In this document: in pieces, positions 1-64,000 of the stretch | Numbering within the stretch: the stretch's first letter is position 1 | Layout of the letters: each line of letters starts with the position of its first letter | NCBI RefSeq assembly: GCF_024721175.1 | Contig: NZ_CP099402.1 | Location: 310,001 to 374,000 of the forward strand | Length of the DNA: 64,000 nt | Direction: 5' to 3' | Source: Rhizobium sp. Pop5 | GTDB taxonomy: Bacteria; Pseudomonadota; Alphaproteobacteria; Rhizobiales; Rhizobiaceae | Position numbers and translations under genes: made by a program | The notes under the pieces: model-generated | Seen by the model: the letters and a program-made list of their open reading frames with translations, nothing else | Told to the model about the DNA's origin: nothing | The model's database searches: none

Positions 1-2
1 CC

Positions 3-1001
3 ATACGTGACGTCGCGCGCATTGCGGGGGTTTCGATCTCCACCGTCTCGCTGGCGCTCAACAGCCCGAAGCGGGTCGGCGCCGAAACGCTCGACCGCAT
101 CCAGCAGGCGATAAAATCGACGGGCTACCGCATCGATCCGGTGGCCCAGACGCTGGCGCGCGGGCGAAGCTCGCTGATCGGCTTCGTTGCGGCCAATCTC
201 GGCAACATGTTCTTCGGCGACGTCCGCCGAGAGATCGAACACCAGGCGCTCGACAACGGCTATTTCGTCCTGATCGCGGATTCCTCCGGCAGGGCCGATC
301 TCGAGCGTGCGCTGCTGGAGCGGCTGGAGGCGCAGAAGATCGCCGGCATCGCGCTGGCGGCAAACGGACACGGCGAGGAATATGCAACCTTCCTGCGTGA
401 GTTCAGGACGCCGATCGTGATGTTCGACCAGAAAGTGGAAGGTGCGGGACGCGATTTCGTCGGCTCCGACAATGCGCTGACGACGACCATCCTGACGGAG
501 CACCTGCTGCAGCTCGGCCACCGGCGCATCGCCCTGATCTCAGGCCCGAGCAGCTTGTACACCGCCAACGAGCGCCTGACGGGATTCCTGAACACGATGG
601 CCGGCGCCGGGGTCGAAGTCGATCCTTCGCTGGTGGTCGAGGGCGGCTATACCAGGGCCGGTGGCCACGCGCAGGCGATGCGCCTGCTCACTCGCCGCGA
701 CCGGCCGACCGCCATCATCGGCGCCAACAACATGACAGGCCTGGCGACCCTGCAGGTCATGCAGGAAATGGGCTTCCGCTGCCCCGACGACGTGTCGCTC
801 GCCATGGTCGACGACGTGCCCTGGAGCAACGTCATCACCCCCCACATCACCATGGTCGTGCAGGATGCGCAGAAACTCGGCGAACTCGCCGCACAGCGCC
901 TGCTTACTAGGATCGCAAGCCCCGAGGCCGCCGCCGAGCCGCCACGGGACATCATCCTCACGCCGAGATTCGTCCGAGGGGAATCGACCAGGCGGCTGTG
1001 A
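3..1001 (+). CDS. LacI-family transcriptional regulator (5' end cut by window)
   Basis: The open frame is already running at the window edge, so the true start lies upstream; 332 residues are visible. The first visible residues, IRDVARIAGVSISTVSLALN, are the LacI helix-turn-helix, followed by the hinge region ending in LARG. After that comes a periplasmic-binding-protein-like sensor domain (SLIGFVAANLGNMFF, GHRRIALISGP, DVSLAMVDDVPWS), typical of sugar-responsive repressors. The family usually has about 340 residues, so only a few codons are missing. The target operon and ligand cannot be seen because the upstream neighbours are outside the window. It ends with TGA just before a converging toxin remnant. 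Confidence 0.93.
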   Translation: MRDVARIAGVSISTVSLALNSPKRVGAETLDRIQQAIKSTGYRIDPVAQTLARGRSSLIGFVAANLGNMFFGDVRREIEHQALDNGYFVLIADSSGRADLERALLERLEAQKIAGIALAANGHGEEYATFLREFRTPIVMFDQKVEGAGRDFVGSDNALTTTILTEHLLQLGHRRIALISGPSSLYTANERLTGFLNTMAGAGVEVDPSLVVEGGYTRAGGHAQAMRLLTRRDRPTAIIGANNMTGLATLQVMQEMGFRCPDDVSLAMVDDVPWSNVITPHITMVVQDAQKLGELAAQRLLTRIASPEAAAEPPRDIILTPRFVRGESTRRL

Positions 1002-1006
1002 CGGCT

Positions 1007-1162
1007 TTACCGATCCTCACGCCAAAGCCGTAATACATAGATTGTCGACTGCTGGATTTCATAGCGCAGCTCATAACGGCCGGCGAGAATGCGGCGCACC
1101 TCGCGAGGGTCGAACTCCTCAAGCCGCACCTCACCTCTGGCCGAAACCGAGCTATTCTGCAT
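1007..1162 (-). pseudogene. Remnant of a ParE/RelE-family toxin (C-terminal part only)
   Basis: A 51-codon frame opens with ATG directly after an in-frame TGA and closes with TAA. Its product ends in RYELRYEIQQSTIYVLRLWR, followed by EDR. This matches the last strands of RelE/ParE-fold toxins, whose C-termini carry an RYE.RYEI....I.VLR.W pattern. Full toxins have about 90-100 residues; the N-terminal helices are missing and no antitoxin gene is adjacent. I read this as a decayed toxin-antitoxin module. A short live protein is possible but unlikely. The family assignment is from the C-terminal pattern only. Confidence 0.55.
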
Positions 1163-1194
1163 TCAAGGTTTGAAAAATAATCCGCTCGGAAAAA

Positions 1195-1935
1195 CTATGA
1201 ACCGTTGCTGATATCGCGGAGAAGAGCCAGGCCGCGCTGGTATTTTTCCGGGCTCTTGCCGGCTTGTTCGGCCTGCTGGAGATTGTCTTCAAGGTCGGCC
1301 TGCTTGACCGGCAAGGCGAACGGGTTTGCCGCCGCGCGCCTGACGAAATCGTCGTCCGGCTCGTCCGGCCGCCTCGTCAGGGCGTCCACGGCGGAGACCA
1401 CTGCCGGCGAAAAGCCTTCCTCCCTCAGCCTGTCGAGCGTCCAGCCGCTTCCTTTCTCGACGACGTCGTGGAGGTAGGCGATCGTTCGCTCCTCGTCGCC
1501 GGAAACATTGCGTGCGACCCGCTGGCAGTGTTCGAAGTAGGGCCGGCCGGTCTTGTCCTTCTGCCCCTCATGCGCTTCGAGAGCGATCTGAACGGCATGA
1601 TCGAAATGTTGCACGGGATCACGGCCCTCCGATCTTTCCGACCGAGGGCTTTTCGCGCCGGCGGCAATCTCGATCTCCGGCATTGTCTCGGCAGCCCTAC
1701 CGGGCGTGGTTCGAGGCGGATCGAAGTCTCCGCTCTCGCCGGCCCCTTGAAGCAGGGCCGCATCGTCTCGGTCATCTTGGTCGATCATGTCCTGCAACGT
1801 CTCATACTCGTCCTCGCCGGCCAGTTCGTCGCAGGCCTGCAGCCAATGGCGCATCTCCGCGCCCTCGGGCCGGCCTTCGGCCTCCCAGATCTCGTAGGCG
1901 CGGCGACGAATCTGTTCGTGCTTGTCTATGGCCAT
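1195..1935 (-). CDS. DUF2934 domain fused to a SpoT/Mesh1-like HD hydrolase domain
   Basis: A 246-residue protein. The start chosen is the ATG of MAIDKHEQ, which has GGAGG 5 nt upstream; a TTG 12 nt earlier is open but has no site. The N-terminus (HEQIRRRAYEIWEAEGRPEG) is a DUF2934 helix pair, common in small rhizobial stress proteins. An acidic, low-complexity linker leads to a C-terminal HD-type domain with FEHC, YLHDVVEKG and KQADLEDNL. These are the positions of the H, HD and D metal ligands in (p)ppGpp hydrolases. The usual HDxxED reads HDVVEK here, so one acidic residue is changed. Hydrolysis of (p)ppGpp or a related nucleotide is an inference. The gene stands alone. Confidence 0.75.
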   Translation of the reverse strand: MAIDKHEQIRRRAYEIWEAEGRPEGAEMRHWLQACDELAGEDEYETLQDMIDQDDRDDAALLQGAGESGDFDPPRTTPGRAAETMPEIEIAAGAKSPRSERSEGRDPVQHFDHAVQIALEAHEGQKDKTGRPYFEHCQRVARNVSGDEERTIAYLHDVVEKGSGWTLDRLREEGFSPAVVSAVDALTRRPDEPDDDFVRRAAANPFALPVKQADLEDNLQQAEQAGKSPEKYQRGLALLRDISNGS

Positions 1936-2069
1936 GATCTCCTCCAATCCGGGCAGCCGATCGAGGACGTCAGACCGCCATCTCCCGGCAGCTTTCGACG
2001 CAGCTCGCCAGGCATCGATGCATTACCGTATGTCTCCGACCCTTTCGCGATTGGCTGCGCTCGAGGCTT

Positions 2070-2423
2070 TCAGGGCGTGTTGATGGTTGGAAGATAATGT
2101 TCCACCTGTTGGCGCTCAGCTCTTGAAAGCGTCTCCACCCGCTCCCTCCAGAAGTCCTCGGCCTCCGGGGGATCCGCCTCCCAGTGGCGCACCGTGATGA
2201 TATTGTCGTCTATCTTGGCCCGGCGATGGCCGCCAAGACGCAGATATTCCCTGGCAAGCCGCAGGCTCTGGGTTTCGGTGTCGATCCCGGGGGCCGGTGT
2301 GTCTCTTGCGTTGCGCTGGGCGGCTTCCAATGCCCTTTTGCGATCGTTCTCCGCCTCTTCAGTATCGGCACAACGCGCATCGTCAGTGCCGCTCTCGGGC
2401 GGCACGGTGGATATGATAATCAT
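2070..2423 (-). CDS. Hypothetical protein (117 aa)
   Basis: An unrecognised, charged soluble protein. The start is set at the ATG of MIIISTVPPESG because GGAGG lies 8 nt upstream; an upstream in-frame ATG has no such site. The N-terminal half is polar and probably disordered (TEEAENDRKRALEAAQRNAR). The C-terminal half (LRLAREYLRLGGHRRAKIDD, then WEADPPEAEDFWRERVETLS) looks folded and helical. There is no signal peptide or membrane segment. It lies in a run of small rhizobial hypotheticals upstream of groESL, on the opposite strand. No function can be assigned. Confidence 0.6.
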   Translation of the reverse strand: MIIISTVPPESGTDDARCADTEEAENDRKRALEAAQRNARDTPAPGIDTETQSLRLAREYLRLGGHRRAKIDDNIITVRHWEADPPEAEDFWRERVETLSRAERQQVEHYLPTINTP

Positions 2424-2582
2424 GCCACGATCCTCCTTCCCTTGGTGCGAAGGCGCCATGGCCTGCCTCAAGGCGCGGGCGTCATGGATCAGCGTTCGCC
2501 ATCGTGATCCAATAACCCTTGCAGGCCCGGAGAGTTCCGTCTCGCGCGGATGGAAGTGAAGATTGATTGAAGCCGGACGGCG

Positions 2583-2873
2583 TCAGTGAACGGCCATGCT
2601 CACCATGCGATAGGGATGGACGGCCTCGAACTGCAGGATCATCGCCGTTGCCTCCTGCAAAACACGTTCGGCATTTTCCGGATCGTCACGGGCGAGCTCG
2701 TCGGCATTGACGCGGATCGCCTCGGCCATGTTGGTGGAAAGGTCCGCAAACTGCCTGTTGCCTTCGACCAGCGCCTCGCGCGCCGTATCTTCCAGCGTAC
2801 GAGCGATATCGACGAAGATTTCTTCGCGTTCCTCGATGCTGAGGTCTTTGATTAGATTGGTTTTCTCTTCCAT
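2583..2873 (-). CDS. Hypothetical protein (96 aa), all-helical
   Basis: The start MEEKTNLIKDLS is preceded by AGGAG at 8 nt; a longer frame beginning at 2903 is open but has a poorer site. The product is acidic and predicted helical throughout (SIEEREEIFVDIARTLEDTA, ADLSTNMAEAIRVNADELAR, NAERVLQEATAMILQFEAV), without Cys, signal peptide or membrane segment. It is divergent from groES, with the CIRCE region between. I do not recognise the family. The small size and position suggest a stress-associated accessory protein, but nothing in the sequence proves it. Confidence 0.6.
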   Translation of the reverse strand: MEEKTNLIKDLSIEEREEIFVDIARTLEDTAREALVEGNRQFADLSTNMAEAIRVNADELARDDPENAERVLQEATAMILQFEAVHPYRMVSMAVH

Positions 2874-3256
2874 TTCAGCCACTCCTGAAGACGTGGGACA
2901 CAACCGAGCTCATCGAGCCTCGATCACCCAGAGCTGGGAATGCCGAAATCCGGTTTCAAGCCTTGAGGCAGCCTGAACTCGCCTTCGAAATCCGAGCGCG
3001 ACGACTATCGCCTTTATTTCCAACGCGGAAACCGATTTTCCGTTCCCGGGCGGCGTTGGCACTCAACGATCGAGAGTGCCAAATTTTTCCTCCAGCCTCT
3101 TGAAATCGCCACCCGCCAAACCAGATCATTTGCACGAAACGCTCGCGGCTCCGCACCCGCCCGCGTGGGTTCGGCAGGCCACTGAGCGAGGTCCCCGCCT
3201 GGCTGAGCATCCAGTCCGGCCGGGAGCAACACCATCGTTTACCCATGGAGGAAGAC
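2874..3256 (+). other. Intergenic region with the groESL control region
   Basis: This 383-nt stretch separates the divergent small gene from groES. Its only clear element is the CIRCE operator at 3057-3083. A CTTGAAA sequence at 3100-3106 could be part of a heat-shock sigma-factor -35 box, but no convincing -10 partner was found, so no promoter is called. No coding potential beyond antisense shadows is visible. Confidence 0.6.
3057..3083 (+). promoter_or_regulatory. CIRCE element (HrcA operator)
   Basis: A perfect inverted repeat TTGGCACTC - 9 nt - GAGTGCCAA. It matches the CIRCE consensus (TTAGCACTC-N9-GAGTGCTAA) with one compensated change per arm. It lies 174 nt upstream of the groES start. 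HrcA repression of groESL through CIRCE is established in alphaproteobacteria; hrcA itself is not in this window. Confidence 0.95.
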
Positions 3257-3571
3257 ATGTCGTTCCGACCGCTTCACGATCGCATTCTCGTCCGCCGGGT
3301 CAGCTCCGAGGAAAAGACCAAGGGCGGCATCATCATCCCCGACACCGCCAAGGAGAAGCCGCAGGAAGGCGAAGTCATCGCCGCCGGACCCGGCGCGCGC
3401 AACGACGCCGGCCAGATCCAGCCGCTCGACGTCAAGGTCGGCGACCGCATCCTGTTCGGCAAATGGTCCGGCACCGAGATCAAGATCAACGGCGAAGAGC
3501 TGCTGATCATGAAGGAGAGCGATGTGATGGGCATCATCGAGGCGCAGGGCGAAAAGCAACAGGCCGCCTGA
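3257..3571 (+). CDS. groES: Co-chaperonin GroES
   Basis: A 104-residue protein, the normal GroES length for rhizobia. [20 protein letters not shown] is the conserved N-terminal strand. [19 protein letters not shown] is the mobile loop that docks on GroEL, and the C-terminus has the usual [15 protein letters not shown]. The ATG at 3257 has GGAGG 5 nt upstream; an upstream in-frame ATG at 3245 lacks a site. It caps the GroEL folding chamber in the cytoplasm. It is cotranscribed with groEL 50 nt downstream and controlled by the CIRCE element upstream. Confidence 0.97.
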
Positions 3572-3609
3572 GACAGCCTGCCCATACGAATAACGCCAGC
3601 TGCCTATGA

Positions 3610-5247
<1,638 letters not shown>

Positions 5248-5255
5248 CAATCACC

Positions 5256-5287
5256 GGCCTGTCCGCATCGCCGGACGGGCCTTTTTT
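5256..5287 (+). terminator. Intrinsic terminator after groEL
   Basis: A 10-bp stem GGCCTGTCCG / CGGACGGGCC (one G-T pair) with a 6-nt loop, followed immediately by TTTTTT, starting 9 nt after the groEL stop. Confidence 0.92.
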
Positions 5288-5301
5288 CCGAGGGAATGGA
5301 G

Positions 5302-5553
5302 ATGGTTCAAACGATCGTAAACCGATCGCAGGTTCCGCTGGACTCCTGCGATCTCGAAACCTGCCAGCGCGTCTTCGACAAGATCAGATCCGACTACGCG
5401 GTGGCCAAGGACAGCGACGAAGCCGAACGAATGGCGGGTATCATCATCGAGCTCTACCGGCAAGGCGTGCGCGATCCCGTTCACCTGCGGGTGATGGTCG
5501 AGGCCGCCCGCGGCCTGTTCGCGCCAGCAAGTGGCGATGAGCCGACGTCCTGA
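5302..5553 (+). CDS. Small hypothetical protein downstream of groEL
   Basis: An 83-residue soluble protein of unknown function. The ATG at 5302 is preferred because GAGGG lies about 7 nt upstream; the in-frame ATG at 5296 sits too close to that site. The sequence is helical and acidic (DLETCQRVFDKIRSDYAVAK, DEAERMAGIIIELYRQGVRD) and ends in a short disordered tail. It starts 15 nt after the groEL terminator, so it could be read through weakly or carry its own promoter. No signal peptide or known domain was recognised. Confidence 0.6.
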   Translation: MVQTIVNRSQVPLDSCDLETCQRVFDKIRSDYAVAKDSDEAERMAGIIIELYRQGVRDPVHLRVMVEAARGLFAPASGDEPTS

Positions 5554-5569
5554 TTTGCCATGGCGCGGC

Positions 5570-5848
5570 TCAGCGCAGCCGCCGCCCGGGCGAGTTCGGC
5601 CGAATGACGGTCATCTCTTCGTGCTGCACTTCGTTCTCATCGTTCAGCACCGCGCGCCAAAGCCTGTTGCCGAGGCGGAGCGACACCCGCTTGGTGCCCT
5701 CGTGTTCGCCGGTGCCGATCTCCACGGTGCTGGCGACGGAGCCATGCCGCATGTGGCGGCGGAGATCGGCCAATGACAGGCCAAACCGCTCGGCGAGTTC
5801 GGATGAATCGAGGATAAAGTCCCCATTTGCGTCGCGTTCGATCAGCAC
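5570..5848 (-). CDS. DUF6522-like protein (92 aa)
   Basis: It starts with GTG (MLIERDANGDFILDSSELA) with GGAG about 8 nt upstream. The pattern DSSELAERFGLSLADLRRHM, then the RHGSVASTVEIGTGEHEGTK region and a basic C-terminus, resembles the small DUF6522 proteins often found near denitrification or microaerobic genes in rhizobia. The first part looks like a helix-turn-helix-type arrangement, which would suit DNA or protein binding. It lies 24 nt upstream of the HPP-family gene's stop and on the same strand, so it is probably downstream in the same transcript. Function is unknown and the family match is from memory. Confidence 0.6.
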   Translation of the reverse strand: MLIERDANGDFILDSSELAERFGLSLADLRRHMRHGSVASTVEIGTGEHEGTKRVSLRLGNRLWRAVLNDENEVQHEEMTVIRPNSPGRRLR

Positions 5849-5872
5849 CGCTATTCTCCGCCTATATCAGGC

Positions 5873-7003
5873 TCAGGCCACGGCCGAGATGGCGGCGCTG
5901 TCGTTGGGCAGCAGCCGCGCCACGGCGCTCAGGAGATCCGTCTGCGATATCAGGCCGAGGATCCGGTAATCGTCATCGACGATGATGACGGCATGCGTGC
6001 GCCCGTCCGTCAGAACGGGCAAAAGCGAAAGTGCGGCATCCGAAGACCTTGCCACCGGCGGTCTCGAGATCGCGGCCGAGATCGTATCGGCGCTCGTCGA
6101 CAATTCCCTCAAGCCGACGGTGCCGATGAGACGGCCCTCCGGGTCCTTTACCGGCAGCGTGCGGATATTGTGCTTCAGGAGCAGATGCCGTGCGGCTTCC
6201 GGCTCGGAAGCTTCGCCGACGGCGATCACATCGCGTGACATGATATCGGCACAGCTGATTTTGGCGTTCGAGCGGATGGTCGCCTGCAGCTCGACCTGCT
6301 GCAACAGCCGGCTCAGATCGGCCCGATCGATATCGAAGGTTTCGTCGAGCGCTTCGAGAGCCGCGTCGACATCCTCCTCGCGGAAACCGACCCGGGCGGC
6401 AGACGGCAGGTCGACGGTCTGATGGGTATTCTCAGCGGGCTTGGGAACGACATGCGGATAGTTTCGTCTGGAAAGCTTGTGGAACAACAGGCCGAGGCCG
6501 ACGAGGAGGCAGGAATTCAGCGCGACCGGCACGAAGGGAAAGAGGAAGCCCCAGCCGGCCACGACGGGACCGCCGAGGACGGCGGTCAGCGCCGCAGCCC
6601 CTCCCGGCGGATGAAGGCATCGCGTGAAAGACATCGCGCCGATCGCAAGCGACACGCCGACGCCGGTCGCGATGATCGGGTCACGGATGAAATAGGAGGC
6701 GATGATGCCCATCATCGCGGAAATGGTGTTGCCGCCGATAATCGACCACGGCTGCGCGAGCGGACTTGCGGGCACAGCGAAGAGAAGCACGGCGGAAGCG
6801 CCCATCGGCGCGACGATCAAGGGAAGATGCGGCCCCTGCCCGAAAAGATAACCGCTGATGACGCCGGTGAGGCCGATCGCCATCAAGGCGCCGAGGCATG
6901 CGATCAATCGCTCCCGTAAAGTTGCTCCGGCCAGGATCGGCGAAAACAAGCGGAAGCGGCGGAAGCGGCTCGGTCCCACCTTCGGGGAAACGGGATACTG
7001 CAT
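5873..7003 (-). CDS. HPP-family membrane protein with C-terminal CBS pair
   Basis: A 376-residue protein. Residues 1-180 form the HPP domain with about five or six membrane helices and the family-naming LHPPGGAAAL motif. Residues about 240-370 are two CBS modules (SCADIMSRDVIAVGEASEPE, GLISQTDLLSAVARLL), which bind adenosyl nucleotides and would gate the membrane part. Plant HPP relatives move nitrite into chloroplasts. In bacteria the substrate is unproven, though HPP genes often sit near nitrogen-oxide metabolism genes. The DUF6522-like gene follows 24 nt downstream on the same strand. The start is an ATG with GGTCTT upstream, not a strong site. Confidence 0.85.
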   Translation of the reverse strand: MQYPVSPKVGPSRFRRFRLFSPILAGATLRERLIACLGALMAIGLTGVISGYLFGQGPHLPLIVAPMGASAVLLFAVPASPLAQPWSIIGGNTISAMMGIIASYFIRDPIIATGVGVSLAIGAMSFTRCLHPPGGAAALTAVLGGPVVAGWGFLFPFVPVALNSCLLVGLGLLFHKLSRRNYPHVVPKPAENTHQTVDLPSAARVGFREEDVDAALEALDETFDIDRADLSRLLQQVELQATIRSNAKISCADIMSRDVIAVGEASEPEAARHLLLKHNIRTLPVKDPEGRLIGTVGLRELSTSADTISAAISRPPVARSSDAALSLLPVLTDGRTHAVIIVDDDYRILGLISQTDLLSAVARLLPNDSAAISAVA

Positions 7004-7342
7004 GACAAGACCAATGTTGAGGGAAGTTATCGGGCGGAGAGCGGGGAAGGCGGGCGGTTAATTCGTCGACAGCCTGATCTCTCTGCCTTTCATCGCACTC
7101 AGGACTTCGTGGAGGCGGACAATTCTCTATATAAAAACCATTTCCGCCACTCAAGTCGTATTGCGACATAATTTGGACTGCCCCAACGAAGTGGGACTTG
7201 GTTGCCGAAAAAAGGATCGCAACGCCGAGTAAATAGCCATGCAGGCCGCGACATTGCCTCTGCCGCTGACGATTCCGGGCCTTGCGGCTGGCATGGGGCT
7301 TGCATCGACATTCCCATCTGCAGATCGATCGGCGACCGCCCC
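7004..7342. other. Intergenic region between divergent membrane-protein genes
   Basis: This 339-nt stretch lies between the HPP gene (minus) and the small membrane protein (plus). It holds an AT-rich stretch around 7120-7150 that could be promoter DNA. No repeat, operator or RNA gene could be supported. Confidence 0.4.
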
Positions 7343-7654
7343 ATGTTGCATCTTGTCTTGACCTGTCTTCTCCTGAGCGTGGCTTCAGGCCTCAGCATGC
7401 GGCGTTTTCTTCTGCCCTATTTTCCGGGCGGCGATCTCGCCGAGAAGTCAGCTCCGGTGACGGTTGTCGCCAGCGCCGTCTTTCTGGGGACGATTGCCTT
7501 CACCGTCTCCGATCAGAATCTCTGGGCAAAATCCGTCATCCTGATGCTCGGCCTCTTGCTGGCTGCCACCTTTGACGATGCGAGGCCGAGGCTGACGATC
7601 GCCCTTTCCGCCGTCAGCCTGGCGGCCTATCTCGGGCTGCGCTCGATCGGTTGA
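7343..7654 (+). CDS. Small integral membrane protein (103 aa)
   Basis: The ATG chosen opens MLHLVLTCLLLSVASGLSMR. The frame extends upstream to 7202, but that part is polar and not protein-like. Three hydrophobic stretches are visible (residues about 1-18, 38-56 and 60-98 with a break), separated by a short charged loop (LPYFPGGDLAEKSAP). No ribosome-binding site is convincing. The family is not recognised. Its position divergent from the HPP/CBS gene may be coincidental. Confidence 0.5.
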   Translation: MLHLVLTCLLLSVASGLSMRRFLLPYFPGGDLAEKSAPVTVVASAVFLGTIAFTVSDQNLWAKSVILMLGLLLAATFDDARPRLTIALSAVSLAAYLGLRSIG

Positions 7655-7684
7655 GCCATCCGGGCCAGCGGCCAAGAACGACGC

Positions 7685-7906
7685 CTATCGTGCGGCATCG
7701 AAGCTCCGGTCGAGGTGCTGCATCCAGAGACGAAAATCATTCGCCAGCAGGGCCACGTCATAGGCCCACTCCGCTCGCAAAAGCGCCCAGCGGCTCACAT
7801 CGCCATCATCAAGCAGGACGCGAAGCCTTTGCCTGAGATTTTCAAACACCTCGTCAGCGGGATAAGGCGCGGGATGATGGAGTTTCGAATGCAATCGATT
7901 TATCAC
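7685..7906 (-). CDS. Small hypothetical protein (73 aa) behind a palindromic operator
   Basis: GTG start with GGAG about 9-10 nt upstream. The product is basic and Trp-rich (RWALLRAEWAYDVALLANDF, RLWMQHLDRSF) and predicted to be two helices. There is no signal peptide or membrane segment. Its main support is the perfect 9-bp inverted repeat centred 43 nt upstream of the start (7940-7958), as expected for a regulated promoter. Function is unknown. A non-coding explanation cannot be excluded. Confidence 0.45.
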   Translation of the reverse strand: MINRLHSKLHHPAPYPADEVFENLRQRLRVLLDDGDVSRWALLRAEWAYDVALLANDFRLWMQHLDRSFDAAR

Positions 7907-7939
7907 GGAGTTCGCTCCTCATTGATGAACATCCAATAA

Positions 7940-7958
7940 TATATCGTACTACGATATA
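7940..7958. promoter_or_regulatory. Perfect inverted repeat, candidate operator
   Basis: TATATCGTA - C - TACGATATA, 9-bp arms with one central base, in AT-rich DNA just upstream of the 73-aa gene. The size and symmetry fit a dimeric helix-turn-helix repressor. The cognate protein is not identifiable here. Confidence 0.6.
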
Positions 7959-8041
7959 ATTTCAATGCACCGTGAGCCGGTATCCGTCACCCCGGAGTTT
8001 GAAGCGCGTGGAAATCCCTGGTTTGCCGAGAGCAGGCCGCC

Positions 8042-10585
8042 TCAGGAGGCCAGGGGCATCGACCGGCCGGCCGCCTGCGTCCTGCCGCCATCGGCGACAG
8101 CGGTCTGGAAGTACGAGATACTTTCGTTCAAGACTTCCACCTGTTGGCGGAGCCTATGAATTTCCGCGGTGTTTTCCTCCACCATGGCGGCGTTGTGCTG
8201 GGTGATGTGCTCGACGTCGCGAACGGCGTTGTTGACCTCCTCGATGCCCTTGGACTGCGTGGTCGTCGAGGACGAGATGACCTGCACGAGCCCGTTGATC
8301 GAGGTGAAGTGCTCCATGATCGCCGACAGAGCCTCGCCGGTCTCCTCGACGAGCTTGACGCCGGCGCCGACCTGCGATGCGCTGTTGGAGATGAGCCCCT
8401 TGATCTCGCGGGCGGCGGTGGCGCAACGCTGCGCAAGCTCGCGAACCTCCTGGGCGACGACGGCAAAACCTCTGCCGGCCTCTCCCGCACGGGCGGCTTC
8501 CACACCCGCATTGAGCGCGAGAAGATTGGTCTGGAAAGCGATCTCGTCGATCACGCCGATGATGCTGGTAACCTTCTCCGACGACCGGTTGATCGCGCCC
8601 ATGGCATCGACGGCCTTGGCGACGACGGCAGCGGAATGCTCCGCCTGGCGGTAGGCTTCGGCGACCGAGCGCGACGTCTGGTTCGCGTTTTCGGCCGTCG
8701 CCCGCACGCTGACGGTGAGTTCGCCGAGCACGCGCGAGCTGTCTTCAAGTGCCGCTGCCTGTTGCTCCGTGCGGCGCGCCAGATCGTCGGCCGCGCCCGA
8801 GAGGTTGGTGCTGCCCTCGGCGATCTCGTAGGTCGTGTTGCGAACCTCGGCGAGCGTTAGGCGCAGCGCATCGATGGCGTGATTGTAGGTCCGCGCCATC
8901 GCGACATACTCGGCGGCGAGATCCTCGCTCATCTCGGCGGCGAGATTGCCATTGGCAAGCTTGCCGAGCATATCGGACAGGGCGCTTAGAGCCTCGCTCT
9001 GTTCGGCCTCGATGCGCGCCTGCTCGGCCGCGCGGCGGGCCTGCTCCCGTTCGTCGCGCGTCCTGTTTGCCTCGGCGACCTCTTCCAGCCTGGTCTTCTC
9101 CAGCGCCTGATCGCGGAAGACGGTGACGGAGCGGATCATGTCGCCGATCTCGTCGCCGCGCTTGCCGTCGCCGATCGGCACGTTGAGATCGCCGTCGGCA
9201 AGTCTCATCATGGTTTGGGTGATCCGCTTCAGCGGCCCGCGCAACGTTTCGATCAGCATGAGGCCGCCGATGATCGCAAGCACGGTGCCCGCGATCATCG
9301 CCGAGAGCGACATCGTGGCCGAGCGCTGGCTGATTTCCCTGCCGCTCTCCTGCGCCGTGCTGACAAACTGCTCGAGCGTATGGCTTGCCGACGCCACAAG
9401 CTCGGTCGCCGTTTCTCTGTTCTTCTGCCACCGGTCCGCGATCGATATCAGAAGCGAGCTATCCTTTTCGATTGAGGCCAGGGACGGCTCGATCTTCTTT
9501 GCAAGTTCCTGCAAGGCGGCATTTTTCCCGCTCAAGGGTACGAGTTGTGCGGCGCTTTCGCGCAGCGCCTTGAGATCGGCGAGAACGGCATCCCGCGCTT
9601 CGGCATCGACCCGCCTGTTCAGCTCACTCAGGTGCAGGCGCAGATCGTCGATCGATTTGAATGCGGTATTGACGATCGTCACCATCGAGCGAAGCGTGGC
9701 GATGTTCGCGTCCATGCCGACATAGCGCTCGATCGCGATATCGGCATTGCCGGAGGCGAGCTTTCCGAACTTCTCCTCAAAGCCCTGCAGATCCTGGTCG
9801 ACGGGAGCATAGCTCTCGAGCGTCAGGTTGGCGCTGTCCTTGGCCGTCGCGGCGAGCTTATCCAATACCGGCTTCAGCGCGGCAATCTGGCTTTGGGCCT
9901 TGTCGGAGGCGAGTGCGGCGCTCGCGCCGATCTCCTTGACGAGTGGGGGCAAGAGGCTGCCGAGAGCGCCGGCGATATCCGCTGGCGCAGTTGCCTGCGC
10001 GGTCGCCTTGCGCAACTTTGTTATGCGCTGCCCAATATTCTTGTAGGCTGAGGCATCGAGAAGCAGCGCCCGAACGAAGGCTTCCTTCCCGTTCGCCTGA
10101 TCCTGGAGAACGTCGAGCTGCTTGCGGGCGGTCTGGCTTTCCTTGAAAAGCTGCGCCACGGCGTCGTCGATCTCGTGTTCGGTATTCGCCCGCTCCTGCG
10201 ATATCGCCCAGAGCGCGTCGGCGCCGCCCTGCATCTTGCCGCCAAGTTCGCGCACCGCGGAGATCTGCTGCTTCTGCGCGGGATCGGAGAGCATGGCATC
10301 GAGCGTTGCTGCGCCCTTTTCCTGATCGGAAATGCCAGCGATCAGCCGATCGCGCGTGGCTGACGTCGGAAGGTCGGTAAAGGCCGTCAGCGCCGACCGT
10401 AGTTGCTGGAAGCTGGAAAGCGTGTCGATTGTCTGCCGCGTCAGCGTCATCTGGCCTTTGAGCGTGCCGGCGGTGAAATAGCCGAAAAGGCCGATACCGG
10501 CGATGAGCACAACCAGGGGCACCACGAAGAAGAGAACCTTCGTCACAATCCGCATGCGCTGCAACAGTCGATCAATGAATGCCAT
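8042..10585 (-). CDS. Methyl-accepting chemotaxis protein
   Basis: An 847-residue transducer. A first membrane helix at about residues 16-37 ([20 protein letters not shown]) is followed by a long periplasmic helical sensor of about 380 residues. A second helix ([19 protein letters not shown]) leads to HAMP modules ([20 protein letters not shown]). The cytoplasmic signalling hairpin has the conserved tip [20 protein letters not shown] and [20 protein letters not shown], which bind CheA/CheW. There is no C-terminal CheR-tether pentapeptide. The ligand is unknown. A GGGGCGGGG stretch precedes the ATG. It stands alone, with no che genes nearby, as is common for rhizobial receptors. Confidence 0.95.
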
Positions 10586-10707
10586 AAAATATCCCCGCCC
10601 CAGGAATGGTCACGCCTGATCGCGCGACGATAGCCGCAACTGCTAAAAAAATGGTCAATAGTGTCGAGTTCGTTTAGAGCCGTTGGAGATGTGGTCGAGG
10701 GCCCATC

Positions 10708-10808
10708 CGGCTTCATCCTCGGCCTTGTGCCGACGATCTGCTCCATATCGACCGGGCGCAGATGCTCGGGGCACAAGCCCGAGCATGCCGAAGGAGAAGT
10801 CGGCAGGC
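10708..10808. repeat. RIME-like palindromic intergenic mosaic element
   Basis: Two palindromes of related design lie in the 272-nt gap between the MCP promoter side and the putA 3' end. One is TCGGC-CTTGT-GCCGA at 10719-10733. The other is ATGCTCGGG-GCACAAG-CCCGAGCAT at 10762-10786, with CTTGTGC in one and GCACAAG in the other. A short TGCCGA...TCGGCA repeat follows. This arrangement is what I recall of the rhizobial intergenic mosaic elements (RIME). The family name is from memory and the element occurs once in this window. The larger hairpin may also help end putA transcripts, although no T-run follows it. Confidence 0.6.
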
Positions 10809-10857
10809 AGTGCCCGTGGCCCGGAGGAACGCTGTCTGCGCCCTCGACCTGTCTCGT

Positions 10858-13800
10858 TCAGCCGATGGCCATGAGGCTCGCATTGCCGCCGGCGGCCGCC
10901 GTGTTGATCGATGTCGACACCTCCTCCAGCAGCCAGTTGAGGCAATAGGTCTCGAGGTCGCTCGCCAGTTCCTCGGCGGTCGCGGCCTGGACCAGCAGAA
11001 GCGGGCCGGGAAGCGCGGCGATCTTCCGGTTGACGGCAAGAACCCTGTCGCGATCCCCTTCGACGAGCGCACCCGAGAACGGCCCGTCCTTTTCCCAATC
11101 CGAGGTCCAGGAAACGCGGCCGGCGACAGCGGCAGGCAGGTTCGCCAGCGCCGACTTCGATATGGAGCCCGCGTCGATGACGACATGGTTGCCCGTGGAA
11201 AGGGCGGCGGCGATCTGCCGATAGAGCCCGCTTTCCGTCTGCGGCACGAGAAGAATGCGGCCGCGAGGGTGGAGCGCATAGAGATTGCGCTCGCCGACGG
11301 GGCCGGCGAGTTCGCGTTCGAGGCCGAGCGCCGAGCGGTTCGCATAGCCGCGGGCCGCTTCGCCCTCACCCGGCAGGCCCTTCTTGTCGAGCCAGATGAT
11401 ATAGTCGCGCAGGGCAAGGTCGGTATGAACGGAATCCTGCTGCGGCGGCACCGGGGCGCGTTGCACCAGTCGGCCGATATAGAGCGGACCGCCGGCCTTC
11501 GGGCCGGTTCCCGACAGGCCACGGCCACCGAAAGGCTGGACGCCGACGACCGCACCGATGATGTTGCGGTTGACGTAAAGATTGCCGGCCTTGATGCGGC
11601 TCGTCACATGCGCGATCGTTTCGTCGAGCCGGGTGTGAAGCCCGAATGTCAGGCCGTAACCCGAGGCGTTGATGTCATCGATGAGGCGGTCGAGACCGTT
11701 TCGCTTGAAGCGGACGACATGCAGCACCGGCCCGAAGACTTCCTTCGTCAGGTCGGACAGCGATTTGATCTCGATGATCGTCGGCGGAACGAAGGTTCCC
11801 GCCGCGGCACTTTCCGGCAGCGGCAGTTGCTCCACCTTGCGGCCGGCGCCGCGCATCGCTTCGATATGCTGGTCGATCTCCGCCTTCGCGCCGTCGTTGA
11901 TGACAGGGCCGACATCGATGCTGAGGCGATCCGTGCGGCCGATCGTCAGCTCACGGAAAGCGCCCTTCAGCATGGCAAGCGTCCTGTCGGCGACGTCGTC
12001 CTGCAGGCAGAGAACGCGCAGCGCCGAGCAGCGCTGGCCGGCGCTGTCGAAGGCCGAGGTCACGACGTCGGCCACGACCTGTTCGGCCAAGGCGGAGGAA
12101 TCGACGATCATGCCGTTCTGGCCGCCGGTTTCGGCAATCAGCGGGATCGGTTTGCCGGTCGCCGACAGGCGTTCGGCAAGCTGCGCCTGGATCATGCGGG
12201 CAACCTCAGTCGAGCCGGTAAACATGACGCCCGCGGTTTCCTGGGCTCCGACCATGCCGGCGCCGAGGCGGCCGCTGCCGGGCACGAACTGCAGCGCGCC
12301 GACCGGCACACCGGCCTCATGGAGGATCTTGACGCTCTCGGAGGCGATGATCGGCGTAACGCCGGCCGGTTTCGCCAGCACAGGATTGCCGGCCACGAGT
12401 GCCGCGGCAACCTGGCCGGTGAAGATCGCCAGCGGGAAATTCCACGGGCTGATGCAGACGATCGGGCCGAGCGGCAAATGCGACGGCCCGAGGGTCTTGC
12501 GGGCCTGATCGGCGTAATAACGTAGGAAGTCAACCGCCTCGCGCACTTCGCCGACCGCATTGGCCGCGGACTTGCCGGCTTCGCGCATGACGATGCCCAT
12601 CAGCACCTTGATGCGGGCCTGCATGATATCGGCCGCCCGATCGAGGCAGGCGGCGCGCTCTGCCGGCGGCACGGCGGCCCATTGCGGCGCATATTCGGCC
12701 GCCATCGCAACGACACGGGCAGCCTCCTCGACCTTGAGTTCAGTGACCGTGCCGACGACATCGCGGTGATCGGCGGGATTGAGGACGTCGCGCGTCACAC
12801 CGTCCGTCGAACCGTCGGCAAGAAGCGGAAGCGCATGCCACGGGGCTGAGGCCGTGGAGGCGAGCGCCTCTGCCAAGTTAGAAAGCGTGGTTTCGCTCGA
12901 GAGATCAAGGCCGCTCGAATTGGCGCGGGCGCTGCCGTAAAGGGCCTTGGGTGCCGCGATCTGCACATGCGGCGCGCCGACGACGGGCATGGCCCCGACG
13001 GTCTCGGCCGGATCGGCGATCAGCGCCTCGACCGAAACATTCGGATCGGAGATGCGGTGCACGAAGGAGGAATTGGCGCCGTTTTCGAGCAGGCGGCGGA
13101 CGAGATAGGCAAGCAGCGTCTCATGTGTTCCGACAGGTGCATAGATTCTGCAGGGCCGGTCGAGCTTCTCCTTGCCGACGACCTCGTCATAAAGCGGTTC
13201 GCCCATTCCATGCAGGCACTGGAATTCATATTTGCCGACGGCGAAATCGGGGCCTGCCAGATGATAGATCGTGGCGAGCGTCTGCGCATTGTGGGTGGCG
13301 AATTGCGGGAAGACGGCATCGGCGGCGGCCAGCAGCTTGCGAGCGCAAGCGATATAGGCAACGTCGGTATAGATCTTGCGGGTATAGACCGGATAGTCGT
13401 CGAGACCGTCGAGCTGGGCGCGCTTGATCTCGGCATCCCAATAGGCGCCCTTGACGAGGCGCACCATCATCCGGCGCCCGGAGCGGCGCGCGAGATCGAT
13501 GATGTAGTCGAGCACGAAGGGGCAGCGCTTGCCATAGGCCTGGACGACGAAGCCGAGCCCGTTCCAGCCGGCAATCTCGGGGGCAAAGCAGAGTTCTTCG
13601 AGGAGATCGAGCGAAAGCTCCAGCCGGTCGGCTTCCTCGGCATCGATGTTGAGGCCGATATCGTAGGACTTGGCGAGAGCGGCGAGCGCCTTGACCTTCG
13701 GCAGCAGTTCTCCCATCACCCGGCCGGCCTGCGACCTGACATAACGGGGGTGCAGGGCCGAAAGCTTGATCGAGATACCCGGGCCGTCATAGATGCCGCG

Positions 13801-14559
13801 CCCGTCCGCTGCTTTGCCGATGGCGTGGATCGCCTTTTCATAGTCCTTGAAATAACGCTCGGCGTCTGCGGCGGTCGTCGCCGCCTCGCCCAGCATGTCG
13901 TAGGAATAGCGGAAGCCCCGCGCTTCGAGCGGGCGGGCGCGTTTCAGCGCCTCCTCGATCGTTTCGCCGGTGACGAACTGCTCGCCCATCATGCGCATCG
14001 CCATATCGACGCCGCGGCGGATGACCGGCTCGCCGGCGCGCGCGATCAGCCGTGTCAGCGCCGCCGACAGGCTGCGGTCGTTGACTGTCGAAGTGAGTTT
14101 GCCAGTGACGACGAGGCCCCACGTGGCGGCGTTGACGAACATGGATTTGCCGCCGCCGATATGCGAGGTCCAGTTGCCCTCGGCGATCTTGTCGCGGATC
14201 AGCGCGTCACGGGTGTCCGTGTCTGGAATGCGCAACAGCGCTTCCGCAAGGCACATCAGCGCCACGCCTTCCTGGCTGGAAAGCGAATATTCCTGCACCA
14301 ACCCCTCGACACCGGTGCCCTTGTGCTTGGCGCGCAACGCCTCGATCAGGGTACGGGCGGTGCTGCGGATGTCGTAGCGCTTCGCCTCGGAAACGCGCGC
14401 GGCCGCAACGAGGGGCGGCAGGCATTCGGTCTCCGGGCGGCGATAGGCGGCCGTGATCGCCTGGCGAAGTTCCGATTGCGGGCGGATCGGCGGTGCAAAG
14501 GCCGAGAACGGCGCGCCGTTGGAATTGGATGGCGTGGTGTCGAGCGCTGCGTTCAGCAT
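10858..14559 (-). CDS. putA: Bifunctional proline dehydrogenase / P5C dehydrogenase PutA
   Basis: A 1233-residue trifold enzyme oxidising proline to glutamate: FAD-dependent proline dehydrogenase passing electrons to quinone, then NAD-dependent P5C dehydrogenase. After an N-terminal helical arm, residues about 180-500 form the PRODH barrel (SIKLSALHPRY, RMMVRLVKGAYWD, YAPVGTHETLLAYLVRRLLE). Residues about 570-1050 are the aldehyde dehydrogenase part, with catalytic Cys in DSAGQRCSALRVL and the SPWNFPLAIFTG cofactor motif. A C-terminal extension of about 180 residues follows. There is no ribbon-helix-helix DNA-binding N-terminus, so control should come from the divergent putR. The ATG at 14559 is used (AGGGA 8 nt upstream) rather than an upstream TTG. 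It could consume proline produced by the demethylation island at 24-50 kb. Confidence 0.97.
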   Translation of the reverse strand: MLNAALDTTPSNSNGAPFSAFAPPIRPQSELRQAITAAYRRPETECLPPLVAAARVSEAKRYDIRSTARTLIEALRAKHKGTGVEGLVQEYSLSSQEGVALMCLAEALLRIPDTDTRDALIRDKIAEGNWTSHIGGGKSMFVNAATWGLVVTGKLTSTVNDRSLSAALTRLIARAGEPVIRRGVDMAMRMMGEQFVTGETIEEALKRARPLEARGFRYSYDMLGEAATTAADAERYFKDYEKAIHAIGKAADGRGIYDGPGISIKLSALHPRYVRSQAGRVMGELLPKVKALAALAKSYDIGLNIDAEEADRLELSLDLLEELCFAPEIAGWNGLGFVVQAYGKRCPFVLDYIIDLARRSGRRMMVRLVKGAYWDAEIKRAQLDGLDDYPVYTRKIYTDVAYIACARKLLAAADAVFPQFATHNAQTLATIYHLAGPDFAVGKYEFQCLHGMGEPLYDEVVGKEKLDRPCRIYAPVGTHETLLAYLVRRLLENGANSSFVHRISDPNVSVEALIADPAETVGAMPVVGAPHVQIAAPKALYGSARANSSGLDLSSETTLSNLAEALASTASAPWHALPLLADGSTDGVTRDVLNPADHRDVVGTVTELKVEEAARVVAMAAEYAPQWAAVPPAERAACLDRAADIMQARIKVLMGIVMREAGKSAANAVGEVREAVDFLRYYADQARKTLGPSHLPLGPIVCISPWNFPLAIFTGQVAAALVAGNPVLAKPAGVTPIIASESVKILHEAGVPVGALQFVPGSGRLGAGMVGAQETAGVMFTGSTEVARMIQAQLAERLSATGKPIPLIAETGGQNGMIVDSSALAEQVVADVVTSAFDSAGQRCSALRVLCLQDDVADRTLAMLKGAFRELTIGRTDRLSIDVGPVINDGAKAEIDQHIEAMRGAGRKVEQLPLPESAAAGTFVPPTIIEIKSLSDLTKEVFGPVLHVVRFKRNGLDRLIDDINASGYGLTFGLHTRLDETIAHVTSRIKAGNLYVNRNIIGAVVGVQPFGGRGLSGTGPKAGGPLYIGRLVQRAPVPPQQDSVHTDLALRDYIIWLDKKGLPGEGEAARGYANRSALGLERELAGPVGERNLYALHPRGRILLVPQTESGLYRQIAAALSTGNHVVIDAGSISKSALANLPAAVAGRVSWTSDWEKDGPFSGALVEGDRDRVLAVNRKIAALPGPLLLVQAATAEELASDLETYCLNWLLEEVSTSINTAAAGGNASLMAIG

Positions 14560-14586
14560 GGAGGTCCCTATCAATCGATCTCTGGT

Positions 14587-14790
14587 TTAACGGATGAATG
14601 AGACGCCGGGTTCATCGTTCCAGCTAGCATCATCCGTGACGGCTGGGCCGGAATATTCCGTCTCGCGAAGCGGGCGCGCCGGCTTGTCGCGTTTGACGGT
14701 CAGCGCTGCCGCCACGGCCCTGATCGCTACCGGCCGGTAGTGGGCGATGAGGTCCGGCTTCTCGTCGTCATCCTGTTTTTCCCTGCCCAT
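14587..14790 (-). CDS. Small basic hypothetical protein between putA and putR
   Basis: A 67-residue frame (MGREKQDDDEKPDLIAHYRP) followed by VAIRAVAAALTVKRDKPARP and a polar tail. It reads toward putA and would share its promoter side, ending 27 nt before the putA start. A GGGGT sequence lies about 9 nt upstream. No domain is recognised. Its position could make it a leader gene of the putA transcript. The coding status is uncertain because no independent evidence supports it. Confidence 0.4.
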   Translation of the reverse strand: MGREKQDDDEKPDLIAHYRPVAIRAVAAALTVKRDKPARPLRETEYSGPAVTDDASWNDEPGVSFIR

Positions 14791-14963
14791 GCATGACCCC
14801 ATTTTGCGTGTGGCGCCGATGCGATCCTGACGATGCGTCAAGCGCCTGCGCCCTCCATCCCATTGTCGACGCATAAGGTATCACAGATCGCGGACCGCGA
14901 TCTCACTTGATTTTCACCATTTTCAACCTGTATGAACTTATTAAATTGCATTCGAGAGTTAAA

Positions 14964-15458
14964 ATGGCCAACGAACCGGACATCTTTAGTGAATTGGACC
15001 AGTTCGACAGAAAGATCCTCGCGGCGCTCGCCGAGGATGGCAGGCTGTCGATCACCGATCTGGCCGCGCGCGTCGGGCTCTCGAAGACGCCCTGTCAGCT
15101 TCGCTTCAAGCGGCTGATCAGCGAAGGCTATATCGAAGGCTTCAGGGCCGTCCTCAATCCGGCGAAAATGCAGCTCGACCACATCGCTTTCGTCGAGGTG
15201 AAGCTCTCCGACACCCGCGAGGATGCGCTGAGAAGCTTCAACGAGGCCATCAAGAAGATCAGGGAGGTCGAAGAATGCCACATGATCGCCGGCAGGTTCG
15301 ACTATCTCCTGAAAATCCGCACCCGCGACATCGGCCGCTACCGCCGCGTGCTGGGCGAACGCATCTCCACACTGCCCCACGTTGCCAACACCTCGACGAA
15401 CGTCGCGATGGAGACGATCAAGGAAGGCTGGGACAAGTTCGGTTCAAGTCTTTCGTGA
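14964..15458 (+). CDS. putR: Lrp/AsnC-family regulator PutR
   Basis: A 164-residue protein. The N-terminal winged helix (LDQFDRKILAALAEDGRLSI, VGLSKTPCQLRFKRLISEGY) is the Lrp/AsnC DNA-binding domain. The C-terminal part (HIAFVEVKLSDTRED, EECHMIAGRFDYLLKIRTRD) is the RAM ligand-binding domain. It is divergent from putA across a small gene. In Agrobacterium and Rhodobacter the equivalently placed PutR activates putA in response to proline, so the same role is inferred here. The frame extends upstream to 14907, but MANEPDIFSELDQ is the usual Lrp start. Confidence 0.93.
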   Translation: MANEPDIFSELDQFDRKILAALAEDGRLSITDLAARVGLSKTPCQLRFKRLISEGYIEGFRAVLNPAKMQLDHIAFVEVKLSDTREDALRSFNEAIKKIREVEECHMIAGRFDYLLKIRTRDIGRYRRVLGERISTLPHVANTSTNVAMETIKEGWDKFGSSLS

Positions 15459-15469
15459 TGTGATGCAGT

Positions 15470-15850
15470 TCAGCCGCCTCTCGCCTTCCGGCCGCGTGCG
15501 CTCGGCTTCACCGGCACGCTTTTGCCATACTCGTTCCACCATGCCGTCAAAGCTTCCATCGTGGGGCCGAGGCCCCGCGCTTTTTGCGTGATCTCATATT
15601 CGACGCGCGGAGGAACCTCCGCAAAGATGGTGCGGGATACCAGACCGTCCGCTTCGAGTTCGCGAAGTTGCGCCGTCAGCATGTGTTGGGTGATGCCGGG
15701 AATAGCCTTTCTCAATTCGCCGAACCGATAGATCCGCTGATTGAGCAGCCACATGATTTCCAGCTTCCATTTGCCGGAAAGCAGCGCGAAGGCCCGCCGC
15801 ATCTCTTCATGCATATTGACTTCTTCTTCGGCCATAGTCTGCTTTTCCAT
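15470..15850 (-). CDS. HxlR-family winged-helix regulator
   Basis: A 126-residue protein with the HxlR pattern FALLSGKWKLEIMWLLNQRI, RFGELRKAIPGITQHMLTAQ and LRELEADGLVSRTIFAEVPP, then RVEYEITQKARGL. Members often sense quinones, aldehydes or redox stress, and usually have few or no Cys; none are seen here. Starts at 15850 or 15835 (MAEEEVN) are both possible; only the second has a weak GGAAAAG. It is divergent from the DoxX/SDR pair, with a perfect inverted repeat between them (15858-15879), so it probably represses both units. Confidence 0.9.
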   Translation of the reverse strand: MEKQTMAEEEVNMHEEMRRAFALLSGKWKLEIMWLLNQRIYRFGELRKAIPGITQHMLTAQLRELEADGLVSRTIFAEVPPRVEYEITQKARGLGPTMEALTAWWNEYGKSVPVKPSARGRKARGG

Positions 15851-15857
15851 ACTAACA

Positions 15858-15879
15858 GCAAGTAAATCATCCTACTTGC
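15858..15879. promoter_or_regulatory. Inverted repeat, likely HxlR operator
   Basis: GCAAGTA - 8 nt - TACTTGC, a perfect 7-bp dyad 8 nt upstream of the HxlR start and 125 nt upstream of the DoxX gene. TACT/AGTA-type arms are usual in sites bound by this regulator family. Confidence 0.6.
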
Positions 15880-16003
15880 AAATATAGATATTAGACGACA
15901 TTTCTCTGCATGCACAGGGAAGCGCGGGAAAAGCGCCCCTCGAAACAAACGACAGACTCGACGAGAGGAATGTTGCTGCGTGGGCAGCGACAGGGATGAA
16001 CTC

Positions 16004-16396
16004 ATGCCTGAATATTATGTGTACTGGATCAGCACGGCACTTCTGTCCGCGCTCTATCTCGCCTCGGCCACCATCTATGTCACCAAGCGAGACTGGGTTC
16101 GTCAGGTTCTGGCGGAACTCGGATACAAGGCTTCCTATCTCATTCCATTCATGATCGTCATCAAGGTTCTCGGCCCGGTCGCGATCCTTTCACGCGTCAG
16201 CATGCCGCTCAGCGATCTCGCCTATGCCGGCATCTTCTTCCACCTGCTGCTCTCGGGCCTCGCACATATCGGCGTTCGCAAACCCGCCGGCGCCCTGCCC
16301 GCGGCGATCGGCCTGGCGCTGCTCGTCACCTCGTTCATGACGCAGAACGACGCCCGCATGGTCCCCTCCCCCTACGTTCAAGCCGCCATGCGCTGA
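16004..16396 (+). CDS. DoxX-like integral membrane protein
   Basis: A 130-residue protein with four predicted membrane helices (ISTALLSALYLASATIYVT, SYLIPFMIVIKVLGPVAILS, DLAYAGIFFHLLLSGLAHIG, ALPAAIGLALLVTSFM). This is the DoxX_2-type layout seen beside HxlR regulators and short-chain reductases. The ATG of MPEYYVYW is chosen; AGGGA is 9 nt upstream. The frame is open to 15980 without a better site. DoxX proteins are linked to thiol/redox and electrophile resistance, but the biochemical role is not defined. It is cotranscribed with the SDR gene 34 nt downstream. Confidence 0.85.
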   Translation: MPEYYVYWISTALLSALYLASATIYVTKRDWVRQVLAELGYKASYLIPFMIVIKVLGPVAILSRVSMPLSDLAYAGIFFHLLLSGLAHIGVRKPAGALPAAIGLALLVTSFMTQNDARMVPSPYVQAAMR

Positions 16397-16430
16397 CGTC
16401 CGATAACCTAACCCAACCAAGGAGATAGAA

Positions 16431-17177
16431 ATGGGTCGACTCAATGGAAAAATTGCCATCGTCACCGGCGCAAGCCGCGGCATTGGCCGCGCCACTGCAA
16501 AGCTCTTTGCCGCCGAAGGCGCGAAGGTCGCAATTCTCTCGCGCACATCAGAAGGCGTCGAACGTGTCGTCGCAGAGATCGTCGAAGCGGGCGGCGCAGC
16601 ACTCGGTGTCATCTGCGACGTCGGAGAGACCGACCGGATCACGGCCGCGGTGGACCAGGTTGTGGCCGCATATGGCCGCATCGACATTCTCGTGAATAAT
16701 GCTTTCGATGGTTCCGCGGTCTCGTCTTCGGTTATCGACCTCTCGGTCGAGCAGCTGCAACGGAACTTCGACACCGGGCCGATCGCCTATTTGAGCTTCA
16801 TGCAGGCTTGCTATCCTCATCTAAGGGAAAGCGGAGAAGGCCGGATCATCAACTTCGGCTCGATGGCGGCCACCAGCGGACTGGCCGGTTATGGCCCTTA
16901 CAACATGGCCAAGGAAGCCGTGCGCGCGCTGACCCGCACGGCGGCACGCGAATGGGGCGCCGACAAGATCACCGTGAACAACGTCCTGCCGATCGCCGAT
17001 ACCTGGGGCGCTGCCGAAAAGGAGGTTCCTCCGCCCGCGAATGCACTCGCTCGTTTCGGCTCGCCGGAAGAGGACATTGCGCCGGTGGTGCTGTTCCTTG
17101 CCAGCAAGGATTCGCAGTTCATCACCGGCTACAGCCTTACTCCCGACGGCGGCGCCATCATCGACAGCGCTCGGTAG
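16431..17177 (+). CDS. Short-chain dehydrogenase/reductase
   Basis: A 248-residue classical SDR. The cofactor motif VTGASRGIGRATAKLF, the NNA motif (ILVNNAFDG) and the catalytic YGPYNMAKEAV (YxxxK) are all intact. NADP(H) preference is suggested by the basic residues after the glycine motif (SRTSEGVERV). AAGGAG precedes the ATG. It is the second gene after the DoxX-like protein, probably controlled by the divergent HxlR regulator, and a likely reductase for small carbonyls or quinones. Its substrate cannot be read from the sequence. Confidence 0.92.
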   Translation: MGRLNGKIAIVTGASRGIGRATAKLFAAEGAKVAILSRTSEGVERVVAEIVEAGGAALGVICDVGETDRITAAVDQVVAAYGRIDILVNNAFDGSAVSSSVIDLSVEQLQRNFDTGPIAYLSFMQACYPHLRESGEGRIINFGSMAATSGLAGYGPYNMAKEAVRALTRTAAREWGADKITVNNVLPIADTWGAAEKEVPPPANALARFGSPEEDIAPVVLFLASKDSQFITGYSLTPDGGAIIDSAR

Positions 17178-17189
17178 CAGTCGGCGAAG

Positions 17190-17214
17190 GAGGGCGCAGC
17201 GTATTGCGCCCCTC
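17190..17214. terminator. Bidirectional hairpin between convergent genes
   Basis: GGGCGCA - GCGTAT - TGCGCCC forms a 7-bp GC-rich stem between the SDR stop and the converging LysR stop. No T-run follows on either strand, so strength as a terminator is doubtful. Confidence 0.4.
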
Positions 17215-17218
17215 AGGA

Positions 17219-18115
17219 CTATCGATGCCGATAGCGGAAGGCTTCGACGAAGGCGGAGAAGGCAGGAGATGGATGGCGCCGGCTCGGGTAATAGAGATGA
17301 TACCCTTGGAACGTCGGCGCCCAGTCTGCGAGCACTTCCTGCAGTTGACCGCTGTCGAAATATTGCCGAACGAGATCCCGCGGCACATAGGATAGACCCG
17401 CACCATCGAGAGCGGCATTGATCGCCGGTCCGATGTTGCTCATCACCAGTTGGCCCTCCACGCGAACGCTGAACTCGCGACCGTCCTTTTCGAATTCCCA
17501 GGCGTAGAGCGCCCCTGAACTGGGAAGCCGCAGGTTGACGCAATTGTGGTCCGTCAGGTCGTGCGGGGTCGATGGCGTGATGCGGCCCGTAAAATATCCC
17601 GGCGATCCCACGACGGCATAGGAGACGTCGGGACCAATGCGAACGGCCACCATGTCGCGCGCGATCGCTTCGCCGAGCCGTACGCCGGCATCGAACTGGC
17701 GTTCGACGATATTGGTGAAACCGTTGTCGATGATAAGTTCCACGGTGATATCCGGATAATCACGCAGAAATGCCGGCAGCCTTGGACGGAACACCAGGTC
17801 CACGGCATCGTCGGGACACACGACCCGGATATGGCCCGAGGGTTTGTCGCGCAGTGCGCTGATGGCGCTGACCTCGGCTGCGATGCCTTCGAAATGAGGT
17901 TGAATGCTTTCCACGAGGCGCGCGCCGGCTGCCGTCGGCGCCACATCACGCGTCGTGCGGGAAAGAAGGCGGACGCCGAGCCGTGCTTCGAGCGCGCTGA
18001 TCGTGTGGCTGAGCGCCGAGCGCGTGACGCCAAGTTTCGATGCGGCGCGCGTAAAACTCCGCTCGCGAGCCACCTCCAGAAACGCACGCATTTCGGTGAA
18101 CTCGTCCCGCCGCAT
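17219..18115 (-). CDS. LysR-family transcriptional regulator
   Basis: A 298-residue protein with the LysR helix-turn-helix FTRAASKLGVTRSALSHTIS and a type-2 periplasmic-binding effector domain (HIRVVCPDDAVDLVF, AVVGSPGYFTGR, INAALDGAGLSYVPRDLVRQ). AAGGAG is 8 nt before the ATG. It is divergent from the MFS exporter, 94 nt away, which points to control of the MFS-SDR pair. The family resembles regulators next to AdhE/MFS exporters of the CrgA/PecT type. The effector is unknown. Confidence 0.92.
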   Translation of the reverse strand: MRRDEFTEMRAFLEVARERSFTRAASKLGVTRSALSHTISALEARLGVRLLSRTTRDVAPTAAGARLVESIQPHFEGIAAEVSAISALRDKPSGHIRVVCPDDAVDLVFRPRLPAFLRDYPDITVELIIDNGFTNIVERQFDAGVRLGEAIARDMVAVRIGPDVSYAVVGSPGYFTGRITPSTPHDLTDHNCVNLRLPSSGALYAWEFEKDGREFSVRVEGQLVMSNIGPAINAALDGAGLSYVPRDLVRQYFDSGQLQEVLADWAPTFQGYHLYYPSRRHPSPAFSAFVEAFRYRHR

Positions 18116-18209
18116 TGTTGAATCTCCTTCATCACGGCATTCAGATTATAGCTTCTAGTCGTGCAAAACCAGTCCAGCTATCTCTCTTGCAACGGACAGG
18201 AGACCATGC

Positions 18210-19397
18210 ATGAGCATCGAGCTGACATTGAATGAGACCGCGCTCAGAGAAGGCGCGGCGACGCGGTGGAGTGCGGTGACCTGTCTCTCACTTCTGACTT
18301 TCCTTCTGGTCGGGCTGGAATTTCTCCCGGTGAGCCTTCTGACCCCGATCGCCGGGGATCTTTCGGTATCGGAGGGGCAGGCCGGACTGGCGATCACCGT
18401 GTCCGGTGCCTTCGCGGTTGCCACCAGCCTTTTCGGCAATGCAATCCTGACGGAGATCGACCGGAAGACCATCGTCTTCCTCTATACGGCGGTCCTGGCT
18501 GCTTCGAGCCTGGCGGTTGCGCTGGCACCCGACTTCCCAGTCTTTCTCATTGGACGATCCCTGGTCGGCGTTTCGATCGGCGGCTTCTGGTCGCTATCGA
18601 CAGCTATACTGGCACGCCTGGCTTCGAGCCGTGACCTGCCCAAGGCCATAGCCCTGCTTCAGGGCGGCACCGCATTCGCGCTCGTCCTTGCTGCGCCGCT
18701 CGGCAGTTTTCTCGGCGGGTTGATCGGATGGCGCGCCACTTTCCTGATCACTGTGCCGATCGGAATTGCGGGGCTCGCGTGGCAACTGGTCGTCCTGCCG
18801 AGCATGCCCGCAACGGCCACTGTCTCGGTCGCCAGAATATTCGGTTTGCTGCGCAATCGCAGATTCGCGATCGGAATGGCGGCGACCGGTCTCGCCTTCA
18901 TCGGCCAGAACGCGTTGTCTATCTACCTTCGCCCATTCCTCGAAGGCGTCACGGGACTGGAATTGAATAATCTGTCCATGGTGCTTCTCGGCCTTGGCGT
19001 CGGCGGTGTCGCCGGAACCTCCGTCATCGGCTTCGTCGCCCGCCGTCACCTCCTCCTCGTTCTTGTCGGATTGCCGGCTGCTCTTGCGATCCTTGCCCTG
19101 TTGCTGATCGCTCTCGGGCCGTTCGCGGCGGCAACCGCCTCTCTGCTCGTCATGTGGGGATTCTTCTCGACCCCGATTCCCGTCGCCTGGAACACCTGGA
19201 TGGCAGCCATCGTCCCAGGCGAGCTGGAAGCTGCAGGGGGACTGCAAGTGGCGCTGATCCAGTTCGCCATTGCAGGCGGCGCTTTTGCCGGCGGCATGCT
19301 GTTCGACACTGCGGGATGGTGGAGCACCTTCCTGCTGGCCGCCTGCCTTCTCGCAGGTTCGGCTGTTCTCGCCGCCCTGGCGGGCCGCCGTGCCTGA
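18210..19397 (+). CDS. MFS transporter (12-helix, drug/arabinose-efflux type)
   Basis: A 395-residue protein with 12 hydrophobic helices and the DHA1-type signatures: a GR-rich loop ([20 protein letters not shown]), an antiporter motif C-like stretch ([20 protein letters not shown]) and symmetrical halves. It resembles proton-driven exporters of drugs or sugars such as the YdhP/AraJ group. AGGAG precedes the ATG. It is divergent from the LysR regulator, and the downstream SDR gene starts 31 nt after its stop, so the two probably form an operon. The transported compound is unknown. Confidence 0.9.
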
Positions 19398-19428
19398 ACC
19401 TTCCGAAACCTCAAAACAGGAGATCGTC

Positions 19429-20175
19429 ATGTCTCAAGGAATCGAAAACAAAGTCGTCGTCATCACCGGCGCAAGCAGCGGGCTTGGCGAAGCCACGGCG
19501 CGTCACCTCGCCGAGCGCGGCGCCTCGGTCGTCCTCGGCGCGCGCAGAGCCGACCGCATCGCTCTGCTGGCCGAGGAACTGATAGCCAAGGGCTACAAGG
19601 CCAAGGCAGTCCAGACCGACGTCACGGAGCAACGTCAGGTCAAGAACCTCGTCGACACGGCCGTCAACTCGTTCGGTCGTATCGACGTGATGCTGAACAA
19701 TGCCGGCCTGATGCCGCTTGCGCCGCTCGAACGGCTCAAAGTCGACGAGTGGGATCGCATGATCGACGTGAACATCAAGGGCGTGCTCTACGGGATCGCG
19801 GCAGCGCTCCCCCACATGAAGGCACAGAAATCCGGACACATCATCAACGTGTCCTCCGTCTACGGCCACGTGGTCGATCCGGGTGCCGCCGTTTATTGCG
19901 CGACGAAATTCGCCGTGCGCGCGCTTTCGGAAGGGCTGCGGAAGGAAGTGAAGCCTTACAACATCCGCACCACGATCATTTCACCTGGCGCGGTCAGCAC
20001 CGAACTCCTCGAGCACATCAGCGAAAAGGACATCCAGGCGGGCACGAAGGAATTCGTCAGCAAGATCGCCGTCAGCGCTGACACATTCGCCCGGACGGTC
20101 GCCTTCGCGATCAACGAGCCTGATGACATCGACATCAACGAAATCCTGTTCCGGCCCACGGCCCAACCCGTCTAA
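19429..20175 (+). CDS. Short-chain dehydrogenase/reductase
   Basis: A 248-residue classical [21 protein letters not shown] cofactor motif, MLNNAGLM, catalytic [14 protein letters not shown] (YxxxK) and the NVSSVYGH active-site Ser strand. AGGAG lies upstream of the ATG in the 31-nt gap after the MFS gene. Basic residues after the glycine motif (GARRADR) favour NADP(H). It resembles the YdfG-like oxidoreductases encoded next to MFS efflux genes. The substrate is unknown. It is likely controlled by the LysR regulator at the head of the unit. Confidence 0.92.
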
Positions 20176-20223
20176 TGCAAGCGGGCACGCGCCCCGCAGA
20201 TCGGTCGCCAGCGGACGTGCGGC

Positions 20224-21261
20224 CTATTGCGGTCTTTGAATTTCACAATAGACAATGCTGCGGTTTGAGCCGGACCAGACAGACACCTTCATATCCGCCC
20301 CAGCCACACTTTCATTGGCGATCAAGCCCATCTCTCGTTCTGATCGCAACAGCAGCGCCCAGTTCATAAATGTCTCCATATAGCCATCGACATCCGTCTC
20401 CGGAGAGAAGTTGGCGAATAGGAATGTGCCGCCAGGCTTAAGCATGCGGACGCACTTCCTGGTCAGTTTTACGGCCACCGCGTCCGGCAAATAGTCATAG
20501 AGACCCGCGGCATAGACGAAATCAAACATTCCCAGCGCATGTCTTCCGCCGATCAGAGACTTGACCGAACCGCTCACCGCCTCGACGGACGTGCCGGCGA
20601 AATCGCGGGCTACGGTTCCAACGCTCATCGGGTCTTGATCCAAAGCCACCCAGCGTTTGATCGCGCCGACGCCGAGGGCGCGCGACAAAGGCCCCTCACG
20701 AAGATGCCCGGCCGCGATGGCGAGGACTTCGGTGGAACCAGGCCGAGCCGAAGCAATTTCGTCAACGCGGCGAGCCAGAATGTCTCGACGCTCCCTTACC
20801 GCTAGGGATGACGAAGCATTTTGAGTGTAGGCGTAGATCGAACGTCCCAAGTTGCTGGCTGACAAGACGGCGTCCTCAATCTCAGGTCTGCCGTAGATGA
20901 AGTCGAGAAGGCGTGCGTCGCCAGAATAGCCGCGCGGCTTTTCGAACGACCACCGGGTCAACGGATCTTGATGAAGATAATGAGCAACTGGATGAGATTG
21001 CGCGATCGGAACGATGACGTCCCACACCTCCGGATGAAAGCGCCGCCGCATCTGATGCAAGGCGTCGGTAAGACGCTCGATTATCGCATTAGGCTCGACG
21101 CCGGACTTGAACTGACGCATCGACACCTCAAGGCTAAGGGCAATCTCGGCTCTGGCAACGACAAGGTCACCGGGATCTGGAGCAGCAGCCCTCCTTGCCG
21201 CCCGACGAATTTCACCCGGCGCAACAAGACTTACACCGTCCAAGACCAGGCTTTGTGCCAT
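20224..21261 (-). CDS. Class I SAM-dependent methyltransferase
   Basis: A 345-residue protein. The C-terminal two thirds carry a Rossmann methyltransferase domain: VLAIAAGHLREGPLS as the SAM glycine loop, VALDQDP as the acidic strand end and LTRKCVRMLKPGGTFLFANF as the post-I region. The N-terminal part has the PRGYSGDARLLDFIYG motif. I associate this with the methyltransferases annotated as 3-hydroxypalmitate methyl ester (PhcB-type) enzymes, but the substrate is unproven. The ATG of MAQSLVLDG is used (AAGGGA 8 nt upstream). It is divergent from a GGDEF-EAL gene, and codon usage in both looks less GC-rich than in their neighbours. Confidence 0.8.
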   Translation of the reverse strand: MAQSLVLDGVSLVAPGEIRRAARRAAAPDPGDLVVARAEIALSLEVSMRQFKSGVEPNAIIERLTDALHQMRRRFHPEVWDVIVPIAQSHPVAHYLHQDPLTRWSFEKPRGYSGDARLLDFIYGRPEIEDAVLSASNLGRSIYAYTQNASSSLAVRERRDILARRVDEIASARPGSTEVLAIAAGHLREGPLSRALGVGAIKRWVALDQDPMSVGTVARDFAGTSVEAVSGSVKSLIGGRHALGMFDFVYAAGLYDYLPDAVAVKLTRKCVRMLKPGGTFLFANFSPETDVDGYMETFMNWALLLRSEREMGLIANESVAGADMKVSVWSGSNRSIVYCEIQRPQ

Positions 21262-21441
21262 TTCGAGATCCCTTTGACATGGCATTAAGCATAATCAACC
21301 TCGAAATAGGATGCGACTAGAATCTACACGGGATAAGGGTATTTCTACTATTGCGAGTTAGATGCTACCCCTCTAACAAAGCTAAGCAATAAGACAAACC
21401 GGTTGCAGATTGCCGAACGCGATCTTGGAGGGCGCCGAAGT

Positions 21442-23439
21442 ATGGCTTACTTTTCAACTTGCTTTAGATGGCTGTCAGACCGGTATTGTTGCATCATCGC
21501 GGCTTACGCTAATGTCCAACGCGACGGATCAGCTGCCAGCTTTTCATTCGCCGAGGCCCTTAAATCTCTGAAAACTGAAAATGATGCTGTCCGAAGGCGG
21601 AGCTCACGGCATGGTCTTTGGATGGCGGTCGCCGTTTATGTGGCCTTCGCACTTCCCGACCGATGGCTGATCCCCGATGTTGCCCCTGTGACGATCGCCG
21701 CGCGATTCGTCGTTGCAACGATCGCTCTGCTGGTTTTCGAAACCTTGCGACTGGCAAATGCGAAAACCGTCTGGTTTGACATCACATGTGCCGCTGCACT
21801 GCTTGTGGGCTATGTGGGCTGGCTTTACCCGGCGATTGCCACCCGCGACGTCACCGCCATGTCATACTACATGATATTCGGCGCCATCTTCATGATGGGC
21901 GCCAACCTCTTTTTCAGTTTCCCGTTTCGGCTTTCGGTGCTCACCTCAAGCCTCGTTCTATGCGTATTTTTCGTTACGATTGAGGAATTTTTTCCTTCAA
22001 GCCAGACCTACAAGCTTGCCTTCGGGTTGTTCTACATTTCGTGCTTTGTCTTCACGTCTTTCGTCAATTGGCGATTGAACGTGGAGCGTCGAAACGTGTT
22101 GCTGAACGCGGCGGAGGCTCGCCACCAGCACTGGGAAGCGTCCGAGCGGGGAAGGTCACTGCTCGAGCTTTCACATACTGACTACCTGACAGGCATAAGC
22201 AACAGACGCGCGCTGGATCGACGACTTGATGAATGCTGGGCCGCATGGAAAGACGAACGCCGCGACTTCTCCGTGTTCCTCATCGACGTCGACTTTTTCA
22301 AACGCTTCAATGATCGCTACGGACATCAGGAAGGAGACCGATGCCTGACTGTCATCGCCAACGCGCTGAAGGCGGTTGTAGAGGCGTCCGATGGCATGAT
22401 CGGCAGGTATGGCGGCGAGGAGTTTATCGTGGTCATGCCGGCAGCCCTGCCCAAGGTCGCGATGACTCTCGCCGAGAAGATCAGAATGGAAGTCGAGTCT
22501 CTTGCGATAGCTCACGACGAGCGACCAGATGATATGTCGACCGTAACCGTCAGCATCGGCGTCGCCTTCACTCGTGAGAAACTTGGAGAGAAAGTTGAAC
22601 GAATAGTGCGTGAAGCCGACCTCGCTCTCTACAATGCCAAAGCAAGTGGCCGAAACTGCATTCGTAGTTTTGATCCGTTGTTGCCTCGCCCCGACGACCA
22701 TGCTGGCAAACTCGTCCCGCTGCTGGCGGCCGCCATCGATCGCAAACTGGTCTCGCTGGTATACCAGCCGATCTTCGACCTGACGAACGAGAAAGCAAGA
22801 GCTGTCGAGGCGTTGATGCGTCTTAGGATGCCGGACGGCACTGCGGTTTCGCCGAAGACGTTCATTCCGGTTGCCGAACGAAGTGGCGCTATCCTCGAAC
22901 TGGGCAGGTGGGCGATCGAGACGGCATGCCGTGATATACTCATGACCGATCGCATGGCTACCGTCAGCGTCAACGTGTCGCCAATACAACTGCGTTCCTC
23001 CGGCTTTGCTGCCAGTGTCGCTGATATCCTTGCTCGGTGCGGTGTCTGCGGGTCGCGACTAGCCTTAGAAGTCACCGAGGGCCTGGACATGGATATGCAG
23101 TCGGAGGTGCTTAAATGCATTGGCGATCTGCGGGCACTCGGCGTCGAGATCTGGCTTGACGACTTCGGCTGCGGCTTCGCGGGCCTCTCTTGGCTGAGGG
23201 CAATCGAGTTTCAGACGGTCAAGGTCGATAGAACCTTCCTGCACGACTGCTCGAACCCACGCGGCTTGACGATGCTTCAGGACATGATTGCTCTTATCCG
23301 CAATCGTGGAAATACGATCCTGGTCGAAGGCGTCGAAACGGCAGCACAATTTTCCCTTCTCAAGGATCTGCGCATCGACCGCGTCCAGGGCTTTCATATG
23401 GGAATGCCGGTCAGCGCTGAACTCCTTAACGCGGCATAA
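21442..23439 (+). CDS. Membrane-bound GGDEF-EAL protein (c-di-GMP turnover)
   Basis: A 665-residue protein. Roughly residues 50-215 hold six hydrophobic helices forming a membrane sensor. Next is a GGDEF domain with an intact active site (IGRYGGEEFIVVMP) but no RxxD inhibitory site at the expected position. The EAL domain is complete: VEALMRLRMPDG, VNVSPIQL, LEVTEG, WLDDFGCGF, VKVDRTF, VEGVET and QGF. Both synthesis and hydrolysis of c-di-GMP are therefore possible. The ATG at 21442 has GGAGG about 10 nt upstream; a TTG at 21403 is also open. It is divergent from the methyltransferase gene, 180 nt away. Confidence 0.92.
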   Translation: MAYFSTCFRWLSDRYCCIIAAYANVQRDGSAASFSFAEALKSLKTENDAVRRRSSRHGLWMAVAVYVAFALPDRWLIPDVAPVTIAARFVVATIALLVFETLRLANAKTVWFDITCAAALLVGYVGWLYPAIATRDVTAMSYYMIFGAIFMMGANLFFSFPFRLSVLTSSLVLCVFFVTIEEFFPSSQTYKLAFGLFYISCFVFTSFVNWRLNVERRNVLLNAAEARHQHWEASERGRSLLELSHTDYLTGISNRRALDRRLDECWAAWKDERRDFSVFLIDVDFFKRFNDRYGHQEGDRCLTVIANALKAVVEASDGMIGRYGGEEFIVVMPAALPKVAMTLAEKIRMEVESLAIAHDERPDDMSTVTVSIGVAFTREKLGEKVERIVREADLALYNAKASGRNCIRSFDPLLPRPDDHAGKLVPLLAAAIDRKLVSLVYQPIFDLTNEKARAVEALMRLRMPDGTAVSPKTFIPVAERSGAILELGRWAIETACRDILMTDRMATVSVNVSPIQLRSSGFAASVADILARCGVCGSRLALEVTEGLDMDMQSEVLKCIGDLRALGVEIWLDDFGCGFAGLSWLRAIEFQTVKVDRTFLHDCSNPRGLTMLQDMIALIRNRGNTILVEGVETAAQFSLLKDLRIDRVQGFHMGMPVSAELLNAA

Positions 23440-23590
23440 CTCGACCTCAAGGTTTCCAGATGGCTCAGCACGTCGCCGATGATCGATGTGCGGCGGCCGA
23501 TTTCCGGCCTGTCAGATCAGTTCGCCTTCGTTCCCAAACGCGTCCACCGAACGGCAACTGTGGGGTTGGATTTGTGATTATGGCGTCTGG

Positions 23591-24478
23591 TCACCCGTGC
23601 AGTGACGCCGTCAGCCAGGCAGCGGCGAGGTTGCGCGCGTTGCTACGCTTGGCCTTGACGGGCACGATCACGTTATAGCGGCCTTCGGCGGCAAGCTCGC
23701 TACTGTCTGCCTGCACCAGGGTTCCGTCCTCCAAAAAGGTGCCTATCAGCATGCGCCATCCCAAGGCGATCCCCTGGCCTGCGCGCGCGGCGGCGATGGT
23801 TTCGGTATAATGGTTGAAGCGAAGCAACGGTTTGACCTCGATATTGGCGCCGGTCAGCGAAAACCATTGCGACCAGCTATACCAGGAACGGTCGAGAACG
23901 TCCGTTTCGATGAATTCGTCGGCGGGGCTAAGCGACCCATGTCCGCGACGCTTGAGATAGTCGGGGGAGCAGACGGGAGTAATGACGTCGCCGCACGAGG
24001 CGATCACGGTTCCATCGCTGAAGGGCGGCATGCCGTAGCGGATGGCGACGTCGATCTCTCCGTCGTCGAGAGCAATCGCGCTGTCCTGCGAGATCACCCG
24101 CACCAGAATGCCGGGATTGGCGCGACGGAATTCGGCAAGCCGCGGCAGCAGCCAGAAGGACGAGAAGGCGACGGTCGCCCCGATCGTCACCACGTCCTGG
24201 CCGCGCGACTGGATCGCTTCCACGCTCTCGGCAATATCGGCAAAGCTCCTGGCGAGCGTGGCTCCGAGGCTGACGCAGGCGGCGGTCGGCTCGATCGCCC
24301 GGTGCTTGCGCAGGAACAGCGGCTGGCCGAGTTCTTCCTCCAGAGCGGCGATCTGCCGGCTGACCGCAGCCTGGGTGACGCCGAGTTCGCCTGCGGCAAG
24401 CGTGAAGCTCTTCCGGCGCAGCACCGCTTCCAGAGTCACTAATGCGGTGAGCGAGGGGAGCCGTTTTCGAAACTGCAT
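23591..24478 (-). CDS. LysR-family regulator (GcvA type)
   Basis: A 295-residue protein. RLPSLTALVTLEAVLRRKSF then LAAGELGVTQAAVSRQIAAL is the GcvA-style LysR helix-turn-helix. The effector domain follows (VTIGATVAFSSFWLLPRLAE, VAIRYGMPPFSDGTV). The start MQFRKRLPS is selected because AAGGAG is about 6 nt upstream. It is divergent from the Rieske oxygenase operon, with an imperfect dyad in between. It is a good candidate for local control of that operon, alongside the GlxA-type regulator at 27-28 kb. The inducer is not readable. Confidence 0.9.
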   Translation of the reverse strand: MQFRKRLPSLTALVTLEAVLRRKSFTLAAGELGVTQAAVSRQIAALEEELGQPLFLRKHRAIEPTAACVSLGATLARSFADIAESVEAIQSRGQDVVTIGATVAFSSFWLLPRLAEFRRANPGILVRVISQDSAIALDDGEIDVAIRYGMPPFSDGTVIASCGDVITPVCSPDYLKRRGHGSLSPADEFIETDVLDRSWYSWSQWFSLTGANIEVKPLLRFNHYTETIAAARAGQGIALGWRMLIGTFLEDGTLVQADSSELAAEGRYNVIVPVKAKRSNARNLAAAWLTASLHG

Positions 24479-24504
24479 TCGAACTCCTTTTCGCATGACA
24501 AAAT

Positions 24505-24520
24505 ATTATGCGAGCGTAAT
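24505..24520. promoter_or_regulatory. Imperfect dyad, candidate LysR binding site
   Basis: ATTATGCGAGCGTAAT has ATTA/TAAT ends with a T-N11-A-type core, in AT-rich DNA between the LysR gene and the divergent Rieske oxygenase gene, 67 nt before the latter. This is the place and shape of a LysR site. The match is weak. Confidence 0.3.
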
Positions 24521-24587
24521 TTTTTATGCCGTTGAAAGCCCGTAACTGCAAGAGCAATCTAGGGAAACTCTCACATAAGAGGTTCTC

Positions 24588-25841
24588 ATGCTAAACAAGC
24601 TTCCGTCTTCCATTTCAGCCCTTCTCGACGCCCGTGCCGACGGCCATTCCCTGCCGGCCGGCCTATACACCAGGGAAGACGTGTTCGAAGCTGATATCGA
24701 CGTCTTCTTCCACAAGCACTGGATCTGCGTCGGCCTCGACTGTGACGTTCCCGAGCCAGGCGATGCGACTGTCATCGATATCGGCAAGACGAGCCTGATC
24801 CTCCTGCGCGACGACGACGGCGAGATCCGCGTCCTGCACAATGTCTGCCGCCATCGCGGCTCCCGCCTTCTCGATCCCGGCAAGACGATCGTCTCCAAGC
24901 TCGTCTGCCCCTATCACACCTGGACCTATGAACTGACGGGAGAGCTGAGCTACGCTCCCCACATGGGCAAGGACTTCGACAAGGACTGTCGCGGTCTGAA
25001 GCCCGTCACCTTCAAATCGATCGGCGGACTGATCTATGTGTGCCTTTCCGACAATCCGCCCGAAGACATCGACGTCCTCGAGCAGACCGTGGTGGAGCGC
25101 CTCGCGCCCTATGACATCAGGAACGCCAGGATCGCTCACCAGACCGACGTCATCGAGGACGGCAACTGGAAGCTGACGATGGAGAACAATCGCGAATGCT
25201 ACCATTGCTCCGCGAACCATCCGGAACTCTGCGTCTCCTTCGTCGATCTCGACTTCGGCTTCGACCCGGAAACGTTGAGCCCCGAGGATCGTGAGCAGGC
25301 CGAAGAGCATTTCCGGCTTTATGAAGAGCGGACCAAGGCGTGGGAAGCCGACGGCTTTCCCTCGGCTGCCGTCGAACAACTCGCCGACTGCGCCACCAAC
25401 TTCCGCACGCAGCGGCTGATCATCGCAGGCGCCGGCGAATCCCAGACCCATGACGCCACCGCCGCATCGTCGAAGCTGCTCGGCCACATGACCCGCAAGG
25501 ATCTCGGCGACACGCATCTCTGGGGCCACAACAGCTGGAACCACTTCATGGGCGACCATGCCGTGGTCGCGACCGTCATTCCCCTGTCGGCCGGCAAGAC
25601 GCTGGTCCGCACCAAGTGGCTTGTGCACAAGGACGCCGTCGAAGGGATCGACTACGATCTCGACAAGCTGACGGATGTTTGGATCGCGACGACGGATCAG
25701 GATGCAGACCTTGTCGCCCGTTCGCATGCCGGCACGCTTGATCTCGCTTATCAGCCAGGCCCCTATTCCCGTTTCTCCGAGACGAACCTCGACAAGTTCG
25801 CCACCTGGTACATCGATCGGATGCGCGCCCATGGATACTAG
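24588..25841 (+). CDS. Rieske non-heme iron oxygenase, betaine N-demethylase type
   Basis: A 417-residue terminal oxygenase. The Rieske [2Fe-2S] ligands are in CRHRGSR (about residues 87-89) and CPYHTW (about 107-110). The mononuclear-iron ligands are the His pair in NRECYHCSANHPE (about 206 and 211) and a late Asp in TTDQDAD. Close relatives are the stachydrine demethylase Stc2 and the glycine-betaine demethylase GbcA. These oxidise one N-methyl group, releasing formaldehyde. The nearby stcD-like gene, formaldehyde genes and hydroxyproline genes favour stachydrine or hydroxyproline betaine as substrate. The reductase overlaps its 3' end by 11 nt. It is divergent from a LysR gene. Confidence 0.9.
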   Translation: MLNKLPSSISALLDARADGHSLPAGLYTREDVFEADIDVFFHKHWICVGLDCDVPEPGDATVIDIGKTSLILLRDDDGEIRVLHNVCRHRGSRLLDPGKTIVSKLVCPYHTWTYELTGELSYAPHMGKDFDKDCRGLKPVTFKSIGGLIYVCLSDNPPEDIDVLEQTVVERLAPYDIRNARIAHQTDVIEDGNWKLTMENNRECYHCSANHPELCVSFVDLDFGFDPETLSPEDREQAEEHFRLYEERTKAWEADGFPSAAVEQLADCATNFRTQRLIIAGAGESQTHDATAASSKLLGHMTRKDLGDTHLWGHNSWNHFMGDHAVVATVIPLSAGKTLVRTKWLVHKDAVEGIDYDLDKLTDVWIATTDQDADLVARSHAGTLDLAYQPGPYSRFSETNLDKFATWYIDRMRAHGY

Positions 25842-26919
25842 GAGCCCGCAGCCCTTGCCCGGGAAGGCCGCCCTCGCCGACCTCTGGAATCCCGAGGAAG
25901 ACGACGCGCTCGTCTGCCTCGACGTCCAACAGGAGACCCATGACGTCAAGACCTTCACCTTCGCCTCGCGCGCGGGCAAGCGCTTCGCGTTCAAGGCCGG
26001 ACAATATTTTCTGTTCGACCTCGAACACAATGGCGAGGCCGAAAGCCGATGCTACAGCATCTCCTCCTCGCCGCATCGCACCAACGCCTTCTCCGTGACG
26101 GTGAAGCGCGTTCCCGGCGGCAAAATCTCCAACTGGCTTCACGACACGCTGGTCGCGGGGGCATCGGTCAAGGCCAACGGCCCGCTCGGCCATTTCGTGC
26201 GATCCGGCACGGGCCAGAAGCTGCTGCTGCTCTCGGGCGGCTCCGGCATCACCCCGGTCATGTCCATTCTGCGTGAACTCGCCGACAGCTGCGAACCCGC
26301 CGATGTCGTCTTCATGCACGCCGCCCGCACGCCGCTGGATCTGATCTTCCGCGACGAGCTCGCCTGCATCGCCCGCAGGCTGAAAGGCCTTCGGCTGCAC
26401 TTTCTGCCTGAGACCGTCGCGGGCGAGGCATCCTGGCCGGGTCTGACCGGCCGCATTTCGGCGGAGTATATGCGGCTTGCGGTTCCCGATATCGCCGAGC
26501 GCACCGTGATGTGCTGCGGCCCGGCTCCGTTCATGGCGGCGGCGCGCCGCATCGCCGGGGACCTCGGCGTGCCCGCCTCGCACTATGTGGAAGAGAGCTT
26601 CGACGCCGCTGTCATCGACGAGCCGGAGATTCCAGCGGCTCAGGACGCGGCCACCAAGGTGTTTCAGGTCAGCTTCTCCAAGCAGGCCCGCAGCATCGAG
26701 GTATCGAGCGATCAGAGCGTGCTTTCCTGCGCCAAGAAAGCGGGCGTCAGAATACCATCCTCCTGCGCGAACGGCGTCTGCGGCACCTGCAAGTCGAAGC
26801 TGACGTCGGGCACGGTCGACATGAACCACAATGGCGGCATCCGCCAGAGGGAAATCGACGCCGGCTTGTTCCTGCCCTGCTGCTCGAAGCCGCTCAGCGA
26901 TCTCGTCATCGAGCGCTGA
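25831..26919 (+). CDS. Oxygenase reductase: FAD/NAD(P)H domain plus [2Fe-2S] ferredoxin
   Basis: A 362-residue electron-transfer partner of the Rieske oxygenase. Its ATG lies inside the oxygenase 3' end (11-nt overlap), implying coupled translation. The FAD site is in SRCYSISSSPHR, and the NAD(P)H domain carries LLLLSGGSGITPVMSILREL and MCCGPAPFMAA. The C-terminal plant-type ferredoxin has CANGVCGTC and a downstream CC in LFLPCCSKP. This FNR-then-ferredoxin order is that of GbcB and related betaine demethylase reductases. It should pass electrons from NAD(P)H to the Rieske centre. Longer frames upstream are antisense-like extensions and were rejected. Confidence 0.92.
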   Translation: MDTRSPQPLPGKAALADLWNPEEDDALVCLDVQQETHDVKTFTFASRAGKRFAFKAGQYFLFDLEHNGEAESRCYSISSSPHRTNAFSVTVKRVPGGKISNWLHDTLVAGASVKANGPLGHFVRSGTGQKLLLLSGGSGITPVMSILRELADSCEPADVVFMHAARTPLDLIFRDELACIARRLKGLRLHFLPETVAGEASWPGLTGRISAEYMRLAVPDIAERTVMCCGPAPFMAAARRIAGDLGVPASHYVEESFDAAVIDEPEIPAAQDAATKVFQVSFSKQARSIEVSSDQSVLSCAKKAGVRIPSSCANGVCGTCKSKLTSGTVDMNHNGGIRQREIDAGLFLPCCSKPLSDLVIER

Positions 26920-27014
26920 GCGACGGCAACTTCGCCTTGTTACAGACCGGAGGGAACCGTTCGGATGCTGCGAGACGAAAGCGATTCCGTCGAGTATCTG
27001 AATGGTCTTCCCGC

Positions 27015-28025
27015 TCAGTGCGCTCTCGAAGCCGCACGATGCTGCGAGGGTGTTTGCCCGAACGTGCGCTTGAACGTCCTCGTGAATTGCGAGGCGTTTT
27101 CGAAGCCGACATCGAGCGCGATCTCGATCAGCGGCGCCTTCGACTGGGCAAGGATCGACTTTGCCCGCTCCATGCGAACACGATTATAGGCCTTGGCCGG
27201 AGACATGCCCGTCTTCTCGATGAAGATCCTCTCCAGCTGCCGCCTGGAGAGCCCGACCATGGCGGCGAGCTTCTCGATCGGCATGCTGCCATCGACGAAC
27301 TGTTCCATCGTGATCATCGCCGCCTTGACGCGGGCATCGTCGTAATCATCGTAGAGCGGACGCCGGGGCTGGATGTCGGCCGGGGCGCGGGCCTTCTCGA
27401 TCTGCAGCACTTCAAGCGCGTTTCGTTCGGCATCGCGGCTGATGTATTTCCGGACGAGCAATGCCGCCATATCGGCGCTGCTGCTGCCGCCGGCGCAGGA
27501 TCCGCGCTGGCGGTCGAGATTGAAGAGCCGGTCGGAACGGACGTTGAGATCGGGGAAGCGCTCGCGGAATTCCTTGTAGTGCAGCCAGCTCACGCAGGAT
27601 TCATGCCGCTTCATCAGGCCCGCCGCGGCAAGGATGAACGTGCCGGTGCAGACGCCGATCAGCGGCACCTTCTTGGCATCCGCCTGCTTGAGGAAGGCGA
27701 TAGTCTGCTGGTCGACGGGGTTCTCCACCGTCAAAAGCCCGCCGACGACGGCGATATAGTCGAACCGCGTGGGATCGACGAAGTCGGACGTCGGAGCGAC
27801 CTGGACGCCGCAACTGGAGGTGATCAGATGCCGTGTGCTGCCGATCACCTGCCAATCGGCAAGCACCCTTCCGGAACGATCCTGTTCATCGCTGGCAAGC
27901 CGCAACGTATCGACGAAGAGCGCGAAGGCCGACAGCGTGAATGACCGCGACAGAACGAACCCTACCTTGAGCCGAGCGACGGGCTTGCCGGCGCCGTCTC
28001 CCTGCCGATGCTGCTCCGGTCGCAT
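27015..28025 (-). CDS. GlxA/GbdR-like AraC-family regulator
   Basis: A 336-residue protein. A DJ-1/PfpI-like N-terminal domain (LKVGFVLSRSFTLSAFALFV, IAVVGGLLTVENPVDQQT, PLIGVCTGTFILAAAGLM) precedes an AraC C-terminal domain with two helix-turn-helix motifs (IEKLAAMVGLSRRQLERIF, IEIALDVGFENASQFTRTF). This is the GlxA/GbdR architecture that activates betaine, choline or carnitine catabolism in Pseudomonas and rhizobia. The ATG of MRPEQHRQGDG has GGGGAG at 6 nt. It sits between the Rieske operon (convergent) and the epimerase gene, so it probably activates one or both in response to a betaine. Confidence 0.9.
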   Translation of the reverse strand: MRPEQHRQGDGAGKPVARLKVGFVLSRSFTLSAFALFVDTLRLASDEQDRSGRVLADWQVIGSTRHLITSSCGVQVAPTSDFVDPTRFDYIAVVGGLLTVENPVDQQTIAFLKQADAKKVPLIGVCTGTFILAAAGLMKRHESCVSWLHYKEFRERFPDLNVRSDRLFNLDRQRGSCAGGSSSADMAALLVRKYISRDAERNALEVLQIEKARAPADIQPRRPLYDDYDDARVKAAMITMEQFVDGSMPIEKLAAMVGLSRRQLERIFIEKTGMSPAKAYNRVRMERAKSILAQSKAPLIEIALDVGFENASQFTRTFKRTFGQTPSQHRAASRAH

Positions 28026-28173
28026 ATCAGTCTCCCCGCCACTTCCTGCAGCGCCGTGCGTCTTTCGGACGCGTAAGGGACGCTGCAACATTTTTTTCAA
28101 TCCTCGCATCGCGCTTTCCGGCAAGCGATTCCGATTTTTACAGGCCGATGCGCTGAGCCTGCAAACACGCTTA

Positions 28174-29169
28174 TCAGATCTGGAAACCGTGCGCCAGCGG
28201 ATCACGGTCGTCAACAAAAATGGTGTTGTGACCGATGACGCGCGCCCAGCCTCCGATGCTCGGAAGAATGCCGCGATAGCTGCCGATCTCAGCCTCCGCT
28301 TCGACCCGGCCTTCGAAGATGGTTCCGATCAGGCTTTCGTGACGATAGCTCGACCCAACGGCAAGCCGTCCCTTGCCATGAAGCTGGGCCATGCGCGCCG
28401 ATGTGCCGGTGCCCCCCGGCGAGCGATCGATCGCCTTGTCGCCATAGAAGACGGCGCAGCGCCCGTCCGAGACGTCGTTCACAGGACGGTCGCACCAGAT
28501 CACGTGATGCACGCCGGATATCCTGGGATCGTCGGGATGGACGGGATTGCAGACTGGGGCAAGTGCCTCCCGGAGCTTCTGGCTATAGCCGACGATATCG
28601 GATGCGCTCATGCCGTCGAGCCCGGCCCAGTTCTCCTGCGGTTCGACGACAGCATAATAGTTGCCACCGTAGGAAATATCGACGCGCAGGCGGCCAGTCC
28701 CGGGCACATCCACCTCGACATCGGCTTCATGGAGATAGCTCGCGACATTGTGGAGACGAACGGAATCGACATAGCCGTCCTTCTCTTCATAGGTGACGTC
28801 GACCCTGCCCGCCGGCGTTTCGATGGCGACCCTTCCGGGCTCACACGGCTTGATCAGTCCTTCCTCGATTGCTGAGGTCACGGTGCCGATGGTGCCGGCG
28901 CCGCACATCGGCAGGCAGCCGCTCACCTCGATGAAAAGCACGGCGAAATCGCAATCCTGCCGGTAGGCGGGATAGATGATCGAGCCGGACATGATGTCAT
29001 GCCCTCGCGGTTCGAACATCAGCGCCTTGCGCACCCAGTCATGGTCGCGCAGGAATATCTCCCGGCGCTCGCCGATCGGTGCATGCGGCAGCAAGGGACC
29101 GCCGCCGGCGACGAGACGGACGGGATTGCCGCAGGTATGCGCGTCGATGCAGAAGAAGCTCTTTCTCAT
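28174..29169 (-). CDS. Proline racemase-family protein, 4-hydroxyproline 2-epimerase-like with altered active site
   Basis: A 331-residue protein with MRKSFFCIDAHTCGNPVRLV at the start and DDRDPLAHGF at the end, as in the Brucella 4-hydroxyproline epimerase group. Those enzymes invert the alpha carbon of trans-4-hydroxy-L-proline with two cysteines, in MCGHG and SPCGTGT. Here the first motif is MCGAG (Cys kept, His changed to Ala) and the second is SPGGTGT (Cys replaced by Gly). A two-base epimerisation is therefore doubtful. It may use another base, another reaction, or be inactive. It is the last gene of the GntR-headed hydroxyproline/ABC operon, 16 nt after a permease. GGAATGAG precedes the ATG. 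Confidence 0.85.
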   Translation of the reverse strand: MRKSFFCIDAHTCGNPVRLVAGGGPLLPHAPIGERREIFLRDHDWVRKALMFEPRGHDIMSGSIIYPAYRQDCDFAVLFIEVSGCLPMCGAGTIGTVTSAIEEGLIKPCEPGRVAIETPAGRVDVTYEEKDGYVDSVRLHNVASYLHEADVEVDVPGTGRLRVDISYGGNYYAVVEPQENWAGLDGMSASDIVGYSQKLREALAPVCNPVHPDDPRISGVHHVIWCDRPVNDVSDGRCAVFYGDKAIDRSPGGTGTSARMAQLHGKGRLAVGSSYRHESLIGTIFEGRVEAEAEIGSYRGILPSIGGWARVIGHNTIFVDDRDPLAHGFQI

Positions 29170-29185
29170 TCCACCATGTCCTTGC

Positions 29186-30037
29186 TCATCTCGACTTCGG
29201 CAGCCGGTCGCGGTCGAGCAGGCCACGGGACAGCCGGTCGAGCAGGAGGGCGACCGCGACAATCGCGAGGCCTGCTCTCAGGCCGAGCCCCATTTCCATG
29301 CGCGTCAGGCCGCGGGTCACTTCCGCGCCGAGACCGCCCGCACCGACAAGGCCGGCCAGGACGACCATGGCGAGCGACAGAAGAATGCACTGGTTGAGCC
29401 CGACGAGCAGCGTCTGCTTGGCGAGCGGAATTTCGATTTTCCAGAGTATCGAGCGCGGCGGCGCGCCAATGGCGTTGCCAAGCTCGACGAATACGGCAGG
29501 CACCTGATTGAAGGCGAGCGTGGTGAGGCGCAGCATCGGCGGAATGCCGTAGACGATGGTGGCAATGATCGCCGGTACCCGTCCCAGGCTGAAGATCATC
29601 ACCGCCGGAATGAGGTAAACCCATGGCGGCACGGTCTGCATCACGTCGAGAACCGGACGGACGATCGCCTCCAGCGTCTTGTAGCGCGAGCAGAGCACGC
29701 CGATCGGGAAGGCGATGAGCACGGAGATCATCACGGCGACGGTCACCAGCGAAAGCGTCTGCATCGATGCCGTCCACAGCCCGACAAGAACGCAGAAGCC
29801 GAGGCAAAGGCCGGCGAGGATGGCGGCGCGCAGGCTGACGGCGAAAAACGCCAGAACGACGACGATCGCGATAAGCGCATAGGGCGGCATGAGGAGGAGT
29901 GCGGCCTCGATTGCCGAAAGCACCGCTTCGACCACGGCGCTGATCGCCGCAAACAACGGGTGAAGATTGGTATTGAGCCAGTCGACCGCCGGGGCGAGGA
30001 AAGTACCAGGCGAAAACTGCAGGACCGAAAAGTTCAT
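29186..30037 (-). CDS. Betaine/proline-type ABC transporter permease (second of two)
   Basis: A 283-residue ProW-like permease with six or seven helices and the BPD_transp_1 loop that docks the ATPase (VELGNAIGAPPRSILWKIEI, PLAKQTLLVGLNQCILLSLA). VLDVMQTVPPWVYLIPAVMI is the typical ProW/OpuAB stretch. Its ATG overlaps the stop of the other permease by 4 nt (ATGA), so the two are translated together, presumably as a heterodimer. The substrate should be a quaternary or imino-acid betaine, judging from the operon. Longer open frame to 30751 is out-of-frame noise over the neighbouring gene. Confidence 0.92.
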   Translation of the reverse strand: MNFSVLQFSPGTFLAPAVDWLNTNLHPLFAAISAVVEAVLSAIEAALLLMPPYALIAIVVVLAFFAVSLRAAILAGLCLGFCVLVGLWTASMQTLSLVTVAVMISVLIAFPIGVLCSRYKTLEAIVRPVLDVMQTVPPWVYLIPAVMIFSLGRVPAIIATIVYGIPPMLRLTTLAFNQVPAVFVELGNAIGAPPRSILWKIEIPLAKQTLLVGLNQCILLSLAMVVLAGLVGAGGLGAEVTRGLTRMEMGLGLRAGLAIVAVALLLDRLSRGLLDRDRLPKSR

Positions 30038-30882
30038 GACTTCCTCCCTGTTCCCAGGCGAGCCGCGCTCTGGGTTATCCGGTCGAGCACCATGGTCAAT
30101 ACCACAATGGCGATCGCTCCGTTGATCGAGGTCGCGATGTCTAGCGTCCTGATCGCGCCGTAGATCGTCTCGCCAAGCCCGCCGGAACCGACGATGCCGG
30201 CGATGACGACCATGCCGAAAGCCATCATCAGGCTCTGGTTGATGCCTGCCATGATGCTCGGCAGCGCAAAGGGAAGACGTATCTTGAAGAACATCTTCGC
30301 CGGCGTCATGCCGAGCGCCTCTCCGAGTTCGATGAACTCCCTGGGCGTCATCCGGATGCCGAGGGAGGTCAGGCGGATTGCCGGCGGGATGGCGACGATC
30401 ACGGTTGCGATCATTGCGGTGGCCGGTCCGTAGCCGAGCACGGCGATCGCCGGCAGCAGGTAGATATAGGGCGGCAGCGTCTGAATCAGGTCGAGACCCG
30501 GCTCCATGAAACGGTCGAGACCGGTCAAGAAGCCGGCGGCAATGCCGATCGGGATGCCGATCGCCAGAGCGAGCGAGGTCGCGGTCAGGACCAATGCGAG
30601 CGTGCTCATCGTTTCCGGCCAGAGCCCCATGGAAAAGCAGAGCGCCAATGCGATACCGGCGAGCGCGCCAAACCAGACGTTGACCAGCCGCCAGCCGATG
30701 AGCGCCACGATCACGGCGATCACGTAGAAGGGCGGAAGCTGCAGGAGCCAAAGGATCCCGTCGTAGAGCCCTTCGAGAACCTGCCTGATATAGTCGAAGA
30801 GGAACTCGCCATTATCGCTCACCCATTCGAGCGCCGAGTCCGTCCATTGGTCGAAAAGATCGGTGAAGGCTGAAGTATCCAT
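30034..30882 (-). CDS. Betaine/proline-type ABC transporter permease (first of two)
   Basis: A 282-residue ProW-like permease with helices around residues 45-70, 78-130 and 140-270 and the ATPase-coupling loop EFIELGEALGMTPAKMFFKI, RLPFALPSIMAGINQSLMMA. DLIQTLPPYIYLLPAIAVLG matches the family's central helix. It lies 19 nt after the ATPase gene and overlaps the second permease by 4 nt. Most betaine importers of this type use one homodimeric permease, so a pair of different permeases is less usual. Confidence 0.92.
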   Translation of the reverse strand: MDTSAFTDLFDQWTDSALEWVSDNGEFLFDYIRQVLEGLYDGILWLLQLPPFYVIAVIVALIGWRLVNVWFGALAGIALALCFSMGLWPETMSTLALVLTATSLALAIGIPIGIAAGFLTGLDRFMEPGLDLIQTLPPYIYLLPAIAVLGYGPATAMIATVIVAIPPAIRLTSLGIRMTPREFIELGEALGMTPAKMFFKIRLPFALPSIMAGINQSLMMAFGMVVIAGIVGSGGLGETIYGAIRTLDIATSINGAIAIVVLTMVLDRITQSAARLGTGRKS

Positions 30883-30901
30883 GTCGATCAGCTCCTCTGG
30901 C

Positions 30902-31993
30902 TCACGCCACCGTCAGATCATGGGCGGAGGTTCCCTTGACGCCCATCAGCAGGCTGCGCGGCGTGACCACGCCGACCACCTGACCCTTGTCGACGACGGC
31001 GATGGCGTCGCGCTCCGACTGCATCGTCAATGTGATGAGCTCGTCGATATCGGCGTCCGGCGTCGTGCGCGCGAGCGAGCCGAGGTCGGAATTCGGCGTC
31101 CCCTGCTGGAACTCGGCGACGCTGCGCATGACCGAATGCGCCTTGATCAAATGAAGGCGGGAAATGCCGGCGACGAATTCGGCGACATAGTCATCGGCCG
31201 GATTGAGGATAATTTCCTCGGCGGTGCCGGTCTGGATGATGACGCCGTCTTTCATGATGGCGATGCGGTCGCCGATGCGGATCGCCTCGTCGAGATCGTG
31301 CGTAATGAAGACGGCGGACTTGCCGAGCGACTTAGTCAGCTGGCGGAACTCATCCTGGAGCTGGCGCCGGATCAAGGGATCGAGCGCGCTGAACGGCTCG
31401 TCCATGAGAATAATTTCCGGGTCGGAGGCGAGCGCGCGCGCAAGGCCGACGCGCTGCTGCATGCCGCCCGAAAGCTCGTTCGGATACCGGTTCACCCAAT
31501 CGGCAAGGCCGACCTTTTCGAGTGCTGCGGTCGCGGTCTTGTTGCGCTCCGGCTTGGCCATGCCCTGGACCTCGAGGCCGAATGCCGTATTTTCGAGAAC
31601 CGTCCGGTGCGGCAGCAGGGCGACGCTCTGAAACACCATGCCGATGTTCTTGGCGCGCATCTCCCTGAGATCAACCGGCGACAAGGCGGCGAGGTCGCGT
31701 CCCTTGACGAGGACCTTGCCGGCGCTCGGCGTGATCAGCTTGTTGAGAAGGCGGATCAGCGTCGATTTTCCGCTGCCCGACAGACCCATGATGCAGAAGA
31801 TTTCGCCGCGCCGGACCTGGAGGCTCGCCTCGGAGACGCCGACGACGCAGTTGAATTCCTGCAGCACCTCTTTCTTGCCGAGGCCGCGCTCCTTGATCGA
31901 TCTCATGGCCGCGGCGGATTTGTCCCCGAAGACTTTCCAGAGGGATTGGCAGTCGATCAGGACATCCTTGGCATCGACGTTTACGGTTTTCAT
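30902..31993 (-). CDS. ProV/OpuAA-like ABC transporter ATPase with CBS tail
   Basis: A 363-residue ATPase with Walker A in IMGLSGSGKSTLI, Q-loop in GMVFQSVALLPHR, signature LSGGMQQRVGLARAL, Walker B in IILMDEPFSALDPL and the H-loop in FITHDLDEAIR. The C-terminal 100 residues form a CBS-like regulatory unit (RDAIAVVDKGQVVGVVTPRS). The start MKTVNVDAKDVL has GGGGAT upstream; longer N-terminal extensions are unlikely. It powers the importer formed with the two permeases downstream and the binding protein upstream. Confidence 0.95.
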   Translation of the reverse strand: MKTVNVDAKDVLIDCQSLWKVFGDKSAAAMRSIKERGLGKKEVLQEFNCVVGVSEASLQVRRGEIFCIMGLSGSGKSTLIRLLNKLITPSAGKVLVKGRDLAALSPVDLREMRAKNIGMVFQSVALLPHRTVLENTAFGLEVQGMAKPERNKTATAALEKVGLADWVNRYPNELSGGMQQRVGLARALASDPEIILMDEPFSALDPLIRRQLQDEFRQLTKSLGKSAVFITHDLDEAIRIGDRIAIMKDGVIIQTGTAEEIILNPADDYVAEFVAGISRLHLIKAHSVMRSVAEFQQGTPNSDLGSLARTTPDADIDELITLTMQSERDAIAVVDKGQVVGVVTPRSLLMGVKGTSAHDLTVA

Positions 31994-32078
31994 GGCGATC
32001 CCCTTTTGAGCCAATCGGCGCTGGCTTCTTCTACGTTCAAAGGGCGGCCGCCCGACGGATCGGACGGCCACGAGGCGT

Positions 32079-32930
32079 TTAGTTCTTCTTGATATTTTCC
32101 CAGCGCTTGATCAGGTCGGCATGGGCGCCGATCCAAGCCTGCACGGCCTGGTCCATGGTCTTGCCCTCGTTGACCGTGCCGTTGATGGCGGTGATGTCGG
32201 CGAGCGGCACGTAGACGCTGGCCATGACTTCGCGAGCGCGCGGGTTTTCTTCGGAGAAGCCCTTATGGCCGATCCAGTAATAGCTCTGCGGCGGCGGGAA
32301 GATGCCCTTCGGGTCCTTGAGATATTTGACCTCGTACTTCTGGACCATCCACGACGGCTCCCAGATCGTGACGGCGATCCACTCCTTGCGGTCGTAGGCG
32401 GATTTCAGAGCCGCCGTCATCGCAGCCGTGCTGCCTTCGACGAGCTGGAGCTTGATGCCGTAATCCTTGACCGCATTCGCCGTATCGCGCATCAGGCCGG
32501 CGCCCGGCTCGATGCCGATGATCTTGCCGCCGAACTTGTCGGCGTTTTCATTGAGCTGTTCCAGCGAGTCGATCGGCACATATTTGGGAACGGCGACGCC
32601 CTGATAGAGGCCGTGCGAAACCGGCGAAATCTTTTCCAGGCGGTTCTTGTTCTTATCCCAATAGTCCTGAGCGACATAGTCCGTCTGCGAGGCGAGAACC
32701 TGGATGTCGCCTTTGGCGAGAGCGGCATAGGCGATGCCCCACTCGGAGAACTCGGTCACCTTCACGGTGTAGCCGGCGTCTTCGAGAACCTTCTTGGTGA
32801 TACCGGTGATGGGCGTCAGGTCCTCCCACGACATCGTACCCATGGTGATCGTCTTTTCTTCCGCGCGAGCGGGAAGGATGCTCACCCCGATCATCGCAGC
32901 GGCGCAGAGCGCCTTCCACAAAGCCTTCAT
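32079..32930 (-). CDS. Betaine-type ABC transporter substrate-binding protein
   Basis: A 283-residue protein with a clear signal peptide (MKALWKALCAAAMIGVSILP then ARAEE). The mature part belongs to the OpuAC/ProX fold: MGTMSWEDLTPITGITKKVL, VLASQTDYVAQDYW and WEPSWMVQKYEVKYLKDP, with Trp and Tyr residues suited to an aromatic cage for a quaternary amine. It should deliver ligand to the two permeases in the periplasm. It follows the FAD oxidase by 77 nt and precedes the ATPase by 85 nt. It is not close to the second binding protein at 47.4 kb, so the two importers probably differ in ligand. Confidence 0.93.
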   Translation of the reverse strand: MKALWKALCAAAMIGVSILPARAEEKTITMGTMSWEDLTPITGITKKVLEDAGYTVKVTEFSEWGIAYAALAKGDIQVLASQTDYVAQDYWDKNKNRLEKISPVSHGLYQGVAVPKYVPIDSLEQLNENADKFGGKIIGIEPGAGLMRDTANAVKDYGIKLQLVEGSTAAMTAALKSAYDRKEWIAVTIWEPSWMVQKYEVKYLKDPKGIFPPPQSYYWIGHKGFSEENPRAREVMASVYVPLADITAINGTVNEGKTMDQAVQAWIGAHADLIKRWENIKKN

Positions 32931-33007
32931 TGCTATTTCTCCTGTTTTTCGTTCCCATTCTCATTGAAGTCTGCGAACGGGCAGTCTTCACATTGCGCGG
33001 CGACGGA

Positions 33008-34354
33008 TCATCCCTCGCGACCTGCACGCAATTCCTGCAAACGGATCACCGCATTGATGCCCAGCCATGCGAACGGCTCGGGGGGAATCTTCGACGGTTC
33101 GGGGTGATCCATGAATTCTTCGAGATGCCGGGAGGTGGTCCCGGTCGCCAGTTCGGCCGCCATCATGCCGGCGAGCGTGCTCTTGACGGTTCCCAGTCCG
33201 TTCTCGCAGCACGCGGAGTAAAGTCCTTCTTCGACTTCGCCGAAGGCGGGCACATGGTTCAGGCTGAGGCATATGCGTCCGGCCCAGCTATGCTCGAACG
33301 GGATGCCCTTGAGGCCGGGGAAACGTGCGTCCAGCGAGCGCCGATGTTCCTCGGCCATTGCTCGCAGCCGGCGCTCGGTCAACGCTATCGTCGTGTCATA
33401 GGTCCATCGCGTCCTGAGCACGATGCGCGACTGACCGCCTGACGTGATCTTGCGAACGGTCGCCCCCATGGCGTCCGCCGGAAGCAGTGCCCATCTGTCG
33501 CGGCCGCTGGCCTTGCGTCCGAGGTCTTCCGCCGCGAAGGGGGCCGTCATCGAGGCATAGCCGTAGAAGTGCATCAGACGGCGGCGATAGTACCCGAAGT
33601 CGTTGATATGACCGTTGACGCCCACGATCACCTTGGGTGCGGTGACCGTGCCCCGTGGACAAGCCGCCGTCCAGGTTCCGTTCTCGCGCTTCAGTGACGT
33701 AACCGGCGAGTGTTCGAAAATGTCGACCTTGCCCGAGAGCCCGGCAGCAATCGCGCGGATATAATCGGCAGGCTGGATCAGCACGGCACCCGGCGTATAG
33801 ACGCCGCCGAAATAATAGTCCGATCCCGTGATCTCGCGCATTTCGGCGGCGTCGAGGAAGCCGTGCTTCTCGCCGGCCCCCTTCAGTGACTCGCCGAAGC
33901 TCCGGTTCAGCTTCATGCCCCGTTTCGTGGCCGCCGCATTGATCTTCCCCGCGGGGTCGAATGTCTCGCGCGGCATGCCGTATTCCTGCGCGGCTTCTGC
34001 GGCGAAAGCGATCGCCGAGCGATTTTGCGCCATCTCCAAGCGGGTCGCGTCTACCCCTCCGCTCGAATATTCGCCGCCCGCCAGATTATGCGGGACATCG
34101 ATCATGAAGCCGGAGTTCCGGCCGGACGTGCCTTTGCCGACCTCGCTTGCATCGAGGACGACGATCTTGTCGTCCGGTCGAAGCTGGAGGAGACGGCGGG
34201 CCGCGGAGAGGCCCGCAAAGCCGGCGCCGATGATCAGCCAGTCTGCGGTAACGTTGCCTTCCAGGCTTCGGACCGGGAACGAACGCTTGCTGATCGCCTC
34301 CCAGCCCGAGATGCCATTCTCGACCGGCAGACGTTTGACCGGTCTCGTGATCAT
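33008..34354 (-). CDS. FAD-dependent amino-acid/amine oxidoreductase (DAO family)
   Basis: A 448-residue flavoprotein with the FAD glycine motif ADWLIIGAGFAGLSAARRLL, the SGRNSGFM loop of PuuB/DAO-like oxidases, and a C-terminal CCENGLGTVKSTLAGMMAAE. The ATG overlaps the aldehyde dehydrogenase stop by 4 nt (ATGA). From context it is the best candidate for oxidising cis-4-hydroxy-D-proline, or an N-methyl derivative, to the pyrroline-4-hydroxy-2-carboxylate that the DapA-like neighbour would deaminate. An amine oxidase role like that of PuuB, paired with an aldehyde dehydrogenase, is the alternative. No signal peptide is present. Confidence 0.88.
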   Translation of the reverse strand: MITRPVKRLPVENGISGWEAISKRSFPVRSLEGNVTADWLIIGAGFAGLSAARRLLQLRPDDKIVVLDASEVGKGTSGRNSGFMIDVPHNLAGGEYSSGGVDATRLEMAQNRSAIAFAAEAAQEYGMPRETFDPAGKINAAATKRGMKLNRSFGESLKGAGEKHGFLDAAEMREITGSDYYFGGVYTPGAVLIQPADYIRAIAAGLSGKVDIFEHSPVTSLKRENGTWTAACPRGTVTAPKVIVGVNGHINDFGYYRRRLMHFYGYASMTAPFAAEDLGRKASGRDRWALLPADAMGATVRKITSGGQSRIVLRTRWTYDTTIALTERRLRAMAEEHRRSLDARFPGLKGIPFEHSWAGRICLSLNHVPAFGEVEEGLYSACCENGLGTVKSTLAGMMAAELATGTTSRHLEEFMDHPEPSKIPPEPFAWLGINAVIRLQELRAGREG

Positions 34355-35868
34355 CGGATCGTCTCGTCCACCGAACGTTCCGAAACGTCGATCCAGATCG
34401 TCTTCAGTTCGCAATAGTTGTCATGGGCAAAGATCGACTTGTCGCGACCGCCGAAGCCGGACTCCTTGTAGCCGCCGAACGGGGTCGAGGCGTCCCCTTC
34501 GCCGAAGCAGTTGACGGTGACAAGCCCGGCGCGGATGTCCCGCGATACCCTGATCGCGTTCTTCAGGCTTCCGGTATAGACGGAGGCCGTCAGGCCGTAA
34601 TTCGTGTCATTCGCCAAAGTGACGGCCTCGGCCAGGCTTTGGAAGGTCGTCACCGACAGGATCGGCCCGAAGATCTCCTCCTTGAAGAGACGGCTCGAAG
34701 GCGTGACGCCATCCACGACCGTCGGCTCGATGAAGATGTCCTTTTGCGTTTCGCCACCGAAAGCGATGGAGAGTTTTTCGGTCTTCACATCGTCGAGGAA
34801 AGACCTGACCTTCTCGTAATGGTTTTTGCTGACCAGCGCACCGATCCGGTTTTCCGGGTCGAGCGGGTCACCAGTCTTCCACTCGCGCAGATAGGCACCG
34901 ATGCGCTTGAGCAGTTCATCCTTGATGCTGGCATGGACGATGAGACGGGAGCTCGCACTGCAGTTCTCACCCATGTTCCAGAAGGCGCCATTGACCACCT
35001 GCTCGGCGACGAGGTCGAGGTCCTCGGCATCTTCAAGCACCACCGCCGGATTCTTGCCGCCGCATTCGAGCACGACCTTCTTGAGGTTGGAGTCGGCCGA
35101 ATAGTGCAGGAAGCGGCGGCCGGTCGGCGTCGAGCCGGTAAAGGCCACCATATCGACATCCATGTGCAGACCGAGCGGTTCGCCGACCTCCCTGCCGCTG
35201 CCGGTGACGACGTTGAAGACGCCGGCCGGGATGCCGGCTTCATGAGCAAGCTCGGCGACGCGCAGCGTCGTAAGCGTCGTTTCCTGAGCCGGTTTCACGA
35301 TCACCGAGCATCCAGCAGCCAGCGCCGGTGCGATTTTCCAGGCGAGCATCAGCAGCGGGAAGTTCCACGGCAACACGCATGCGACGACGCCGATCGGTTC
35401 GCGAACGACCATCGCCAGTGCATTGGGGCCGACGGAATTGGTGTTGTCATAGAGCTTGTCGATCAGCTCGGCGTGCCAGCGGATCGTGTGGATGGTGTCG
35501 GGGACATCGACGGTCTGGCATTCGCGGACCGGCTTGCCGCTGTCGAGGCTTTCCATGACCGCGAGTTCGTGACGGTTGCGCTCCAGCAGCTTGGCAAGCT
35601 TGAGCAGCGTTTCCTTCCGCTCGCCCGGCGTGCGCTGACGCCAGCGGCCATCGTCGAAGGCCTGTTTGGCCTTGGCGACGGCATGGTCGACGTCGCCGGC
35701 ATCGCAGGCGGCGATCTCGGCCAGCAGCTCGCCGGTTGCCGGATTGGTCGTCCTGAACGTCTTGCCGGAATTGGCCGGATGGAAGGCGCCATCGATGAAG
35801 GCGTTGGCGGGCAGCTGCAGACCGGCGGCGATCGCCTTATATTCGGCTGCGGTCAAAGGTTCATGCAT
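34351..35868 (-). CDS. Aldehyde dehydrogenase, likely 2-oxoglutarate semialdehyde dehydrogenase
   Basis: A 505-residue NAD(P)-dependent ALDH. The Rossmann motif VVREPIGVVACVLPWNFPLL and FTGSTPTGR, the general base in LECGGKNPAV, the catalytic Cys in NMGENCSAS and the C-terminal FGGYKESGFGGRDKS are intact. By family it is closest in style to PuuC/KGSADH-type dehydrogenases. Next to a DapA-like deaminase, the expected substrate is 2-oxoglutarate semialdehyde, giving 2-oxoglutarate for the TCA cycle. It overlaps the deaminase gene by 8 nt and the FAD oxidase by 4 nt, indicating strong translational coupling. Confidence 0.92.
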   Translation of the reverse strand: MHEPLTAAEYKAIAAGLQLPANAFIDGAFHPANSGKTFRTTNPATGELLAEIAACDAGDVDHAVAKAKQAFDDGRWRQRTPGERKETLLKLAKLLERNRHELAVMESLDSGKPVRECQTVDVPDTIHTIRWHAELIDKLYDNTNSVGPNALAMVVREPIGVVACVLPWNFPLLMLAWKIAPALAAGCSVIVKPAQETTLTTLRVAELAHEAGIPAGVFNVVTGSGREVGEPLGLHMDVDMVAFTGSTPTGRRFLHYSADSNLKKVVLECGGKNPAVVLEDAEDLDLVAEQVVNGAFWNMGENCSASSRLIVHASIKDELLKRIGAYLREWKTGDPLDPENRIGALVSKNHYEKVRSFLDDVKTEKLSIAFGGETQKDIFIEPTVVDGVTPSSRLFKEEIFGPILSVTTFQSLAEAVTLANDTNYGLTASVYTGSLKNAIRVSRDIRAGLVTVNCFGEGDASTPFGGYKESGFGGRDKSIFAHDNYCELKTIWIDVSERSVDETIR

Positions 35869-36772
35869 TGTTGGCTCCCGAGGTAATCTGGGCGACCGTG
35901 CGCTTCAGCGTGGCGACGACAGTCTGGAGTGTTCGCTTTTCTTCGGCGTTCAGGCCGCGCAGCGGTGCCCTGACCGGGCCGGCCTTGAGGCCGATGATCT
36001 CGCAGCCATGCTTGATCGACTGGACGAATTTGCCGCATTCCAGGAAGTCCATCAGCGGCAGCATGGCGGTCATGATCGCCCGACCCTTGTCGAAATTCTT
36101 CTCGAGCACGCAGGCCTCGTAGAGGGCGACGTGTTCGCGGGGCAGGAAGTTCGAGCCGGCGCAAACCCAGCTCTTCGCACCCCAGGCGAAGAATTCGAGC
36201 GCCTGGTCGTCCCAGCCGCAGGACAGGTTGATATGCGGGAACTTCCGGGCCAGGAGATGCAGATTGGCCATGTCGCCGGAGCTTTCCTTGATCGCTACGA
36301 CGTTCTTCGACTTACCCACCCGCGAGAAATACTCGTCACCCATCATCACGCCCATGCGGGCGGGATAGTTGTAGAGCATGATCGGCAGATTGGCGGCGCG
36401 GTCGATGGTGAGCGCATGGACGGCGTTTTCGCGCTCGGTCGGCAGTGCATAGGGCGGCGAGGAGACGAGGATCGCATCGGCACCGATTTCCCTGGCGGCG
36501 GCGGCATATTCCACGGAATCCTCGGTGCGGGTCGCGCCCGTACCGATGATCAGCGGAATCCGCGTGCCGATGACTTCTTTGGCATAGGCCGCCTGGTCGA
36601 GGCGCTCCTGGGGGCTCTGGGCGTAGTATTCGCCCGTCGATCCGCCGATAATGATGCCGTGGACCTTGGCTTCCATGAGCGATTCCAGAACGACAGCGAA
36701 GGCTTCGCGGTCGATCTGCCCATCCTGCCCATGCGGCGTGATCGCCGGGGTGTAGATACCTTCGAATTTCAA
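35861..36772 (-). CDS. DapA-family lyase, likely pyrroline-4-hydroxy-2-carboxylate deaminase
   Basis: A 303-residue member of the DHDPS/NAL superfamily: substrate-loop GGSTGEYYAQSPQERL, conserved Tyr in LYNYPARMG and Schiff-base Lys in AIKESSGDM. It is not a lysine-biosynthesis DapA because of its setting. It overlaps a semialdehyde dehydrogenase (8 nt) and its GntR regulator (4 nt), with a hydroxyproline epimerase homologue and an FAD oxidase in the same operon. HypD-type deaminases convert pyrroline-4-hydroxy-2-carboxylate to 2-oxoglutarate semialdehyde plus ammonia, and this is the inferred role. Confidence 0.88.
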   Translation of the reverse strand: MKFEGIYTPAITPHGQDGQIDREAFAVVLESLMEAKVHGIIIGGSTGEYYAQSPQERLDQAAYAKEVIGTRIPLIIGTGATRTEDSVEYAAAAREIGADAILVSSPPYALPTERENAVHALTIDRAANLPIMLYNYPARMGVMMGDEYFSRVGKSKNVVAIKESSGDMANLHLLARKFPHINLSCGWDDQALEFFAWGAKSWVCAGSNFLPREHVALYEACVLEKNFDKGRAIMTAMLPLMDFLECGKFVQSIKHGCEIIGLKAGPVRAPLRGLNAEEKRTLQTVVATLKRTVAQITSGANNA

Positions 36773-37482
36773 GACGTTTTCTCCATCGATGCGACAGGCC
36801 TTTCGACCAGCGCGTCCGCTTTCATTCCTTGCGGCGCGATGAACATCTCCATGTTCTCGCGCGACAGTTCCCAGTGTTCGAAAACGAGGTCGACGACGGC
36901 ATTCTCGTCGTGAGCGCCGAGAGCCTCGATGAAGCCGTCATGATGGTCGACGGCGATTTGCAGCCGCCGCTTCATGTCCTCGTTCCGCGGCCGGAAGAAG
37001 GTGTGGCCGATGCGCGCGTGGTCGATGAGCAGCCGGCCGAGGCTCGGCTGCAGATAGTCGTTGGCCGACATTTCACCGAAGATCTCGTGGAAGCGATTGT
37101 TCTCGATGACCATCGCCAAGGGATCCATATCCTGGCTGGCGGTGCGGAAGCGTTCCTGCGTCTGCTTCAGGTCGGCAAGCTGCGTGGGCTTGAAATTCTG
37201 CACGGCGAGCCGGCCGATCGCCGCATAGATCATCGGGGCGACGAGGAAGAAATTCCGCAGCGTCGAGTGGTTCATCGGGATGACCCGCGCACCCCTGTTC
37301 TCGCGGATATCGACATAGCCCTCGCCGGCCAGGCGACGGAATATGTCCCGCACCGGCGTCCGCGACAGCCCATATCTTTCACTCAGGCTGGCCTCGTCCA
37401 GATCAGCGTCCGGGTCCAGCTCCATCGTCAGGATCTGACGCTTCAGGTCGTCGTAGAGATTGCTCTTGGGTGTCTTCGCCAT
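36769..37482 (-). CDS. GntR-family (FadR subfamily) regulator of the hydroxyproline operon
   Basis: A 237-residue protein. The N-terminal winged helix (LYDDLKRQILTMELDPDADL, SERYGLSRTPVRDIFRRLAG) is GntR type. The all-helical C-terminal domain (FHEIFGEMSANDYLQPSLGR, DHHDGFIEALGAHDENAVVD) is an FCD ligand-binding domain. It is the first gene of the operon and overlaps the DapA-like gene by 4 nt. A perfect 11-bp dyad lies 66 nt upstream of its start, so autoregulation with release by a pathway intermediate is likely. The ATG of MAKTPKSNLYDD is used; the longer frame to 37593 runs through the operator. Confidence 0.93.
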   Translation of the reverse strand: MAKTPKSNLYDDLKRQILTMELDPDADLDEASLSERYGLSRTPVRDIFRRLAGEGYVDIRENRGARVIPMNHSTLRNFFLVAPMIYAAIGRLAVQNFKPTQLADLKQTQERFRTASQDMDPLAMVIENNRFHEIFGEMSANDYLQPSLGRLLIDHARIGHTFFRPRNEDMKRRLQIAVDHHDGFIEALGAHDENAVVDLVFEHWELSRENMEMFIAPQGMKADALVERPVASMEKTS

Positions 37483-37548
37483 CGTCGATCTCCGGCCTCT
37501 TGTTGCTCTACTCCAGGGAAGATGACACGCCTCGTCGGCAGAGTCAAT

Positions 37549-37575
37549 AATTGTGTACTCTACGTACACAATTAG
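37549..37575. promoter_or_regulatory. GntR-type operator, perfect 11-bp dyad
   Basis: TAATTGTGTAC - TCTAC - GTACACAATTA, 66-92 nt upstream of the GntR gene that heads the hydroxyproline operon. The TTGT/ACAA arms and central TGTAC/GTACA are of the FadR/FCD-GntR type. An extra half-like ATACACAAT follows 11 nt away. Confidence 0.7.
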
Positions 37576-37828
37576 TATTCCAAAAATACACAATAGCAGC
37601 GATGGATGCGATTGCGCGCCGAGCTTCCGGCGAAGACCGGGAATCGAATAGGCGAAGAGTGGGATGGCGATCGCACGCGGAAAAACGCGCAGCGTCAGCC
37701 ATCGCGTTGTTTTCCCTGCGGATTATCGTGAAAGATCTGTTCGAAAATTCTCTGTATCCGGCGTCCGCGCTCTCGGCGGGTCAATGCCGGTCATCAGGCG
37801 GTGAGGCCTGGCGCCGGTGAGCCGGCGT

Positions 37829-37857
37829 GCCGCCATCAGGCAATGGCTGATGGCGGC
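37829..37857. terminator. Strong hairpin downstream of gfa, possible terminator
   Basis: GCCGCCATCAG - GCAATGG - CTGATGGCGGC, a perfect 11-bp stem starting 34 nt beyond the gfa stop. There is no T-run on the minus strand, so it may stabilise the 3' end of the eight-gene operon rather than terminate it. Confidence 0.45.
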
Positions 37858-37891
37858 TGATTTGTCGGGGCGCTGGATGGGCCGCCCGGGA

Positions 37892-38464
37892 TCAGGCGGC
37901 CAGAACGCCGCTCTTCTTGGCCGTCCAGGTTGCGATATAGTCCATCAAGCCGGGCGAAAGGCAATCATAGGGCTCGAGGCCGGACGCTTTCAGCTGCGCC
38001 CTGACGGCGTCCATCTTGGCGGGGTCGAAGCCGCTTTCGATGATCGACGAGACGAAGGCCGCAAAGGTCGGCTTTGCCCAGCCGCCTTCCTGAAACCGCT
38101 CGGGATGAACGAAAGACAATCCCTGGAATGGATGTTCGCGCTCGACCGGGCCGTACATATGCACGCCGCACTGCTTGCAGGCATGGCGCTGGATCAGGGC
38201 AGCGGGATCGACGACGGCGAGCTTGTCGCCGTTCTCCAGCACTTCGACGCTTTCGGTCGGCGCAACCGCCACGACCGAAAAGACGGCGCCCTCGGGCTTC
38301 CAGCACTTGGTGCAGCCGCAGGCGTGGTTGTGGGCGATGTCCCCCTTGATCCTGACCTTGACCGGATTGCTTGCGCATTTGCACACGAGCGTCCCGCCCG
38401 CGAAAGCAGCGTCAGTCGCTCGAAAACCTGAATCCACTGCCGGATGAATGGCTATGCTGGTCAT
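37892..38464 (-). CDS. gfa: S-(hydroxymethyl)glutathione synthase (formaldehyde-activating, Gfa)
   Basis: A 190-residue zinc protein. Its GFA-domain cysteines are visible in [19 protein letters not shown] and [12 protein letters not shown], which bind structural and catalytic zinc. It promotes condensation of formaldehyde with glutathione, the first detoxification step. It is the last gene of the minus-strand operon that starts with the StcD-like demethylase, 54 nt after fghA. This fits disposal of the formaldehyde released by N-demethylation. GGAGG in GGAAGGGAGTG precedes the ATG. Confidence 0.95.
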
Positions 38465-38518
38465 TGCTTCACTCCCTTCCTCCCTGGCCGTTTGCGTTAT
38501 GCCCGGCCGAGCTCTGCG

Positions 38519-39361
38519 TTATTTCCGATCTCCCAGCCTCTGCGCGTGCCAGCGCAGATGGTCCTCCATGAATGTCGAAATGAAGAAGTAGGAATGGCCG
38601 TAGCCTTCCTGCATGCGAAGCTCGAGCTTGATATCGGCCGCGTCGCAGGCCTGTTTAAGCTCGCCGGGACGCAGCCCATCCTCCAGGAAGCTATCCGCCG
38701 TTCCTTGGTCGACGAAGAGTTCCGGGAAGCGATGCCCGTCCTCGATCAGGGAGCAGGCGTCATAGGCCCGCCAAGTCTTTTCGTCGGCTCCGAGATATTT
38801 CCGGAACGCCGGCTTCGACCAGCCGGAGACCGAGGGATGGCTGATCGGCGCGAAGGCCGAGCAGCTCCGGAAGCGGTCCGGGTTCTTGAGCGCGATCGTG
38901 ATCGCGCCATGCCCGCCCATCGAGTGGCCGAAGATGCCCTGGCGATCCATATCGACCGGGAACTCGGCCGCGATCAGCTTCGGCAGTTCGTCGGCGATGT
39001 AGCTGTACATGCGATAATTCGCTGCATAGGGCGGCTGCGTGGCGTCGACGTAAAAGCCGGCGCCCTTGCCGAATTGCCAGTTGTCCGCTTCATCGGGAAC
39101 ATGGTCGCCGCGAGGGCTGGTATCCGGGCAGACGATGACGAGACCGAGTTCGGCGGCAAGCCGCCGATACTCGCCCTTGTCCATGACATTGGCATGCGTG
39201 CATGTCAGGCCGGACAGATACCACAGCACCGGCAGCTTGCGCTCGGCGGCCTGCGGCGGCACGAATACCGCAAAGGTCATGTCGCAATCGCAGGCCTCGG
39301 AGCGCTCGACATAGACGCCCTGAGTGCCGCCGTAGGACTTATCGGTCGAGATCGTCTTCAT
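38519..39361 (-). CDS. fghA: S-formylglutathione hydrolase
   Basis: A 280-residue serine hydrolase of the esterase D family. It carries the nucleophile elbow GIFGHSMGGHGAITIAL, the oxyanion strand LPVLWYLSGLTCTHANVMDK and the C-terminal catalytic His region EGYGHSYFFISTFMEDHLRW. It hydrolyses S-formylglutathione to formate and glutathione, the third step of the pathway. It starts 3 nt after the adhC stop, so the two are cotranslated. Confidence 0.96.
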   Translation of the reverse strand: MKTISTDKSYGGTQGVYVERSEACDCDMTFAVFVPPQAAERKLPVLWYLSGLTCTHANVMDKGEYRRLAAELGLVIVCPDTSPRGDHVPDEADNWQFGKGAGFYVDATQPPYAANYRMYSYIADELPKLIAAEFPVDMDRQGIFGHSMGGHGAITIALKNPDRFRSCSAFAPISHPSVSGWSKPAFRKYLGADEKTWRAYDACSLIEDGHRFPELFVDQGTADSFLEDGLRPGELKQACDAADIKLELRMQEGYGHSYFFISTFMEDHLRWHAQRLGDRK

Positions 39362-39364
39362 CGC

Positions 39365-40492
39365 TTAATACACGACCACGCCGCGGATGCTTTCCCCCTT
39401 GTGCATCAGGTCGAAGCCCTTGTTGATGTCTTCGAGCGGCATAGTGTGGGTGATCATCGGATCGATCTGGATCTTGCCCTGCATGTACCAGTCGACGATC
39501 TTCGGAACGTCGGTGCGGCCGCGCGCGCCGCCGAAGGCGGTGCCCATCCAGTTGCGGCCGGTGACCAGCTGGAACGGCCGGGTGGAGATCTCCTGGCCGG
39601 CGCCGGCAACGCCGATGATGACCGATTTGCCCCAGCCGCGATGCGAAGCTTCCAGCGCCTGGCGCATCACCTTGGTGTTGCCGGTGCAGTCGAAGGTGTA
39701 GTCGGCGCCGCCGATCAGGTCGCCGTTGCGCTTGGTCATGTTGACCAGATAAGGAACGATGTCGTCGCCGACGTCCTTCGGATTGACGAAATGCGTCATG
39801 CCGAACTTCTCGCCCCAGGCCTTGCGGTCCGGGTTGATATCGACACCGATGATCATGTCGGCGCCGGCAAGGCGCAGGCCCTGGATGACGTTCAGGCCGA
39901 TGCCGCCGAGCCCGAAGACGATCGCGGTGGCGCCGATCTCGACCTTGGCCGTGTTGATGACGGCGCCGATGCCTGTCGTGACGCCGCAGCCGATGTAGCA
40001 GACCTTGTCGAAGGGCGCGTCGGGGTTGATCTTGGCAAGCGCGATCTCCGGCAGCACCGTGTAATTGGCGAAGGTCGAGCAGCCCATATAGTGATGGATC
40101 TTGTCCTTGCCGATCGAGAAGCGCGAGGTACCATCGGGCATCACGCCCTGCCCCTGGGTTGATCGAATCGAGGTGCAGAGATTGGTTTTGCGCGATGTGC
40201 AGGAATAGCACTCGCGGCATTCGGGTGTGTAAAGCGGAATGACGTGGTCGCCCTTCTTGACCGAAGTGACGCCCGGGCCGACGTCGACGACGATGCCGGC
40301 GCCCTCGTGGCCGAGAATGGCCGGGAAGAGGCCTTCCGGGTCGGCGCCCGACAGCGTGAAATCGTCGGTGTGGCAAATGCCCGTCGCCTTGACCTCGATC
40401 AGCACTTCGCCGGCCTTCGGGCCGTCGAGCTGCACGGTCATCACTTCGAGCGGTTTTCCTGCCTGAACGGCAACGGCGGCGCGAACGTCCAT
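39365..40492 (-). CDS. adhC: S-(hydroxymethyl)glutathione dehydrogenase (class III alcohol dehydrogenase)
   Basis: A 375-residue zinc-dependent dehydrogenase. It has the catalytic zinc ligands in [12 protein letters not shown] and GHEGAG, the structural zinc cluster [15 protein letters not shown] and the NAD motif [32 protein letters not shown] is the usual class III start. It oxidises S-hydroxymethylglutathione to S-formylglutathione, the second step of glutathione-dependent formaldehyde oxidation. It also has nitrosoglutathione reductase activity in other bacteria. It lies 75 nt downstream of the ligand-less cupin and 3 nt upstream of fghA. GGAGGG is upstream of the ATG. Confidence 0.97.
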
Positions 40493-40567
40493 TTGATAAT
40501 CCCTCCTATTAAACTGAATTCAGTGGCTGCGTATGCGGATAAACGATCTGGTTCGGCCTCGCCCCGG

Positions 40568-41260
40568 TCATCCCGGCTCGACCTGGCACCAGACCGCCAG
40601 AAGCGGCTGGGCCGTGCATCTTATCGCGAAGGATTGCCCGGCATCGTTTGCAAAGACTGTGCCGGTAGCGGCAGAAAACCATTGGGAATCGCCAAGGCAG
40701 ATTTCACCCGGCGAAAGCAGGATGAAGGCGCGCGGCTGCGTCTGAACGTGATCGGGGAACCGGGTGTAGCGATCCATATAGATGACGCCGACCCTGAGAT
40801 CGGCGCGCTCCTCCATGCCGCCGGGGCCAACCACGACCGCATGGGAATGCGTATTGCCGAAATTCAGGCTTGCGAACGGGCCGGAGCGGCCGCGTCTCCA
40901 GAGCAGCTTGTCGGCGAGACTCTGGAACTGGCCGGCGATCGCCTCATATTTCCGTCCCGACTTTGCAAGATGGCGGACGGCTTCGTCGAGCCCCTCGGGC
41001 GCGCCGGGAAGAGTCCCGCCCTCCGGACGCACCTTTCCTGTTTTCAGCAGCCTCTGGAGGACCTTGCCCGCAACGAAACTGGCCACAGCTGGAGCTTCCG
41101 CCGACAGCATCAGGCCGCCGACGTCGTTCAGGAATTCCTGCAGCGGCCCGGGCCGCCTTTCCCTGCCGATGTCGTGCAGCCGAATGTATGCCGGCTTCTC
41201 GTCATCGTTCAGAAGAAGGTCTGCACCAGGTTTGATTGGACGTCCCACCGCGCGCGCCAC
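40568..41260 (-). CDS. DMSP-lyase-like cupin paralogue lacking metal ligands
   Basis: A 230-residue protein that aligns over its length with the cupin at 43.0-43.6 kb, e.g. [20 protein letters not shown] here against LIIGPGGLEERNDLWLGVTL there. The metal-binding strand of the paralogue, DHDHAPEEVY, is [10 protein letters not shown] here. The second His, the Glu and the Tyr are therefore lost, and the distal His (IKHAMRS) is a Phe (QSFAIRC). It should not bind a catalytic metal. A structural, regulatory or ligand-binding role is possible. It lies 15 nt after etfA in the stcD operon. Confidence 0.75.
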
Positions 41261-41275
41261 GTTCGGTCTCCCCGC

Positions 41276-42205
41276 TCAGAGCGCCTTTTCGAGTTCGGGC
41301 AGGACGTCGAAGAGATCGGCGACGAGGCCGTAGTCGGCGACCTGGAAGATCGGCGCCTCCTCGTCCTTGTTGATGGCGACGATCACCTTCGAATCCTTCA
41401 TGCCGGCCAGATGCTGGATGGCGCCTGATATGCCGCAGGCGATATAAAGCTGCGGCGCCACCACCTTGCCGGTCTGGCCGACCTGCCAGTCGTTCGGGGC
41501 ATAACCGGCATCGACGGCCGCACGGCTTGCGCCGACGGCAGCACCCAGCTTGTCGGCAACCGGCAGGATGACTTCCCTGAACTTCTCGGCAGAGCCGAGG
41601 GCGCGGCCGCCCGAGATGATGACCTTCGCCGAGGTCAGTTCCGGACGGTCGGAGGCCGACAGCGCATCGGAGACGAACCGCGACAGGCCCGGATCCGAGA
41701 TCGCCGGGATCGCCTCGACGGCGGCCGAACCGTTTGCCGGCGCAGAGGCGAAGGAGGCGGTGCGCACGGTGATCACCTTCCTGGCATCGCTGGCCTGCAC
41801 CGTCTGGATGGCATTGCCGGCATAGATCGGACGCTTGAAGGTGTCAGATGACACCACCTCGATGATCTCGGAGAGCTGGGCGACGTCGAGAAGGGCTGCC
41901 ACCCGCGGCAGCACGTTCTTGCCGACCGAGGTCGCAGCCGAGATGATCGTGTCATAGGAACCGGCGAGCGAGACGATCAGATCGGAAAGCGGTTCGGCGA
42001 GATTGTTGGCAAGCTCGTCGCTTTCGGCAAGCAGCACCTTGGTCACACCGGAAAGCTTGGCCGCCGCATCGGCCGCCGCCTGCGCAGCCTTGCCGGCGAC
42101 CAGCACATGAATATCGCCGCCGATCTGCGAGGCGGCCGTCAGCGCCTTGGCGGTCTGGTCGGAGAGGCTGGCATTGTCGTGGTCGGCCAGAAGAAGAATG
42201 GTCAT
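41276..42205 (-). CDS. etfA: Electron transfer flavoprotein alpha subunit
   Basis: A 309-residue subunit. The C-terminal FAD-binding domain carries [20 protein letters not shown] and [40 protein letters not shown]. The N-terminal half is the variable ETF fold. With EtfB it forms the FAD/AMP heterodimer that collects electrons from flavin demethylases and passes them to ETF-ubiquinone oxidoreductase. Lying in the stcD operon, 24 nt after etfB, it is most likely a dedicated acceptor for the StcD-like demethylase rather than the housekeeping beta-oxidation copy. Confidence 0.96.
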
Positions 42206-42229
42206 GATATTTACTCCTGTTCCGCCTGA

Positions 42230-42991
42230 TTAGAGCACGCCGGCTTCGTTCTTCAGCTTGTCGACCAGCTCAGTGACCGACTTGACCTTGACGCCGGCCT
42301 TGCGGCCACTCGGCTCCTCGGTCTTCAGCACCTTCAGCCGCGGCGTCGTATCGACGCCGAAGTCGGCTGGGCTCTTCTTGTCGAGCGGCTTCTTCTTCGC
42401 CTTCATGATGTTTGGTAGCGAGGCATAGCGCGGCTCATTGAGCCTGAGATCGGTGGTCACCACCGCCGGCAGCTTGATCTCGATCGTCTGCAGGCCGCCA
42501 TCGACCTCGCGGGTCACCGTCGCCTTGCCCCCAGGGACAGCAGCTTCGATCTCGATCTTCGAGGCGAAGGTGGCCTGGGCCGTGCCCAACAGGGCTGCGA
42601 GCATCTGGCCGGTCTGGTTGGAATCGTCATCGATCGCCTGCTTGCCGACGATGATCAGGCCCGGCTGTTCGGCGTCCGCCACACCCTTGAGGATCTTGGC
42701 GACGGCCAGCGGCTCGACCGCATCGTCGGTCTCGACGAGGATCGCCCGGTCGGCACCCATGGCCAGCGCCGTCCGCAGCGTCTCCTCGGCCTTGGCCGGA
42801 CCAATCGAAACGACGACGACTTCCTCGGCCTTGCCGGCTTCCTTCAGCCGCAGCGCCTCTTCCACCGAGATCTCGTCGAACGGGTTCATCGACATCTTCA
42901 CATTGGCAAGTTCCACACCCGTGCCGTCCGGACGAACCCGGATCTTCACGTTGTAGTCGACAACCCTCTTGACGGGCACGAGAATCTTCAT
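42230..42991 (-). CDS. etfB: Electron transfer flavoprotein beta subunit
   Basis: A 253-residue subunit with the standard start [20 protein letters not shown], the ETF-beta stretch [20 protein letters not shown] and the AMP-binding region [16 protein letters not shown], then [20 protein letters not shown]. It pairs with the etfA product 24 nt downstream. It follows the metal-competent cupin by 12 nt and is therefore in the same minus-strand operon as the StcD-like demethylase. Confidence 0.96.
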
Positions 42992-43003
42992 TTGCGAACC
43001 TCT

Positions 43004-43627
43004 TTATATCTTCAATGGCGGCCGCCAGTGCGGCCGTTCGGCGAGCAGTGCCCAGAAGGCGAAGAGCGGCGTATCGACCGATCTCATGGCATGTTTGATT
43101 CCGGGGATATTGTAGAACGATCCGCCGATCCCAGGCGAAAACCAGTCCCCCTCCCCCTGTCGAAACTCTCCCTCGGAAAGCACAAGATAGACTTCCTCCG
43201 GCGCATGATCATGATCGGGATAGCGCACGTGAGGCGCCATCAACGTCACGCCGAGCCACAGGTCGTTTCGCTCCTCCAATCCGCCCGGGCCGATGATCAA
43301 GGCATTGGCATGCCCATCGACGAAATTGTCGCTGGCCGTGTGGTCATACTTGGTGCGCCGATGCCATTCAAGCATTGGCTCTATGCCCCTGAAGCCCTCG
43401 ATCAATCGCGCTAGCGAAGCATAGGACGTATCGATCGAGAGCGCCATATCGAGCTGAGCACAGACGGGCAACCGGCTTCCTTTTCCTGTCCGCGCGATCC
43501 CCGGACGCTCCAGCGCCGCAAAGATCTGACCGATCGAGCGGCGGGCTTCCGGAGCTTTCGCCAACTGATCGAAAGCCACATTCGCCGCCTCCAGGAAATG
43601 CTGGAGGCTTTCATTGCGTAAACTCAT
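43004..43627 (-). CDS. DMSP-lyase-family cupin (DddQ/DddL-like), metal site intact
   Basis: A 207-residue cupin. The barrel strand RYPDHDHAPEEVYLVLSEGE supplies two His, a Glu and a Tyr, and GIKHAMRS a third His. This is the arrangement of metal ligands and catalytic Tyr in DMSP lyases of the DddQ/DddL/DddW type. The start MSLRNESLQ is chosen for its strong GGGAGGGGG upstream; an ATG at 43678 overlapping stcD by 4 nt is also open. It lies between stcD and etfB, so DMSP cleavage may not be the real activity here. A reaction on a betaine or its breakdown product is worth considering. Confidence 0.82.
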   Translation of the reverse strand: MSLRNESLQHFLEAANVAFDQLAKAPEARRSIGQIFAALERPGIARTGKGSRLPVCAQLDMALSIDTSYASLARLIEGFRGIEPMLEWHRRTKYDHTASDNFVDGHANALIIGPGGLEERNDLWLGVTLMAPHVRYPDHDHAPEEVYLVLSEGEFRQGEGDWFSPGIGGSFYNIPGIKHAMRSVDTPLFAFWALLAERPHWRPPLKI

Positions 43628-43674
43628 CTCACCCCCTCCCGAGACGATGGCCGGCGATCCGGCTGCTGCCGCGA

Positions 43675-45711
43675 TCATAGATCCTTTGCGATGCGCAGCG
43701 CGTCATAGATGGCGGCATGCGTATTGCGCGCAGCGACAGCATCGCCGATGCGGAACAGCTGGAACCGCCCCTCGGGATTGCGAACGACGGACTGAGGTTT
43801 TCCCGAAAGGAGCTCGTCGTGCGAGAGCTCGCCGAGATTGCTGGAACTGGGCTTCAGCTCGAAATAAAGCTCGTCGAGCGGGATTGTCCCGTGGTTGACG
43901 ACGATCTGGTCGTAGCTCTGCTCCCGGGCAATTCCGCCGTAATCGCTGCCGACATGGGCGACGAGCTGGTTGCCGCTCTTTTCGACCGCCTCCAGGCGAT
44001 AGGTGACGGTAAAGGTCACGTCATGCTTCTGGAGAGAGCGCATATAGGGCACCAGGTTCATGGCCATCACCTCAGGCGCGAAGGAGCGGTCCGGGGTCAT
44101 GATCTCGACCTTGGCCCCCGCCTTGGCGAGGAATTCGGCCGCCTGAAGACCGGCATGGTCGCCGGCATCGTCGAAAACAAGCACGTTCGAACCCGGCTTC
44201 ACGTCGCCGGAGATGATGTCCCATGAGGAGACCACCAGCTCGTTGCCGCGCGAAAGAATCTCCGTGTGCGGCAAGCCGCCGGTCGCGATGATGACGACAT
44301 CGGGCTTCTCGGCCTCGATCGTGTCGGCTTCCGCCCAGGTGTTGAAGTGGAAGGTGACGCCGTACTTCTCGCACTGGCTCATGCGCCAGTCGATGATGCT
44401 GATCATTTCCCTGCGACGCTCGCTCTGGGCGGTGAGCCGGATCTGGCCGCCGGGATTGTTGGCCGCTTCGAAGACGACGACCTCGTGGCCGCGTTCCCCG
44501 GCGACGCGCGCCGCCTCCAGGCCGGCCGGGCCCGCACCGACGATGACGACCTTTTTCCTGGCGTCGGCCTTATCAAGCACATGCGGCATGGTCAGTTCGC
44601 GGCCGGTGGCGGCATTGTGGATGCAATAGGCCGCGCCGCCCTGGTAGATGCGGTCGAGGCAGTAATTGGCGCCGACGCAAGGACGGATATCCTCCTCCCG
44701 CTTCTCGATGATCTTGCGGACGAGATGCGGGTCGGTCATGTGGGCGCGGGTCATGCCGACCATATCGACCTTGCCGGCCGCGATCGCGTGGCGCGCGGTG
44801 GCGACGTCGGGAATTTTCGCCGCATGGAAGGTCGGGAAATTGGTCGCGGCGCGGATTTCACCGGCAAAGTCCAGGTGCGGGGAATTTGCCATGCCCTGGA
44901 TCGGAATGACGTCGGTCAGGCCCGCATCGGTGTCGATGTGGCCGCGAATGACGTTCAGATAGTCGATGAGGCCGCTGTCGCGCAGCCGCTTCGATATTTC
45001 TATGCCTTCCGCCTGCCCGTTGCCGCCGGGCAGGCATTCGTCCGCCGTGTAGCGCACGCCGAGAATGAATTCATTCCCCACCCTCTCGCGGATCGCCTTG
45101 AACACGTCGAAACAGAAGCGCAGGCGGTTTTCGAGCGACCCGCCATAGGGACCGTCGAGTTCGTTCGTGAGCGGAGACGCGAACTGGTCGATCAGGTGGC
45201 CGTAGGCCTCCAGTTCGATACCGTCCATGCCGCCCGCCTTCATGCGCTCGGCCGCATCGGCGAAATCCTTGATGATACGCTCGATGTCCCAGTCTTCCAG
45301 CTTCTTCGGGAAGGCGCGATGCGAGGCTTCGCGATGGTGCGACGGGGCGACGACGGGCAGCCAGTCGCCCTTGTCCCAGCGGGTGCGCCGGCCGAGATGG
45401 GTGAGCTGGATCATGATCGCCGCTCCCTCTTCGTGCACGGCGTCGGTCATTTCCCTGATCCAGGGCACGATCTCGTCTTTGTAGGCGAGAAGGTTGTTGA
45501 AGACCGGGGGGCTGTCCCTAGAAACCGCGGCGGAACCCGCCGTCATCGTCAAGGCCACCCCGCCCTTTGCCCGCTCCACCGTATAGGCGCGATATTTCTC
45601 CTTCGGCATGCCATCCTCGGGATAAGCCGGCTCGTGGGAGGTCACGATGATACGGTTACGCAGCGTCAGATGCTTGAGCTGGTAGGGCTGGAGAAGGGGA
45701 TCATTCGACAT
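43675..45711 (-). CDS. stcD: N-methylproline/dimethylglycine demethylase-like flavoprotein (StcD family)
   Basis: A 678-residue member of the trimethylamine-dehydrogenase/dienoyl-CoA-reductase group, the length of Sinorhizobium StcD. Residues 1-340 form an FMN TIM barrel (LTLRNRIIVTSHEPAYPEDG, IMIQLTHLGRRTRWD, GPYGGSLENRLRF). Then comes an iron-sulfur segment (CVGANYCLDRIYQGGAAYC) and FAD/NAD Rossmann domains (KVVIVGAGPAGLEAARVAGE). In TMADH the Fe-S motif has four Cys; here the second is Ala. It should oxidise an N-methyl group to formaldehyde and pass electrons to the EtfBA encoded two genes on. It heads an eight-gene operon that ends with formaldehyde disposal. Confidence 0.9.
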   Translation of the reverse strand: MSNDPLLQPYQLKHLTLRNRIIVTSHEPAYPEDGMPKEKYRAYTVERAKGGVALTMTAGSAAVSRDSPPVFNNLLAYKDEIVPWIREMTDAVHEEGAAIMIQLTHLGRRTRWDKGDWLPVVAPSHHREASHRAFPKKLEDWDIERIIKDFADAAERMKAGGMDGIELEAYGHLIDQFASPLTNELDGPYGGSLENRLRFCFDVFKAIRERVGNEFILGVRYTADECLPGGNGQAEGIEISKRLRDSGLIDYLNVIRGHIDTDAGLTDVIPIQGMANSPHLDFAGEIRAATNFPTFHAAKIPDVATARHAIAAGKVDMVGMTRAHMTDPHLVRKIIEKREEDIRPCVGANYCLDRIYQGGAAYCIHNAATGRELTMPHVLDKADARKKVVIVGAGPAGLEAARVAGERGHEVVVFEAANNPGGQIRLTAQSERRREMISIIDWRMSQCEKYGVTFHFNTWAEADTIEAEKPDVVIIATGGLPHTEILSRGNELVVSSWDIISGDVKPGSNVLVFDDAGDHAGLQAAEFLAKAGAKVEIMTPDRSFAPEVMAMNLVPYMRSLQKHDVTFTVTYRLEAVEKSGNQLVAHVGSDYGGIAREQSYDQIVVNHGTIPLDELYFELKPSSSNLGELSHDELLSGKPQSVVRNPEGRFQLFRIGDAVAARNTHAAIYDALRIAKDL

Positions 45712-45757
45712 GGGCCGTGGTTCCGGATTAAAAACGACGAAGCAGACGCTAAGGGTA

Positions 45758-45817
45758 ATGTACATACGTGTCAACGAAGAAAACATGGAAGTCATTTATT
45801 CTGACACATATGTACAT
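45758..45817. promoter_or_regulatory. Paired inverted operator in the stcD-tetR divergent promoter
   Basis: ATGTACATACGTGTCA at 45758-45773 and TGACACATATGTACAT at 45802-45817 are inverted copies with one mismatch, separated by 28 nt. Each half is itself partly symmetric (TGTACA...TGTCA). They lie between the stcD and TetR-type genes, so the TetR protein probably binds both and controls both directions. Confidence 0.65.
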
Positions 45818-45858
45818 TTTTCTTGTGCGCCTCTCGATTATTTGATAGGAGATAGCCT

Positions 45859-46488
45859 ATGGACCAGTCTTTTAACGACACCGGTTGGCGTGGATCGCAG
45901 GAGGGATGGCTGGAAGCAGCCTACCAGTCACTGCTGGAATCCGGCGTGGATTCGGTAAAAATTCTGCCGCTCGCAAAAAAGCTCAATCTCTCGCGAACGA
46001 GCTTCTACTGGTTCTTCAAGGATCGGGAGGAACTCTTGAGCGCACTGGTGGCCCGGTGGCGGGAGAAAAACACCGGCAATATCGTCAAACAGTCCGAAGC
46101 CTATGCGGAATCGTTGGCCGAGGCGATGCTCAATGTCTTCGATTGCTGGCTGAACACCGATCTTTTCGACGCCAAATTCGAATTTTCCGTGCGAAGCTGG
46201 GCGCTGCAGTCTGGCGAACTTCTCGCAGAAGTCCAACAGGCGGATCAAATTCGCATGGAGGCGCTCAAGCGCATGTTCATGCGCTTCGGTCTACCAGAAA
46301 CGACATCAGATGTCAGAGCCCGAACAACTTACCTCGTACAGATCGGTTATATTTCCATGCAGTCGAGGGAGGATATCGCCGTCCGCATGAAACGGATTCC
46401 GGAATATATCGCGATCTACACGGGTGAAGTGCCGCAGCAGAGGGAGCTCGACCGCTTCTTCGCCCGGCATGGCTATAGGCCGGATTAG
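45859..46488 (+). CDS. TetR-family regulator of the stcD region
   Basis: A 209-residue protein. The N-terminal helix-turn-helix (WLEAAYQSLLESGVDSVKIL, AKKLNLSRTSFYWFFKDREE) is TetR type. The rest is a helical ligand-binding domain without recognisable specificity (FDAKFEFSVRSWALQSGELL). AGGAG in GATAGGAGATAG precedes the ATG. It is divergent from stcD, with paired inverted sites in the gap, and is the first gene of a plus-strand unit with the pyrroline reductase homologue and the second betaine importer. Close relatives act as activators or repressors of stachydrine or dimethylglycine genes. Confidence 0.92.
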   Translation: MDQSFNDTGWRGSQEGWLEAAYQSLLESGVDSVKILPLAKKLNLSRTSFYWFFKDREELLSALVARWREKNTGNIVKQSEAYAESLAEAMLNVFDCWLNTDLFDAKFEFSVRSWALQSGELLAEVQQADQIRMEALKRMFMRFGLPETTSDVRARTTYLVQIGYISMQSREDIAVRMKRIPEYIAIYTGEVPQQRELDRFFARHGYRPD

Positions 46489-46498
46489 GAAACCCGAG

Positions 46499-47293
46499 AT
46501 GAGCGCTCCTTTGAGAATTGGCATGATCGGTGGCAGCGGCTGGCTTGGCGGGGCAATCGCCGGGTCGATCCTCGATGCCGGCCTGGTCGATTCTCAAAAT
46601 CTCTCCCTTTCCTATCGCGGGGAGCCGCCGTCCCGTTTCCCGAACGCCTTCTGGACCGCCGACAATCAGGAGCTGGCCGACCGTTCGGACGTGATCCTCC
46701 TCTGCGTCCGCCCTGACGACTGGCATCCCCTTGCGGTCGATGCCGGCGGCAAGCTCGTCATCTCGGTCATGGCCGGCATCCGCCTTGCTGCCCTTGCCGA
46801 ACGCCACAAGACCGGCCGCGTCGTCCGCGCCTTGCCGAACGCCGCCGCAGAAGTGGCAAAATCCTATACGCCCTGGATCGCAGCACGCGACGTCACGCAA
46901 GATGATCGCGCTGTCATTCGGGCCATTTTCGAAGCCTGCGGAACGCAGGACGAGGTCGCAAGGGAAAGCGATATCGATTACCTCACGGGCCTTTCCGGCT
47001 CGGGGCCGGCATTCCCGGCCCTGCTTGCCGCTGCCATGATGCGCGACGCCGTCGCCCGCGGGCTGCCGGCGGAGGTTGCGCGCCGCGCCGTCAACACGGT
47101 GATATCGGGCGCCGGCCGCCTGCTCGAACGCCATGACGAATCTCCCGGCGACGTCGTTCAAACCTTTCTCGGCTACCGCGGCACCACCGCGGCGGCCATC
47201 GAAGGCATGCGCGCTGCCGGGTTCGACGCTTCGGTCGCCGACGGACTGTCGGCGGCCTTCAAGAAATCGGTGAGTATGGGAGAAGCCTCCTGA
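46499..47293 (+). CDS. Pyrroline-5-carboxylate reductase homologue
   Basis: A 264-residue ProC-family protein with the Rossmann start LRIGMIGGSGWLGGAIAGSI, the middle GRVVRALPNAAAEVAKSYTP and the C-terminal signature YLTGLSGSGPAFPALLAAAM. It starts 10 nt after the TetR-type gene and precedes a betaine-importer gene, so it is catabolic or accessory rather than the housekeeping proline-synthesis enzyme. It might reduce a cyclic imine made in N-methylproline or hydroxyproline breakdown back to an imino acid. The glycine motif (GGSGWLG) is non-standard for ProC (GxGxMG), so nucleotide or substrate preference may differ. Confidence 0.85.
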   Translation: MSAPLRIGMIGGSGWLGGAIAGSILDAGLVDSQNLSLSYRGEPPSRFPNAFWTADNQELADRSDVILLCVRPDDWHPLAVDAGGKLVISVMAGIRLAALAERHKTGRVVRALPNAAAEVAKSYTPWIAARDVTQDDRAVIRAIFEACGTQDEVARESDIDYLTGLSGSGPAFPALLAAAMMRDAVARGLPAEVARRAVNTVISGAGRLLERHDESPGDVVQTFLGYRGTTAAAIEGMRAAGFDASVADGLSAAFKKSVSMGEAS

Positions 47294-47360
47294 CGACCGT
47301 TGGAGCGGGTTCTGCGGCGCCCCGTTCGACAAGACAAGCCGCTAAGCAGAGGGAACGAGA

Positions 47361-48362
47361 ATGAAGAAACTACTCGCATCGACGTGTCTGATGTTCGGCC
47401 TGATCGGCGGGGCGTCTTTCGCCAGCGCCGCCGAATGCGGCAGCGTCACCATCGCCAGCATGAACTGGCAGAGCGCCGAAGTTCTGTCCAACCTGGACAA
47501 GTTCATCCTGAACGAAGGTTATGGCTGCAGCGCCGATATCACCGTTGGCGATACCGTCCCGACCATCACCTCCATGGCCGAAAAGGGCCAGCCGGATATC
47601 GCGCCTGAAGCCTGGATCGACCTGCTGCCCGACGTCGTCAAGAAGGGCACGGACGAAGGCCGCATCGTTCAGGTCGGCTCGCCGCTGCCGGACGGCGGCG
47701 TGCAGGGCTGGTGGATTCCGAAGTATCTCGCCGACGCCCATCCCGATATCAAGACGATCGGCGATGCGCTGAAGCATCCGGAACTCTTCCCCGATCCCGA
47801 GGATCCGAAAAAGGGCGCCGTCGTGAACGGCCCGCAGGGCTGGGGCGGCACCGTCGTCACCTCGCAGCTCTACAAGGCCTTCGCCGCCGATAAGGCCGGC
47901 TTCACCCTGGTGGACACCGGTTCGGCTGCCGGCCTCGACGGCTCGATCGCCAAGGCTTACGAACGCAAGGAAGGCTGGGTCGGCTACTACTGGGCGCCGA
48001 CGGCGCTGCTCGGCAAGTATCAGATGGTCAAGCTCGAAGCCGGCGTGCCGGAAGATGCAGCCGAGTGGAAGCGTTGCATCACGGTTGCCGATTGCGCCGA
48101 TCCCAAGGCCGCTGCATGGCCGGTCGATCACGTCGTCACCCTCGTTGCCAAGCCTTTCTCTGAAAAGGTCGGCCCCGAGGTCATGGACTACCTGAAGAAG
48201 CGCTCCTGGAGCAACGACACGGTCAACAAGCTGATGGCCTGGATGACCGACAACCAGGCGACCGGCGAAGACGGCGCCAAGCACTTCCTTGAAGAAAACA
48301 AGGACATCTGGACCAAGTGGGTCTCGCCTGAGGCAGCCAAGAAGATCGAAGCTGCGCTTTAA
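47361..48362 (+). CDS. Betaine-type ABC transporter substrate-binding protein (second system)
   Basis: A 333-residue protein with signal peptide MKKLLASTCLMFGLIGGASF then ASAAEC. The mature OpuAC-fold protein shows ASMNWQSAEVLSNLDKFIL, PDIAPEAWIDLLP, GWWIPKYLADAHPDIK and EGWVGYYWAPTALLGKYQMV. Its Trp/Tyr clusters fit a quaternary-amine box. Cys pairs (ECGSV, CITVADC) suggest periplasmic disulphides. It is longer than, and distinct from, the binding protein at 32-33 kb. It lies 67 nt after the pyrroline reductase homologue and 93 nt before its permease. Confidence 0.93.
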   Translation: MKKLLASTCLMFGLIGGASFASAAECGSVTIASMNWQSAEVLSNLDKFILNEGYGCSADITVGDTVPTITSMAEKGQPDIAPEAWIDLLPDVVKKGTDEGRIVQVGSPLPDGGVQGWWIPKYLADAHPDIKTIGDALKHPELFPDPEDPKKGAVVNGPQGWGGTVVTSQLYKAFAADKAGFTLVDTGSAAGLDGSIAKAYERKEGWVGYYWAPTALLGKYQMVKLEAGVPEDAAEWKRCITVADCADPKAAAWPVDHVVTLVAKPFSEKVGPEVMDYLKKRSWSNDTVNKLMAWMTDNQATGEDGAKHFLEENKDIWTKWVSPEAAKKIEAAL

Positions 48363-48455
48363 TATTGACTATCGCGGTGCGCGAAAGCGCACCGCTTCTC
48401 GCCGCCGATAAAATCAAAAAGACTGCCACGGCTCTTTGAAGAAAAGGGGAACCGA

Positions 48456-49343
48456 ATGGAATGGTTTTATAAATTCCCGCATATGAACGACGACGCGCTT
48501 CGCAATCTGAAGAAGGCGATCGATGATGGTTTTCGCGCCTTTACCCGCGCCTATGGCGACGGGATCGAAAACCTCTTCATCCCGCTTCAGCATTTCCTCA
48601 TCGCGGCCGAACGTTTCATGACGCAGACGCCGTGGCCGATCATCACCTTGATCATCCTCGCCACCGCCTGGTTTGCGAGCCGCAGCCTGAAGATCGTCTT
48701 CGGCTGTCTCGTGACGCTCCTCCTGATCGGCTATTTCGACATGTGGGACGATACGATGCGGACGGTCTCGATGATCTTCGTCTGCACGGTTCTGTCCATC
48801 GCCATCGGCATTCCGATCGGCATCCTGATGGCGCGTTCCGACCGGCTGCAGCGCGTCGTCAATCCGATCCTCGACGTCATGCAGACGATGCCGAGCTTCG
48901 TCTACCTCATCCCGGTCGTCATGCTCTTGGGCATCGGCAAGGTGCCCGGTCTGATCGCCGTCGTCATCTACGCCATCCCGCCGATGATCCGCCTCACCGA
49001 TCTCGGCATCCGGCTCGTCGACAAGGACGTTCTGGAAGCGGCCGACGCCTTCGGCACGTCGCGCTCGCAGAAGCTCTTCAAGGTGCAGCTGCCGCTCGCA
49101 CTGCCCACCATCATGGCCGGCATCAACCAGACGATCATGATGGCGCTCGCCATGGTGGTCATTGCTTCGATGATCGGCGTGCAAGGGTTGGGCCAGCCGG
49201 TGTTGAAGGCGATTGCCAACCAGTACTTCACGCTGGGCATCTTCAACGGCCTTGCCATCGTCGGCATCGCCATCATCTTCGACCGGGTCAGCCAGGCTTA
49301 TGGCAAAAGGCTCCAGAAGCATCGGGAGACCGTCCATGGCTGA
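48456..49343 (+). CDS. Betaine-type ABC transporter permease (second system)
   Basis: A 295-residue ProW-like permease with six or more helices, the VVNPILDVMQTMPSFVYLIP family stretch, and the ATPase-coupling loop VLEAADAFGTSRSQKLFKVQ, LPLALPTIMAGINQTIMMAL. The first 60 residues are a cytoplasmic or peripheral extension (MEWFYKFPHMNDDALRNLKK). The ATPase gene starts 8 nt inside its 3' end. Unlike the system at 29-33 kb, there is a single permease gene, presumably a homodimer. Confidence 0.94.
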   Translation: MEWFYKFPHMNDDALRNLKKAIDDGFRAFTRAYGDGIENLFIPLQHFLIAAERFMTQTPWPIITLIILATAWFASRSLKIVFGCLVTLLLIGYFDMWDDTMRTVSMIFVCTVLSIAIGIPIGILMARSDRLQRVVNPILDVMQTMPSFVYLIPVVMLLGIGKVPGLIAVVIYAIPPMIRLTDLGIRLVDKDVLEAADAFGTSRSQKLFKVQLPLALPTIMAGINQTIMMALAMVVIASMIGVQGLGQPVLKAIANQYFTLGIFNGLAIVGIAIIFDRVSQAYGKRLQKHRETVHG

Positions 49344-50415
49344 GCATCATTTCGGCGGCATCAAGATCCGCAATCTCTACAAGATCTTCGGTCCCACCCC
49401 CTCCGCCTTTGTCGAGGCGGTTCAGAAGGGCCTCACCAAGACCGAACTCAACGCAAAGCACGGCCATGTGCTCGGGCTCAGGGATATCAATGTCGAGATC
49501 CCCTCCGGCCGCATCCAGGTCATCATGGGCCTGTCGGGATCGGGCAAGTCGACGCTCATCCGCCACATCAATCGCCTGATCGATCCGACATCGGGCGAAG
49601 TGCTGGTCGACGGCGTCGATGTCGTGAAGATGAACGAGGCCGAATTGCGGACGTTTCGCCGGCAGCAGACGGCGATGGTGTTCCAGAAGTTCGCGCTTCT
49701 CCCGCACCGCAACGTCCTCGACAACACCATCTTCGGTCTCGAAGTGCAGGGCATGGAGCGAGCGAAAGCCGTCGACGTCGCCATGCGCTGGATCGAGCGG
49801 GTCGGACTCAAAGGCTTCGAGCAGAAATATCCGAACCAGCTTTCCGGCGGCATGCAGCAGCGCGTCGGCCTGGCGCGGGCTCTCTCCAACGACGCGCCGG
49901 TGCTGCTGATGGACGAGGCCTATTCGGCCCTCGATCCCTTGATCCGCACCGACATGCAGACGGTGCTGCTCGACATCCAGAAAGAGATCAAGAAGACGAT
50001 CGTCTTCATCACCCACGATCTCGACGAGGCGCTGCGCCTCGGTGACCAGATCGCCATCCTGCGCGACGGCGAAGTCATCCAGCAGGGCACCAGCCAGGAC
50101 ATCGTGCTGCGCCCGGCCGACGATTACATCGCCAACTTCGTCAAGGAGGTCAATCGCGGCCGGGTCATCCATGTCGAAGCCGTCATGACGCCGCTGCACG
50201 CCGGCGCGGCACCGGTTGGACTGGCGATTGCGGCGGGAACGACCGTCGAAGAGGCAGTCCGGATGCTGGCATCCGCGCCGGAAGGCAATGCCAAGGTGGT
50301 CTCCCCTTCAGGGGAAACGCTGGGTCTCGTCACCATCCGTCAGCTCGCGAGCGCGATGGTGAACTCGAAAGAGATGGCAGCTCAGCACGATAGCCCCCTT
50401 TCGGTCGCGCTCTGA
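49336..50415 (+). CDS. ProV/OpuAA-like ABC transporter ATPase (second system)
   Basis: A 359-residue ATPase with Walker A in IMGLSGSGKSTLIRHI, Q-loop in AMVFQKFALLPHR, signature LSGGMQQRVGLARALSNDAP, Walker B in LLMDEAYSALDPL and the switch His in FITHDLDEALR. A C-terminal CBS-like tail (AGTTVEEAVRMLASAPEGNA) is present. The ATG overlaps the permease 3' end by 8 nt. It completes the importer and is followed by an intrinsic terminator. Confidence 0.95.
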   Translation: MAEHHFGGIKIRNLYKIFGPTPSAFVEAVQKGLTKTELNAKHGHVLGLRDINVEIPSGRIQVIMGLSGSGKSTLIRHINRLIDPTSGEVLVDGVDVVKMNEAELRTFRRQQTAMVFQKFALLPHRNVLDNTIFGLEVQGMERAKAVDVAMRWIERVGLKGFEQKYPNQLSGGMQQRVGLARALSNDAPVLLMDEAYSALDPLIRTDMQTVLLDIQKEIKKTIVFITHDLDEALRLGDQIAILRDGEVIQQGTSQDIVLRPADDYIANFVKEVNRGRVIHVEAVMTPLHAGAAPVGLAIAAGTTVEEAVRMLASAPEGNAKVVSPSGETLGLVTIRQLASAMVNSKEMAAQHDSPLSVAL

Positions 50416-50457
50416 AGCAACAGCGGGCGCGAGGCGGAATGCCACGCGGCTTACGAT

Positions 50458-50504
50458 GCCCGCACTGCGTCTTTTCGGACGCGCTGCGGGCATTGCAGTT
50501 TTGA
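50458..50504 (+). terminator. Intrinsic terminator after the second betaine importer
   Basis: ATGCCCGCA...TGCGGGCAT (9-bp stem) with an inner GCGTC/GACGC pairing around a TTTTCG loop, followed by TTGCAGTTTT, 42 nt after the ATPase stop. Confidence 0.75.
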
Positions 50505-50783
50505 ATGCGGCGCCATAAGTGGACTCTTCCTTCGTCTTGAATCGGTCACCCAAGATCTCCTCCCGCGGAGGTTGGCCGCCCGGACCAACGGCTTCATGAC
50601 AGTACCTCAATGTACAATTTGCGCAGATTGAGTCCGGTCTGCGTCACGAAAGACAGAGACGCGGATAATATCGCGGTACGACAATTGCTCTGTGGCCCGG
50701 GAACAATAATATGACTTTCGACCAGGGCCATGATGGTCTGCGGTCCCGAAGCAAAGCCCTTCCATCGATCACCCCAACGGGAT

Positions 50784-50882
50784 GGATGGGACTACATCCA
50801 TACGCACTTCATCCCGTGCGTATGCTTGCCTGTCTGCCTGCCGGAGGCCCTCTCAGCGGTCCACTAGAACCTTCGGCAGGCA
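50784..50882 (+). ncRNA. Three-hairpin element, candidate structured RNA
   Basis: Three stems in a row: GGATG-6nt-CATCC (50784-50799), CATACGCAC-8nt-GTGCGTATG (50799-50824) and a 13-bp stem TGCCTGCCGGAGG / CCTTCGGCAGGCA with one G-T pair and a 22-nt loop (50835-50882). No coding frame explains the symmetry. Strand and expression are unknown. It could also be an intergenic mosaic repeat. Confidence 0.35.
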
Positions 50883-51487
50883 ACCGCTCTGCGCCGATAC
50901 CGCGCTTGAGCCTCCCCCGGTGAACAGAGAGAAATATCTTTGCTTGATCGCGATCGTCTCATCCCGAGACCGTGTCGAAATCGGCAGCCCGATCTTCGCT
51001 AATCGCCTCGACCTCGGTCAATTCCTGCCGTCCCGCCGGGAGAAAATCCCGCCGGAAAGGGACCATCGGCAGAGCGTTTAACGGGGCGGTTTTCTTGATG
51101 ACAATTCCGCCTCAGCCTGATTCAACTTTTCCGTGATGCCGGCATTCGGCAGCACGCGCGAGGGGACAGCGGCTTTGCGATCACGGCTGGGGAAAATCAA
51201 AGACCTTAGGCGCGATGAGCGATTTTGAGTGATCGCGGCGTTCTGGCGTCAAAATCCACCAACTCAACCATGACCTGCTGCACTTCAGGCTCCGATCGGC
51301 TAATATCCCGTGTGCCTTCGTCGACTGCACGCCCTCTGCCGGGCGCTGGGCCAACGGAGAACAACGAGCGGGGGGAAAGCACGACGCAAAAAGAGGGACG
51401 TACATCAAAAAATTCGGCCTAAACGCCGAGCCTATATCTGCAGGCGGTCGAGAGGGGTCGACACGCGCATTCAACAATGGGAGCAGC

Positions 51488-52486
51488 ATGTCAGAAAATA
51501 ACGCCCCGCAATTCTCGTTTCGATTTCGCGGTTCGTCGTTCGACGATATGGTCGAAACCCTCGGCGGTGCTTTTGGCGCATTTGATGCCGCACCTGTCGG
51601 CCGTGCCGAGAGCTTCCGTTGGGGGCTGGATTTTTCCGCAAGCAACAGCGCGGTCATGCTCACCGGCTATCACGAGGCGGAGTTTCAATTCAATATCGAG
51701 CCGACCGTTGATACGGCGGAGTATTTGTCGCTTGTGGTGCCGCGCAGCGGCGGCATGGCAGTGACCTATGGCGACCGTATCGCCGAGGCCGGTCAAGGGA
51801 AATTGCTTCTTTATAACAATTTCGAGCCGGACAGCGTCATCATGCACGGGCAATCGAACGTCATCGACGAATTGCTGATCAATTGGTCCGTCATCCTCCA
51901 GACCGTCGGTCAAACGTTCGAAATACCGTTCAGCGGATCTCTCGACCTCTTGCCCGAACTGGATCTGTCGACGCCGATCGGCCAGACGATCGGCAATCTG
52001 ACGGAAACGATCATGTCGGGCATGCGTGACGACGGCCCGCTTCTGCAATCGCCGCTCGCCATGGCCCATATGACGCAGGCGCTGGCCGATCTGGTGGTGC
52101 GCCTGCTGCCTCACCGGCTATCGCACTTCCTGGAAAAAGGGCCCGCCCTGATCGCGCCCCGGCACGTCCGCAAGGCGATCGAATTCATGCACGCCAACAT
52201 CGATCAGCCGATTACCATGGCGAAGGTCGCGGAGGCGGCCGGCGTATCCAGCCGGGCGCTCGAAACCGGCTTTCGCGCCTTCCGGGGAACGTCTCCGGCC
52301 GTCTATCTGCTGACGCTTCGCCTGCGCGCGGCGCGCCAGGACCTGCTTGATCCCGAGAACAGGGAGACCATGAAAGCGATCTGCCTCAAATGGGGCTTCT
52401 TTCATTTCGGCCGGTTTTCCGCAGTCTATAAAACGACATATGGAGAAAATCCTTCCGACACCAGGAAGCGCATGGGCCGTCCATGA
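51488..52486 (+). CDS. AraC-family transcriptional regulator
   Basis: A 332-residue protein. The C-terminal AraC domain has two helix-turn-helix units (MAKVAEAAGVSSRALETGFR, MKAICLKWGFFHFGRFSAVY) and the YGENPSDTRKRMGR ending. The N-terminal part is an AraC-binding-like cupin sensor (YLSLVVPRSGGMAVTYGDRI), related to the FeaR/OruR style of regulators. It is preceded by a 1.07-kb non-coding stretch and converges with the small winged-helix gene 13 nt away. The target is unknown. An oxygenase or degradation operon elsewhere is typical of this subfamily. Confidence 0.9.
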   Translation: MSENNAPQFSFRFRGSSFDDMVETLGGAFGAFDAAPVGRAESFRWGLDFSASNSAVMLTGYHEAEFQFNIEPTVDTAEYLSLVVPRSGGMAVTYGDRIAEAGQGKLLLYNNFEPDSVIMHGQSNVIDELLINWSVILQTVGQTFEIPFSGSLDLLPELDLSTPIGQTIGNLTETIMSGMRDDGPLLQSPLAMAHMTQALADLVVRLLPHRLSHFLEKGPALIAPRHVRKAIEFMHANIDQPITMAKVAEAAGVSSRALETGFRAFRGTSPAVYLLTLRLRAARQDLLDPENRETMKAICLKWGFFHFGRFSAVYKTTYGENPSDTRKRMGRP

Positions 52487-52499
52487 CGGCCGCGTTTTC

Positions 52500-52787
52500 C
52501 TACAGCGTCTCGTCCCGCGGCGGCACCTCATAGTGCACCCTCATCGTCCTCGCATCCCGCTTGACGATCTCAAGCACGCCTTCGTGTTCGGCCAGTGCAT
52601 TGAGCTCGCGGAGCACGAGGGAATGCGCAATCCCCAATATACGCGCGAATGAGCGGCTGTCGCTTGCAATGCCGAACTCTCCAGCGACGAGCAGACCGGC
52701 CTGTATGGACGTCAGCCGGCTATCCCGCCCCTGCGCCGCGGCGACGAGCGCGAGAAACCGGTCGGCGTCGGAGAGCTCTTCGCTCAC
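52500..52787 (-). CDS. Small winged-helix-like partner of the molybdoenzyme
   Basis: A 95-residue protein whose ATG overlaps the upstream molybdoenzyme stop by 4 nt, so the two are translated together. The sequence LLVAGEFGIASDSRSFARIL, GIAHSLVLRELNALAEHEGV, then a strand pair (VLEIVKRDARTMRVHYEV) has the helix-turn-helix-wing order of a MarR/ArsR-like fold. No Cys or metal motif is seen. It may bind DNA or act as an assembly factor. Similar small genes accompany formate-dehydrogenase-type genes in rhizobia. Confidence 0.7.
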   Translation of the reverse strand: MSEELSDADRFLALVAAAQGRDSRLTSIQAGLLVAGEFGIASDSRSFARILGIAHSLVLRELNALAEHEGVLEIVKRDARTMRVHYEVPPRDETL

Positions 52788-55078
52788 GCGCCGTTTCGCC
52801 GGCGGAAGGACACCATGATCGATTTGGAGGTCGGCGTATCGCTCTCCTTGCCGGCGCTGCCAAGCGGCACGAGCACGTTCAGTTCGGGGTAATAACCCGC
52901 GATGCTGCCCCTTGGAATGTCATAGGGCACAAAGCGGAAATCCCGCGCGATGCGCTCGATGCCGTCATCATGCTCGCCGATCACATCGACCCTCTCACCC
53001 GCCTGGGCATTCATCGCCGTGAGGTCATCGGGATGGATGAAGATGACCTGCCGCTCGCCGTAGACGCCGCGGTACCGGTCGTCGAGGCCATAGACGGTCG
53101 TATTGTACTGATCGTGCGACCGGAACGTCTGCAGGGCAAAACGCCCCTCGCCCTTGCGCGCCCGCTGATGCACCGTCTCCTCGGGAAGCGCCTCTGATGA
53201 AAATGACGCCTTTCCCGCCGGCGTCTCCCATTCCCGATGGGAGGCCGCGTTGCGCAGATGAAAGCCGCGCGGCTTGCGCAGGCGCTCGTTATAATTTTCG
53301 AAGCCCGGAATGGTCGCCTCGATATGGTCGCGGATCCGGTCGTAATCGCCGGCAAGCTCTGCCCAGTCGACCACGGCGGAACCGACCGCCCTTTCCGCAA
53401 TGCCGGCGATAATGGCGACTTCCGAAAGAAGATGCGGCGAGGCCGGACGATTGATGCCGGCGGAACCATGCACCATGCTCATCGAATCCTCCACGCTCAC
53501 CAGCTGCGAGCCGCCCGTGGCGTCGCGGTCCATCTCGGTGCGCCCCAGGCACGGCAGGATGAAAGACGTCTTTCCGGGCATGAGATGCGAATGGTTGGGC
53601 TTGGTCGCGATGTGAACTGTCAGCTTGAGCCGCCGAAGCGCCTTTTCGACGAGCGCGCTGTCGGGCGTGGCGCGCGCAAAATTGCCCCCGAGCCCGATGA
53701 AGGCCTCGGCCGAGCCATCGAACATCGCTCCGATCGCGGCAAGGACGTTGTGGCCATGTTTGCGGGGAACAGTAAAGCCGAAGTGCTTCTCCAGCGCATC
53801 GAGGAAATCCTCCGACGGCTGTTCGTTGATGCCGACCGTGCGGTCGCCCTGTACGTTGGAATGGCCGCGAACCGGGCAGAGGCCTGCGCCCTTCTTGCCG
53901 ATATTGCCGCGCAGCAACATGAAGTTGGCGATTTCGCGGATCGTCGCGACCGAATGCAGGTGCTGGGTGACGCCCATCGCCCAGGTGCAGATGACCCGTT
54001 CGGCCTTGATATAGACCTCGGCCGCCACTTCGATCTCCTCACGGCTCAGCCCCGACTGGTCCTCGATCTCAGCCCAGCCGGTCGCCTCGAGCGCGGTTCG
54101 ATATTCCTGAAAACCCGCGCAATGCTCAGTGAGGAACGCATGGTCGAGAACAGAGGGCAGGCCGGCGGCGACGGCCGCATCTTCGGCGGCCAGAACGGCC
54201 TTCGCCATTCCCCGCACGGCGGCCATATCGCCGCCGAGCTGCGGTTGCAAATAATGGCTGGCGATATCGGTCGAACCGCCGCGCATCATCTCGATCTTGT
54301 CCTGCGGATCGGCGAAGCGCTCCAGGCCGCGCTCGCGGATGGGATTGAAGACGACGACGCGCGCGCCGCGGATCGCCGCGCGGCGCAGGTCGCCGAGCAT
54401 CCTTGGATGGTTCGTGCCCGGGTTCTGGCCGATCACGAAGATCGCATCGGCCTCTTCGAAATCCTCGAGAAGCACCGTACCCTTGCCGACGCCGACTGCC
54501 TGCTTCATGGCAATGCCGCTCGCCTCGTGGCACATGTTGGAGCAATCGGGAAAATTATTGGTGCCGTAAATGCGCACGAACAGCTGATAGAGGAAGGCGG
54601 CCTCATTGCTCGCCCGGCCCGAGGTGTAAAACTCCGCCCGGTCGGGGTCGTCGAGGCCTCTCAGGATGCCGCCGATCTCGGCAAAGGCATCCTCCCACGA
54701 AACCGGCAGGTAACGGTCGCTCGCCCCGTCGTAGCGCATCGGATGGGTAAGCCGGCCATTGAGCTCCAGCTCGTAATCCGACAGCCGGCTTAGCTCGGAC
54801 ACCGTGTTGGCCGCGAAGAAGGCGGGCGTCGCCCGCTTCTCCGTCGCCTCCCAGGCGACGGCCTTCACGCCGTTCTCGCAGAATTCGAACGACGATCCAT
54901 GTTCCGGATCGCCCCAGGCGCATCCGGGGCAATCGAAGCCATCAGGCTGGTTCGCCTTCAGCATGGTTCGCGCCCCTGATATGGGCATACCGCTTTGAAG
55001 CAATTGCTTGCCGCAGCTCTTCAACGCGCCCCAGCCGCCGGCTGCCGCCGATTTCTTGCCAATGAATTTTGTGTCCAT
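52784..55078 (-). CDS. FdhF/YdeP-family molybdopterin oxidoreductase
   Basis: A 764-residue protein of the YdeP group. An N-terminal CPGCAWGDPEHGSSFEFCENG holds the Cys cluster region. The molybdopterin domain follows (YTSGRASNEAAFLYQLFVRI, NMCHEASGIAMKQAVGVGKG, FVIGQNPGTNHPRMLGDLRR), then a C-terminal cofactor-binding domain (FRSHDQYNTTVYGLDDRYRG). These enzymes resemble formate dehydrogenase H but usually lack its selenocysteine/Cys chemistry, and their substrate is not settled; E. coli YdeP is linked to acid resistance. It could serve formate made from formaldehyde by the nearby pathway, but this is speculation. It overlaps the winged-helix gene by 4 nt. Confidence 0.9.
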   Translation of the reverse strand: MDTKFIGKKSAAAGGWGALKSCGKQLLQSGMPISGARTMLKANQPDGFDCPGCAWGDPEHGSSFEFCENGVKAVAWEATEKRATPAFFAANTVSELSRLSDYELELNGRLTHPMRYDGASDRYLPVSWEDAFAEIGGILRGLDDPDRAEFYTSGRASNEAAFLYQLFVRIYGTNNFPDCSNMCHEASGIAMKQAVGVGKGTVLLEDFEEADAIFVIGQNPGTNHPRMLGDLRRAAIRGARVVVFNPIRERGLERFADPQDKIEMMRGGSTDIASHYLQPQLGGDMAAVRGMAKAVLAAEDAAVAAGLPSVLDHAFLTEHCAGFQEYRTALEATGWAEIEDQSGLSREEIEVAAEVYIKAERVICTWAMGVTQHLHSVATIREIANFMLLRGNIGKKGAGLCPVRGHSNVQGDRTVGINEQPSEDFLDALEKHFGFTVPRKHGHNVLAAIGAMFDGSAEAFIGLGGNFARATPDSALVEKALRRLKLTVHIATKPNHSHLMPGKTSFILPCLGRTEMDRDATGGSQLVSVEDSMSMVHGSAGINRPASPHLLSEVAIIAGIAERAVGSAVVDWAELAGDYDRIRDHIEATIPGFENYNERLRKPRGFHLRNAASHREWETPAGKASFSSEALPEETVHQRARKGEGRFALQTFRSHDQYNTTVYGLDDRYRGVYGERQVIFIHPDDLTAMNAQAGERVDVIGEHDDGIERIARDFRFVPYDIPRGSIAGYYPELNVLVPLGSAGKESDTPTSKSIMVSFRRRNGA

Positions 55079-55187
55079 GCGCCCTGTATTGACGAAGCTC
55101 GGAAAACATCAAGACCGCAGGTGCGATGGTTCGATAGAAAAAATCTATCAACAGGAATACAGGACCGCTTCGGCTGAGGATTTCGTT

Positions 55188-57113
55188 TTAGCCGACGTCC
55201 TTCATGCCATGCCGTTCGTCCGACGCATGGGCGAGAATACGGTTGCGGCCTTGCGTCTTGGCGTCGTAGAGCGCGGCATCGGCCTCGCTCAGGAGACGGT
55301 TCGGGTTGATCCGCAGGGTGGCTCCCGTCGCGCAGGATATGCCGATGCTGGCGGTCACCCGCCCAAACTCGCTGCCGGAATGAACGATGTTCTCCTGGGC
55401 CAGGCGACGTGCGAATTGCTCCGCTACGATCATCGCGCCTTTCGCGCTGGTCGCGGGAAGCAGAACCACGAATTCCTCGCCGCCGTAGCGCGCAACGATA
55501 TCCGCCGGCCGGCTGACGGACTGGCGCAGGCACTTGCTGACCACACGCAGGCACTGGTCTCCGGCGGGATGGCCATAGGTGTCGTTATAGGCCTTGAACC
55601 GGTCGATATCGACCATGAGAAGGCTGAAGGGCGTGTTTTTCCTGGCGTTGCCGGCGGTCTCGCGGGCGAAAGCCTCGTCGAAGGCCCGGCGGTTGGCCAT
55701 ACCCGTCAGCCCATCGGTCTCGGCAAGATTCCTCAGCTGCTCCGCCGACAGCCTGAGGGCGATTTCGGCCTCCTTCGTCGCTGTGATGTCCGAAACGACG
55801 GCCATTGCGGCGCCGTCTTCGGCCAGTCTTGTGCGAATGCTGCGCCAGTCGCCATTATGAAGTTGAACTTCCTCGTCTTTGTTGGTGTGCAACGAGGCGG
55901 TGGCGGCCTTGATCCACGCCTCGAGGTCCTCCGGAATGCCGGGTCGCTCCTCCGTTTCGGCGACCCGGCGAAGGATGTCGCTGATATGCGCGCCGACCAC
56001 GCGGGCATCGCCCGAGAGCGGAAACGCGCTGCGATACTGCTCGTTGCAAAAGATGAGGAAACCCTTTTTGTCGTACATGGCGATGCCATCCGACATGCCG
56101 GCCATCGCATGCGACAGCAGGTTCTTGCTTTCGCGCAACTCCCGCTCCAGCGCGGCACGCTCGGTCACATCGCGCGTCACGCCGGCAAGACCGATCACCC
56201 GCCCCTGCTTATCCCGCAGCGGCACCTTGGAGGCGAGCATGGATCTGCCCTCGATATGTTCGGGGCAGTCGATCAGCGGCTCGCCCGTTTCCATCACCTG
56301 CTGCTCGAGATGATACAGTTCCTCGGCGAGCGGCCGCGACAAGAGGTTGAAATCCGACAATCCGGTCATCTCAGCCGTCGTCCGGAAACGGTAGAGGCGG
56401 ATCATGTTCTCATTGACGGTGATGAAGCGGCTGTTTCTATCCTTCACGTAGAGATAGTCGGGCGACTGCGAAAATGCGGTCACCAATATGCTGCGCTCCA
56501 GCTCCCATTGCTGCATCTTCAGGAGAACGAAACCGCACAGCATTGTCGCCAGGCAATTCAATGCCGTCACGGGAAACCCGGCGCCGGTCAGCACATCGGC
56601 GCTCGACAGGGTGGGAAGCATCGTCATCGATGCGACAATCACCCCGGCAAGCGCAAGGCTCAGCAGCGCAACATCCGTGAGACCAGGCGAGCGCTTCCGA
56701 ATCCAGAAATGCGCAATCAAGCCGATGCCGGTCGCGCCAGCCATCGCGACGATCCCGTCGACCATTGCCGCGCCGCCGACGGCAAAACGGAAAGCCACCG
56801 CCAATACCACGGCAAAAACCGCTGCTATCGGCCCGCCGAACATGCCGGCCAGCGCAAGTGGTGAGAAGCGCAGATCGATATAGATGCCCGGATGGTATTC
56901 GACAGCAAGCAATATCGAGCCGATAGAGGCGCCACCGGCTATGATGCCGAAGGCGATTTTTTGCCGCTGGGGCGAATGACGCTGAAACTGGGTCGAGAAA
57001 TGCGCCCACAGCGAAATTGCCAGGCACACGAAGGAAAGATTGCCACCGAATTGCGTCCAGATGCCATTCACCACGTGGATCTCACCTTCCAAGACTTTTA
57101 ACGCACTGATCAT
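55188..57113 (-). CDS. LytS-like membrane sensor with PAS domains and GGDEF diguanylate cyclase
   Basis: A 641-residue protein. An N-terminal 5TM-LYT-like membrane part (about 1-190, FGGNLSFVCLAISLWAHF, LRFSPLALAGMFGGPIAAVF) is followed by two PAS domains (YLYVKDRNSRFITVNENMI; GIAMYDKKGFLIFCNEQYRS) and a GGDEF domain. The active site ADIVARYGGEEFVVLLP is intact, and RPAD sits exactly where the product-inhibition I-site (RxxD) is expected. It is therefore a likely active, feedback-inhibited c-di-GMP synthase. It lies 20 nt after the CHASE4-type gene, probably in one operon. Confidence 0.93.
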   Translation of the reverse strand: MISALKVLEGEIHVVNGIWTQFGGNLSFVCLAISLWAHFSTQFQRHSPQRQKIAFGIIAGGASIGSILLAVEYHPGIYIDLRFSPLALAGMFGGPIAAVFAVVLAVAFRFAVGGAAMVDGIVAMAGATGIGLIAHFWIRKRSPGLTDVALLSLALAGVIVASMTMLPTLSSADVLTGAGFPVTALNCLATMLCGFVLLKMQQWELERSILVTAFSQSPDYLYVKDRNSRFITVNENMIRLYRFRTTAEMTGLSDFNLLSRPLAEELYHLEQQVMETGEPLIDCPEHIEGRSMLASKVPLRDKQGRVIGLAGVTRDVTERAALERELRESKNLLSHAMAGMSDGIAMYDKKGFLIFCNEQYRSAFPLSGDARVVGAHISDILRRVAETEERPGIPEDLEAWIKAATASLHTNKDEEVQLHNGDWRSIRTRLAEDGAAMAVVSDITATKEAEIALRLSAEQLRNLAETDGLTGMANRRAFDEAFARETAGNARKNTPFSLLMVDIDRFKAYNDTYGHPAGDQCLRVVSKCLRQSVSRPADIVARYGGEEFVVLLPATSAKGAMIVAEQFARRLAQENIVHSGSEFGRVTASIGISCATGATLRINPNRLLSEADAALYDAKTQGRNRILAHASDERHGMKDVG

Positions 57114-57133
57114 AGAGCAACACTGGTTTGAGC

Positions 57134-59338
57134 TTAGTTAAATCGCAGGCCCATCGGGCTGTATTTGCTCGCAGATGTTGATCCGTCCTGAACCATCGAC
57201 CGGTCGGTCGAAAGGTCCGCGCCTGCATTCTCCCGAAGCAGTCTGAGCGAAATCTCGTAGGGCAGCATGGGTTTGCCGATCAGGAAACCCTGAAGCTGAT
57301 CGCAGCCGCAGTCTCGCAACGTCTCCATCTGCTGCGGGTTCTCGATGCCCTCGGCCGTGACGGGAATCCCGAGCGCCGTCGCAAGCGCGATGGTCGCGCG
57401 CAGAACGCCGACGCCGCTTTCGCTCTCCTCCAGGCCGGAGACGAGCGAGCGGTCGATCTTCACGCGGTCGAAGCCGAACTGCCGCAAGGCGCCGATGCTG
57501 GCATAGCCGCAGCCGAAATCATCGAGCGCGAACTTGATGCCCACGTTCCTGAGCTGATCGATGGAGCGGCGGGCCTGATCGGGGCTCGTCATCAGCACGC
57601 CTTCGGTTATTTCAAGCGTCAGCCGGGTGGCATCGAAATCGGATTCCTGAAGAATGGCGGTCACCTGCGCCGCGAAATCCGGGTTGCAAAGCTGGACCGG
57701 CGAGACGTTGACCGACAGCTCAAGGCCCGGCCAGTTCCTGGCATGCTCGATGGATCTGCGCAGCATATGCGCGCCGAGCGCATCGATGAGCCCGGATCTT
57801 TCGGCGAGCGGAACGAAAACCTCGGGGCTGATGTTTCCGGCAGCGCTGCGCCAGCGCGCCAGAGCCTCGAGGCCGATGATGGCGCCCGTCGCCGCCGAAA
57901 CGAGCGGCTGGAAGGCAGGTTCGATCACGCCATTGCTGATCGCTTTTCGCAATCCGCCTTCCAGTTCGGCGACGCGTTGGCGTTCGCGGTCGAACTCCGG
58001 ATCATAGGCGACCACTTGGTCCTTGCCGTTTTGCTTGGCGCGGCAAAGGGCCATACGCGCCCGGCGCAGCAACTCACAGGGAGTGATGTCGTCGGTTCGA
58101 AGCGCGACCCCGATGCTCGCCCGGACCTCGATCGTCCGGTCGCCAATCCTGAACGGATCGGCAAAGAGCCCGAAGATTGCTTCCTCCATCTCGCTCCCCG
58201 CAGCAGAGCCAGGACGTAGCAGCGCGAACTCGTCGCCACCAAGCCTCGCCGTGGTAAGGATTTCCGGGTGGCATTTCTTGAGAGCGTTGGCGACGATATT
58301 GATGAGTTCATCTCCAACAGTATGGCCCCAGGCGTCGTTGACTGATTTGAAGCCGTCGAGATCGATCACGTAGAGCGACACCACAGGCGCTGCGCCGTCG
58401 ATCTGTTCCAGCGTCTCGAGCAGGCCGTGCCTGTTGAGCAGGCCGCTCGGAGCGTCATGGCTGGCGACGAAACGCGCAGCCTCGGCCACGCGGCGCAGGC
58501 GCCGCGTCTCGAACATGCCGGCCAACAGCGCGACCATCAGAAAAAGCATGAGAATGCCGACGGAGGCGGCGATATAAGGATACACCTTTTCGAAGACGGC
58601 ATTTCCAGGCGCCTTGCTCGGCCAGACGAGGTAGGCGATGGCGCCGCCGTCCATGTCCGTGACAGCAATGCTGAGCATCCCGGGCTCAGGTGTCGATTGC
58701 AGCCGTAACCCCTCCAGCCCATGCTCCCTCGAGAGCCTGTTGATGACCTCGGGCGTCAGCTCCTCGGAGAATGTCAGGATACTGAGCTTGGCAAGCCCGG
58801 TGGTTGTGCCGAAGGGCTGGATCGCCTGTGATGCGGCAAGCGCGACGCCGGTCTTCGTCTCGAAGAAATGGATCAGCGGCGTCGATTGCTGGCCTGCGGC
58901 AGCCTCGATCTGCCTGTCGAAGGCCTTCCCGAAATAGTGACGCGGCTCGAACGACCTGCCCTTCAAAAAGGCGGAAACGGTATCGCCGCCCGGGCCGATC
59001 ACGACCGCGGCATCATAGAGCGGATCGTTGGCGCTGGGCTTGCCCCAGTTCTCGAAGCTCCAGTCGGCGGGGGCAGAAGACCCGACGGCCGCATAGGCGT
59101 CGTCCCAGACGGCATTGTCCTTGACGGCCTCCCCGAGCCTGCTTGAAAGCGCATCGAGTGCTGCCTGCGCTGCACGATTGGCGCGCGCATCGTCGATTTC
59201 ATTTGCCGACCGCATCATCGTCATGACGACATGCGTCTCAAGGCCGGTCAGCAGGAATGCCACGGCCAGAAAGCAGGCGGCCGCCGCGGCGATGGGGGAG
59301 GTATGAGCGCGAATGCGCCCTGCCAGAGTGGACGACAT
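57134..59338 (-). CDS. CHASE4-like sensor with GGDEF and EAL domains
   Basis: A 734-residue protein. A first membrane helix (about 16-38) and a second (about 255-280, ASVGILMLFLMVALLAGMF) enclose a periplasmic CHASE4-like sensor (AVWDDAYAAVGSSAPADWSF, FEPRHYFGKAFDRQIE). The GGDEF site TTARLGGDEFALLRP is intact, without an RxxD site. The EAL domain is complete (LEALARWRSAAG, VNVSPVQL, LEITEG, ALDDFGCGY, VKIDRS, VTAEGIE, LQGF). It can be bifunctional. It is upstream of, and probably cotranscribed with, the PAS-GGDEF gene 20 nt away, so the two may act on the same c-di-GMP pool. Confidence 0.93.
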   Translation of the reverse strand: MSSTLAGRIRAHTSPIAAAAACFLAVAFLLTGLETHVVMTMMRSANEIDDARANRAAQAALDALSSRLGEAVKDNAVWDDAYAAVGSSAPADWSFENWGKPSANDPLYDAAVVIGPGGDTVSAFLKGRSFEPRHYFGKAFDRQIEAAAGQQSTPLIHFFETKTGVALAASQAIQPFGTTTGLAKLSILTFSEELTPEVINRLSREHGLEGLRLQSTPEPGMLSIAVTDMDGGAIAYLVWPSKAPGNAVFEKVYPYIAASVGILMLFLMVALLAGMFETRRLRRVAEAARFVASHDAPSGLLNRHGLLETLEQIDGAAPVVSLYVIDLDGFKSVNDAWGHTVGDELINIVANALKKCHPEILTTARLGGDEFALLRPGSAAGSEMEEAIFGLFADPFRIGDRTIEVRASIGVALRTDDITPCELLRRARMALCRAKQNGKDQVVAYDPEFDRERQRVAELEGGLRKAISNGVIEPAFQPLVSAATGAIIGLEALARWRSAAGNISPEVFVPLAERSGLIDALGAHMLRRSIEHARNWPGLELSVNVSPVQLCNPDFAAQVTAILQESDFDATRLTLEITEGVLMTSPDQARRSIDQLRNVGIKFALDDFGCGYASIGALRQFGFDRVKIDRSLVSGLEESESGVGVLRATIALATALGIPVTAEGIENPQQMETLRDCGCDQLQGFLIGKPMLPYEISLRLLRENAGADLSTDRSMVQDGSTSASKYSPMGLRFN

Positions 59339-60068
59339 GAAACGTACGCAAAACCGGATGGAAGGTCATGCCCAAGGACTGCAGAAGACATCATGTCCGC
59401 AACGCGCTGCAGTTCAGCCGCTAGCATCCGATGCCATAAGGCACGCTTAACAACCGCGCCCTCTGCCCCGGGGATAGGGCGCTCGCGACGCAATTGTGCG
59501 CCATCCGGATATTTTTGCGCAATCGGACCACGCCCCTTCAGGGCTTACGGGACCATCGCAGCCACGAAGGGTAAGGCGGCATCGACGTTCGAGACGCAGG
59601 CGACGCCTCCATCAACGCCGAAGTCTCCCGGGCTTCCGGGCAATAAGCCGTCTCATTCACCGTTCAACCAGTTGCTCCAATAGTCGAGCGAAAATTGCGG
59701 ATCCTCTTGTCGACCTTGAATTCAGGAGAGACAAACAACGCTTAAATGCTTTTTAAGGCATACGTAATAAAATCAGAATGAAAAGCTGCCAGGAGTTTCA
59801 TAGAGTTTGTCGCCTTCTACCGATCAGATCGAAATTCTTCGAGGAAATCTCCAACATCGTTGAGGAAATAGCATTTCCCCATCCGTCGCAGTATCCACTC
59901 TGCACGGGCCCCAGAGACTTGACGGTGCTGCCCGCAATGCTGTGGCAACAACCGCAAGCAATTGGGAACAGTTTTGATATCCATCGCCGGATGATGATCG
60001 ATCCGGTCGTCTGATCCATGAGGGATCTGACACACTGCTCGGCCGAGCAACCAACGCGACATAGGCCC
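59339..60068. other. Intergenic region between divergent c-di-GMP genes
   Basis: About 0.73 kb between the CHASE4-type gene (minus) and the GAF-type gene (plus). A short frame at 59778-60014 is Cys/Pro-rich without a ribosome-binding site and is not called. A small CCCGGG hairpin lies near 59628. No operator, RNA gene or repeat could be supported. Confidence 0.5.
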
Positions 60069-62276
60069 ATGCCACTCGACGAAATCTGCAGAATTCAAGC
60101 GCTTCACGAAGCGAGGATCCTGGATACACCACCATCCTCAGAGTTCGATTCCATCGTAGAGCTAGCGCGCTGCATGTTCGATTGTCCGATCGCACTCATT
60201 TCCCTCGTCGATACGGATCGCCAATGGTTCAAAGCCAAGGTGGGCATCGCGTTCGGACAGGCGCCCCGCGCCGGTTCCTTCTGCGGACATGTCGTGGAAA
60301 GGGCCTCGGCGTTGATCGTTCAAGACGCAACACGCGATGCGAGGTTTGCCTCAAACATCTTTGTGGCAGGACCTCCCACGGTAACGTTTTATGCCGGCAT
60401 GCCCCTGATGGAGGGGGAAATTTGTTACGGCAGTCTGTGTGTGATGGACACAAAACCGCGCGAGTTCGGCGAGCCAGATCAAGCGAAACTGGAACGGCTT
60501 GCAACCGTCGCCGTCGGGTTGATCCGCGAGCAGAGACAGACGATGCTGTTGAGTGAACAGCGTCGTGAACTGGAACTCAAGCAGGCGCGTTTCGAACAGA
60601 CGGAACGCTCGGCCAAGGTCGGTGGATTTGAAATGGATCTGCAAACTGGCGCCCTCGTCTGGTCGGATCAAATCTACCGCACCGTGGGCCTGCCAGTTGG
60701 ACTGCCGTTGACATCCGATATCGTGATTGGATGTTATGCTCCGGAAGAACGCGAAGGGGTGAGGACAAGGATAAAGAATGCCCTTGCTGGCGCCAGCACC
60801 GGTGTCGACAGAGAATACAGGATCATAACGCCGGAAGGCGAAGACAGATGGGTGCACATCGTCAGCGACATAGAAATGATCGACGGTCAGCCTCGACGGC
60901 TCTTCGGCATTCTTCAGGATGTCTCCGAGAGAGTGAGATATGAACGTCGCCTCCTCAAGACTGCGAACACCGACAGCCTGACAGGACTTGGAAACCGGAC
61001 TGCCTATGTTTCTCAACTCAATGCGGCCACCGAAAAGCAAGCTTCGTCAGTGGGATTGTTGCTCATCGATGTCGACCATCTCAAACAGATCAACGACACG
61101 CTCGGTCACGCCTTAGGCGATATCGTCCTCAAGGAAGTTGCAGAGCGGCTCTCCGAGAGAACCGTCCGCCGCGGCCAGGCCTTTCGTCTAGGCGGCGACG
61201 AATTTGCGGTGTTGATCGAAGACAATATGAGTGCACGGAAGATGGCAGGACTGGCGCGCAGCATCATTGAATCTGTCGCGCAACCACTGCACGTCGACGG
61301 ATCCACGATCATACCCAAGGTCACCGTAGGGGGAGCCATATTCGAGGCCGCTATGGACGGGGCATCGCTTGCGCAAAACGCCGACTTCGCCCTCTATCAC
61401 GCCAAGGCAACGCGGCGGGGCAGCTATGTGCAATTCGAACCCTGTCTCCGCACTCGGATTTCCACTCGGATCGAAACGACCAGGGAGGTCGAGCGCGCAT
61501 TGGTGGGAGGCCGGCTGATGCCTTATTACCAGCCAATCATCCTGAGCGCGAACGGCGACGTCGTCGGCTTCGAGGCATTGGTGCGAATGAAGCGAGATGA
61601 TGGCTCCATCGTATCTGCGGGCGAGTTCCATGCAGCATTGGACGACCCACATCTCAGCCACCGCGTGACTTCCACCATGGTCGCCCAAATCGCTGCGGAC
61701 TTGCAAAGATGGTCTGATCAAGGGCTATCGATCGCACGCATTGGTCTCAATGTCAGCGCAGCGGACTTCACTCGCGGTGATTTAGAAGCCCGCATCAGTG
61801 CCGCCTTTGGCCCAAGAGGCATTCCGCTCGACAGGCTTACGATCGAGGTGACCGAAACCGTGTTCATGCAAGGTGTCGAAGAGACAGTTGCGAGCACACT
61901 GCAGCGGCTGCGCAAACGGGGTGTTCTGGTGGCGTTGGATGATTTCGGCACGGGATTCGCTTCGCTGACCCACCTCCGGAGCTTACCAGTCGATATCATC
62001 AAGATTGACAAAAGTTTCATCGATACGATGGCTCATGACGCATCGAGCCTCGCGATTGTCGAGTTGGTCCTCGACCTCGCTCGAAAGCTTAAACTGAAGG
62101 TAACCGCCGAAGGGGTAGAGCAGCTTGGCCAAGCTCATAGTTTGCTCGAACTCGGTTGCACCTCTCTACAGGGCTATCTCTTCGGAAAGCCGATGCCCCA
62201 GGACAAAGTGAGAGATTTCCTTGAGGAGCGTGCACAGGCGCTGCATGCAGTCAGTGAAAACCCTGTCGCTGCATAG
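60069..62276 (+). CDS. GAF-PAS-GGDEF-EAL cytosolic c-di-GMP enzyme
   Basis: A 735-residue soluble protein. A GAF domain (residues about 20-165: LDTPPSSEFDSIVELARCMF, RAGSFCGHVVERASALIVQD, CYGSLCVMD) is followed by a PAS fold (KVGGFEMDLQTGALVWSDQI). Then come a GGDEF domain (FRLGGDEFAVLIED, without an RxxD site) and a complete EAL domain (GFEALVRMKRDDG, LNVSAADF, IEVTET, ALDDFGTGF, IKIDKS, VTAEGVE, LQGY). The start MPLDEICRIQALHE is the family-like one; an ATG at 60018 is also in frame. Codon use looks less GC-rich than in its neighbours. It is the gene nearest the curli locus. Confidence 0.92.
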   Translation: MPLDEICRIQALHEARILDTPPSSEFDSIVELARCMFDCPIALISLVDTDRQWFKAKVGIAFGQAPRAGSFCGHVVERASALIVQDATRDARFASNIFVAGPPTVTFYAGMPLMEGEICYGSLCVMDTKPREFGEPDQAKLERLATVAVGLIREQRQTMLLSEQRRELELKQARFEQTERSAKVGGFEMDLQTGALVWSDQIYRTVGLPVGLPLTSDIVIGCYAPEEREGVRTRIKNALAGASTGVDREYRIITPEGEDRWVHIVSDIEMIDGQPRRLFGILQDVSERVRYERRLLKTANTDSLTGLGNRTAYVSQLNAATEKQASSVGLLLIDVDHLKQINDTLGHALGDIVLKEVAERLSERTVRRGQAFRLGGDEFAVLIEDNMSARKMAGLARSIIESVAQPLHVDGSTIIPKVTVGGAIFEAAMDGASLAQNADFALYHAKATRRGSYVQFEPCLRTRISTRIETTREVERALVGGRLMPYYQPIILSANGDVVGFEALVRMKRDDGSIVSAGEFHAALDDPHLSHRVTSTMVAQIAADLQRWSDQGLSIARIGLNVSAADFTRGDLEARISAAFGPRGIPLDRLTIEVTETVFMQGVEETVASTLQRLRKRGVLVALDDFGTGFASLTHLRSLPVDIIKIDKSFIDTMAHDASSLAIVELVLDLARKLKLKVTAEGVEQLGQAHSLLELGCTSLQGYLFGKPMPQDKVRDFLEERAQALHAVSENPVAA

Positions 62277-62455
62277 GCGATAGCACGCCAGACAGCTCAC
62301 CATAATAGACCTATTTACCGCTTCAATTGCGGGGAGCGGGCGCAGTTCTCTGCGAATGAACCCCGACTGAATGGTGCCTTCAGCTTCCGTTGCAAAGGGC
62401 GAGTCTAAAAGAAAGACGTTCAACCGCGGTCCTATCCGCCTGAGGAGACACAGTC

Positions 62456-62893
62456 ATGATCCGCACGTCTTTCATTGCAACCGCACTCGTCGCTCTCGTT
62501 GGCCTCACCGCCGCAGCCCCCACCATGGCCAACGAAGTGCGTATCGAACAATATGGCTGGCAGAACTCTGCCGGTGGCGCGCAGGAAGGGTACGGAAACC
62601 GGATCAGAACCTACCAGAACGGTGGCTACAACCGGATTGTCGGGCATCAATATGGCCGCCATAACCTTTCGGCTGTGGGTCAGGAAGGCAATGACAACTA
62701 CGGCGCCACCTATCAGAGCGGCGACCGCAACGTAGCCGGCATCGGCCAGTTTGGCTCCAACCATACGACCATCCTTACCCAGGACGGCAATGGCAACATC
62801 GCGGCTGGCGTTCAGGTCGGCCATGGTTGCAGCGCCAATGTCAGTCAGGGTGGCAACGGCAATGTCGCGGCCTTCGTCCAGGCCTGCCCGTAA
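62456..62893 (+). CDS. Curlin-repeat protein (CsgA/CsgB-like subunit)
   Basis: A 145-residue secreted protein. The signal peptide is MIRTSFIATALVALVGLTAA then APTMANE. The mature chain consists of curlin-type repeats built on the Q-x-G-x2-N spacing (GNRIRTYQNGGYN, QEGNDNYGATYQSGDRN, QFGSNHTTILTQDGNGN, QGGNGNVAAFVQ), the strand-loop-strand pattern of amyloid curli subunits. A Cys pair near the C-terminus (GCSANVS, VQACP) could form a disulphide. It is followed by the CsgH-like gene 64 nt downstream. GAGGAG lies upstream of the ATG. Confidence 0.88.
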   Translation: MIRTSFIATALVALVGLTAAAPTMANEVRIEQYGWQNSAGGAQEGYGNRIRTYQNGGYNRIVGHQYGRHNLSAVGQEGNDNYGATYQSGDRNVAGIGQFGSNHTTILTQDGNGNIAAGVQVGHGCSANVSQGGNGNVAAFVQACP

Positions 62894-62957
62894 GCGGCTG
62901 CTCGGTAACGCGAAAGCCGTCAGGATCGCAACAGCAGATCATCAAGGGAGACGACCC

Positions 62958-63356
62958 ATGCCAAATAGCGTCAAGCATCCACGCCGCCTGCTGGCCATTC
63001 TCGCGCTGGTCCTGCTTCCCGTCGGCACAGTTACGGCCATGACGACCGCCAGCCAAAATGACGGGGCGCAGATTTGCGAAATCAAAGCAACGCCTGGAGG
63101 AGCTATGGTGAGACTGGATGCGCTCATCCACGCCGACAAGCATGTCGGCGGGACTTACACCTTCCATGTCGAGAAGTCAGGAGACGCTGGAAGCTCCACG
63201 ATCAACCAGAGTGGCGACTTTGATGCCACAGCCGGACATTCGGCGATCCTCAGCTCCGTCTCGCTCGACACCAAGGGAGCCGAATACGAGGCGACACTGG
63301 ATGTCGTGATCGGGGATAAGAGTTTCAGCTGCACGAAGCAGATCGGCGGCAACTGA
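62958..63356 (+). CDS. csgH: CsgH-like curli assembly modulator
   Basis: A 132-residue periplasmic protein with signal peptide MPNSVKHPRRLLAILALVLL then PVGTVTA. The mature part is predicted all-beta (IKATPGGAMVRLDALIHADK, GGTYTFHVEKSGDAGSSTIN). It has a Cys at each end (QICEIKA, SFSCTKQI), as in the CsgC/CsgH immunoglobulin-like fold. In alphaproteobacteria CsgH stands in for CsgC and blocks premature curlin amyloid formation in the periplasm. GGGAG lies upstream of the ATG. It ends before an intrinsic terminator at 63386-63413. Confidence 0.88.
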   Translation: MPNSVKHPRRLLAILALVLLPVGTVTAMTTASQNDGAQICEIKATPGGAMVRLDALIHADKHVGGTYTFHVEKSGDAGSSTINQSGDFDATAGHSAILSSVSLDTKGAEYEATLDVVIGDKSFSCTKQIGGN

Positions 63357-63385
63357 ACGGCCTCCACATTTTTCAAATCCCTCTG

Positions 63386-63413
63386 AAAGGGCGCCAGCTT
63401 CCGGCGCCCTTTT
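63386..63413 (+). terminator. Intrinsic terminator after csgH
   Basis: A 10-bp stem AAAGGGCGCC / GGCGCCCTTT with a 7-nt loop, the T-run (TTTT) overlapping the stem end, 30 nt after the csgH stop. Confidence 0.88.
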
Positions 63414-63529
63414 GCTTTCGATCAGGCTGAAACGACTGAACAACAACTGAACGGGCAATTCCGGCTGGGTTCAGCTGAAAGATGCAAAGATTGATCATCG
63501 GCCAAGGCAGCCGGCAAATGGAGATCAGG

Positions 63530-63943
63530 ATGACCCGCAACGTGCTTAAAACGCTTACCGTCACTCTTCTTGCCGGGAGCCTAGGGCTGGTAGCCTTGTC
63601 TGCACCGGCCTTTGCCGGCGGCCGGATCTCGATCAATCTCGCGCCAGGCAATGTCGAGGATGCTGATCTTTTTTCAACCGGACTGCGCGTCTATTCGCTC
63701 TACCGCGGTCTGAAAGACGCCGACATTCGGCAGCTGGGCCGGGGCAATGCGGCTGGCATCGCTCAGGCCGGCCGTAGCAATCTCGGCTTCATCCGGCAGC
63801 GGGGCAATGGTCATTCCGCAACCTTGCGGCAGAATGGCAACAACAATGCTTATGGCATTTTCGAGTATGGGCGAAATACAGAAACCGACGTGGTGCAAGA
63901 TGGGGATAACGGCAGTGGCGCTACCTTCAGCTATGGCTGGTAA
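63530..63943 (+). CDS. Second curlin-repeat protein (CsgB-like)
   Basis: A 137-residue secreted protein. The signal peptide is MTRNVLKTLTVTLLAGSLGL then VALSAPAFAGG. About four curlin-type repeats follow (IRQLGRGNAAGIAQAGRSN, IRQRGNGHSATLRQNGNNN, VVQDGDNGSGATFSYGW). The first mature segment (ISINLAPGNVEDADLFSTGL) lacks repeats, as in nucleator-type curlins, and the chain ends in an aromatic Trp. GGAG lies about 7 nt before the ATG. A terminator separates it from csgH, so it has its own promoter or depends on read-through. Export genes (csgG/E/F types) may lie beyond the window edge. Confidence 0.85.
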   Translation: MTRNVLKTLTVTLLAGSLGLVALSAPAFAGGRISINLAPGNVEDADLFSTGLRVYSLYRGLKDADIRQLGRGNAAGIAQAGRSNLGFIRQRGNGHSATLRQNGNNNAYGIFEYGRNTETDVVQDGDNGSGATFSYGW

Positions 63944-64000
63944 GGCAGTTCACAACAGTCCCCGAAGGCAATATCACCTTCGTCTACTCCGTCGCGGGCG

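Follow-up and report, generated by a model that had tools for sequence, protein, structure and literature searches.

A DMSP lyase-named cupin with a probable role in a proline-betaine operon of Rhizobium sp. Pop5, and its metal-free paralogue

We propose that CupA, one of two DMSP-lyase-family cupins encoded in an N-methylproline demethylation operon, serves the betaine pathway with an activity other than DMSP cleavage, and that its paralogue CupB has been retained as a metal-free protein, a joint reading to which we give a probability of roughly 0.6. Rhizobia meet stachydrine-type plant betaines at seeds and roots. The window, as used here, is the whole stretch of 64,000 nucleotides that was analysed.

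The cupin genes and their operon

A check of the open reading frames placed both cupin genes on the minus strand, flanking etfBA, at the positions claimed by a sequence-only reading of this DNA (Table 1). CupA precedes etfB by 12 bases and CupB follows etfA by 15, all on one strand. The most likely start of CupA, giving a 207-aa form, is the ATG at 43627, preceded by GGGAGGGGGTGAG; 43627 is also the end coordinate of the sequence-only reading. No other PF16867 genes were found in the genome.

The operon had been read as one for proline betaine and not for sulfur, and our comparisons bear this out. The hpbA product, which carries FMN-oxidoreductase and pyridine-nucleotide reductase domains (Pfam), has 74% identity, over 678 aa, with a protein of Paracoccus pantotrophus named by NCBI as the N-methyl-L-proline N-demethylase HpbA, and the P. 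pantotrophus cluster holds a cupin of the CupA family between hpbA and etfBA. Shared with that cluster are the hpbA-cupin-etfB-etfA order, the TetR regulator, the betaine ABC transporter, the P5C-reductase-like protein and a Rieske protein, whereas the window's operon is without hpbD and has an extra, metal-free cupin together with adhC-fghA-gfa. We take HpbA to resemble StcD of S. meliloti. StcD is described as an N-methylproline demethylase (PMC12239276). Judged by gene order and position only, the neighbouring ABC transporter is probably Qat3 (pRL120514-6), and a relative of the Qat3 binding protein is given as up 7- to 30-fold in bacteroids (PMC6421345).

The divergent P5C-reductase-like gene is distinct from a better-scoring gene of the P5CR family on another contig of the same genome (C2); its fold alone does not tell which substrate such a reductase uses. 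Two relatives of the Rieske protein of the P. pantotrophus cluster, both putative N-demethylases, are present in the genome, one on contig C2 (55%) and one in the window, apart from the operon. Given these two relatives, replacement of a Rieske N-demethylase by CupA was judged unlikely. In the window's operon and in the Paracoccus cluster alike, DMSP lyase is the sole NCBI name of the cupin, and a literature search over titles and abstract openings, in which subscription journals were mostly missing, gave no publication on cupins in proline-betaine clusters.

Table 1. Features of the cupin operon and of related genes in the window.
Feature	Position	Strand	Basis or remark
CupA, PF16867 cupin, intact metal/catalytic site residues	43004..43627	-	longest ORF to 43678
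CupB, PF16867 cupin paralogue without metal site	40568..41260	-	GTG start
CupA motif Y153-P-D-H156-D-H158-A-P-E-E162-V-Y164	43187..43222	-	alignment with DddQ chains and ORF coordinates
CupA third metal His (putative), His196	43091-43093	-	alignment with DddQ chains and ORF coordinates
hpbA/stcD-type N-methylproline demethylase	43675..45795	-	Pfam; identity to NCBI-named HpbA, P. pantotrophus
etfB	42230..42991	-	Pfam ETF
etfA	41276..42205	-	Pfam ETF, ETF_alpha
adhC, S-(hydroxymethyl)glutathione dehydrogenase	39365..40492	-	NCBIfam TIGR02818, above cut-off
fghA, S-formylglutathione hydrolase	38519..39361	-	Pfam Esterase; name is that of the RefSeq orthologue
gfa, glutathione-dependent formaldehyde-activating enzyme	37892..38464	-	Pfam GFA
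TetR-type regulator, divergent from hpbA	45859..46488	+	Pfam TetR_N
P5C-reductase-like protein	46499..47293	+	Pfam P5CR_dimer, F420_oxidored; P5CR chains in PDB; longest ORF from 46424
Betaine-type ABC transporter	47361..50415	+	RefSeq names of pRL12 orthologues
ABC binding protein	47361-48362	+	
ABC permease	48456-49343	+	
ABC ATPase ORF	49213-50415	+	
Rieske oxygenase, candidate N-demethylase, apart from operon	24588-25841	+	42% to Rieske of P. pantotrophus cluster
Reductase ORF beside Rieske oxygenase	25675-26919	+	named from sequence; joint span 24588..26919

Active-site residues and the DMSP lyase name

Both proteins match the Pfam family PF16867, DMSP_lyase (cut-off 27 bits), CupA at 192.5 bits (E = 5.5e-57) and CupB at 83.2 bits (E = 2.3e-23), and the two align over 115 residues at 39% (E = 3e-26); an NCBIfam scan assigned a family to neither. 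Their predicted folds are alike, the closest solved folds being DddQ and then DddY, and the predicted structure has the DddQ fold with its N-terminal helices. On alignment, CupA Y153, H156, H158, E162, Y164 and H196 (numbered on the 224-aa ORF) correspond to DddQ Tyr120, His123, His125, Glu129, Tyr131 and His163. These six positions are reported to be essential in DddQ, and DddW to need the matching His81/His83/Glu87/His121 for iron and activity (PMC4437653). CupB carries F168, H171, Q173, R177, F179 and F211 at the six positions and keeps one of them. The Gln, Arg, Phe and Phe on which loss of the metal site had been claimed are thus all present; however, the first His of the metal motif is kept, and the second catalytic Tyr (the Tyr120 equivalent) is also Phe. 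A search with a CupA profile gave 1341 matching proteins (E <= 1e-8), and among the 120 of these that were listed the Y,H,H,E,Y,H set is kept in 119, the exception having a changed Glu. PF16867 is present in all 120 listed, and DMSP lyase is the name of many of the named ones. One protein search scored the 7997 candidates with the most shared words.

NCBI's name would make CupA a genuine DMSP (or DMSOP) lyase, DMSP being a further betaine brought in by the same ABC transporter. Against this stands a signature of eight residues, H123, N125, E135, R137, D139, W141, R152 and W179, each found in 119 or 120 of the 120 listed relatives and all different in both DddQ chains used for this comparison, 5jso and 5cu1 (the latter, by its PDB title, DddQ of Ruegeria pomeroyi), the criterion being our own. 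CupA is also only about 20% identical to DddQ (PDB 4la2, 4b29, 5cu1, 5jso) and its sequence matches in the PDB are weak (best E = 1.1e-7), while CupB is without five of the six essential residues. The neighbours are N-demethylation and formaldehyde genes, and no DMSP gene was found among the annotated neighbours in the window's orthologous loci or the Paracoccus cluster; unlike DddQ, CupA has no sulfur context. Because CupA has its own family signature, is linked to hpbA and travels with a P5C-reductase-like gene, it is probably not a DMSP lyase, and we regard DMSP cleavage as improbable. A new substrate, as the sequence-only reading had suggested for these cupins, is plausible for CupA, since neither of the DddQ chains used for comparison shares its near-invariant signature. 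Lei et al. 2018 reportedly described DMSP lyase-like cupins of unknown function, among which CupA would belong; here such a cupin is tied to a pathway and a partner gene, and a metal-free clade is added.

Linkage of cupA and a candidate reaction

We examined the neighbourhoods of 80 cupA loci, a sample that favours close relatives because it was chosen by similarity to CupA. They contained a member of the hpbA group in 71 cases, tetR in 71, the gene of the ABC binding protein in 66 and the P5C-reductase-like gene in 65; in the other 15 the reductase gene was unseen in the available DNA, some contigs ending near the gene. By comparison, the reductase gene and the binding-protein gene each occurred in 1 of 20 hpbA loci without cupA (20 of 30 picked from the 50 cupA-less loci among the 59 best-scoring HpbA loci with DNA available). 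Two loci (L166 and L167) have reductase and cupin side by side but no hpbA, and the S. meliloti locus examined showed no reductase gene. On an HpbA tree that kept 47 of 110 loci, those with short flanks, stops or weak HpbA having been dropped, 25 loci had cupA and reductase, 7 cupA only, 15 neither and none the reductase only. Five independent pairs on this tree gave the cupA-reductase association in the same direction in 4-5 cases and the opposite in none (sign test, p = 0.0625, range to 0.125, where five pairs cannot reach 0.05), and for the ABC binding protein 3-4 pairs were for an association with cupA and 1 was against.

CupA is accessory to the pathway, and many hpbA clusters are without it. 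A necessary partnership with HpbA was rejected: among the 59 best HpbA loci, cupA lay within 1.5 kb in only 9, and of 30 HpbA genomes with no adjacent cupA, 28 gave no CupA-profile match above 66.3 bits. More distant CupA relatives (43-48%) adjoin either an arginase-family gene or one for a PreA-type pyrimidine reductase, so similar chemistry may act on other substrates.

We infer that CupA is a metal-dependent enzyme of the proline/hydroxyproline-betaine pathway. In a DddQ-type centre, with the metal on His and Glu side chains and a Tyr as base, it would hold a cyclic betaine-type amino acid by its carboxylate and abstract the alpha-proton, and it may form a module with the divergent P5C-reductase-like protein. 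The reaction we prefer is beta-elimination of water, from 3-hydroxyproline betaine or N-methyl-3-hydroxyproline, to a cyclic enamine/iminium that would be reduced to N-methylproline; HpbA would demethylate this product, with electrons passing to EtfBA and formaldehyde to AdhC/FghA/Gfa. We hold this specific dehydratase step only tentatively, as rather unlikely in its details. No 3-hydroxyproline-specific gene was identified, and the plant source of 3-hydroxyproline betaine named in PMC8608490 is a caper-family species, not a legume. Equally speculative is the wider scheme in which CupA opens an undescribed betaine branch, water (not dimethyl sulfide) being eliminated from a betaine or an N-methyl amino acid of the 3-hydroxyproline type ahead of a dedicated P5C-reductase paralogue and HpbA, and in which the fold of the CupB clade, in Rhizobiaceae, now serves without metal in ligand binding or in association with electron-transfer flavoprotein.

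The same alpha-deprotonation could, as the chief alternative, lead to epimerisation at C2, in which the Tyr would take the alpha-proton and the proton would return on the other face, as in the deprotonation by a DMSP lyase but with no leaving group. CupA would then racemise or epimerise N-methylproline or the betaine of proline or of 4-hydroxyproline, standing in for HpbD where that enzyme is missing. With a 124-residue part of HpbD as query, no match of at least 38% turned up in the 80 cupA loci, and nearby genes of the window fit the breakdown of D-hydroxyproline. Yet the P. pantotrophus cluster has hpbD and the cupin together, one cupA locus (L171) has a mandelate-racemase-family gene 84% identical to one in that cluster, and the linkage with the P5CR-like reductase is left unexplained. 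We consider epimerisation a real contender, though still unlikely.

The CupB clade

We found 69 relatives of CupB, 26-94% identical to it, and none keeps the metal/catalytic set. They form one clade with a long stem (SH-aLRT support 100) in a quick tree with SH-aLRT as its only support measure, a split outgroup and several long branches. Purifying selection is stronger on CupB than on CupA (dN/dS 0.089 vs 0.187; 14 sequences each), and two cysteines are conserved in the clade, C215 (68/69) and C225 (66/69), where CupA mostly has Ser and Ala. Judged from these sequences, CupB belongs to an old sister family that has lost its metal site and is strictly conserved. It resembles pseudoenzymes in general, in which an enzyme fold is strongly conserved with its catalytic residues lost; here the fold is kept, the residues are lost across orthologues and selection is purifying. 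The metal site would have been lost once, in descent from a CupA-like ancestor, and CupB may persist as a scaffold or binding protein that works without metal and independently of CupA.

Loss of the metal ligands, and the single TAG stop inside the matched stretch of one relative (G128), might instead mark CupB as a recently inactivated CupA duplicate on its way out. The dN/dS, the single long-stemmed clade, the conserved cysteines and the missing site in 69 relatives of such divergence speak against this; recent decay was rejected as very improbable. The sequence-only reading had seen an active/inactive pair, perhaps a hetero-oligomer with CupB as regulatory or completing subunit, and in the R. 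leguminosarum/etli group, as in one further genome (G057), one operon does contain both. Their predicted folds are similar, CupB is strongly constrained, and the order etfA-cupB-ETF-QO recurs in G057, L025 and L032. The pair reading is nevertheless weakened: CupB forms a separate clade of long standing, CupA is missing from 7 of the 14 genomes that have a clear CupB, in 3 of the other 7 the two genes sit on different contigs and cupB has unrelated neighbours, and among the 80 cupA loci cupB was seen in only 13, many of these contigs stopping short of where it would lie. With half of the CupB genomes lacking CupA, and cupB often distant from betaine genes, an obligate complex is unlikely, and an obligate pair was rejected as a general rule; we regard a hetero-oligomer of the two cupins as improbable, though a local one may exist in this lineage. 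As to an ETF-linked role, the etfA-cupB-ETF-QO order recurs, yet elsewhere CupB adjoins unrelated genes.

If the DMSP lyase name is wrong for the CupA clade, counts of DMSP-degrading genes would be inflated in soil and plant-associated bacteria. The CupB clade offers a natural series in which a metal-enzyme fold is kept without the metal. The operon ties stachydrine-type plant betaines to an enzyme candidate with a concrete partner gene, and the missing CupA reaction is therefore directly testable.

The operon and its relatives

The window occupies positions 310001-374000 of contig C5 in a Rhizobium genome of 6.74 Mb and 5 contigs, and the closest named matches come from the R. leguminosarum/etli/vallis/lentis group. 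The annotated gene content and order on plasmids pRL12 (R. johnstonii 3841) and p42f (R. etli CFN 42) match those of the operon and its divergent genes, and the NCBI names there are 'dimethylsulfoniopropionate lyase' for CupA and 'dimethylsulfonioproprionate lyase family protein' for CupB. The FdhF/YdeP-family gene adjoins the hpb cluster on both plasmids as well. A cluster on pPAN2 of Paracoccus pantotrophus encodes HpbD (4-hydroxyproline betaine 2-epimerase), a Rieske oxygenase and reductase, a P5C-reductase-like (P5CR-like) protein, a betaine ABC transporter, TetR, HpbA (N-methyl-L-proline N-demethylase), a CupA-family cupin, EtfB and EtfA. Identity of the window's proteins to this cluster is 74% over 678 aa for HpbA, 75% for EtfB, 63% for EtfA, 64% for the binding protein, 57% for TetR, 42% for the P5CR-like protein and 38% for CupA, and the window's genome holds two Rieske relatives, one of them inside the window. 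Given these identities and Rieske relatives, the earlier assignment of the cupins to a proline-betaine operon was sound, and the Rieske step probably does not need the cupin.

Features of the window and of related loci
Feature	Location	Strand	Description
Second betaine-type cluster	30034-37593	minus	ABC transporter, pipecolate-oxidase-like FAD enzyme, aldehyde dehydrogenase, dihydrodipicolinate-synthase-like enzyme, GntR
CupB	40568-41260	minus	cupin paralogue without metal site
etfBA	41276-42991		DNA copy on contig C2, 97.7% identical, edges at gene boundaries
CupA	43004-43627	minus	DMSP-lyase-family cupin
hpbA-type oxidoreductase	43675-45795	minus	heads the run hpbA, CupA, etfB, etfA, CupB, adhC, fghA, gfa
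tetR, P5C-reductase-like gene, betaine-type ABC transporter		plus	divergent from hpbA
FdhF/YdeP-family molybdopterin oxidoreductase	52784-55078		TIGR01701, 965 bits
CupB-type gene, Agrobacterium cucumeris plasmid	L161:6917-7609		product lacks the first His too; near carboxylase, tautomerase and dehydrogenase genes
CupA relatives, Rhodobacteraceae assemblies	L098:8-1677; L101:91-1541		43-48%; directly 3' of a dihydroorotate-dehydrogenase/4Fe-4S protein gene

Two further etfBA copies (~87%) lie on C5, and there is also an etfA piece; the copies point to recent copying or gene conversion. Such repeats are probably the reason that many draft contigs break off right behind cupA. The second betaine-type cluster resembles a route for hydroxyproline or its betaine, and its counterpart on pRL12 extends into a 4-hydroxyproline epimerase.

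The CupB clade and its possible pairing with CupA

A search with the CupB alignment returned 69 proteins at E <= 1e-8; those listed with organism names were from Rhizobiaceae, plus one fragment named Ochrobactrum/Brucella. The metal set was found in none of the 69, the residues reading FHQRFF in 40 and being broken in each of the other 29 too, and the clade-typical cysteines C215 and C225 were present in 68 and 66, respectively. All 29 CupB-type rows of a 62-row tree grouped in a single clade (SH-aLRT 100), which branches on a long stem from within the CupA-type family; residues that set the CupA type apart from DddQ occur in them too. Most simply, this would reflect a single loss of the metal site, from a CupA-like ancestor. 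Among orthologues of 14 Rhizobium loci, dN/dS was 0.089 for CupB versus 0.187 for CupA and 0.170 for the P5CR-like gene; values were 0.143 for etfA, 0.116 for etfB, 0.067 for tetR, 0.058 for hpbA and 0.057 for adhC (13 sequences). CupB, a member of a conserved metal-free sister clade, is therefore maintained for a function.

The sequence-only reading had proposed that the two cupins form an active/inactive pair, possibly a hetero-oligomer with a regulatory subunit. A clear CupB (at least 190 bits) occurred in 14 of 394 family genomes, and where CupA (at least 305 bits) was also present (7 genomes), the two genes flank etfBA in three (G000, G194, G057) and lie on separate contigs, with CupB amid unrelated genes, in three (G045, G106, G128); in the seventh, G250, the contigs stop close to the etf genes and adjacency is likely. 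The other 7 CupB genomes have no CupA. CupB elsewhere neighbours GntR/FAD-oxidase, 2-oxoglutarate oxygenase, aminotransferase, helicase, alanine racemase/ornithine cyclodeaminase, flagellin and methyltransferase genes. An ETF:ubiquinone oxidoreductase comes after CupB in G057 and at loci L025 and L032, a hint that CupB is linked to ETF only where it sits in the operon. A regulatory partnership between CupA and CupB may be a local development; it is not what maintains the CupB clade. The original observation was real and non-trivial, and its suggestion of a new substrate is better supported than that of a hetero-oligomer.

CupA, its proposed partner reductase and a candidate reaction

All six residues reported as essential in DddQ are kept in 119 of the 120 CupA relatives listed (of 1341), and HxHxxxExY appears at each of the 100 loci that have a CupA ORF, a count that includes the one in the window. 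HpbA seems to function without CupA: among the 59 top-scoring HpbA loci for which DNA was retrieved, only 9 have CupA within 1.5 kb, and among 30 genomes without cupA adjoining HpbA a clear CupA occurs elsewhere in two (257 and 225 bits), a further six giving 48-66 bits. One genome (G209) has a second hpb locus (L145, contig 8) whose cupA-like gene is broken across two frames, and an open cupA-like copy on contig 4.

Near cupA, at 80 loci found by similarity to CupA, were hpbA (71), tetR (71), an ABC binding protein (66), the P5CR-like gene (65) and cupB (13); at 20 hpbA loci without cupA, the P5CR-like gene and the same-type binding protein were each found once. An HpbA tree covered 47 loci, of which 25 had cupA and the reductase, 7 cupA only, 15 neither and none the reductase only. 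Five independent pairs on this tree gave 4-5 concordant cupA-reductase contrasts and none opposed (p 0.0625, range to 0.125; five pairs cannot give a lower value), and contrasts for cupA and the binding protein agreed in 3-4 pairs and disagreed in 1 (p 0.375-0.625). L166 and L167, from two other genomes, also have the cupin and the reductase together where hpbA is missing. The window's P5CR-like gene (83.2 bits) is distinct from a higher-scoring P5CR-family gene on contig C2 (117.6 bits), and a third scores 27.1. We read cupA and the reductase as a putative two-enzyme module carrying the pathway to a further substrate.

In cupin DMSP lyases the substrate is held on the metal; a Tyr (or His) has been put forward as alpha-proton acceptor for DddW/DddQ (PMC4437653), and removal of this proton would let the beta-substituent depart. 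Proline betaine carries its charged nitrogen on the alpha carbon, hence it could not depart by this route. A 3-hydroxyl on a proline-type betaine could depart instead after alpha-proton removal, and the loss of water would leave a cyclic enamine or iminium acid, a kind of compound that P5CR-type enzymes reduce; N-methylproline or proline, formed by this reduction, would then enter the HpbA route. This dehydratase mechanism would agree with both the residues and the partner gene. An epimerase is the alternative for CupA, and it matches the residues equally well. H123, N125, E135, R137, D139, W141, R152 and W179, near-invariant in CupA relatives and different in both DddQ chains (5jso and 5cu1), support a substrate other than that of DddQ.

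The protein encoded next to the Rhodobacteraceae CupA relatives is of the PreA type, which acts in pyrimidine reduction, and the CupA family probably serves other pathways as well. Both the enzyme kind of which CupA is a variant and the pathway in which it lies are known, and CupA has a candidate reaction and a testable partner.
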